The notes under the pieces: generated by a model
Databases searched by the model: none
Seen by the model: only the letters and a program-made list of their open reading frames with translations
Told to the model about the DNA's origin: nothing
Translations under genes and position numbers: made by a program
Assembly: GCA_003165465.1 (NCBI GenBank)
Contig: PLUM01000012.1
Span: 1 to 33,926 of the forward strand
Reading direction: 5' to 3'
DNA from: Acidobacteriota bacterium
Lineage (GTDB): Bacteria; Acidobacteriota; Terriglobia; Acidiferrales; UBA7541
Length of the DNA stretch: 33,926 nucleotides
In this document: in pieces, positions 1-33,926 of the stretch
How positions within the stretch are numbered: the first letter of the stretch is position 1
Layout of the letters: each line of letters begins with the position of its first letter

Positions 1-1074
1 GGCTGAGTCCAAAATCGGTCAAGCCTTTGGCGTCGGTCTCCGCGGTAGCGAACGGGTAATCCGTTCCAAACAAGAGATGCGAAGCCGGCACGAGTCTGGT
101 TAAGGCGGCAAGTGTGTATGGGCTGATCGCCTGTGCGGTGTCGTAATAAAACTTCTGGATCTCGTACATCACCCCTCGGGGTAATTTCTGCGCCATATCG
201 GGCCTGTTTCCTCCACTGAAACGCCCGGTGATATAGGGCATCGTGCCGCCGCCGTGGGACCAAATGAAACGAATATCTGCGCACCGCGCGGCGGTGCCGC
301 TGAATAGCACACTCGCAATTGTGTACGTCGTATCGTTCACCAGCGTAATCCCAGCCCGTCTCCATTGGGAATGAGGTTGATGCAGCACTCGGCTCGGTAC
401 GGATGGGTGAAGACGACAGCTTTGCGCCGGTTGAGTTCATCCATCACCGGCGCGAACGCCGGATCGCCGAGATATTTGCCCTGATAACTTGTCATGAAGC
501 ATACCCCGTCAGCCTTGAGCGTATCGAGACTATATTCGATCTCGCGCAGCGTCCCGTCGATATCGGGCATCGGCAACGAAGCGAACAGTCCGAAGCGGCC
601 CGGATAGTCCGCCATTAGCCGCGCGCCATATTCGTTGGTTTCCCGAGCCAGCACGCGCGCCTCATTGTTATCACCGAACCATACGCCCGGTTCGCTGATG
701 GAGGCCATGGATGTGGCGACTCCGCCCTTGTCCATCGCCTCGATCGCCTTCGCGGGAGTCCACTCCATCAGCGGGCGCTGGCCCGTCTTCCTGGCAGTGA
801 TTGCAGCGATGAATCCGGGCGAAGAGAAGTGGTAATGGACGTCGATCCGGTGCGGCTTCGCGGCCAGTGGTGTCTGTGCGAAAGCTGTGGCCCCCGGGAT
901 CAGGGCAGTGCCGCCGAGCGCAGCAAGCTTGGCAAGAAATTCACGCCGCGGCACGGACAGAGAATACTTCGAGCCAAATTCACTTTCGACTCCGTAAATA
1001 TTCTCGATGTGGGAGTACGCAGGCTTGCGGCCGCCGAATATCATGTCGTCCCTCACAATTGATTTGCCGGACAT
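1..1074 (-). pseudogene. Tat-exported amidohydrolase (amidohydrolase_2/ACMSD-like), frameshifted and cut by window edge
   Basis: The upstream frame (1074 to 337) encodes 245 residues: a twin-arginine segment (PRREFL, about residues 42-47), a hydrophobic stretch, then the metal-binding HxH (IDVHYHF, H80 and H82) and the strand-end His of VFTHP. It then stops after LIPNGDGLG. The rest of the family fold continues in another frame from about 350 down to 1, with IRFIWSHGGGTMP and LFGTDYPF, the third His and the metal-site Asp. Adding one G to the GGG run near 345-350 restores one reading frame, so one base has been lost or miscalled. The start at 1074 has AAGGAG 6 nt upstream. Members of this superfamily decarboxylate or hydrolyse aromatic and muconate-type acids; the substrate here is unknown. 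It is closely similar to the genes at 22517 and 23648. The last roughly 20 residues lie outside the window. The 41 residues before the twin arginine are unusually long. Confidence 0.85.
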
Positions 1075-1194
1075 GGTGTCACTCCTTTTTACCGGACGGT
1101 CGCCGTGCCACCTCGGAAATAGGAGGCTGATGGAGTCAGCTCGCTACAGGAAATAAACATGATGATATCGAAGTAGGCCCGTTTACTTCAGTCA

Positions 1195-2277
1195 TCATCG
1201 GCCCGCAAACTCGAATACGTCGTTGGCGTCGCTATCGGCCCCTTCGCCCCCGATGAATCCGCCCTGCAGGTGTCCGCCAATGACATAGAGTCGATTATTC
1301 AAAATCGCGACATTCACCCCGTGGCGCGCCGTCGGCATTGTGGGTAAGAGAGTCCATTGATTGGTGGCGGGATCATACGCCTCCACGGCCCGTATAGTAG
1401 CAATCATATGCGCGTCGTATACCTCGCCGCCGGCAATATAGATGCGATCTTGAACCGTCGCCCAGCCCATTCCGCTGCGCGCGATAGGCATTCGCAGACC
1501 GGCCGCACCCCAGCTATTCGTCACCGGATCGTACCGTTCGACGACATCGGTGTTGCTGCCGAGCGAAAGATTGAGTGCGGCGAGCCTTCCGCCGATGACG
1601 TAAACCTTGCCGTTTACAACACCTGCGGCAGCGTGGTTCCGCGCCGTGGGCATTGGGCTGCGTGTTTCCCAGGTATTGGTAGCCGGGTCGTAGGCTTCGT
1701 TCGTATCCAGGGAGCGATGCGGCACGGCCGTTGAAAGCGAGACGATATTATGTCCCGGATGCACCGAGGCTCCGCCAATTACGTAAATCTTGCCGCCAGC
1801 TTCCGCGGCAGTCGCCGCCATGCGACTGGTCTGCATCGGTGCCAGCGCTTTCCACGAATCCCCCGCAGGGTCGTATTCCCACGCCTGGTTGGTTGGGAAC
1901 TGATTCGGACCGCCGGCGACCGGCTGCACCGCGCCGCCAATGACGTAGATCTTTCCCTGGTATTCGGCGATCGCGGCATGGTGCGTGGGCACCGGCATTG
2001 GCTTCTTTCGGACCCATGTATCCGTGACAGGATCGTACTCTTGCACGAGCCCTCGAGGCGATCCGGTATCACTGGCGGGATTTCCGCCGATCAGGTAAAT
2101 CTTGCCGTTTGCAGCGACGCAGGAGAACTCTTCGGACGTTTCAGGGAGTGTTGCAGCCTTGACCCATCGCCCTTGCGCCCGCGCAGCAGGCGTGAACGGC
2201 AGCAAACTCGACGCCGCAATTAGAACCACTGCGAGCATGCGATGCATTCCGAACCGTTCGAATCTTTTGGCCATCAT
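1195..2277 (-). CDS. Secreted Kelch-repeat beta-propeller protein
   Basis: The 360-residue protein has a signal peptide (hydrophobic LAVVLIAASSLL, cleavage likely after ARAQ near residue 35). It then has about six Kelch repeats with the GKIYVIGG, YDPATNTW and MPTARNHAA signatures. Such repeats fold as a six-bladed propeller; members of this broad group bind carbohydrate or protein partners or are enzymes, and nothing here fixes a substrate. The start lies 1 nt after the stop of the neighbouring Kelch gene, with GGAAG in that gene's last codons, so translation is probably coupled. Two adjacent ATG codons (2277 and 2274) are possible starts. The protein resembles its upstream neighbour along its whole length, which points to tandem duplication. 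The amidohydrolase at 1074 follows after a 120-nt gap. Confidence 0.88.
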   Translation of the reverse strand: MMAKRFERFGMHRMLAVVLIAASSLLPFTPAARAQGRWVKAATLPETSEEFSCVAANGKIYLIGGNPASDTGSPRGLVQEYDPVTDTWVRKKPMPVPTHHAAIAEYQGKIYVIGGAVQPVAGGPNQFPTNQAWEYDPAGDSWKALAPMQTSRMAATAAEAGGKIYVIGGASVHPGHNIVSLSTAVPHRSLDTNEAYDPATNTWETRSPMPTARNHAAAGVVNGKVYVIGGRLAALNLSLGSNTDVVERYDPVTNSWGAAGLRMPIARSGMGWATVQDRIYIAGGEVYDAHMIATIRAVEAYDPATNQWTLLPTMPTARHGVNVAILNNRLYVIGGHLQGGFIGGEGADSDANDVFEFAGR

Positions 2278-2278
2278 C

Positions 2279-3328
2279 CTACTTCCCCGTAAATTTCAGC
2301 GCATCCGTTGCACTTGAGGCGAGGGCAGTCCCCCCGATGGAGCCGGACTGCATCTGCCCGCTGATAAGATAGAGCCGATTGCCGAGCACCGCAGCTGCCG
2401 GGCCGTTCAGCGGAAGCGGCAGCGGAGGAAGGATCGTCCACGCGTTTGCAACGGGATCATAGGCCTCGAGATCCCGGAACACTCCAACCACCTGGCTGTT
2501 CAAGTATTCGCCGCCGGCCACGTAGATCTTGCCGCCGTAGGTTCCGTAGGCGACCCCGCTGCGCGCGGTGGGCATGCGCGCCATCGCAATCCCCCAGCTG
2601 TCCGCGGAGGGATCGTATTCCTCGACGATATCCGTGGCGCTGGCATTCACAAAGACCGACCCGACACGCCCACCAAGAACGTAGATCTTGCCGTTTACCA
2701 TGCCAATGGACGCATGATTGCGCGCCGTGGGCATGGGGCTGCGCGATTCCCACTTGTCAGTCGCGGGATCGTACATTTCGTTTGTGGTCAGCGAGCGGTG
2801 CGGCCCGGCCGGCGTCAGCGATACAATCTTCGCGCCCGGATGAACGGAGGCGCCGCCGATCACGTAGATTTTTCCACCAACAACCGCGGCGGCAGCGGAA
2901 CCTCGCGCGGTGGGCATCGGCGCAAGCGCTTTCCAGGTGTCCGCTGCCGGGTTATATTCCCAGGAATTATTGAGCGGAACCCAGTTTCCTCCCGCCGGAT
3001 CTGGCTGCGCTCCACCGCCGAACAGATATATTTTTCCATGGTAATCGACAGCCGCAACATGATGCGCGGGAATCGGCATTTGCTTTTTTTTGGTCCACTT
3101 GTTGGCCGCGGGATCATATTCGTAGACCAGTCCCTTGACAGACGTGCCGAGAAGCCCGCCGAAGGCATACACCTTGCCGTTTGCCGCCGCGCCGATGAGT
3201 TCCGGACAGGGATCGGGAAACGGGGCGAGTTTCAGCCAATGTCCTTGCGCCCGCGCATTTGCACTCAGCAACAGAATGCTTGACGCAAGCGCGACCACCG
3301 CAAGCATCCATCGTTTTGACAACTGCAT
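2279..3328 (-). CDS. Secreted Kelch-repeat beta-propeller protein (paralog)
   Basis: The start at 3328 is chosen because GGGGAG lies about 6 nt upstream and the product begins with a compact signal peptide (MQLSKRWMLAVVALASSILL, cut after ARAQ). An upstream in-frame ATG at 3400 would add 24 residues without a signal function. The 349-residue product has about six Kelch repeats (GKVYAFGG, GKIYVIGG, GKIYVLGG, GKIYVAGG, each followed by a YDPxxxxW strand). The second half shares whole phrases with the protein encoded at 2277, such as IGGASVHPG and RSPMPTARNHA, so the two are recent paralogs. It follows the receptor gene's terminator by about 120 nt and may be transcribed separately. It is probably periplasmic or surface-exposed; the ligand is unknown. 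Confidence 0.88.
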   Translation of the reverse strand: MQLSKRWMLAVVALASSILLLSANARAQGHWLKLAPFPDPCPELIGAAANGKVYAFGGLLGTSVKGLVYEYDPAANKWTKKKQMPIPAHHVAAVDYHGKIYLFGGGAQPDPAGGNWVPLNNSWEYNPAADTWKALAPMPTARGSAAAAVVGGKIYVIGGASVHPGAKIVSLTPAGPHRSLTTNEMYDPATDKWESRSPMPTARNHASIGMVNGKIYVLGGRVGSVFVNASATDIVEEYDPSADSWGIAMARMPTARSGVAYGTYGGKIYVAGGEYLNSQVVGVFRDLEAYDPVANAWTILPPLPLPLNGPAAAVLGNRLYLISGQMQSGSIGGTALASSATDALKFTGK

Positions 3329-3444
3329 GCCGCCACTCCCCTTTGCCGAACCTGGAGAAATGATACACCGGAAACGAAAATGCAACTTCCGGTCTCGCAA
3401 ATGGAATGCACTTTTTTTCGTAATGAAGAGTTCCTACCAGACAG

Positions 3445-3472
3445 AAAAACGGGGCGGCTTTCGCCGCCCCGT
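3445..3472 (-). terminator. Intrinsic terminator of the TonB-receptor-like gene
   Basis: On the minus strand a perfect 10-bp GC-rich stem (ACGGGGCGGC with its complement, arms 3463-3472 and 3449-3458) closes a 4-nt loop. It is followed at once by a run of T (complement of the A run at 3445-3449). It lies about 50 nt after the stop codon at 3521 and faces the right way to end that transcript. Confidence 0.85.
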
Positions 3473-3520
3473 CGGGTTTCCGCGTTTTCAGACGATCGAT
3501 CTGGTAAAGAGAACTTTTAC

Positions 3521-6500
3521 CTAGAACGATACGCGCAACGCCAGTTGAATCTGCCGGGCGGTGGTGTTGGTTGTAGTGATTTGTCCCGCCGAGCCAAGCG
3601 GTGCCTGAACGTTGCATTGCACCGAGTTTACGCAGGTGTTGAGCGTCGTACTGCCCGCAAACACGCTGGCCCCGGCGTTCAGGAACCCGAAGTTAGCCCG
3701 GTTGAGGAGGTTAAAGAACTCCACGCGGAACTGCAGGTTCCCCGACTCTCCCAGGATGCCCAGCTTGGTATCTTTAGCGATGGACATATCCAAGTCGCCA
3801 AGTCCCGGGTTACGCATAACGTTGCGCGGTTGGTTGCTCAACGATCCGAGTTGCGATTCCCCGAACATTAGGGGATTGAACCACTGGTTGGGGTCGCCCG
3901 TAATCACTGTAGATGCATTATACGGGATGTAATTAATAGTTGCTGTCCCACCGGAACAGGAGGGGCCCTTGTAAAAGATCGGCCCTGTGCCGGTGCAAGT
4001 GACGGTTTGGCTGCTGGCTACCGTATTCAGGTTGGCGCTCATGATGTTGGATTGCGTGATAATCCCGCTGAACGAGCGGTCGTTGTTGATGATCGCACGG
4101 AAAGGAGATCCGCCCTGCACGGAAACGATTCCGCTCACCCACCAGCCGTTTGTCACTTTCGATTCAAACGCGTTCGAAGTTAGATTCGGCAAGTGGTACA
4201 GGAGGTTGAAGTGCACCGCCTGGGGCACATCGTAGCAGGAGAGGCCCCAATCCATTTTCAGTTGCCCTGGGTTCTGGCCGAATGCCGATCCCGAATTGCC
4301 TCCGCAATCGTCGTTGAACCTCATGCCCTGCGTGTCATCGGTAGCGCGGCTATAGGTATAAGCGGCCTGGAACATCAACCCGCGCGACAGATGCTTGGTG
4401 ACGTTCACTTGTAGAGCGTTGTACCAGGAGCTGGCCGCGTTGGTGAAGAATTGCGCGCTGGTGAAGTACGGATTGATTCTGCACGGATATCGCGGGTCGG
4501 TCGAAGGTATGGCAACTCCGCCGATTGTGAATGGTTGAGGAACACCGTTTGCGTCGACCGGAATGGTGTTATTCTGGCAACCCTTCTGGCCATCCGTCAC
4601 GTTGTACTGTGCAGGAATGCCATTGACGCCAGTTCCGGCAATCGGCCGAACCGGATTCCCTTCCATCCCGGTATAAAGGTTAAGTCCCCGGCGCCCGACG
4701 TAGGAAATATCCAAGCCAACCCCGAACGGGAGCTGCTGGGAAACAGTCATGTTGAACTCCAGAGAGTAGGGCGACTTGGCATTGTAGTCGTTCGTCTGCA
4801 ACGACCTTCCAGCTCCGGCTCCGGAAAAGACCAGGGGAAGCGTAAGCACGGCATTGGTGGTGTTCTGGACCGTGGTGTTGGCGACAAACGGGACCATTCC
4901 AGTCGGATTCTGCGTCAACAGCGCACCGTAGTTTCCGAGGTCGTAATAGACTCCGAAGCCGCCGCGGACCGCCGTCTTGCCGTTACCGAACATATCCCAG
5001 GCAAACCCAACCCGCGGGCTGAAGTTCTTATACGAGGGATTGGTCATGAGCTGGCCCATGGTGGAATTCGTTGACGTCTGGATGTTCTGCACATTGGCGA
5101 ACCGGCCGTACTGCTCCGAGAAGTCGCTCCTGAATTCGTACCGCAGGCCGAGGTTTAAGGTGAGCCGGTCGGTGGCGCGGTAATCATCCTGGGCGTAGAA
5201 ACCATATGTATTAAACCACACGTTACGATCCAGGAAGTTACCTTGAAAGGGAGGCGCAAGGAGCGTGGCGCCGGGAACGCCGGGGTTCAGAGCGACCGAC
5301 TGGCCCGGCAACACAACGCTCATGCTCGACGGGATGCCGCTCATAAAGCCCGCGAGGTTGCTGAAATTGATGACCCCGTAAATCGATTTGGATTGCAGGT
5401 TGGGATCGTTGAACCGGTTGATCATTGTCCCAAAACTAAAGGCGTGCTTGCCCTTGGTGTAATAAACGTCGTTCATGATCGTCCAGACGTTCTGGATGTG
5501 ATAGTTGGGGAACGTTCCGGGAGGCGTCATCGCCGTGATTCCCGAGCCTGGGGTGAATCCGGCAGTCGTAAGCCCCGGAACCGCGGACCAGATGCAACCG
5601 CTGCTGGAAGTCGCGCAGGTGGTCGGGTCCTGCAGAAGGAAATTCGAATTCATCGCGGAGTTGTTGTTCGTAAACCCGTTGAAGTAATTCGTGCGGCTCC
5701 AGGAAACGCGAAGCGAATTCAGCACATTGGCCGAAAAGATATGGTTCTCACCGAGCGTGATGTATTGGTTCCGGCTTGTCCCGGCATTGGAGAACTGTGG
5801 GAAACCGGTTCCGGTGTCCTGGGTGGACAAGTTGCCGCCAAGATAAGGGGTCGTGATCTTGGCATCGTCAAACGTGTAGCGCGTGAAGAAAGTATCGTTT
5901 CCCGAGAAAGTGTGGTCAATTCGAAGTTGCCCGTAATCGTCACGCGCATGGGTGAACCCGGGAAGCGTGTAGTTGGACGCCCCGTTCGACTCGTTGGCAA
6001 AAGGAAACTGTCCAACCCACGGTTGGACTACGCTGGCGATTGCGGCGCCAGTGGCCACGCCAGAACATGCTGCGAGACCTGTCCCAGTGGGGCTCGCCAA
6101 TGTCGTGGTTCCAGACAAAGGACCTTGGAGTATCTGCTGCGTCGCATTTGGGTACACGGCTTTAATTCCGGCAAGAGTAGATGCGGGAATGTTTCCGCCG
6201 CCTGCGATGATGATGTTGCCGCTGTTGTTGTACAGGTGGCATCCACCTGGCATCGTCGTATCCTGAATCGTGTCGCCCTGTGACAGCCCCAGGCCCTCGA
6301 AGACGAGCCAGAAGAACGTTTTGTCCTTCTGAATCGGTCCGCCGAACGACCCGCCGAAGTTGTTGCGCTTGAATTGCGGGAGACGCTCGAGGTTGCCGCT
6401 TGCGTCGACCAGAATGTTGTTGGCCTTGGAGGGCTGGGGATCGAAGAAGTTCCTGGCGTCGAGGTGGTTGTTCCGCAGGTACTCGAACGCGCTTCCGTGC

Positions 6501-7276
6501 CAGTTGTTCGTACCGCCCTTGCTGACGATGACCATCTGGCTGCCCATGAGCAGTCCGTATTCCGCGCCGAACATGCTAGTGATGACCTTGTATTCCTTGA
6601 TTCCGTCGACGCCCAATGTGTTTCCGGTCATCCCGGCGGGACCGGTGCCGTTCTGGGTCACCATCAACGCGCCGTCGATCATGTAGTTGTTCGAACGCGG
6701 TGACGCGCCGTTGCTGCTGTACCAGATGCCCGCGTCACCCAAACCGGAGTGCGTGGTTTGCGTAATGCCAGCCTGAAGCAGCGTCAAGTCCGTGTAGTTG
6801 CGGCCATTCAAGGGAAGTTCCGCGATTTGCTGGTCGTTCACCAAACCACCTAGTGAACTGGTTGTCGTATTGACGACTGGAGCTTCACCGGTCACGGTTA
6901 CTTCTTGAGACGCCGAACCAACTTCCAGTGTGGGGTTTACAACCAACTGACCTGCCACATCCAAGGACAGCCCAGTCTGCGTGACGGTCTTAAAACCGCC
7001 CTTTTCGACTTTAACCGAGTAGTGGCCCGGCGGTAGTCCGGGGGCGCGAAACGCTCCGTCATCGCCCGTTGTCACGGTGCGCGCTTCGGTTGTATCCGTG
7101 TTCGTAATCGTAATATTGGCCGCCGGCACGGCGGCGCCGGAGGCGTCCTTTACGGTACCCAGAATCACACCGCTTGTCTGCGCAGACGCCGGGACGGCCA
7201 TCCATCCCAAGATCAACATGAATACCAAGACGCCTGCCCATACACGACAACTTTCACGCGAAATATGTTCGCCCAT
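3521..7276 (-). CDS. TonB-dependent receptor-like outer-membrane protein with N-terminal carboxypeptidase-regulatory domain
   Basis: The product is about 1,251 residues from the ATG at 7276, which has AAGGAGAT 6 nt upstream; an ATG 54 nt earlier lacks this. In order: a signal peptide to about residue 33 (ending ASAQ), a carboxypeptidase-regulatory-like Ig fold at about 36-115 (GTVKDASGAAVPAA to GGFKTV), and a plug-like domain at about 125-250 (IAELPLNGRNYTDLTLLQ). The rest is a long beta-barrel ending in aromatic LALRVSF, the usual outer-membrane insertion signal. This architecture is the Oar/CarboxypepD_reg-TonB type that is strongly expanded in Acidobacteriota, where members import or bind large substrates. 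No TonB box is obvious. A clean terminator follows. The neighbouring secreted propellers and hydrolases suggest shared use with substrate capture at this locus; the ligand cannot be told. Confidence 0.9.
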   Translation of the reverse strand: MGEHISRESCRVWAGVLVFMLILGWMAVPASAQTSGVILGTVKDASGAAVPAANITITNTDTTEARTVTTGDDGAFRAPGLPPGHYSVKVEKGGFKTVTQTGLSLDVAGQLVVNPTLEVGSASQEVTVTGEAPVVNTTTSSLGGLVNDQQIAELPLNGRNYTDLTLLQAGITQTTHSGLGDAGIWYSSNGASPRSNNYMIDGALMVTQNGTGPAGMTGNTLGVDGIKEYKVITSMFGAEYGLLMGSQMVIVSKGGTNNWHGSAFEYLRNNHLDARNFFDPQPSKANNILVDASGNLERLPQFKRNNFGGSFGGPIQKDKTFFWLVFEGLGLSQGDTIQDTTMPGGCHLYNNSGNIIIAGGGNIPASTLAGIKAVYPNATQQILQGPLSGTTTLASPTGTGLAACSGVATGAAIASVVQPWVGQFPFANESNGASNYTLPGFTHARDDYGQLRIDHTFSGNDTFFTRYTFDDAKITTPYLGGNLSTQDTGTGFPQFSNAGTSRNQYITLGENHIFSANVLNSLRVSWSRTNYFNGFTNNNSAMNSNFLLQDPTTCATSSSGCIWSAVPGLTTAGFTPGSGITAMTPPGTFPNYHIQNVWTIMNDVYYTKGKHAFSFGTMINRFNDPNLQSKSIYGVINFSNLAGFMSGIPSSMSVVLPGQSVALNPGVPGATLLAPPFQGNFLDRNVWFNTYGFYAQDDYRATDRLTLNLGLRYEFRSDFSEQYGRFANVQNIQTSTNSTMGQLMTNPSYKNFSPRVGFAWDMFGNGKTAVRGGFGVYYDLGNYGALLTQNPTGMVPFVANTTVQNTTNAVLTLPLVFSGAGAGRSLQTNDYNAKSPYSLEFNMTVSQQLPFGVGLDISYVGRRGLNLYTGMEGNPVRPIAGTGVNGIPAQYNVTDGQKGCQNNTIPVDANGVPQPFTIGGVAIPSTDPRYPCRINPYFTSAQFFTNAASSWYNALQVNVTKHLSRGLMFQAAYTYSRATDDTQGMRFNDDCGGNSGSAFGQNPGQLKMDWGLSCYDVPQAVHFNLLYHLPNLTSNAFESKVTNGWWVSGIVSVQGGSPFRAIINNDRSFSGIITQSNIMSANLNTVASSQTVTCTGTGPIFYKGPSCSGGTATINYIPYNASTVITGDPNQWFNPLMFGESQLGSLSNQPRNVMRNPGLGDLDMSIAKDTKLGILGESGNLQFRVEFFNLLNRANFGFLNAGASVFAGSTTLNTCVNSVQCNVQAPLGSAGQITTTNTTARQIQLALRVSF

Positions 7277-7380
7277 TACATCTCCTTTTGGTGTCCGGAT
7301 AGCCAGCGACGACTTTTCGGAATCGTTCATTATTAATTATTTCCTTACCCGACTACACTCACTCCAGAAAATTCTATGAT

Positions 7381-7395
7381 TCTTTCGTCGAAAGA
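7381..7395. promoter_or_regulatory. Operator-like palindrome upstream of the receptor gene
   Basis: TCTTTCG and CGAAAGA form perfect 7-bp arms around a single T. It lies about 105 nt upstream of the receptor start at 7276. The size and symmetry fit a binding site for a dimeric regulator, but no regulator or second copy was found. Confidence 0.3.
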
Positions 7396-7717
7396 CACTT
7401 TCCTGGAAGGATTTTTCATCGCAGCCATAATTGTCTTTGTCAAGGAACACACAAATGCCTCAGCTACAACCGGGCCGGCACCGAAAAGCGGAAGAACTAT
7501 TGCGCAACTCACCCCGTCCATGCGCATACACCCTGGTTCGAACGATATATCGAAACGAAATTTGTCAATCAATGTAATAAGATCTTCAACACACGCGCCC
7601 GATTAAATCAATGCCCCAGCTTGTAGCAATACATTGGGCCGCGTGTCAACAATATTCGTTCAGAAGTTGAACAATTGTGTTGTCAGCAGTTACTTGCGCG
7701 GGCCGTTTGCCGAAGTT

Positions 7718-7768
7718 CCTCGCACAGTTTGACGATCTCGTGTTGTGAGATCGTCATGCTGTGCGAGG
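7718..7768. repeat. Long inverted repeat (22-bp arms, 7-nt loop)
   Basis: The arms 7718-7739 and 7747-7768 are complementary at 20 of 22 positions; the outer 10 bp (CCTCGCACAG / CTGTGCGAGG) and inner 9 bp are perfect. It begins 10 nt beyond the stop codon of the metallo-hydrolase gene. There is no T run on either side, so it is not a classic intrinsic terminator. It could protect a 3' end, act as a REP-like palindrome, or be the trace of a mobile element. Confidence 0.7.
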
Positions 7769-7778
7769 CACACCATCG

Positions 7779-9230
7779 TCAATTGCCGCTGGGAGGGGTC
7801 ACATCCGGGGCCTTCACAACGCCCACGAGTGCTTCCTTCAGCAACTCTACCGACACAACGCCCTTGCCATGTGCCGGGGCAAGCTGCTGCACATCGAGGT
7901 TCAACCTCTTCAGATTATCGCCCAGAGCCGCGTAATAGGGAGAGACGATTCCCGGCGGCGGGTCGTTGGGACGTGGTTCGCCAAACTGGTTGAAGATATC
8001 GGTGATGAACAGGATCTTTTCCTTCGGCAGGTATGACATCAGGAGATTGGCCGTGTGTCCGGCGCCTGGGACAGCGTAGATTTCCAGGGTGCGGTCTCCG
8101 TCCGTCAGAACATACTTATCCTTAACCCATATGAATTTAGCCGGCGTTGGGTGCTCGGAAAGCCTGTCCGGTTCCAAGGTGTGGGGATTCTTCAGAACCA
8201 CCTGCTCGTAGAATGTCTTGTTCATTTCGTGCGTGATGATGGTCGAGCCTTCGACGACAAACACCCGCAGGCCCGCCGCGTGATCGGAATGGTGATGACT
8301 GTTGATGTGGTAGCGGATCGGCTTGCCTGGAACCAGTCGTTTCACTTCCTCTATGTTGGCCAGCGCGCGAGCCTCCGTCACCGAAGACTCGATGATGACC
8401 ACATAATCCTTGAATTCCACGGCCATGCTGTTCGGGTCTGGAGTGCCGGCAAGATACCAGACGCCATCCGCGATCTTTTGCGATTCCACATGCGTCGTCA
8501 TTTGCCCCGCGCGAGGAGCTTCGATATTGGCCGGCGCGTTCGGTTGGACATTGCTGACCGTCAGTTCGAGCACCGGGAAGACGCCATCCTTTTGGAGGAT
8601 CTTCATGGGGAATTTCACGCCGGCAAAATCCTTGTAGTCCGAATAGTCCGTCTCAATCAGCGTATCGCCGAGGATCGGATTGGGCATCCAGGTTTCGACC
8701 TTTTCCAGAAAATTTTCGCTGTTGACGTACCCGTTCACTTTGTATTTGTCTCTCACGGTGAAGGAGATGACGGTCAATTTCTTGCCTTTGACGGTCACGG
8801 GCTTCATGACCGGATTCGCAGCCATCGCCGCTTTCACCCATCCGTACGGCGTGAGCGCAACCGCTCCCCCGCCCCAGGGCGAATTCTCGGTCGAGACCGT
8901 CACACCGCGCGCTTCCCTGTACAGCGGCTGTCCTCCGCCACCGCGCGGCGGGTTTTCGAATTGCGTTCGAACCAGCTCTTCCCGGGAAATATTTTTTCCG
9001 TAGTCCACCACGCGCGAGTACTTCGCGTAGAACCTCGGGTACGGACCATTCGGAAGATAGCTCTGGCCAAACTGAGAGTAGATCCCGCTGCCGGAATACT
9101 GAATCGTATTGACGCTGGCTGCTCCAATGGTTCGCGAGACATCGCCAACTACACTTTTTGCGTCTCTTGGCGTGCCAGTGCTGCCGCACAATGTCAACAA
9201 CGCAAGAACGGGTAACCATTTTTTCCGCAT
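7779..9230 (-). CDS. Exported metallo-beta-lactamase-fold hydrolase
   Basis: The 483-residue product starts at 9230 with GGGGGAG 7 nt upstream. It has a short signal peptide (WLPVLALLTLCG; Cys15 could be a lipidation site, though the lipobox is imperfect). A roughly 220-residue N-terminal beta-rich domain precedes the metallo-beta-lactamase domain (about 245-475). The zinc ligands are visible: the HHHSDH motif at H312-H317 (D316 included), H392 in GHTANLL, D411 in FITDIFN and H454 in APAHGKG. This superfamily hydrolyses lactones, thioesters and similar bonds, so the substrate is open. A similar two-domain layout is common in Acidobacteriota proteins annotated only as MBL-fold hydrolases. It lies between the cytochrome-Vgb fusion and the receptor on the same strand, but with gaps of over 200 nt, so it may have its own promoter. 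Confidence 0.87.
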   Translation of the reverse strand: MRKKWLPVLALLTLCGSTGTPRDAKSVVGDVSRTIGAASVNTIQYSGSGIYSQFGQSYLPNGPYPRFYAKYSRVVDYGKNISREELVRTQFENPPRGGGGQPLYREARGVTVSTENSPWGGGAVALTPYGWVKAAMAANPVMKPVTVKGKKLTVISFTVRDKYKVNGYVNSENFLEKVETWMPNPILGDTLIETDYSDYKDFAGVKFPMKILQKDGVFPVLELTVSNVQPNAPANIEAPRAGQMTTHVESQKIADGVWYLAGTPDPNSMAVEFKDYVVIIESSVTEARALANIEEVKRLVPGKPIRYHINSHHHSDHAAGLRVFVVEGSTIITHEMNKTFYEQVVLKNPHTLEPDRLSEHPTPAKFIWVKDKYVLTDGDRTLEIYAVPGAGHTANLLMSYLPKEKILFITDIFNQFGEPRPNDPPPGIVSPYYAALGDNLKRLNLDVQQLAPAHGKGVVSVELLKEALVGVVKAPDVTPPSGN

Positions 9231-9454
9231 AACTGCTCTCCCCCTGGCGCCTGAAATTGAATCCTCAGCAAAATACGGTAACTGCTGCAGCCAGAAAACC
9301 TATTGCGCGGGTCGCGAACCTGTATATAAGAGGTTCCTCCCAGCACATTCCTGGTGTAGTTCCTCACTTTCGAAAAACGGAGTTCTTACCTGCGGGGGTG
9401 CAGACCAAAAGGCCTGTCGTCCGGCGCTATAAACTCTTCGCCCGTGTGCTCTTT

Positions 9455-11149
9455 TTATTCGCCAGAACCCTTGCCGCTCAGCACCTCGACGTACCCAATG
9501 TGGTTCGACGTGTCGCCGCCCCACCACACGCGATTCGGATTGGTAGGATCGAGTTCGATCCTGCGCATGTCGGATTCGGCATTGGGCACGGAGAATTCGA
9601 GAAAAGTTCCGCTCTTGGGATCGAAGCGGGTGATTTTGTCCGCCGCCTGTTCGCTGAACCATACGCGACCCTGGGGATCACCCACGGCGTCATACGGCGC
9701 TGCGTTCTCGGTGGGAGGATCATAGATCGTCATTTTGCTCGTTTCGTAATCGATCTTCATGAGCTTGCCGGATTCATGCAGGCCCACCCAGATATTTCCG
9801 TGTAAATCCGAGCCCATTCTGCGGGGGATCGAATTGGGGAGGGGTGGCTCGTACTCATCGATTTTCCCCGTCTCCGGATCGAGCCGTCCGATGCGGCTGG
9901 GATCGCGCTCGGCGAACCAGACTCGGCCGTCTCCCGAAATTGCCATCCCGTATCCCTGCGCGCTCTTCTTCGTTTTTACCCAATAAGGAATGGGATAGGA
10001 GACGAACTTTCCAGTGGCCGGATCCAATCCGATGACATGGGTGGTGCCCGCTGCCCAGATCTTTCCACTCTTATCGGCGATGATCGTGTTCGACCCGGCG
10101 CCACCCTGGATCGAATCGGGAACCGGAAAGACGCTGAATTTACTCGTCTTGGTATCGTAGCTTACCCAGCGCCGGTTGTGGCTGACGTCCTGAACCCAGA
10201 TTCTGTCGCCGTCCTGTCCGATGGCGCTGGAAATGCGCGATTTTACGTTTCCGGGGGGCAGCTCAATTTCCGTGAAGGTAAATGTTTTGGGATCGAATTT
10301 GGCGATGCAGCAGCCGTTGCGCTCGGCGACCCAGGCGTTGCCGCGCGGATCCGTAGTCAGGTCGTGCGGGTCGCGCTCCGGATCCCTCGGAAGTTCGAAA
10401 TCCACGGCGACGTAGTTGGCGGTCGCGCCCTGCAGCAAAGCCTTGGGCAAGCGGCTATTGGCGTCCGGTCTTGCATTGGCCATTCCCGGCGCCCCGGAGT
10501 AATTCTTGGTGAGATAGCTGACGACCGCCGCTTCTTCCAGATCGGAGACTTCCTGCATGCCGAGGTCGGCTATATATTCGCGCATGCGGTCGACCGTCGA
10601 TTCCCACTTGGCGCGGTCAAAGCGCAGCAGCACGATGCGCTCGGTTTCGTGGCATTGCGTGCACTTCTCTTGAACGATCTCTTTGCCCTCGCCTTCCACA
10701 AGAGGCGTCTGCGGCTCATGAACCCAAATCTCGACGCCACCTACTTTGCCGGGCCTGCCCGGCCATCCATTCGCCAATGGGGCCGGCTGAGGAGAGGAAA
10801 GCAATAGATCGGCATTTGCCGGCTTACCTGCCGCCACGTTTACCGGCATTGGAGTGCTCTGAAAGCCAGTACCGATTCCCTGCACGGTGTATTTTCCAGC
10901 AGGAAGATTCTTGGCAGTGTACCGCCCCTGAGCCTGACTGATAACCATAAAGGTCAAACGCTTTTCGGAGTTGTAGAGTTTTACATAAGCGCCTGACAGC
11001 GACTGACCGGAAGAGCTTTTTACCACTCCCTCGACAATTCCAGTCGCGTCTGCCTTGGCGCGAGGGGGAGTGCAGAGCAGTACGAAAGCTGCAACGATTG
11101 CGATGAAAATCGCAGGAAATATGCGCTTCAACATTTGTTGGATCCTCAT
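9455..11149 (-). CDS. Exported fusion: carboxypeptidase-regulatory domain, cytochrome c and Vgb/SMP-30-like propeller (copy 1)
   Basis: The 564-residue product starts at 11149 behind AAGGGG; an in-frame ATG at 11134 is an alternative. In order: signal peptide to about residue 33 (ending AKA), a carboxypeptidase-regulatory-like domain at about 35-118 (GIVEGVVKSSSGQSLSGAYV), then a small cytochrome-c domain at about 150-220. The haem motif is CTQCH at 163-167. The rest is a propeller of virginiamycin-B-lyase type with repeated WVAER/WFAER and FDPKT blade signatures. Vgb proteins are metal-dependent lyases that open cyclic depsipeptides, but most relatives have unknown substrates. Haem next to the propeller suggests a redox role, perhaps electron transfer from a periplasmic oxidation. 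Two paralogs are at 13926 and 20814. The molybdenum hydroxylase gene lies directly upstream on the same strand. Confidence 0.87.
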   Translation of the reverse strand: MRIQQMLKRIFPAIFIAIVAAFVLLCTPPRAKADATGIVEGVVKSSSGQSLSGAYVKLYNSEKRLTFMVISQAQGRYTAKNLPAGKYTVQGIGTGFQSTPMPVNVAAGKPANADLLLSSPQPAPLANGWPGRPGKVGGVEIWVHEPQTPLVEGEGKEIVQEKCTQCHETERIVLLRFDRAKWESTVDRMREYIADLGMQEVSDLEEAAVVSYLTKNYSGAPGMANARPDANSRLPKALLQGATANYVAVDFELPRDPERDPHDLTTDPRGNAWVAERNGCCIAKFDPKTFTFTEIELPPGNVKSRISSAIGQDGDRIWVQDVSHNRRWVSYDTKTSKFSVFPVPDSIQGGAGSNTIIADKSGKIWAAGTTHVIGLDPATGKFVSYPIPYWVKTKKSAQGYGMAISGDGRVWFAERDPSRIGRLDPETGKIDEYEPPLPNSIPRRMGSDLHGNIWVGLHESGKLMKIDYETSKMTIYDPPTENAAPYDAVGDPQGRVWFSEQAADKITRFDPKSGTFLEFSVPNAESDMRRIELDPTNPNRVWWGGDTSNHIGYVEVLSGKGSGE

Positions 11150-11334
11150 TGCCCCTTCTGGGGCGATACATTTTTTAGAAATAGAGGCCGCACCCGATCA
11201 CGATAAACTTCGGCGGGGTATATGCCAGCCGCCCGCCAGTGTCACCTGAAATCTGGAAGTCCACTTCGAAATTGCAAAGCGGTCTTCGTCCTTGCCCCGC
11301 AATGAAACACTGCCGGGCAAAATAGAATGCGCCA

Positions 11335-13617
11335 TTACGCAGTGCTGCCGTGAAGCGCGCGCAGGACGCGCTCCGGCGTGAACGGGACCTCGCGCAGGCG
11401 CACTCCAACGGCATCGAAGATAGCGTTGGCAATCGCCGCGCCGGTGGCGATCGACGACGCTTCTCCACCGCCCATCGGCTGCATGGCCGGCTGGTTGATG
11501 AGCACGATTTCCACGTCGGGGACTTCGCTGAACCGGATGATCGGGTAGTTCTGCCAATCGAGGCTCTTCACGCCCGCGGAATCGAAATCGACCTCCTCCA
11601 TTAGCGCGCGGCTGGTGCCCTGAATTACGTTGCCTTCGATCTGATTCCTGAGTCCATCGGGATTCACGATAATGCCGCAGTCGTGCGCCACGGTGACTTT
11701 CTTTACCGTCACTTTGCCGGTGGACTGGTCCACTTCAATTTCAGCCACCTGGGCGACAACTGTACCCGACAAACCCGACAACGCCAGGCCGCGTCCCGTG
11801 GCGAGGTTCTTGCCGCCGCGCTGAGGTGACGGACGGCCCTGCCATTGCGCCTTGCTGGTAGCCGCGTGCAAGACATCGACGATACGCTTGCTGTCGCCCG
11901 CGCCGAGGTGGCGCAGGCGAAATTCCAGCGGATCGGCGCCGGCCGCGGCCGCCATCTCGTCCATTTGGGATTCGGTGGCGAAACAGCGCGCCTGGCTGTA
12001 CGGCGCGCGGAGGTTACACGTACGCAGCGGATTCGCACTCATAATCCACGGAATGCCGGACACCACCGCTTTGCGGTCTTCGAAATTGTACGCGGCGCCA
12101 TCGTTCCCGCCAAGAAACACGCCGTTTTCATCGGGCTTGATGCCGGTCTGTCGCGAGGCGAGCATCGGTGTAAGTCGCGCGTCGGTCCACGGCAGCGTGC
12201 GTTCAGAGTATTCCCAGGCGATGACTTTTCCCTGCGCGTCAACGCCGCTGCGGATGGAAATCAACTGCGGCGGCCCCTTCGGTTCCCAACCGTGCTCGTC
12301 TTCGCGCATCCACTGCACGCGTACGGGTCTTCCCGTGGCGCGCGACATCAGCGCCGCATCTTCCGGCGCGTCGTCCGGTTCCAGGCGCCCGTAGCAGCCC
12401 GAGCCTTCCAGGTAGATGAAGTGAATGTTCTGTTCGTGCAGCCCGAGAAGCCGCGCGACGCCGTTCCGCGTGATAAACGGCGCCTGGGAACCGGACCAGA
12501 TCGTGGCCTTGTCGCCCTGCACATCGGCGACGGCGCACGACGGTCCGATCATGCCGTGCATTTGGAATGGCCAAAAATACGTATTTTCGAATTTCTTCGC
12601 TGACCGCGTCATGGCGCCAGCTGCATTTCCCTTCTCGGTGCCCGCCCGTTCGGCAAAGCTCTTTGTGTTCCGGAGATAGTCGTACATCGCCGCGGGGCCG
12701 GAGGGGAATTGCTTCGGCGGCGCAGACCAAGTGACCTTGAGCGCCTTCGCGGCGCGGATCGCCGCCCATTCGGTCTCCGCCACCACGCCGAGGAAGGAGC
12801 CTTCGCGCACCACCTTAACGATCCCTGGAATCTGCTTGATCGAGGATTCGTCCACGGTGGCGGGCTCTGAGTTTACGACGGGCGGGCGCACAACGCGGCC
12901 GTGCAACATGCCGGGAATCCGCAGATCGGATGAGTATGTAAATTCACCGGTAAACTTTGGAGGAAGATCAAAACGCGGCACCGATGTGCCGACGATCGTG
13001 TAGTCCTTGGGATCTTTCGGCTTGACGTCTGGTGCGACTTTGATGTCCCACTGCTCACCGCTTGCGGAAATTTTCGTCTCGAAACGCTTTCCGCCCACCA
13101 GCGCCGCGTAAGAAACCTTATCCGTACTCCCGGCGACGCTTATGACGCCGTCATTCACAATCATCTGCTCGGCCGGAACGCCCAAGTTCGCCGAGGCGCG
13201 CTTGATTAGCTCGTGCCGCGCAGCCGCGGCTGCCTGTCGCATCTGAGGTCCCGCGCGCTCAAGCGTCCGGCTGGCGGACGTGCGGCCCTGGTCCACGGAT
13301 TTGTCGGTGTCGCCGATCTGCATCCGAATTTTTGAAACCGGAATGTCGAGTTCTTCCGCGACGATTTGGCCTAGCGCCGTGCCGGTGCCGGTGCCGAGAT
13401 CGACTTTGCTGGTGAAAACGCTGACGGTGCCGTCCGGTGCAACGGCGATCCAAGAATCGAGTTCGTTCGGGGAGAGGCCCCCGGCGTTCGAAATAGGCGT
13501 GCCCCCCTGCATTCCTTGCGCAAGAAGCCTGGACACAGGTCCGAATAAGTTAAAGCTTACGATGAGCACGCCCGAGCCCTTCAGAAGATCTCTACGGGAA
13601 ATCGCCTTGAATGTCAT
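11335..13617 (-). CDS. Molybdopterin-binding subunit of an xanthine-dehydrogenase-family hydroxylase (IorB-like), Tat-exported
   Basis: The 760-residue protein starts at 13617 with AGAGGA about 8 nt upstream. It has a twin-arginine signal (ISRRDLLKGSG, residues 6-16, and a hydrophobic stretch). The body matches the isoquinoline 1-oxidoreductase beta-type large subunit: QGRTSASRT near 110-118, CYGRLEPDDAPEDAA near 408-422, VRVQWMREDEHGWEP near 432-446, and GGGEAS with the catalytic Glu at 719. Such subunits carry a molybdopterin-cytosine cofactor and hydroxylate N-heteroaromatics or oxidise aldehydes using water. Length is normal. The usual small 2Fe-2S partner is not adjacent and is absent from the window, so electrons must leave through a partner encoded elsewhere; the adjacent cytochrome-c fusion is a candidate acceptor (inference). 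A divergent promoter region separates it from the second cytochrome-Vgb gene. Confidence 0.92.
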   Translation of the reverse strand: MTFKAISRRDLLKGSGVLIVSFNLFGPVSRLLAQGMQGGTPISNAGGLSPNELDSWIAVAPDGTVSVFTSKVDLGTGTGTALGQIVAEELDIPVSKIRMQIGDTDKSVDQGRTSASRTLERAGPQMRQAAAAARHELIKRASANLGVPAEQMIVNDGVISVAGSTDKVSYAALVGGKRFETKISASGEQWDIKVAPDVKPKDPKDYTIVGTSVPRFDLPPKFTGEFTYSSDLRIPGMLHGRVVRPPVVNSEPATVDESSIKQIPGIVKVVREGSFLGVVAETEWAAIRAAKALKVTWSAPPKQFPSGPAAMYDYLRNTKSFAERAGTEKGNAAGAMTRSAKKFENTYFWPFQMHGMIGPSCAVADVQGDKATIWSGSQAPFITRNGVARLLGLHEQNIHFIYLEGSGCYGRLEPDDAPEDAALMSRATGRPVRVQWMREDEHGWEPKGPPQLISIRSGVDAQGKVIAWEYSERTLPWTDARLTPMLASRQTGIKPDENGVFLGGNDGAAYNFEDRKAVVSGIPWIMSANPLRTCNLRAPYSQARCFATESQMDEMAAAAGADPLEFRLRHLGAGDSKRIVDVLHAATSKAQWQGRPSPQRGGKNLATGRGLALSGLSGTVVAQVAEIEVDQSTGKVTVKKVTVAHDCGIIVNPDGLRNQIEGNVIQGTSRALMEEVDFDSAGVKSLDWQNYPIIRFSEVPDVEIVLINQPAMQPMGGGEASSIATGAAIANAIFDAVGVRLREVPFTPERVLRALHGSTA

Positions 13618-13780
13618 TGTCGACGTTCCTCTCTGAAACGTTTCCTCGCGCGGCCATAATATTCCGGTTCATAAGGAGCGAAGAGAAACGGAATTTTCAT
13701 CCCTGGCGACTCCTCGCTACTTGGTATGAAGGCATCGGCGGAGTTGGCAACAACTACTCAGCGGGTATGATAATCCCAAA

Positions 13781-13806
13781 CCTGCCGAAATAACCTGCCG
13801 AAATAA
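13781..13806. repeat. Perfect 13-bp tandem repeat in the divergent promoter region
   Basis: CCTGCCGAAATAA occurs twice with no gap (13781-13793 and 13794-13806), ending 3 nt before a possible -35 element. Placed between the divergent hydroxylase and cytochrome-Vgb genes, it could be a regulator-binding site. Confidence 0.6.
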
Positions 13807-13809
13807 TCC

Positions 13810-13838
13810 TTGACCTGTAAAATAGCGCCTCCTAATAT
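13810..13838 (+). promoter_or_regulatory. Candidate sigma-70 promoter of the second cytochrome-Vgb gene
   Basis: TTGACC (13810-13815) and TAATAT (13833-13838) are separated by exactly 17 nt, about 85 nt upstream of the chosen start at 13926. The tandem 13-mer lies immediately upstream. This is a sequence match only. Confidence 0.4.
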
Positions 13839-13925
13839 GATTGGAGATGGACTTTTTGCGGGTATTTCCCTTTGAACTCATTGCCCGAATGAAATATGAA
13901 TTCTATCAAGGACCGAGAAGTTCCC

Positions 13926-15641
13926 ATGCGAGCATCAGGGTTATTTCTGACGATAGTCGCGACCGTAGCTGCTTTGCTATTTCACCCCGCGATTTCGCGG
14001 TCGGATGTCGCCAAGAGCGAAGCCTCGGAATCCCTCACCGGACAAGTTACCTCGACCGAAGAGGGTGCCATGGAGGGAGTGCTCGTCAGTGCCAAGAAAG
14101 TGGGCTCGACGATTTCCGTGACGGTGGTGAGTGACGAGCATGGGCGTTACCGCTTCCCCGCAGGCAGGCTGGAGCCAGGGCACTACGCGCTTCGAATCCG
14201 GGCGGGCGGATATGACCTGGATAGCCCGAGCTCAGTTGACATTCCAGCCGAAAAAGGTGCGTCGGTCGATATCAAACTCCGCAAAACAAGTAATCTTGCC
14301 TCGCAACTCACGAATTCGGATTGGCTCGCAAGCTTCCCCGGAACTCCCGAGCAAAAAGCTTCCGTCCAGAACTGCTCACATTGCCATACGTTTGAGCGGA
14401 TCGTCCGGTCGACTCACGATACAGATGAATTCATCGGGGTGCTGGAGCGGATGTCGCGGCACACGCCGGAATCGTTTCCTCTGATGGTGCAGCCGGATGG
14501 CCCCGGACGCCTGGGCGGCGGTGAAATGAATACCGACCAGGAGGCGCAACTTCAGGCGAATCGGGAAAAGCAAGCTGCGTATCTCGCCACCTTGAACCTA
14601 AGTTCCGTTGAGCAGTGGGCGTATCCGCTCAAGATCGCACCACGGCCGAAGGGCAAGGCGACGCAGGTGATTATCACGGAATACGATCTGCCCAAGCAAA
14701 CGCGACAGCCGCACGATGTGATCGTCGATTCGGAAGGCACGGTTTGGTATGCCAGCTTCGGGGAAGCCATTCTGGGGAAGCTCGATCCTAAGACGGGCAA
14801 GGTGACGGAATACCCAATGCCGATACTGAAGCCCGGCCGCATTATCGGAAACCTGGATTTGGAATTTGACGAGGACCAGAATTTGTGGGTCGCCATGACG
14901 TTCCAGGGAGCGGTCGCCAAATTCGATCGGAAAACGGAGCAAATCAAAATCTACAAACTTCCGGCTGAAATGGACGGGGATTACCGGGAGTTCACATTCG
15001 TGAGCCCGAATCACAGCAAGGTCGACGGCAAGGTGTGGGTCAACGATTCGGGAACGTATACGATTCTGCGGCTGGATATTGCGTCAGGCAAATTCGAAAC
15101 CTTCGAGCCGTTTCCTACTTCGCGGCCCACTCTTTATCAGGTCTCTTCCGACGTGCAAAACAACGCTTATTTTACGGTTATGGGGCGTGAGGACATCGGA
15201 AAAATCGATGCGAAGACGGGGAAAATTACGACGTATCCGACGCCGACTCCCAATTCGGCGCCGCGGCGCGGATCGTTGGACGCCCAGGGTCGCTTCTGGT
15301 TCGGGGAAAACCGGGGGAACAAGATCGGGATGTTTGACCCGAAGACGAACAAAATCCAGGAATGGGAGGCACCCACATCGTTTTACATGCCGTACGACGT
15401 AACGACGGATAAGAAAGGTGATACCTGGGCCGTGACGGAATTCAGCGATACTGTATTGCGGCTCAATTCAAAAACCGGGCAGTTCACGGACTATCTCATG
15501 CCCCGCGAAACGAACATGCGCCGTGCGTTCGTGGATGATTCAGGCGAGCAAGTGAAGTTCTGGGTGGGCAATACGCACTTGGCCGGCATCATCCAGGTTG
15601 AGCCGCTTGACAGGCCAGCTGTCGCGACGGCTACCAAGTAG
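13926..15641 (+). CDS. Exported fusion: carboxypeptidase-regulatory domain, cytochrome c and Vgb-like propeller (copy 2)
   Basis: I chose the ATG at 13926, which begins a clean signal peptide (MRASGLFLTIVATVAALL, cut near residue 26) and has GAGAAG about 6 nt upstream. The ATG at 13896 would add ten polar residues. The product is 571 residues. A regulatory-like Ig domain spans about 36-120. The cytochrome-c motif CSHCH is at 150-154 (His axial; the distal ligand is probably a Met in 175-220, such as M176, M187 or M201). The Vgb-type propeller occupies about 235-560 with repeated LDPKTGKV, WFGEN and FDPKTNK blades. It resembles the genes at 11149 and 20814 in order of domains, but the sequences have diverged well. 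The gene is divergent from the molybdenum hydroxylase, which suggests shared control. Function and substrate are unknown. Confidence 0.88.
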   Translation: MRASGLFLTIVATVAALLFHPAISRSDVAKSEASESLTGQVTSTEEGAMEGVLVSAKKVGSTISVTVVSDEHGRYRFPAGRLEPGHYALRIRAGGYDLDSPSSVDIPAEKGASVDIKLRKTSNLASQLTNSDWLASFPGTPEQKASVQNCSHCHTFERIVRSTHDTDEFIGVLERMSRHTPESFPLMVQPDGPGRLGGGEMNTDQEAQLQANREKQAAYLATLNLSSVEQWAYPLKIAPRPKGKATQVIITEYDLPKQTRQPHDVIVDSEGTVWYASFGEAILGKLDPKTGKVTEYPMPILKPGRIIGNLDLEFDEDQNLWVAMTFQGAVAKFDRKTEQIKIYKLPAEMDGDYREFTFVSPNHSKVDGKVWVNDSGTYTILRLDIASGKFETFEPFPTSRPTLYQVSSDVQNNAYFTVMGREDIGKIDAKTGKITTYPTPTPNSAPRRGSLDAQGRFWFGENRGNKIGMFDPKTNKIQEWEAPTSFYMPYDVTTDKKGDTWAVTEFSDTVLRLNSKTGQFTDYLMPRETNMRRAFVDDSGEQVKFWVGNTHLAGIIQVEPLDRPAVATATK

Positions 15642-15962
15642 CGTAACCAAAATAAGAGATCTCTGGTCACTGCCGGCGGAAGGCGCCCGAAAGGGACCTG
15701 ATCCGCGGGAAGCTTTTCCACATCGGAGGTCAAGTTCCATTTCTTTAGAGTTGCAATCCCTGATTCGGTCTCTAGATAGGCTTCGAGATCCCGCGCAGTC
15801 TGTTCTTCCATGACACAGTATCTCGGTTGCTTTCACAACGAATCGGCAGCCGCGGCTTTTCCATCGCCGAACGTCGCAGGGTTGAATCCGCGTTTTCGAC
15901 CTTCGTGAACACAATCCTGGAACAGTGGGAGGTCTGCGATGGCCTCCTATCCGCTAGGGAAG
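15642..15962. other. 321-nt gap between convergent genes
   Basis: No clear terminator with a T run was seen for either convergent gene. A minus-strand frame from an ATG at 15811 reads about 66 plausible residues in this gap (EEQTARDLEAYLETESGIA) and then runs 150 nt antisense into the cytochrome-Vgb gene. It has no good ribosome site, so I do not call it. Confidence 0.4.
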
Positions 15963-17309
15963 TTACCGGCTGCTCGGGTGGACCGGGATCGCGGGACCGG
16001 GCTTCGGGCCCGTGTATTTAAGTATCCAAATTCCCTGACTGCGGTCAGACATGTAGATGTAGCCCCGCGTATCCACCACAACCTCGGCGCCATTGGAAAT
16101 AGGTACTTCGCCATTTGGGCCCATTAGTTCCTTCTTAGTCGTATTCGGCGGAATGAAGTAACCGATCTCTTTTGGCAATCGGGCATCCGAGATGTCAAAC
16201 ACGCGCAAACCCGCATTGGTGTAAGTCATGTAAATGATGTTATCCGAATGATCCACGTTGGGATTGTGGAACAGCATGTTCACGTTGTGCGCGCCGAAAC
16301 CCTCGCTCCTTTCGCAAAAGTCCTTGTACGGTGCGTCGGGGGGCGGAACGGGAACGGGGAAAAACGACAAAATCTTGGGTTTGGCAGGGTCCGCGACATC
16401 GATTAAGGAAGCCTGGCTCGGTCCATCCGCGCAACCCCCTTCGGAGTTTGTCTCCACAATTTTCCGGCTCGGAAATGGCAGCACGGTATGGACAGCGAAA
16501 AGGAGATGGTACGGAGGATCAAACGATAGTTCGCTGACCTCCTTGGGATTGCGCACGTCGCTGATGTCCAGGATTACCATCTTATTGTCAAAACCAAGAT
16601 AGGCGAGATTGTCCACGATCACGGGAGGTCCGTGCAGGCCATGGCCATGTGGCCAAGCGGCATTGAGCGCGTTCGGGTCCGGCAACTTCAGTTCCGGCAG
16701 CGCCCAGCGCGAGACTTCGAGCGCATGTGCAGGATCGGAAATGTCCACGATCTCAAAAATATTTCCAGAGTAGCCGTTGGCACCCGCGGAAAGATACATG
16801 TAGCGGCCGCCCTGGTAGCCGTTGCGATGAGTGCCGAGGCCGCCGGTATGGTAGTGGCCGAGCAGTGACGGATGCACGGGATCGGCCAGGCTCCAGATCA
16901 GCACGCCGTCATCCCACGGTTTGGTGGGATCCGTGTCGCCACCCCCCTGGGAACGCTCCAGCCCCGTGATCATCTTTCCATCGGCGATGTCCACTTGCAC
17001 GGTGCGGGTATTCTTGGGACCCGGAATCCAGTTGAGGACGGTTGGATCGGCAGGATTCGTGATATCCAGGACGGCCCATCCACGATCGTTCTGTGCGCCC
17101 GCGTACATGTACCAGTGGCCGTTTGCCTGCTGGATCGACATTTTGAACGGGATGTGTCCATCGACGTCCGTGAAGCTGACGAACTCAACATTTTTTGCGT
17201 AGGCTCCCTTCGGGAGCGGCCTGGGCTTTACACTCTGGGCAGAGGCCAATGGGAAAGTCGCCAGCGTAAGTGCAACTGCCCCTAAGAATCCGATCTTTGC
17301 ATTCTTCAT
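15963..17309 (-). CDS. Exported LVIVD-repeat beta-propeller protein (copy 1)
   Basis: The ATG at 17309 is preceded by GGGAGG with 6 nt spacing and begins a standard signal peptide (MKNAKIGFLGAVALTLATF, cut after ASAQ). The frame is open for another 73 codons upstream, but that part looks non-coding. The 448-residue product carries repeated blade motifs of the LVIVD family: GWAVLDITNPADP, FEIVDISDPAHA, MVILDISDVRNP, LIDVADPAKP and LRVFDISDARLP. The repeats predict a propeller; proteins of this group are secreted and mostly uncharacterised. A conserved Cys pair (GGCADG and KDFCERS) is shared with the neighbour and may form a disulfide. The gene lies about 160 nt downstream of its paralog on the same strand, probably in one transcript. 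Confidence 0.88.
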   Translation of the reverse strand: MKNAKIGFLGAVALTLATFPLASAQSVKPRPLPKGAYAKNVEFVSFTDVDGHIPFKMSIQQANGHWYMYAGAQNDRGWAVLDITNPADPTVLNWIPGPKNTRTVQVDIADGKMITGLERSQGGGDTDPTKPWDDGVLIWSLADPVHPSLLGHYHTGGLGTHRNGYQGGRYMYLSAGANGYSGNIFEIVDISDPAHALEVSRWALPELKLPDPNALNAAWPHGHGLHGPPVIVDNLAYLGFDNKMVILDISDVRNPKEVSELSFDPPYHLLFAVHTVLPFPSRKIVETNSEGGCADGPSQASLIDVADPAKPKILSFFPVPVPPPDAPYKDFCERSEGFGAHNVNMLFHNPNVDHSDNIIYMTYTNAGLRVFDISDARLPKEIGYFIPPNTTKKELMGPNGEVPISNGAEVVVDTRGYIYMSDRSQGIWILKYTGPKPGPAIPVHPSSR

Positions 17310-17467
17310 CGCCATCCTCCCGTATTGCAATTCGTGCGGTGCGGGTCTTTCCATTTTGCATTTTCTAATCGGCATAATTTCGGGCTGCATCCCATTCTGC
17401 CGCGGATAGAGATCAATATTGAGAAGCGCCGCCGTCGAACCAATACTTCCATCCATCGGGAATGACG

Positions 17468-18832
17468 TCACTTCGCCGTTGGCGCGGGTTCTCCTTTGCC
17501 GGTGTAGCGCAGGACGTACAGGCCCCACTGTTTGTCGGTGACGAAGATGTTGCCGCGCGTGTCGACCAGAACGTCTTCGGTCTGGGTGACGAGCTTGGTC
17601 TTCGGCATGACGCCGATACGCTTGGTGGGTTGCGGCGGGATAAACCAGCCGACTTCCTGCGGCATCCGGGGATCTTCAATATTGAAAATGCGCAGCCCGG
17701 CGTTGAAGTAGGTGAGGTAGATCAGGTCGCCCTGCTTTTCGACATCGGGCAGGTGATACTCGAGGTTCGTGTTGTGCGGACCGAAGCGGCCGCCCTTGTC
17801 GCAAAAATTTTTGTATGGCGCGTCTTTTGGTGGCACCGGCAGCGGGAACATGGACATCAGGCGCGGGCGAGCGGGATTCTTGATGTCGATCATGGCGACA
17901 TGATCCAGCGGGTCGGTGTCGCAGTTCTCCGAACTGGTTTCCGAGTGGGAGAACAGAAGCGGCTTGCCGGGAATTTTCAAGACATCATGGACGCCTTGTT
18001 GCCCGGCGAGAATGAACGGCGGACTCATGGTCAGGCGGCCGATTTGCTTCGGGTGCGCGATGTCGCTGATGTCGAGAAGGATGATCGCGGGGCCATAACC
18101 CAGATAGGCGATGTCGCCGTCGATGTAGGCGGGGCCGTGATATCCGGGATTGGTGGGCGAGGGGCTGCTGTTGTCGACGATGGGCGGTTCGCCTTCTTTT
18201 TGTCCCGGGAGCCACCAGCGCGAGACCTCCTTGGGATTTTTCGGATCGCTGATGTCCAGGAAAACGAGAATGTTGCCTCTGTAACCAGGCATATTCGCCG
18301 AGACGTTGACGTACTTGCCGCCTGGATACCCGATGCGGTGCACGCCGAGGCCTCCCGTCTTCCAGCGAGAGAGCTCCTTCGGATTGACTGGATCGCTGAT
18401 GTCCCAGATGATCAGGCCCTCGTCAAAGGGCTTGCTGGCGTCTCCGCCCCAACTGGGATAAAGCTGCTCCATCGCGGTGATCATGATGTTGTCGTGCAAC
18501 TCCATCTGAATGGTGAACGTGTTGTCGGGGCCGGGAATGTGCTTGACGACTTTGGGATTGGCGGCGGCGGTGACGTCGACGATCGTCCAGCCGCGCTCCC
18601 ACAGGTGCCCCATGTAGAGGTACCATTTTTCGCCCACGCGCTTGATCGCCATCTTGAATGCGCCGTGGCCGTTCAATTCGCTGTAACCGATCGGCTTCAC
18701 GTTGCTTGCTTCCCAGCCGGCGGGAATTTTGTCGGCAGACGCGCGGCGCGAAAAGGGAAGCGCAAAGAGCGCCGTCAGGATTGCTGTGCCGAAAATTATC
18801 CGCCAAAACGAAGTTATAATTGCCCAATTCAT
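17468..18832 (-). CDS. Exported LVIVD-repeat beta-propeller protein (copy 2)
   Basis: The start at 18832 has GGGAGA 5 nt upstream; an earlier ATG at 18892 does not. A membrane-type signal (IITSFWRIIFGTAILTALFA) ends near residue 33 after RRASA. The 454-residue product has LVIVD blade motifs (GWTIVDVTAAANP, LIIWDISDPVNP, LVFLDISDPKNP, IILLDISDIAHP, MIDIKNPARP, LRIFNIEDPRMP). It aligns along its full length with the next gene, including PPKDAPYKNFC and the PHNTNLEYH segment. So this is a duplicated pair that has diverged considerably. The role is unknown; repeated HG/HT residues in conserved loops could bind metal, which is inference. Confidence 0.88.
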   Translation of the reverse strand: MNWAIITSFWRIIFGTAILTALFALPFSRRASADKIPAGWEASNVKPIGYSELNGHGAFKMAIKRVGEKWYLYMGHLWERGWTIVDVTAAANPKVVKHIPGPDNTFTIQMELHDNIMITAMEQLYPSWGGDASKPFDEGLIIWDISDPVNPKELSRWKTGGLGVHRIGYPGGKYVNVSANMPGYRGNILVFLDISDPKNPKEVSRWWLPGQKEGEPPIVDNSSPSPTNPGYHGPAYIDGDIAYLGYGPAIILLDISDIAHPKQIGRLTMSPPFILAGQQGVHDVLKIPGKPLLFSHSETSSENCDTDPLDHVAMIDIKNPARPRLMSMFPLPVPPKDAPYKNFCDKGGRFGPHNTNLEYHLPDVEKQGDLIYLTYFNAGLRIFNIEDPRMPQEVGWFIPPQPTKRIGVMPKTKLVTQTEDVLVDTRGNIFVTDKQWGLYVLRYTGKGEPAPTAK

Positions 18833-18864
18833 CGATTCTCCCGTCTTGTGGAATATGCGCGTTG

Positions 18865-18892
18865 ATACTAATTGCGCGGGCTGGAAGTGCAA
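18865..18892 (-). promoter_or_regulatory. Candidate promoter of the LVIVD pair
   Basis: On the minus strand TTGCAC (18892-18887) and TAGTAT (18870-18865) are 16 nt apart, about 32 nt upstream of the start codon at 18832. Placement and spacing fit a sigma-70-type promoter; no other support. Confidence 0.35.
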
Positions 18893-19254
18893 CCCGTGCC
18901 CTTGATGATACTACTTTTCACGTTTGGCTAAGATCGCAAAGCCGAATTTGGTGGTATCTATATCAAACTTAGACTCCTGATGGCTACCCCGGAGAGTTTG
19001 TTATGCGCCGTTGGCGGCTCCACTGACTCACCAATGGCACCGTGGCGGTGGTCAACAAGGCTCGTGCAGCCTCCAAACCAGCGGGGCAAGGCAAGGGGAG
19101 TTCCGGGCGGTCGAAATAGGGCATTTCAATCGCTGCGTGGGAACTAGCCTCTCTAGCTGCCCGCTGTTGCCTGACCTTTGCCCACCGAGCCGTTTGACCC
19201 TTCCCTCCCCGCGCCCAGTACACCCGCAAACTAGATCATCATAGAAGGAGTAAT
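18893..19254. other. 362-nt gap between divergent genes
   Basis: No gene, hairpin or repeat that I can support. Short frames on both strands look like noise. A good ribosome site (AAGGAG, just before 19250) belongs to the RNase H-like gene that follows. Confidence 0.6.
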
Positions 19255-19962
19255 ATGAGCCAGAAATGCTTGACCCGCGTGCCATCCACATCTACACGGA
19301 CGGTTCCTATTACAAGAATCCGGGGAGGCTATTCTGGCTGCGCGGCCATCGTTCACTTCCCTGAGCATCTTGATCGCCCTGACGAACAAATTGTTGACTT
19401 TGGATGTGGCGAAAGCAGCATAAACCGAATGGAGCTTTTGCCTTGCATCGAAGCACTCCGCTGGGTTTTTAATCACGCACCTTGGGATGATGTCAGGCGT
19501 GTCATCATCATCACAGATTCGCAGTACGTCACTGACAACTTAAGACGGGCACCCTATTGGAAAAAGCAAGTTTGGAAAAATTTGTCGGGCGAAACAAAGT
19601 TCAACGAAGATTTGTGGGACAGATTGCTGAAGGGTATTGCGAAAATAGCCAAGGTGGGAATCAGAGTTGATTTTGTCTGGGAACAGGGCAAGAAAACTCT
19701 CATGACAAAACAGATTCACCGTGCGGCTCAAACCGCTGCGAAGCGCGGTGGGATTGATGAGGACACTGGGTACAGGCCGGGGGCTGTATCCCGCTCGATG
19801 GTAAACGGTGGCGTTGCTGAGAGATTCCCAGCCGCTGGTCAAGTGTTGGTGGTTCGGCCATACGTGAAGAAAATCATGTACAAGGGAGAGAACAGAATCA
19901 GCTTCAACGTCTTCGACGAACAAACCAACGCCAAATTCCCACATTCCGATCATGCCCGTTGA
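19255..19962 (+). pseudogene. RNase H-like protein, 5' part in a shifted frame
   Basis: The main frame (235 codons) reads GGYSGCAAIV, NRMELLPCIEAL and VIIITDSQYV, the second strand, catalytic Glu and second catalytic Asp of an RNase HI fold. But the first strand with the first catalytic Asp (IHIYTDGSYYKNPG) is encoded in the frame that starts at the ATG at 19266. The two frames join near 19325-19332, where one base too many sits in CCGGGGAGGC. The ribosome site fits the ATG at 19255, which opens the frame without that strand. So the gene has suffered one or two indels, or is read with a +1 shift. The usual fourth acidic residue appears to be His (KQIHRAAQ). A C-terminal extension of about 70 residues is not recognised. 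It stands alone among mobile-element scraps. Confidence 0.6.
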
Positions 19963-20330
19963 TCAGGTTGATCAGGGGGGAATCCGCTCAACGCACTTCC
20001 AACCGCTAGAATCAAGAAGGGGCCGAATGGGTTTAGATCCGGCCCCGGGGTTTGGAGGATCATATTGCTTTGTTGGTTGCAATCTAACCTGAGTGGATCA
20101 AAACATGCTGTATCCCGCGACATAGATCGTAGTGATCCCGATCACCAACGCGGGGAATCCCTGGCATCCTCGGATCGAAGTCCGGCCCCGAGACCGATGC
20201 CGGCAACCATCAAATGCATCCGCTGAAATCGCTGCATTGCTCGGCCGCGCGCAGTATAATTCCGAACAATGGCGCTCCGATCTCTTGTGAAGAGACTGTT
20301 CCAAACGCTGGCAAGAGTCATTCCGCAATG
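19963..20330. other. Gap with a GC-rich hairpin
   Basis: No gene could be supported in 368 nt. An inverted repeat (GGGGCCG at 20019-20025 with CGGCCCC at 20040-20046) encloses a 14-nt loop about 60 nt after the RNase H-like stop. It lacks a following T run, so terminator function is uncertain. Confidence 0.45.
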
Positions 20331-20426
20331 CGGTTTTTGGCATGGGTCACGCAAGGGCTGGCACCCACACTGCAAAAGGGGAACTTGGTGATCCTGGACA
20401 ATCTGGCCACGCACAAAATCCGGGGA
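20331..20426 (+). pseudogene. IS630-type transposase fragment
   Basis: About 32 codons read RFLAWVTQGLAPTLQKGNLV followed by ILDNLATHKIRGI. This matches the region around the second catalytic Asp of IS630-family DDE transposases, where the pattern is FL..V...L.PTL..G..V.MDNL..HK. Nothing upstream or downstream continues the transposase, and no terminal repeats were found, so it is a small internal scrap of an old insertion. Confidence 0.6.
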
Positions 20427-20607
20427 ATCCTTTATGTGGCATGCGGGCCAGCAACTCCGCGTGTTGGTTTCAGGCCACTATATTGAAACGAGGGGCCCAG
20501 ACTGGTGGGAGGGGTTCAAGTACGAGGAACTCGGCAAAGGCGACACCATCATTCATACAGGCGGCAAGTACGACTCGCACTTGCTGGTGCCGCGAATCCC
20601 GATTTGA
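20422..20607 (+). pseudogene. C-terminal fragment of a CocE/NonD-type (X-Pro peptidase S15) hydrolase
   Basis: In a frame different from the transposase scrap, about 60 codons read FMWHAGQQLRVLVSGHYIET and later IIHTGGKYDSHLLVPRIPI before a stop. These match the jelly-roll C-terminal domain of CocE/X-Pro dipeptidyl-peptidases, which ends with a .TGG.YDS.L.LP.IP strand. The catalytic domain is missing. The join with the transposase fragment lies within about 10 nt (20420-20430), so an insertion or deletion event replaced the rest of the gene. Possible ATG at 20434 but no ribosome site, so it is unlikely to be expressed. Confidence 0.6.
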
Positions 20608-20813
20608 TCGAATTCAAAACCGCAGTGACCGGTTCGGCAGACGTAAAACAGATCCAACCCACCCGCGGTCCCAATGGGTGCAGGTGCGCACGCAGTCATG
20701 TGAGGCTGGGCAGGTGAGCATTGTCTTGACGGCAACAATTATTGGGGAGTACAAGAGCGAGAAAGAATCCGATCGCCGAAATTGATAAGGAATTGCGCGC
20801 GAGGTAGAACACG

Positions 20814-22484
20814 ATGTTTCGTGCCAATACGTTTAATTTACTGCGAATCAACCGGAGCTTCACGCAACTATCTGAGAGATTCCTGGTTTGCGCATCGTCT
20901 CTATTCTTGCTCTGCCGGCCAACTCCAGCCACGACGATTACCGGCAGCGTAAAAGGGCCCGACGGTGCACCTTTCATGGGAGCGTTCGTCATTGCCGAGA
21001 ATTCCCAGAACAAGATGACGATTAGCGTCCTGACGGACAAGCAGGGTCACTATCATATTGCTAATCTGCCCCCGGCAACTTATACGTTAAGAACCAGAGC
21101 CATTGGCTACAAAAGCGATCCCCGCCCGGATGTCCGGCTCGCCAGCGACCAGAAAACTATTTCCTTTAATTTTGTCCTGCAAAACGGAACAGTGCGCTGG
21201 AGCGACCTGAACACCTATCAAGGAAGAATGCTCCTGCCCAAGACCAAGGAGCACGACCTCGCGAAAGGTTATCAGGATCCCTTCTTCACAAGTTGCATGA
21301 TCTCTTGCCATTCCTTCCAGACGCAATGGGCTACCGCTGCGCGAGATGAGGACGACTGGCGCGATCGAGTCAAATATATGCGCGACGTCATCATGGCCGG
21401 CGAGGGCGAGGGCGGCACGATGAGCGATCAGAAGGTCGAAGATCTGGTTGCCTACCTGAACGTGGCCTTCGGTATCGATTCCAAGAAACTTAAATCGCCG
21501 GCGGATATGCCGGAATATAAAGCGCTGGTGCGGCCTTTCAGCGAAAGAGCGATGGACATCGCGTACGTCGAATATGACTTTGCGGGTTTCAAGGGATTGG
21601 GACCTTGGAGCGCCGTTGAAGATAAAGACGGGATGATCTGGATTCCGTACTACGGGCGGGGAAATGAAGTCGTTCGGCTGAATCCCAGGACCGCGGAGCT
21701 AACTCGATTTCCGCTGCCGTTTGAGAAAACCGCCGGCATTCATTCGGCCATTCCGGCTCCCGACGGCACGGTGTGGTTTACGGAAGTACCGCTCGGAGGA
21801 ATCGCGCATTTGAACCCAGTGACAAAGGAGATCATCGAGTATCGGGACACTGGGCCTAACGGCCGACCAATCGGCAAACACACGGTCCGAGTCGACGAAT
21901 CCGGAAACATATGGAGCAGCGGCGGCCCCATCACGCGTTTCGACCCGGAAACAAAAGAGTTCGCGCACTTCGATACTCCCGGAACTTATGGCAACGTTGT
22001 CGGCAAGAACGGCGATGAGTGGTTCACAGTCTTCAGGAACGATGGCCCCATTGTGCGGATTTCGAAATCGGGAAAACTGTCCAAGTTCTATCCACCGACC
22101 AAGGGCAAACCGCAGCGGCTTCAGGTGGATTCCGACGGCATCGTCTGGTTCACCGAGCGTGTCGGCGGAAAGATCGGACGCTTCGATCCGAAAACCGAAA
22201 CTTTCAAGGAGTTTCAGTTGCCTGGACCGGAACCGAGTCCCTACGCGATCGGCATCGACCGCAACCACATGATATGGTACGACTCCCACGAGCAGGACGT
22301 CGTGGGACGCTTGAATCCCGACACCGGTGAGGTCATTGAATATCCATTTCCCCACTCGGAAATTTCGATGCGGGAGTTCTTCTTGGACTCTCAGGGACGC
22401 ATGTGGTACGCCAGTTCATCCAACAACCGAGTCGGCTACTTCTATTTCCAAGACGCTGGAGATGGCGGCAGGCAGGCCAAGTGA
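20814..22484 (+). CDS. Exported fusion: carboxypeptidase-regulatory domain, atypical cytochrome c and Vgb-like propeller (copy 3)
   Basis: The 556-residue product starts at 20814 with GAGG about 10 nt upstream. Its signal region is less regular (FLVCASSLFLLCRPTPAT, residues 23-40). A regulatory-like Ig domain spans about 42-122. The haem motif here is CMISCH at 161-166, CX3CH rather than CX2CH, in the same position as CTQCH and CSHCH of the paralogs. The domain's helix after it (DDWRDRVKYMRDVI) and the DQKVEDLVAYLN segment are conserved, so the domain is kept although the spacing changed. The Vgb-type propeller (about 235-545) has WIPYY, WFTEV, WFTER and WYDSH blades with LNPRT/FDPET turns. 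The stop at 22484 lies 32 nt before the first amidohydrolase start, so the gene probably heads a four-gene operon with Tat amidohydrolases. Confidence 0.87.
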   Translation: MFRANTFNLLRINRSFTQLSERFLVCASSLFLLCRPTPATTITGSVKGPDGAPFMGAFVIAENSQNKMTISVLTDKQGHYHIANLPPATYTLRTRAIGYKSDPRPDVRLASDQKTISFNFVLQNGTVRWSDLNTYQGRMLLPKTKEHDLAKGYQDPFFTSCMISCHSFQTQWATAARDEDDWRDRVKYMRDVIMAGEGEGGTMSDQKVEDLVAYLNVAFGIDSKKLKSPADMPEYKALVRPFSERAMDIAYVEYDFAGFKGLGPWSAVEDKDGMIWIPYYGRGNEVVRLNPRTAELTRFPLPFEKTAGIHSAIPAPDGTVWFTEVPLGGIAHLNPVTKEIIEYRDTGPNGRPIGKHTVRVDESGNIWSSGGPITRFDPETKEFAHFDTPGTYGNVVGKNGDEWFTVFRNDGPIVRISKSGKLSKFYPPTKGKPQRLQVDSDGIVWFTERVGGKIGRFDPKTETFKEFQLPGPEPSPYAIGIDRNHMIWYDSHEQDVVGRLNPDTGEVIEYPFPHSEISMREFFLDSQGRMWYASSSNNRVGYFYFQDAGDGGRQAK

Positions 22485-22516
22485 CGATGAGAGATCGAAG
22501 CGATGGAAGGCTACCC

Positions 22517-23605
22517 ATGGGCACTGACACCGGCGATCTGGATCGTGGATCACTCACACACAGTGATTCCCGGCGGAATTTTCTGAAATCGCTGGGCGCG
22601 CTCGGGGCTGGCGCCATCCTGCCGGGCACGGCAGGGTGCCTGGCACGGGCCGCGCGAACGCCCGACGCGAAGCCAAATCGGATTGATGTGCACCAGCATC
22701 TCTTCTCACCCGCGTATATGCGTCGTACCGGTCCGGCTCGCGGGAATGCGCGGACCGACCCTGCGCTGTCCAACTGGACGCCTGCGCGGGCGCTGGAGGA
22801 AATGGACGCAGCCGGCATTGCCACAGCAGTAATGTCCATAGCGACCGGGGGTACTCCATCCAATCTGGGCGGAGAAGAGGCGCGCAATCTGATGCGCGAT
22901 AGTAACGAGTATGGGGCACAGATGGTTAGGGACTATCCCGGACGCTTTGGCTTGTTCGCATCTTTACCGCTACTTGATCCGGACGCCAGTCTCCGCGAAA
23001 TTGAACACAGTTTTGACACGCTCAAAGCGGATGGCATCGCTCTATTGACCGATTACGGGGATAAATGGCCCGGCGATCCAACCTTCGTGACAGAGTTTGA
23101 GGAACTCAATCGCCGCAAAGCCGTGGTATTTATTCATCCGACGACGCCAAGTTGCTGCGGCAACCTGATTCCCGGTGTGCCGGCAGGCTGGACTGAGTTC
23201 GATTTCGACACCACGCGAGCGTTCACTAGTCTGTTGGTCAACGGGGTATTCACTCGTTTCTCCAATATCCGCTTCATCTTTACCCATTCCGGCGGAACGA
23301 TTCCGGTGGTGGCCAGACGCGTCAGTGACATGTTACCCAAGGAAATGGCGGCCGACGCGCCCAACGGCGTCGAAGCCGAAGTGAAAAAACTGTATTTCGA
23401 CATTGCCAACGGGGCCAATCCCTCTTCGCTCTCCGCCTTGACGAAGCTCGTCCCGGTCTCGCAGCTCTTATTCGGGACTGACTTTCCGTTCGTTCGCATG
23501 CGCACTACCGTGGACGGATTCCAGAATTTCGGATTTTCAGCCGAGGATGTACAGGCGATCAACAATGGCAACGCGCTGCGATTGCTTCCACGGCTGGGGA
23601 AGTAG
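22517..23605 (+). CDS. Tat-exported amidohydrolase (amidohydrolase_2/ACMSD-like)
   Basis: The ATG at 22517 has GGAAGG 6 nt upstream; an in-frame ATG at 22487 is weaker. The 362-residue product has a twin-arginine signal (DSRRNFLKSLGALGAG, residues 17-32; Cys41 could be lipidated but the lipobox is poor). Metal ligands are complete: H59 and H61 (IDVHQHL), H207 (VVFIHP), H257 (IFTHSGG) and D322 (LFGTDFPF). The superfamily includes ACMSD, resorcylate and dihydroxybenzoate decarboxylases and related hydrolases; the family's known members are mostly cytoplasmic, so export is notable. It lies in an operon with the cytochrome-Vgb fusion upstream and a paralog 42 nt downstream. Length is normal. The natural substrate is unknown. 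Confidence 0.92.
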   Translation: MGTDTGDLDRGSLTHSDSRRNFLKSLGALGAGAILPGTAGCLARAARTPDAKPNRIDVHQHLFSPAYMRRTGPARGNARTDPALSNWTPARALEEMDAAGIATAVMSIATGGTPSNLGGEEARNLMRDSNEYGAQMVRDYPGRFGLFASLPLLDPDASLREIEHSFDTLKADGIALLTDYGDKWPGDPTFVTEFEELNRRKAVVFIHPTTPSCCGNLIPGVPAGWTEFDFDTTRAFTSLLVNGVFTRFSNIRFIFTHSGGTIPVVARRVSDMLPKEMAADAPNGVEAEVKKLYFDIANGANPSSLSALTKLVPVSQLLFGTDFPFVRMRTTVDGFQNFGFSAEDVQAINNGNALRLLPRLGK

Positions 23606-23647
23606 ATGAATACAGTTGGTACGGCGAAAGAAAATCAAGGAGAAATC

Positions 23648-24733
23648 ATGCCATCCATGGACGATCCGAGTTCGCGCCACCCGTCGCGGCGTGAAGTTCT
23701 TGCCGGACTGGCAGCGCTGGGCGCGAGCGCACTGCTGCCAACTGCCAAGGCGCAATCGCGAATTCAGGGCGCCATTGACTGTCACACTCATTTTGCGTCG
23801 CCGGCTTACATCAAGGCTCTCACCGCCAAGGAAGGTCATCATATAGCCGGTTACACCACATGGTTCGCGCTTCAGACCTGGAAAGGTTACTCGCCCTCGA
23901 AAGTGATTGATGACATGGACCAGCAGGGTGTGGCGACCTCCATGATTTCCTGCACGACGCCTGGCGCATGGTTCGGAGACCCGGCAGAAACGCGCGCGAT
24001 GGTGCGCGAGATGAACGAATATGGCGCGAAGATGGTCTCCGACAACAAAGGTCGCTTCGGTTTGTTTGCGCTGTTGCCGCTCCCCACGATTAATGACAGC
24101 CTCCGGGAAATCGAATACGTTTTCGACACGCTCAAGGCGGACGGCGTTGGCTTGATGTCGAGCTACGGCAACAATTGGCACGGAGATTCCGTATTCCAGC
24201 CGGTATTCGATGAGCTCAATCGGCGGAAGGCGGTCGTGTACACGCACCCCATCGATGCGTCCTGCTGCCAGGATCTTCAACTCGGTGTGAATCCGCCCAC
24301 CATCGAATACAACACAGACACGGCAAGGACTATCTTCAGTCTCATTAACAACGGCTCGGCAACACGCTATGCCGATATCAAATTCATCTTTTCGCATGGG
24401 GGCGGAACGATGCCGTCCTTAATCGAACGCTTCGGAATCGGCGGTCCGGACGTCATTAATGATATCCTCGCCAAACCAGCGGAACCGAACTCGAAGTTGT
24501 ACCATTTGCGGCGATTCTATTACGACACAGCGCAGTCGACCAATGTCGTCCAGATGCAGGGTCTCAAGACAATTGTCGGTGCAGGACAGATCGTCTTCGG
24601 GAGCGATTATCCTTTCGGTGCGGGTTTCGGAAAACATCTGACCGGCTTGCAGAAGGCTGGATTCAACGGCCAGGAGCTGGAGGCCATCCATCGCGGAAGC
24701 GCTCTCAAGATATTTCCGCGATTCAACGCTTAA
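23648..24733 (+). CDS. Tat-exported amidohydrolase (paralog)
   Basis: The start at 23648 has AAGGAG 7 nt upstream; the ATG at 23606 overlaps the end of the previous gene and lacks a site. The 361-residue protein has a twin-arginine signal (HPSRREVLAGLAALGASALL, residues 11-30, cut after KAQ). All metal ligands are present: H46 and H48 (IDCHTHF), H200 (VVYTHP), H250 (IFSHGGG) and D320 (VFGSDYPF). It is closest in motif wording to the broken gene at 1-1074 (EPGVWFG/TPGAWFG, GRFGLFA.LP.P). It is probably co-transcribed with its neighbours and exported in folded, metal-loaded form. The substrate is unknown. Confidence 0.92.
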   Translation: MPSMDDPSSRHPSRREVLAGLAALGASALLPTAKAQSRIQGAIDCHTHFASPAYIKALTAKEGHHIAGYTTWFALQTWKGYSPSKVIDDMDQQGVATSMISCTTPGAWFGDPAETRAMVREMNEYGAKMVSDNKGRFGLFALLPLPTINDSLREIEYVFDTLKADGVGLMSSYGNNWHGDSVFQPVFDELNRRKAVVYTHPIDASCCQDLQLGVNPPTIEYNTDTARTIFSLINNGSATRYADIKFIFSHGGGTMPSLIERFGIGGPDVINDILAKPAEPNSKLYHLRRFYYDTAQSTNVVQMQGLKTIVGAGQIVFGSDYPFGAGFGKHLTGLQKAGFNGQELEAIHRGSALKIFPRFNA

Positions 24734-24800
24734 GTGATACCTGACGTGGACACTCAGGGGAGCGAGATCACTTGGGACGTGGAAATCACAAGGAGTGAAG

Positions 24801-25560
24801 ATGAAAGGCGATAGTTTTGGCGACAATTTTTCTGCTTCAAGCAGAGGGCGTCGAAGCGGATTGTCCCGGCGGGAACTTCTGGGCACGGTCGCGGCGGCCG
24901 GGGCTGGCGCCATGTTGCCGTTGCATTCCTTGTGGGGACAAGGCTCGCGAACAGCCAACGGCGAGCCCACCGACACAAGGCCGATTGCGCCGTTGACCGC
25001 GAAAGGCGGCGCCATCGACGTACATCACCATTACCTCTCGCCCCTGCCGGGCGGTGTGGGAAACCCGAATTGGACGCCCGAAATGTCTCTGCAGGGAATG
25101 GACAAATACAACATCGCCGCGGCGCTATTGTCCCTCACCATGCAGCGCGAAGTCATTTACGACGGCACCGAAAAAGGCCGCACTGCAGTTCGAAAGTGCA
25201 ATGATTTTGCGGCCAAATGCGCGCAAAAAAACCCAAAGCGATTTGGGTTCCTCGGCGCGCTCCCGTTCCCCGATATAGGCGGAAGTCTGAAGGAAATCGA
25301 GTATGTGTATGACACACTGAAAGCCGATGGGATCGGAATTTACTCAAGCACGGGCGATCGCTGGCCCGGCGACCGATGTTTGAGCCAATCATGCAGGAGC
25401 TCAACCGGAGGCACGCTCCCGTTCTGGTTCACTCCGCTGTGCCAAATTGTTGCGGCGTGCGCGATTTAGCTCCTGGAATTACCACCGGGGAGCTGGACTT
25501 CGATGAGGCGCGCTGTGCCCAGAGCCTGCTGGTAAACGGAACGCTGATTAGGTACTGGTC
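24801..25560 (+). pseudogene. Third Tat-exported amidohydrolase, frameshifted and 3'-truncated
   Basis: The start at 24801 has AAGGAG 5 nt upstream. The frame encodes a twin-arginine signal (GLSRRELLGTVAAAGAGAML) and the HxH metal motif (IDVHHHY). It runs on through GDRWPGD to about 25370, then reads nonsense and stops by 25469. The correct sequence (MFEPIMQELNRRHAPVLVHS, DEARCAQSLLVNGTLIRY) continues in another frame, so one C is missing in GACCGATG near 25371-25376. After LIRY (about 25553) the remaining third of the gene, with the last His and the metal Asp, is absent. It has been replaced by a different amidohydrolase fragment. So it is inactive unless both losses are artefacts. Confidence 0.8.
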
Positions 25561-25562
25561 GA

Positions 25563-25905
25563 TTCGGGAACTGGAATTGGACGCCGGCTGTTTCGCTCGA
25601 TCAGATGGACAAATATAATATCGCCGTTTCCATGCTGTCGATCACGCAGCCAGGCGTCTGGTTCGGAGACGCGGAAAAGGCGAAGAGCCTGTCGCGGGCT
25701 TGCAATGAAGCCATGGCGCAAGCCGTGCGAGACAATCCAGGGCGGTTTGGCTTATTTTGCGCTGTGCCGTTGCCTGACCAGGACGGCAGTCTGAAGGAAA
25801 TCGAATACGCATATGACACGCTGAAGGCCGATGGGGTCGGTTTGATGACCAGTTACGGCGACAAATGGCCCGGAGATCCTGCGTTTGTTCCGGTATTCGA
25901 GGAGC
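25563..25905 (+). pseudogene. Internal fragment of a fourth amidohydrolase
   Basis: Without a start codon of its own, the frame reads NWTPAVSLDQMDKYNIAVSM, then TQPGVWFGDAEKAKSL, GRFGLFCAVPLPDQDGSLKE and SYGDKWPGDPAFVPVFEE. This is residues of roughly 85-190 of the family, distinct from the third copy. It lacks the signal, HxH and all C-terminal ligands. The join to the third copy is at about 25553-25570, and the fold is cut again after VFEE at about 25905. An internal ATG at 25605 lacks a ribosome site. Loss by recombination between tandem paralogs plus a second rearrangement would explain it. Confidence 0.75.
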
Positions 25906-26084
25906 AGTGGCCAATTACTAAGGCGTTTGCGTGGTTACGGGACAGATTAGGCGCGTGCGAAGAGCAGCAGTTGCGGAATTACATGAAAATTCTCGGCGTC
26001 GAGTACGGCCCGCTCATCAACTTTCAGACGCCGGGACGCAAGCAAGGAAAGACGCAGATCGAAATACGAGAGGTTGAGTCGTGA
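25906..26084 (+). pseudogene. Nuclease-like C-terminal fragment fused to the amidohydrolase scrap
   Basis: The same frame continues as LGACEEQQLRNYMKILGVEY, PLINFQTPGRK and QIEIREVES before the stop. The QLRNYMKxLG...GxLINF pattern resembles the last helix and strand of small PD-(D/E)XK proteins such as the GxxExxY group. The catalytic part is absent. It is a fragment that happens to be in frame with the amidohydrolase. The family call is from memory of motifs only. Confidence 0.35.
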
Positions 26085-26128
26085 TTTCCGCGTCGTCTGC
26101 CACTTGCGCTCAGATTTGAGGAGGATAC

Positions 26129-26388
26129 TTGAAGAAAATCGTGCGAGGAAAGCAGTACCCCGATGTAAGAGGCAAGGTCGTGGATTTCATATCCTTTGGA
26201 GTCTCAGCAAGCGAGTTCAATCATTTTCTCTGTCCCGACGAGTGGCCACAAGGTCTTATAACGAGCTGTCACTCCAGCACGGCTTCCGGCTCTTCAGCGC
26301 TTATCACACCAGCGCGGGAGACAAGCTCTGGGTGATTACGGAAGCCGACCGTTCGTCTATCTGTGTTTTGCTGACCGAAGAATATTGA
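26129..26388 (+). pseudogene. Small hypothetical gene, frame changed in the middle
   Basis: A strong ribosome site (GAGGAGG, 26118-26124) precedes a TTG start at 26129 by 4 nt. The first part reads MKKIVRGKQYPDVRGKVVDF and so on to about 26245. The sensible continuation (SYNELSLQHGFRLFSAYH, GDKLWVITEADRSSICVLLT) is in another frame and stops at 26388. The end, with WVITEADRS and LLTEEY, resembles a small conserved protein seen beside mobile genes, but I cannot name it. One base lost near 26240-26255 would join the parts. If not repaired, a 68-residue product ends at 26335. Confidence 0.4.
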
Positions 26389-26575
26389 CGTGGCGCAACA
26401 AGCCGGACAAGGCTGTGCGAGATGTCGGTGTAAGGCGTGGACGCACTGGGGCCGTGGTAGAATCCACCGCGCGGAGGGCCAGAGATGCTGTCTTGCTACT
26501 TCTAACGAGTTCCAATTTCCGACTCGATAAAATGCCGCAATTCAAGGATATTCACCAGAGCATTCGCGACAATTA

Positions 26576-26734
26576 CCATGTTTTGGAGGTGGGTTGAATT
26601 TTCGGGTGCCGCACTCTTCACCGTTCTTGTGAAGGGTGCGGGTCTTTCTTCCGCGCTGAATGCGGCGCGCGCGGAGAAATGCCGGATCGGAATCGAACAT
26701 CGGGGAAATGAGATAAACGGTAAGAAAACCCGCA
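26576..26734. repeat. 159-bp direct repeat, copy A, with hairpin
   Basis: This segment is repeated at 28838-28996 with about six mismatches and no gaps (about 96% identity by eye). It contains a 13-bp stem with one mismatch (26609-26621 and 26629-26641, loop CGTTCTT) followed on the plus strand by GTCTTTCTT, so it resembles an intrinsic terminator. It lies just downstream of the phosphoesterase gene. Confidence 0.85.
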
Positions 26735-26800
26735 CTCTTGGAAAATGCGCAAGGATGCGGCACATGAATGTCAAAACCGCTAAATAGCTGGCGCACCTGG

Positions 26801-28459
26801 CTAGTTCTTCCCGGGGACCTCGGTGGCCTTGCTGGCGCCGGGGAGATTCCAGAAATCTTGCAGGATTCCGTACTGCGACCACACCAAGGACGGCAGATCG
26901 TCGGCACGAACTCTCCCCTGGCGGCGGTAATTGAGCGGAGAGTGTTTCCGGATGAACGATTCGAGAGCCTCATGAATTGTTCCCGGCACGTAATGAACGT
27001 TGCGGACATCACGCATACGGCAGACAGTATCGAGGGATTCGCCATCGCGCTCGCAGCCGCCGAACGTGTACACCTGCGCATCAGCCACATCGTTTCCGTT
27101 TACTCTTATGCTTCGGATTCGTTCCCCCTTTGGCGCTCTTGCATGGAAAGTGATCTCCATCCCGGATGGCCTGGGCCCCCAACCTCCTGAGAGCGCGAAC
27201 GGATTCTGCGCAAACACCAGCTCCATTTCATCTTCGAGATAACTGCGGAGCTGCCGCCCTGTGGTCTTTCCCACCTTCATTTTTGCATCGAGCGGGAGCA
27301 TGTTCCAAAGGTCCGCTTCTGTAATGGGCCCCGGGGCGATCGGGGGCGAAAATCGGAAGCCGTTTGTTACTCCGATATCCGAATGGGCTGCCTCGCGGAC
27401 GGAATCGGCCACGAGATCATCCATGGTGCTCTCGAGCACATCGTCCCGCATCAGGGGAGTGTTTGTCATGCCGATTACGCGATCCATGCGCATTCGGTAC
27501 GGCTTCTCTATGTTCTGGATCAGCGCCCTCATCTTGGGATCTTCCGGAAAATGATCGCCATCGATGTATACCAACTGGTAGTTATGGTCCACGATCTTGC
27601 CGTCCTTCAGAGTGATATCGAGTTTCCCGAGGAAAGACCCCAACGATCCCGGCTCCACGACAATCGTATGGCCGACAAGGATCGGTTCATAGACTCGCTC
27701 GTGCGTGTGGGCGCTGAGCACAATATCGAGCTCCGGAATGTCGTGGGCGAGCTGAACAGACGGGGCGAGTCCAGTGTGGTCCACGAGCACCACGAGGTCC
27801 GGGTGCTCCGCCGCTTTGAGATTCTGCACATAACTCCGAAGGCCCTCCATGTGCGTCGAATCAAGCCCTTGCACTTCAGCGGGCGGCTGACGCTTCGTGG
27901 TGGTCGGGTCGGTAACCCCGATGAATGCTACGCGTACGCCATCTTTTTCGAGAATTGCCGACGGAGGGAAGATGCGCTTGCCCGTTCTTGAATCCTGAAA
28001 GTTATAGCAAAGGACTTTATAGTTTACTTCGTGAAGAAGCATCTTGAAGGTATCCGGCCCGTAAACCACCTCCCAATTTCCAGGAATACCGACATCAATC
28101 CGTAGCGCATTCAGGGGAGCAACAATCGCCTCGCCCTTGGTCCATGCGGCAACCGCCGATCCTTGAAACGTGTCTCCGCCATCCAGGATAAAAACGGCGC
28201 CGGGGGCCGAATTGCGAAATTCATCCAGAGCAGTCTTGATCCGGGCGAATCCGCCCATTTTATGAAGCGTGTTCGGATCTTCAGGCAGATACTCCCAGTG
28301 CGTATCGAGTTGGGCGTGCGTATCGGCAATGTGCAGGAAGCGGACATGCTTTTCGCGAGTTTCAGCCGATGAATGACGGGGCATTTGGAGTGCCATGCCG
28401 CCGATTGCCGCTGACAATAAGAGAATCGCAGCCAGACGCGGGAGAAAATTGGTTCTCAT
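26801..28459 (-). CDS. Exported SoxB/5'-nucleotidase-like metallophosphoesterase
   Basis: The start at 28459 has GAGGTG 6-7 nt upstream; the ATG at 28477 is weaker. The 552-residue product has a signal peptide (FLPRLAAILLLSAAIGG, cut near 32). The phosphoesterase domain shows DTH (46-48), GGDT (94-97), GNWE (127-130), VDHTG (H228) and AHTHE (H251, H253). A 5'-nucleotidase-type C-terminal domain follows (about 335-530, VTNGFRF, LWNMLPLD). Ordinary 5'-nucleotidases have GNHE; SoxB thiosulfohydrolases have xHWEF, so the Trp here is SoxB-like, as is GGDTFQGSAVAAWTKGE. No other sox gene is in the window, so the substrate is uncertain. It is bracketed by 159-bp direct repeats, with a partial copy at its 5' side. 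Confidence 0.85.
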   Translation of the reverse strand: MRTNFLPRLAAILLLSAAIGGMALQMPRHSSAETREKHVRFLHIADTHAQLDTHWEYLPEDPNTLHKMGGFARIKTALDEFRNSAPGAVFILDGGDTFQGSAVAAWTKGEAIVAPLNALRIDVGIPGNWEVVYGPDTFKMLLHEVNYKVLCYNFQDSRTGKRIFPPSAILEKDGVRVAFIGVTDPTTTKRQPPAEVQGLDSTHMEGLRSYVQNLKAAEHPDLVVLVDHTGLAPSVQLAHDIPELDIVLSAHTHERVYEPILVGHTIVVEPGSLGSFLGKLDITLKDGKIVDHNYQLVYIDGDHFPEDPKMRALIQNIEKPYRMRMDRVIGMTNTPLMRDDVLESTMDDLVADSVREAAHSDIGVTNGFRFSPPIAPGPITEADLWNMLPLDAKMKVGKTTGRQLRSYLEDEMELVFAQNPFALSGGWGPRPSGMEITFHARAPKGERIRSIRVNGNDVADAQVYTFGGCERDGESLDTVCRMRDVRNVHYVPGTIHEALESFIRKHSPLNYRRQGRVRADDLPSLVWSQYGILQDFWNLPGASKATEVPGKN

Positions 28460-28510
28460 AATGGACACCTCGTACATCGAAGCTCGGGCGGGTTTAAAAG
28501 ACTTCTAGCC

Positions 28511-28564
28511 CGGGTGCCGCACTCTTCACCGTTCTTGTGAAGGGTGCGGATTTTCTTCAGCGCG
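28511..28564. repeat. Partial copy B of the hairpin repeat
   Basis: The hairpin core and following T-rich stretch of the 159-bp repeat recur here (CGGGTGCCGCACTCTTCACC onward, then GTGAAGGGTGCGGATTTTC). Flanking parts are missing. It overlaps the last codons of the HicB-like gene and lies about 50 nt upstream of the phosphoesterase start. Confidence 0.8.
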
Positions 28565-28784
28565 AAATGGCGGCGGGGAGCGGATCTCCGTGCTCACGGC
28601 AGAATTCCACAATCTTTCGGGCGAGGCTCTGAGCGATTTCCATGGTCTCGGAGACGCTGCGGCCTTCCGCCACCAGTCCGGGAACGCCTGGGCTGGTGCC
28701 CAGGTACCGTCCCCCTTTTAGGGTTTGCACTCAGACGCGGATGGAAACTTCTTCCACATTCGCCAGATGCACTTGTCGTTTCAC
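28557..28784 (-). pseudogene. HicB-like antitoxin gene with an in-frame TGA
   Basis: A GTG start at 28784 has GGAGGG 5 nt upstream. It reads 17 codons (GTG KRQVHLANVEEVSIRV), then TGA at 28731-28733. The same frame then continues without break: VQTLKGGRYLGTSPGVPGLV, AEGRSVSETMEIAQSLARKI, VEFCREHGDPLP, and a stop at 28557. The GRYLGTSPGVPGLVAEGRS segment is typical of the HicB fold (type II toxin-antitoxin). No HicA-like toxin is adjacent. A single base change would remove the stop. A GTG at 28730 could start a shortened protein, but it has no ribosome site. Too short for a simple 60-codon screen in either half. Confidence 0.65.
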
Positions 28785-29097
28785 TAGGCCCTCCACAACG
28801 AGTACCAATTATAGCAAGCCATGTGCTGGCGAGTGGGCCATGTTTTGGAGGTGGGTTGAATTTTCGGGTGCCGCACTCTTCACCGTTCTTGTGAAGGGTG
28901 CGGGTTTTTCTTCCGCGCTGAATGCGGCGCGCACGGAGAAATGCCGGATTGGAATTGAACCTCGGGGAAATGAGATTAACGGTAAGAAAACCCGCATCCA
29001 TCTCGCGCTGATATTCCTCACAATACGGATGTCCCGGCCTATCGCAAAACCGTTGTGGCGTGGTGCGGGATTCGAAATATAACCAGGAGCAACTCAT
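28594..29097 (-). CDS. Small hypothetical protein read through into repeat C
   Basis: From an ATG at 29097, 5 nt after the stop of the 59-codon gene, the frame reads MSCSWLYFESRTTPQRFCDR, then PGHPYCEEYQREMD, a Cys-containing start that looks genuine. From about 28996 the frame enters repeat C and the following HicB-like region in a wrong frame, so the last 130 or so residues are probably not original. I do not recognise the family. Ribosome site weak (AGTAGGAC overlap). It may be translationally coupled to the gene before it. Confidence 0.3.
   Translation of the reverse strand: MSCSWLYFESRTTPQRFCDRPGHPYCEEYQREMDAGFLTVNLISPRFNSNPAFLRARRIQRGRKTRTLHKNGEECGTRKFNPPPKHGPLASTWLAIIGTRCGGPSETTSASGECGRSFHPRLSANPKRGTVPGHQPRRSRTGGGRPQRLRDHGNRSEPRPKDCGILP
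28838..28996. repeat. 159-bp direct repeat, copy C, with terminator-like hairpin
   Basis: Matches 26576-26734 over its full length. The hairpin is followed on the plus strand by GTTTTTCTT, a better T run than in copy A. Direct orientation relative to copy A, 2,262 bp apart. The repeat interrupts the end of a small minus-strand frame that starts at 29097. Confidence 0.85.
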
Positions 29098-29102
29098 CAG
29101 TC

Positions 29103-29282
29103 CTACTTCGGGAGCGGCAAGGTCCCAAAAAACGTTTCCGTCTTGACCTTTCCGTTGCTCCGGTCTCGCGTCGTCACGGTCGCTACCTGTCATGTCGCAT
29201 TGATAGTGATGACTCCCTCGTTCGAGATCAGCGTCTCGATAAAGCCAATTGGTTTTCCGTTGCTGTCTTTGTTGACGATCAT
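29103..29282 (-). pseudogene. 59-codon hypothetical gene with an in-frame TGA
   Basis: An ATG at 29282 has AAGGAGA 6 nt upstream. It reads MIVNKDSNGKPIGFIETLIS, NEGVITINAT, then TGA (29192-29190), and continues in the same frame with QVATVTTRDRSNGKVKTETF, FGTLPLPK and TAG. Both halves look like one small beta-rich protein. CGA to TGA would account for the stop. The start lies 15 nt after the stop of the small gene at 29492, so they form a pair. I do not recognise the family. Confidence 0.5.
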
Positions 29283-29297
29283 CGTGTTCTCCTTGCA

Positions 29298-29492
29298 TCA
29301 GGCACGGTTCAAAACGTAAATGACCGTTACCATCGCTGCGCTTCTAAGTTGCAGCATAAACTCGTCCAATCTCTTTACAAATGCGGACGTGGTAAATTTG
29401 TCGGCGTGTTCCACCAGGAGACGGAGCCGGCGGATGTGCGCCTGCCACCGGGCGAGCGCCATTCCCCGGTCCTCCTCTTGGTCGTTCTTCAT
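29298..29492 (-). CDS. Small hypothetical protein (64 residues)
   Basis: The ATG at 29492 has AGGGAA about 9 nt upstream. The product is charged and mostly helical (MALARWQAHIRRLRLLVEHA, FVKRLDEFMLQLR) with a hydrophobic end (SAAMVTVIYVLNRA). Its stop is followed at 15 nt by the next small gene's start, with that gene's ribosome site in between, so they are likely one transcript. No family recognised. Its upstream neighbour is the MITE-like element, which may have separated it from earlier promoter DNA. Confidence 0.5.
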   Translation of the reverse strand: MKNDQEEDRGMALARWQAHIRRLRLLVEHADKFTTSAFVKRLDEFMLQLRSAAMVTVIYVLNRA

Positions 29493-29513
29493 CGCAGATG
29501 TTCCCTGACGCTG

Positions 29514-29631
29514 GCTAGGAGTGTGTCCGAATAATAGCGTTCGCCGTCATATGTTGTGGCCAAGCTGGCGATGACTACAACGGGTTGTATTCGTTACATG
29601 CAATTTTGGAATACTCGGACACGCTCCTAGC
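29514..29631. mobile_element. MITE-like element with 20-bp terminal inverted repeats
   Basis: GCTAGGAGTGTGTCCGA opens the element, and the complement of CTAGGAGCGTGTCCGAGTAT closes it (29611-29631). They match at about 18 of 20 positions. The 118-bp interior has no gene. It forms the 3' end of the phosphatase frame, whose last 27 codons lie inside it. No clear target-site duplication was seen. A parent insertion sequence is not in the window. Confidence 0.55.
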
Positions 29632-30044
29632 AGAATGGCCGACGGGGCGATGATGGGTCGCAACCCCGCAATCTCCACCAGAGCCGCATCGAAGTGTTTG
29701 TAGCCCGTGACGTGCAGCCACGCGGCGGTCATGACGCGAGCACGGCTGATTCCACCACCGCAATGGACTAGCACTTTGCCCCGGCGAATGTTCTCGGCAA
29801 TCGCATTGATGATGAGATCAAACTGGAGAACAGGAATCCTTTGATCATCTTCAATGGGAACGTGAATGTAGGTAACTTCGTGTCGGATGTTGCACGGCTG
29901 CGTTTCAGAAATCGAAACGACCGTGGTGATGCCAAATGGATTCACTTTTTCTAGTCGTTCCGCGTCTAGAAGACCTCCAAGGAACAGTCGCTCCCAAACT
30001 TGTGTGATGCCTTGCAACTTTTCTTCGCTCTCTGACTTTTCCAT
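29547..30044 (-). CDS. Dual-specificity/tyrosine phosphatase, C-terminus supplied by the MITE-like element
   Basis: The 165-residue product has the cysteine phosphatase signature HCGGGISR (94-101: Cys95 nucleophile, Arg101) and a candidate general acid in PIEDDQ (D66/D67). Upstream the fold begins with ERLFLGGLLDAERL and ITTVVSISE, typical of compact DSPs (about 140-150 residues). Residues 1-138 fill that fold; from SAILL on, the sequence comes from the terminal repeat of the element, so the original end is lost but the catalytic core is whole. Probably cytoplasmic. The ribosome site before 30044 is weak. Neighbours are decayed small genes, so no pathway is suggested. Confidence 0.8.
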   Translation of the reverse strand: MEKSESEEKLQGITQVWERLFLGGLLDAERLEKVNPFGITTVVSISETQPCNIRHEVTYIHVPIEDDQRIPVLQFDLIINAIAENIRRGKVLVHCGGGISRARVMTAAWLHVTGYKHFDAALVEIAGLRPIIAPSAILLGACPSIPKLHVTNTTRCSHRQLGHNI

Positions 30045-30198
30045 GAAACTAATCTACCCGGAAGTTCCTGACGCCGGTAAAAGTCGCAGTTGGCAACTGT
30101 GTTCGTAGGTAGCTGGACTGAGCCGCACCACAAGCTGAAATGGTCCGCGCGGGAACGGAGATGCTCGTAGCGGGAATGATTCTGTTTGCGGATGGGTA

Positions 30199-30630
30199 TT
30201 GGCCTGGTGGGCCGAGAAACCGATCAAGCCAACCAGCGGAACTGCTCAATGGGCGCGTTTGCCACCCAACGACCGGCTAGGGCAATCTGAAGTTGACACA
30301 AGTGGGCGGCAGACATATGGTTTTAACGTAGAGATAAAGGTGAAATCGGAAATTCCCGCTAATCTGTTTCTGGGCCAAGATTATCTCGAAAGAATAAGGG
30401 TGCTAATCATGGCTGATCTGAACGACCCTCGGCGTAAAGGCGCTATAACTGAAACGTCAGTACAGATGCAGCGCTAGCCCGGCGGGCCTGAACCGCTTCC
30501 CAAACCGCCTCGGCCGGGAGTACCGCCGGATGAACCGGACGATCCTCGCCTTCCTCCGCCCGACCCGGATCCGTTCCCAACTCCTGGCCCTGGGCCCTTT
30601 GATCCAGGCCTGCCGAGTCCCATCAGTTGA
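30199..30630 (+). pseudogene. Hypothetical gene with a proline-rich tail behind an in-frame TAG
   Basis: The frame is open from 30139; a TTG at 30199 is a possible start but no ribosome site stands out. It reads GFNVEIKVKSEIPANLFLGQ, DYLERIRVLIMADLND and TETSVQMQR, then TAG (30475-30477). The same frame continues as PGGPEPLPKPPRPGVPPDEP, DDPRLPPPDPDPFPTPGPGP and so on to a TGA at 30628. The tail is nearly half proline, so an original C-terminal proline-rich region seems to have been cut off by CAG to TAG or similar. No family recognised. Without the tail, a product of about 92 residues ends at 30477. Confidence 0.35.
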
Positions 30631-30880
30631 ATATTTCCTCACCGATCGGTCTGGCATCCTTACGAATCAGTCGCGCCCGTTCGCGGTCCGATAGCTGCGA
30701 GGAGGTCCGCATCTGATCCTGAGCACCCCGACTCCGGCATCCTCGATGATTCTCGCGTCCGATATCCGACGGCGGGTGTAATCACACTGAAAACCGGAAA
30801 TCGTTCCTGATATTGCTTCTGTGCGTTTTCCCGTGCGATGAAGGAGGGTATTTCTGCCTGGTGTGTGGCGCAGTACTGCG
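30623..30880 (-). pseudogene. Possible decayed hypothetical gene
   Basis: One minus-strand frame reads QYCATHQAEIPSFIARENAQ and KQYQERFPVFSV before losing sense. Another picks up with AQDQMRTSSQLSDRERARLI, RKDARPIGEEIFN and a stop at 30623-30625. The charged, helical wording looks coding in both, so a frameshift in one gene is likely. It has no recognisable family and no start that I can defend. It overlaps the end of the proline-rich frame on the other strand by a few bases. Confidence 0.22.
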
Positions 30881-31043
30881 TCGATCATCGAATCGTAAAC
30901 GCGTCGCAATAGGCAAAAGTGGCCTTGATATACTGCGGTAGAAAAGGATCTCGGACGCTGCGCTAAACACGATGGCGATGGTAGAATCGCGCCGTTAGTC
31001 CTTGTGCTTATTACGTATCAGAATGGAATCAAAAGGAGACAAT
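30631..31043. other. Gap before the dienelactone hydrolase gene
   Basis: Apart from the possible decayed gene on the minus strand up to about 30880, I see nothing here. The promoter of the hydrolase is expected in 30900-31020; no strong pair of boxes was found. Confidence 0.5.
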
Positions 31044-31733
31044 ATGGGGAAGAACATCACGCTCACTGCGTCGGATGGTCACAAGCTTAGCGCCTATCGC
31101 GCCGACCCAGCGGGCACGCTAAAAGGCGGAGTTGTTGTCATTCAGGAAATTTTCGGAGTCAACCACCACATCCGAACGGTGTGCGATCGCCTCGCGTCCG
31201 AAGGCTATGCTGCGGTCGCGCCGGCCTTGTTCGATCGGATCGAGCCCGGCTTCCAATGCGGATATTCGCCAGAGGAAATCTCGGCCGCCATGCGGTTCGT
31301 TCAGAATCCCGATTTTGGTGCGTTTCTGCGCGACACGACTGCCGCTATATCGGAATTGACGGCGGTCAATCCGGTTTCCATTATGGGTTTCTGCTTGGGG
31401 GGAACCGTCGCCTTCGCGGCGGCGTGTAACCTCGACGGATTATTCTCTGCTGTTTGTTATTACGGCGGCTTCATTGCCAAGATGGCGGATCAGAAACCAA
31501 AAATTCCAACGCAAATGCATTTCGGCGCTCTCGACACACACATTCCCTTATCCGATGTCGAGATGATTCGCAAGAAGCGGCCCGAGTGCGAGGTTCACGT
31601 CTATCCCGGTGCCGATCACGGGTTTAATTGCGACGAACGTGCCAGCTACAACAAGGAAGCGGCGACGCTGGCCTGGCAACGCAGTATGGATTGGATCGGA
31701 AGGGCAAAGGCAAGCGCGAAATCGGTTCAGTAG
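31044..31733 (+). CDS. Dienelactone hydrolase family protein
   Basis: The ATG at 31044 has AAGGAGA 5 nt upstream; an earlier ATG at 31002 is less likely. The 229-residue product is an alpha/beta hydrolase with the dienelactone hydrolase triad: C117 in GFCLGG, D164 in FGALDTHIP and H192 in PGADHGFN, with the conserved E36 in IQEIFGVN. Length fits the family (about 230). No signal peptide, so it is cytoplasmic. Members open dienelactone in chlorocatechol breakdown, but many act on other lactones or esters. No catechol genes are adjacent. It may share the locus theme of ring and lactone breakdown, but the decayed island separates it from the other genes. Confidence 0.92.
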   Translation: MGKNITLTASDGHKLSAYRADPAGTLKGGVVVIQEIFGVNHHIRTVCDRLASEGYAAVAPALFDRIEPGFQCGYSPEEISAAMRFVQNPDFGAFLRDTTAAISELTAVNPVSIMGFCLGGTVAFAAACNLDGLFSAVCYYGGFIAKMADQKPKIPTQMHFGALDTHIPLSDVEMIRKKRPECEVHVYPGADHGFNCDERASYNKEAATLAWQRSMDWIGRAKASAKSVQ

Positions 31734-31865
31734 CTATCCCGTGACGAATCAATGGAAGGTGTGGCGGGGAACGCAGCTGGTCGAAGTGTTTTGGCGAATG
31801 AACCATTGCACGCGAGAGCGCAGGTGGTCCGCATCAGCGCTGCAAGCCGAAGCGTATTTGAGGAA

Positions 31866-32474
31866 TTACCTGTCTGACCCTTCGTGTCGCACGGACGTGG
31901 TATAAACGCGATACCAGTCGTTCTCAATTTCCTTTTGTGCTTGGTTGAGGGTGAGATTGCCTGCGCAAACTTGGATGTGGAGATAGTTTTCGACCTTGTC
32001 CTTATACCGAGCACCACCGTCAGGAATCGACGTATCGTAGGGTTCCGGCCACAGGTTCCTCGGATCTTTCGGATTGCCGCCAAGTTCGAGAGGGATCAAA
32101 TGGTCCTCTTCGTAGTCCCTCGGGTTTGTATCTGCGTCGGCATATTCCCGTATTTGTTCGGTCTTGAGTCTGTTCGTGTAATTCACTGGCGGACGTATGG
32201 ACTTAGTGGACCAATTGGGATTGCAGATGTTCTGTTGCATGTTGTCCGGCGCGATGTCTGGATTTGTGGCTCCCGGTGTGCGGACGGGGTCGGGGTAGAT
32301 GTCTGGAGGTCCGATGCGAGGCTCCACTGCCGCAGTTTGTAAAGATGGCTGGCTGGGGGCTTCGGGCGAATTTCGCCCTGTGACTTGTCTGGTTCTATGT
32401 GCGAGAAGTGCCGCAATGACGATAACGATAAACACGACCACGACTACCGAATTGTTTGATCGTCTCGTCCGCAT
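31866..32474 (-). CDS. Membrane-anchored HNH-like protein
   Basis: I chose the ATG at 32474 because GGAG lies 7 nt upstream and the product then opens with RTRRSNN and a membrane segment (VVVVVFIVIVIAALLA). The frame stays open another 79 codons upstream with unconvincing sequence. The 202-residue product has a proline-rich linker (about 32-75). The C-terminal domain has YEEDHLIPLELGGNPKDPRN, then LWPEP, YKDKVENYLH and NDWYRVY. The EDHLIPLELGG motif resembles the His-metal core of HNH nucleases, though no complete HNH set is visible. Found widely as a hypothetical secreted or anchored protein; the role is unknown. It faces the dienelactone hydrolase gene. Confidence 0.65.
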   Translation of the reverse strand: MRTRRSNNSVVVVVFIVIVIAALLAHRTRQVTGRNSPEAPSQPSLQTAAVEPRIGPPDIYPDPVRTPGATNPDIAPDNMQQNICNPNWSTKSIRPPVNYTNRLKTEQIREYADADTNPRDYEEDHLIPLELGGNPKDPRNLWPEPYDTSIPDGGARYKDKVENYLHIQVCAGNLTLNQAQKEIENDWYRVYTTSVRHEGSDR

Positions 32475-32946
32475 CCCATCGCTCCAGACAGCGTTCTGGT
32501 CGCTCGGCGGCACTGCCATGCCACGACTCACGTAATCGTACACCGCGACACCGCGCTTTGTGTCTGGCCGCAGGAATTCACCCAAGGGCGGAGGGTCTGC
32601 GCCCCAATATTCCGACTTCGGAACGCTTTGTGTTCGCCAACCGGCTTGTGCCAGAAAACTGTATTTTTTGTGCTGTTTCCCACCTCGCTTTCGCATCTTT
32701 CTGGGATGCATTTTACATTGAATTCACGCGGCGGCCCGTTGGGCTCGATGCCATCGTGAGAGCGCTTTCAATAAGCTGTTCTTAAGCCGAGATGAACGAT
32801 ACACTTTCGCAAAGCGAGCACCAGATTGGTTGCCTGACTTTCTCGGAGTTGGATAGGGACGGAGAAGATCCGGAAGTTCCAGCCAAATCGTCCGGTCGGC
32901 CGAGAGTCGAGCAGCTCATCCCTGGCAGCACTTCACATTCTTGCGA
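32475..32946. other. Gap between the HNH-like and response-regulator genes
   Basis: No supported gene. A plus-strand frame from an ATG at 32792 (64 residues) has no ribosome site and overlaps the end of the regulator gene antisense, so it is left out. The HNH-like gene's promoter must lie here. Confidence 0.5.
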
Positions 32947-33612
32947 CTATTGCAGGATCCACTCGCCGATCTTTCTTACGAAATGAAATCCATGACGCGG
33001 ATTGGGCGTTTCATCCGATTCGATCCAGGCTACGCGCGCCGTACCTACGTATTTCTCGCCTTCACTGACCAAGAAAATCTCGGCTGTCGAGTCCTTTTTC
33101 CATGTGGCCTTGCATCTGCACAGAAATCCGTTTGCGCCTATGTCCTCTGTGTTAGTGACCTCTTCAAATGGTGTTCCTTGTTGATCGATTCCCCGCAGTC
33201 TCAGAGCCACCCTCAAACGAAGCCTTACTTTGTCGCGCCTCTCTGGTCTTTTTGCTGATATTGCGGCAGCCAAGCGAGCCTTTAAATACGCAAAATCGAT
33301 TGGTTTTTCGAAATATCCAACTGCGCCTAACTTCTGGCAATAAGCCTTGTAGCTCTTCCCGCCATATCCGCTCACAATGAAGATCGGAATGTGCTGAGTA
33401 AAGCTCAGGGAAGCAAGAGTCTGACACACCTCGAAGCCGGAGAAATTCGGCATCATCAAATCCAGCAGGATCGCGTCGGGTTTATCTTCAAGGGTCTTGG
33501 CAAGTGCGCTCTCCGGATCACCTGTTTCAATAATCTCGTAAGCGTCTTCAAGGCGCTCCCGGAGAAGACGCCTTATCGCTTCATCGTCATCTATGATCAG
33601 GATTCGGGGCAT
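32947..33612 (-). CDS. Response regulator with receiver domain and PilZ-like C-terminus
   Basis: The ATG at 33612 gives the standard receiver start (MPRILIIDDDEAIRRLLRER); an AGGAAAGG site lies about 10 nt upstream. The ATG at 33642 is an alternative. The 221-residue product has the acidic pair D8-D10, phospho-acceptor D51 (LLDLMMP), S81 in IVSGYGG and K103 in FEKPID. After about residue 125 comes a basic strand RLRLRVALRLRG and EVTNTEDIGANGFLCRC, then a segment with TARVAWIE. This is the wording of PilZ-like domains that follow receiver domains in Acidobacteriota. No DNA-binding helix-turn-helix is seen. The classical c-di-GMP RxxxR motif is not clear, so ligand binding is uncertain. A second receiver gene lies upstream on the same strand. 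Confidence 0.85.
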   Translation of the reverse strand: MPRILIIDDDEAIRRLLRERLEDAYEIIETGDPESALAKTLEDKPDAILLDLMMPNFSGFEVCQTLASLSFTQHIPIFIVSGYGGKSYKAYCQKLGAVGYFEKPIDFAYLKARLAAAISAKRPERRDKVRLRLRVALRLRGIDQQGTPFEEVTNTEDIGANGFLCRCKATWKKDSTAEIFLVSEGEKYVGTARVAWIESDETPNPRHGFHFVRKIGEWILQ

Positions 33613-33689
33613 GGTTTCTAACCTTTCCTGGAACCAAGACACTCAATCTCAAGAAATGCCACAGCCAACGCAACATTCCAACTCCCTAG

Positions 33690-33926
33690 CTAGACTCCCA
33701 GCACCTCTCGTATCTTCCGCAAAAGTGCATCGCGCGTGAAGGGTTTTTGAAGTAATTCCGACTCGGCGCTTAGCAGCGCCCGACCAACATCGGAGTGGCC
33801 TGTGTAACCCGACATGTAAAGCACCTTTAGTTCGGGGTGCAGAACAGCCGCTGGTTTGGCCAGTGCTGGGCCACCCATTCTTGGCATCACCACATCAGTG
33901 AGCAGGAGGTGGATTGGGCCTTTGTG
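33690..33926 (-). CDS. C-terminal receiver domain of a two-component protein (cut by window edge)
   Basis: The frame runs off the right edge. The visible 78 residues read LLLTDVVMPRMGGPAL, KVLYMSGYTGHSDV and LLQKPFTRDALLRKIREVL. D in LTDVVMP is the phosphorylation site, the S in MSGYTG and the K in QKPF are the usual conserved pair. This wording is typical of the receiver domain at the C-terminus of hybrid sensor histidine kinases. It ends 80 nt upstream of the response-regulator start, so the two may be one two-component unit. Confidence 0.8.
   Translation of the reverse strand, partial: HKGPIHLLLTDVVMPRMGGPALAKPAAVLHPELKVLYMSGYTGHSDVGRALLSAESELLQKPFTRDALLRKIREVLGV

Follow-up and report, generated by a model that had tools for sequence, protein, structure and literature searches.

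Exported cytochrome c–Vgb propeller fusions of Acidobacteriota look like a large, little-studied redox family

The window analysed here is a stretch of 33,926 nucleotides from an Acidobacteriota bacterium (contig PLUM01000012.1 of assembly GCA_003165465.1). Three of its genes encode proteins of one layout, in which a hydrophobic N-terminus, a CarboxypepD_reg domain and a cytochrome c domain precede a propeller of the virginiamycin B lyase (Vgb) type. The original prediction located these three open reading frames and their domains correctly (Table 1). Pfam finds CarboxypepD_reg (E 3e-13, 1e-13 and 4e-18 in genes 1, 2 and 3, respectively) and Vgb_lyase (E 3e-32, 1e-32 and 1e-31) above its cut-offs. 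The haem domain is recovered by a profile; in single sequences it stays under the Pfam cut-off, with Dehyd-heme_bind at E 0.0022 in gene 1 and Cytochrome_CBB3 at E 0.16 in genes 1 and 3, and the Pfam scan of gene 2 lists no haem family. One CXXCH motif had been claimed for each gene, which is true of genes 1 and 2, while gene 3 has a CX3CH motif instead.

Table 1. Genes, domains and motifs of the window.
Feature	Position	Strand	Remarks
Two exported Kelch-type proteins	1195..3400	-	kept in locus L121; Pfam run on 1195-2277 only
TonB-dependent-type outer-membrane receptor (OMP_b-brl_4 family)	3521..7330	-	kept in L121
Metallo-beta-lactamase-fold protein	7779..9230	-	downstream of gene 1
Gene 1 (P0001, 564 aa)	9455..11149	-	hydrophobic N-terminal segment, CarboxypepD_reg, cytochrome c, Vgb-type propeller
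Gene 1 seven-bladed propeller, residues ~240-557	9479..10432	-	structure model, alignment
Gene 1 ring residues H262, S307, N354, Y400, R443/R444, Y486, R529			
Gene 1 cytochrome c domain, residues ~150-226	10472..10702	-	motif and profile match
Gene 1 candidate distal ligand Met189	10583-10585	-	
Gene 1 haem motif CTQCH, residues 163-167	10649-10663	-	
Gene 1 CarboxypepD_reg, residues 39-117	10799..11035	-	Pfam
Molybdenum hydroxylase large subunit, Tat-like N-terminus	11335..13617	-	directly upstream of gene 1; order kept in L121
Gene 2 (P0002, 571 aa)	13926..15641	+	domain order as gene 1; ORF open from 13896
Gene 2 haem motif CSHCH	14373-14387	+	
Gene 2 propeller	14646..15611	+	profile match
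Gene 3 (P0003, 556 aa)	20814..22484	+	domain order as gene 1
Gene 3 haem motif CMISCH (CX3CH)	21294-21311	+	
Gene 3 Met189	21378-21380	+	
Gene 3 seven-bladed propeller, residues ~243-546	21540..22451	+	structure model
Two amidohydrolases	22403..24733	+	directly downstream of gene 3; Pfam, first only: Tat signal

The three genes had been described as a paralogous trio in one locus. They do share a domain order, but they are not local duplicates, since their mutual identity is only 22-25% and they fall in three deep clades of a tree built by a quick method with SH-aLRT supports only. A recent local triplication is thereby ruled out. They belong instead to a family with 23 copies in the host genome, which is 89% complete and 6.9% contaminated; one of the copies (L018, 88% identical to gene 2 and on a 3.7-kb contig) may be a strain duplicate. 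The search for the same fusion in other genomes, which had been proposed as a check, was successful. The family is present in 54 of 396 sampled Acidobacteriota genomes (own genome included, three best candidates per genome scored), and members were also seen in Hyphomicrobiales MAGs among the best 80 of 155 relatives. With gene 1 alone as the query at E 1e-20, matches were obtained in 7 of 199 genomes. Catenovulum adriaticum and Microvirga ossetica are cultured organisms that have a fused form. No description of a cytochrome c–Vgb propeller fusion was found in the open-licence papers searched, and the terms 'virginiamycin' and 'streptogramin' are absent from the main text of a paper on Solibacter paralogues (PMC3174227).

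Comparison across the family supports the haem domain as a real and conserved part of these proteins. The motif C-X2/3-CH is found in 23/23 copies of the host genome and lies inside the cytochrome domain in all 130 distinct members (111 CX2CH, 19 CX3CH), which had been selected by their match to the cytochrome profile. Before this selection the propeller scored above 80 bits in 170 open reading frames, counting duplicates; the motif precedes the propeller in 145 and is absent in 25, the latter being a mixture of contig-end fragments and truly haem-free proteins. The original prediction had staked its redox idea on the motif not being a chance match, and its presence in every genome copy and every distinct member rules chance out. 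A methionine follows 15-34 residues past the haem motif in 130/130 members, and the column of Met189 is Met in 127 of them. The haem would thus be His/Met ligated, and its covalent attachment is predicted. This prediction is most uncertain for the CX3CH motif of gene 3, a form that is found in all 15 members of its clade. The host genome has three above-cut-off matches to PF01578 (cytochrome c assembly) in a search with this one family.

A profile of the haem region built from 56 sequences matches the solved alpha chains of quinohemoprotein amine dehydrogenase (PDB 1jju, 1jmx; PF09098) at E 1e-11 and 3e-11, with homology along the length of the haem c domain. The same profile matches SorB (PDB 2blf chain B), the cytochrome subunit of sulfite dehydrogenase, over the domain at E 7e-9, with a methionine aligned in the region of Met189. 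Neither protein has the architecture seen here, as the fusion proteins have one such domain in a single chain with a Vgb propeller, whereas SorB is a stand-alone small subunit. The dedicated models stay below their cut-offs: TIGR03908 for the amine dehydrogenase alpha subunit gives gene 1 20.5 bits against a cut-off of 274.35, and NF052246 for SorB gives 25.4 bits for the whole of gene 1 and 29.6 bits for the domain against a cut-off of 93. Quinohemoprotein amine dehydrogenase pairs its cytochrome with a seven-bladed propeller subunit, and both surround a small catalytic subunit. In cytochrome cd1 nitrite reductase, an N-terminal cytochrome c domain stands ahead of an eight-bladed d1-haem propeller; the order of parts is the same as in the fusion proteins, a likeness of layout that need not mean kinship. 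This enzyme is also named in PMC6689063. A precedent for joining a Vgb-like propeller to another domain is CylK (PMC8916777, PMC7081238), which carries out a different chemistry and has its active site where the two domains meet. It has a Ca-binding N-terminal domain and no haem. BrtB is described as its homologue, and both are cyanobacterial alkylating enzymes.

The propeller itself is closest in type to Vgb (PDB 2z2n, 2z2p, 2qc5). Predicted whole-protein structures of genes 1 and 3 show a clear Vgb fold in a structural aligner; the VIA-align lists for these two models contain no cytochrome fold and are filled by propeller matches. Unlike Vgb, the fusion proteins are exported by their N-terminus and joined to CarboxypepD_reg and cytochrome c, and the NCBIfam VgbA/VgbB models give 68-91 bits, below the cut-off of 600. 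Vgb has two channel histidines in blades 6 and 7, and the H270A variant is inactive according to its PDB title. The ring of gene 1 reads H-S-N-Y-R-Y-R, as opposed to Y-S-F-S-V-H-H in the Vgb proteins of Priestia and Paenibacillus. The fold leaves room for a lyase with a haem add-on, that is, a Vgb-like acid/base elimination on sugars or lactones with a regulatory or structural haem. Gene 3 and many relatives do have histidines in the neighbouring blades 2 and 3, which would overlie those of Vgb if the ring were turned by three blades, and the EPH of Vgb is replaced by DPH in several relatives. When 15 family propellers were rotated by 0-6 blades and scored against three Vgb proteins, none scored highest without rotation, and five, gene 3 among them, did so after a turn of three blades. 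The best turn was otherwise 1, 2, 5 or 6, however, and the blade register between the family and Vgb is therefore not fixed; the end-to-end register picked by the structural aligner puts Tyr and Arg at the Vgb His positions. Moreover, neither gene 1 nor gene 2 has channel histidines in two adjacent blades in any register of the alignments used, and the haem motif and methionine are kept in all 130 members. For the family as a whole this reading is unlikely, while gene 3 may have lyase-like chemistry, judging by its histidines. The sequences speak more for a redox role than for lyase activity, because the haem domain is conserved and genes 1 and 2 lack the His pair. This sequence-based preference agrees with the original prediction of a redox enzyme rather than a lyase as far as genes 1 and 2 are concerned and sits less well with the His pair of gene 3.

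Conservation of the ring is concentrated in one half. Y400 is kept in 128/130 members, Y486 in 126/126 ungapped, R444 in 116/130 and R529 in 111/130, so that blades 4-7 (Y-R-Y-R) are nearly fixed and blades 1-3 form the variable half (blade 2 letters are from the first alignment, its ring column being shifted in the second). Y400, R443, R444 and Y486 are also kept in 14 of 15 haem-free relatives, a count that excludes the fragments L105, L094, L085 and L106 as well as L064, where the motif is present without a domain match. This suggests ligand binding of the propeller's own, and the ring is probably an active or binding site. A separate same-strand cytochrome c gene adjoins the propeller in five of the 17 haem-free relatives with a ring (L171 and L175 have no ring and stand outside the 17; a first neighbour survey had covered 13 of the 15, without L038 and L131). 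These five come from two lineages. In L141 and L144 the cytochrome gene lies upstream of the propeller and matches Pfam Cytochrome_CBB3, and in L143, L147 and L148 it starts four bases past the propeller stop; the cytochromes of L143 and L148 are class I by PDB match (E 1e-14 and 4e-15, respectively), with no Pfam match at 0.001. The other 12 have no same-strand cytochrome gene over a distance of 3 kb or, where the flanks are shorter, up to their ends (~1.4 kb in L062, L066 and L067). The ring can therefore serve without a nearby haem. Near L067 there is an ORF with a CXXCH motif on the other strand, which was left uncounted.

The genes beside the family members offer a different view of what the haem may be for. 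In an arrangement that is possible though doubtful, the fusion protein would be an electron-accepting scaffold: its non-catalytic propeller would dock a dehydrogenase encoded nearby (in the case of gene 1, the molybdenum large subunit), and its haem would take the electrons. The haem domain matches the electron-acceptor domains of quinohemoprotein amine dehydrogenase and SorB, and gene 1 follows a molybdenum subunit both in the window and in L121; such subunits also stand beside a family member in L100. In L113 a complete 2Fe-2S/Mo/FAD operon ends 48 bp ahead of a gene-1 relative, and in L079 and L080 an FMN dehydrogenase lies 56 bp upstream of a member. The host genome has 13 molybdenum large-subunit genes (23 matches merged) against 11 for Fer2_2, none of the latter on contigs C9, C28 and C56, and the contig of gene 1 has no Fer2_2 match. 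Other members follow cytochromes c (L102) or are followed by a PQQ-type sugar dehydrogenase, GSDH (L130). Relatives of the metallo-beta-lactamase-fold protein downstream of gene 1 come after family members in L121 (87% identical) and in L125 and L128 (30%). Against the docking idea, the ring is conserved in haem-free relatives too, and a gene-1 relative, L176, adjoins a receptor-type gene, with no molybdenum gene noticed in the 14 kb inspected (motif scan only). No constant partner emerged among 82 operon-adjacent proteins scanned from 104, 22 having been set aside on inspection because they were short or probably not real genes. The molybdenum hydroxylase and Tat amidohydrolase neighbours named in the original prediction are present in the window, but MoCoBD and Amidohydro_2 each account for only 3/82, two of the three molybdenum subunits being orthologues, which rules out either as a fixed partner in general.

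TonB receptors are more frequent around the family than expected. Nine of the 23 copies have one within 10 kb (3.6 expected, p 0.006) and five have a same-strand receptor no more than 5 kb away (p 0.005); without the strand condition the values are 5 against 2.2 at 5 kb (p 0.066) and 3 against 1.2 at 1.5 kb (p 0.115). For this test, 39 PF25183 matches were merged to 32, one sub-cut-off match being dropped, and placement was uniform with contig ends ignored. CarboxypepD_reg domains also occur in TonB-type receptors, and some such receptors are close to family members; AztD shows that a bacterial propeller can act as a metal-transfer protein (PMC6689063). A non-enzymatic accessory for electron transfer or for metal or ligand binding, tied to TonB uptake, is nevertheless quite improbable, as 14 of 23 copies are without such a receptor within 10 kb on their own contig, some of these contigs being short.

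The explanation that we hold to be somewhat better than an even bet is that these are exported single-haem c-type cytochromes with redox function, in which a haem domain of the amine dehydrogenase alpha/SorB type is fused to a Vgb-type propeller. It is supported by the conserved motif, methionine and ring, by the profile match, by the split form with a separate cytochrome gene, by redox neighbours of various types and by the TonB receptors near the copies; the 12 haem-free relatives with no cytochrome gene close by and the lack of a constant partner speak against it. Location in the periplasm, redox activity and the nature of the substrate are inferred. A small organic molecule imported by TonB-dependent receptors, or a reduced partner enzyme, would bind the propeller in the periplasm, and electrons from substrate oxidation would pass to the haem and on to soluble cytochromes. 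Divergence of blades 1-3, beside the nearly fixed half, may have fitted the copies to different substrates or partners. Carried further, and only tentatively, the family could be a new class of periplasmic oxidoreductases and an exported counterpart of quinoprotein dehydrogenases. The Vgb-type ring (Y-R-Y-R, with or without His) would then be catalytic and hand electrons straight to the fused c haem, which is of the CX3CH form in one clade, and in soil Acidobacteriota the paralogues, two dozen to a genome, would each be specific for a substrate. The propeller shows no recognisable site for a redox cofactor that could support two-electron chemistry. PQQ or another quinone cofactor might conceivably be bound, and a one-family search finds a PqqE in the host genome.

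Pfam places the propeller part under the name of an antibiotic-resistance family, which can mislead annotation and counts of resistance genes, when the fusion proteins look like a large and little-studied redox family. The labels of relatives in plasmid records can mislead in the same way: 'cytochrome C' in Catenovulum, and 'lyase' in Methylocystis rosea and Paraburkholderia sprentiae. Should they prove to be redox proteins, exported electron transfer would take up a large gene family in these soil bacteria, partly beside TonB receptors. The partnership of propeller and cytochrome is testable, given that the two occur in one chain, as closely spaced genes or separately. DUF6152 proteins and 'DLSGVW' proteins also recur near members in several loci, although no association is claimed; the host genome has 22 DUF6152 matches, of which only those on contigs C8, C61 and C114 are near family members.

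The original prediction that genes 1, 2 and 3 encode fusions of a haem domain with a Vgb-type propeller is confirmed. Pfam matches to the haem domain are weak on single sequences. A profile of 56 domains, in turn, matches quinohemoprotein amine dehydrogenase alpha (1jju, E 1e-11; 1jmx, 3e-11) and SorB (E 7e-9) along the domain, and by this match the domain is homologous to both. The homologues do carry the C-X2/3-CH motif, in 130/130 distinct members, these having been chosen via a cytochrome-profile match; before that selection, propeller ORFs scoring over 80 bits numbered 170 with duplicates counted, and 145 of them had it. By alignment column, all 130 share the second Cys and the His and 128 the first Cys, and a Met lies downstream of the motif in every member. 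One haem-c motif per gene had been noted: all three have it, but that of gene 3 is CX3CH rather than CXXCH, as in 15/15 members of its clade and four members outside it. Cytochrome c assembly genes were found in the same genome. Two of its other members (L022:7969-10149 and L023:4389-6611) carry an additional haem motif, CWMCH and CWVCH respectively, within an N-terminal extension and are apparent two-haem versions.

The genome holds 23 copies of the fusion family, 22 of them with CarboxypepD_reg; one, at L018, could represent a strain-level duplicate of gene 2. With mutual identities of 22-25% and positions in three deep clades of the tree, genes 1-3 do not owe their closeness on the DNA to recent duplication, which is ruled out. 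Clustering is common, with two or three members per locus in 12 named loci (L118 and L129 being near-identical). Across the phylum, 54 of 396 sampled genomes, this one included, match the profile of the 23 copies at E 1e-30 or better. The best 80 of 155 relatives come mostly from Acidobacteriota and Hyphomicrobiales MAGs, with some other groups, and two cultured organisms, Microvirga ossetica and Catenovulum adriaticum, have a plasmid-borne fusion.

On our reading of the repeats, the propeller would present a ring of one residue at each blade start, in gene 1 H262, S307, N354, Y400, R443 (R444), Y486 and R529. Positions of blades 1-3 vary across the family, while Y400 (128/130), R444 (116/130), R529 (111/130) and Y486 (all 126 members ungapped there) are kept. 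The ring of true Vgb reads Y-S-F-S-V-H-H (Priestia, Paenibacillus) or Y-L-Y-S-V-H-H (Streptomyces). When family and Vgb were compared by blade register, the unturned register was best in 0/15 propellers, and the register is not fixed. In no register do genes 1 and 2 have two neighbouring His, so they lack the Vgb histidine pair. A lyase with a haem add-on is quite improbable overall; gene 3, whose blades 2 and 3 each carry a His, may retain such a pair and with it lyase-like chemistry. CylK (PMC8916777) shows that a propeller resembling that of Vgb, once joined to a further domain, can perform other chemistry. From sequence, a redox role is the favoured reading, and we lean towards a propeller that would bind substrate or partner and then feed the haem. 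That the protein is purely an electron-accepting scaffold seems unlikely, and a non-enzymatic role highly improbable. The component parts are already known; their combination, with conserved ring and family expansion, was not found in the open-licence papers searched.

Among 15 haem-free relatives, the Y-R-R-Y core is kept in 14 and the full HHHYRRYR ring in six. A separate same-strand cytochrome c gene adjoins the propeller in 5 of the 13 whose surroundings were searched. At the Methylocystis loci L141 and L144 it lies upstream and is Cytochrome_CBB3. At L143, L147 and L148 its start is 4 bases past the propeller stop; by match to PDB c552 (E 1e-14 for L143, 4e-15 for L148) these downstream genes are class I cytochromes, that of L147 probably so too, and none of the three has a Pfam match at 0.001. 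Thus two different cytochromes accompany the propeller as neighbours, and the fusion involves a further, third kind. On plasmids, four additional haem-free relatives with the ring have no cytochrome c gene within 3 kb. The total of 5/17, from two lineages, supports a working link between propeller and cytochrome, and equally it shows that this propeller also occurs with no cytochrome close by.

In the window, gene 2 and gene 1 enclose the Mo hydroxylase large subunit, and beyond gene 1 lie the metallo-beta-lactamase-fold protein, the TonB-type receptor and two Kelch-type proteins; this arrangement is conserved in a Terriglobia MAG (L121; gene 1 identity 87%). The Mo hydroxylase subunit and the amidohydrolases noted beside the fusion genes are present locally, but family-wide each accounts for 3 of 82 operon-adjacent proteins scanned, beside 6 OMP_b-brl_4 barrels, 3 Lactamase_B, 3 Cytochrome_CBB3, 2 FMN dehydrogenases, one GSDH and others. 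A Fer2_2 search of the contig found no 2Fe-2S gene for the Mo subunit; at L113 a complete 2Fe-2S/Mo/FAD operon precedes a gene 1 relative by 48 bp. Two more large-subunit genes, on contigs C28 and C56 of the window's genome (L177, L178), likewise have no Fer2_2 match anywhere on their contig. In Hyphomicrobiales MAGs, 56 bp separate the end of an FMN-dependent dehydrogenase gene (L079:84-1304, L080:159-1379) from the CX3CH member that follows it. Under a simple uniform placement model, TonB-type receptors lie within 10 kb of 9/23 copies in this genome, where 3.6 would be expected (p 0.006). Counting same-strand receptors up to 5 kb away gives 5/23 (p 0.005); with strand ignored, p is 0.066 at 5 kb and 0.115 at 1.5 kb. 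DUF6152-type and 'DLSGVW' proteins recur together near members (L020, L078, L085, L104, L109, L115, L119).

Further features of the window
Feature	Coordinates	Remarks
Direct repeat, 159 bases	26576-26734; 28838-28996	96% identical; flanks both ends of the 5'-nucleotidase region
Partial third copy, 44 bases	28511-28554
5'-nucleotidase gene	26801-28477
Amidohydrolase-like coding, two pieces	24795-25469; 25605-26084 (span 24795-26084)	DNA repeats to neighbouring amidohydrolase genes
Amidohydrolase, apparently split	1-1074	ORFs 1-388 and 337-1074 overlap; each belongs to the amidohydrolase cluster
Two tandem LVIVD-repeat proteins	15963-18892

The 159-base repeat is possibly a small repeat element, and the pieces at 24795-26084 look like broken or partly duplicated genes. 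Counting LVIVD, Kelch-type and Vgb-type genes, the locus encodes seven repeat proteins that are of propeller type or likely so.
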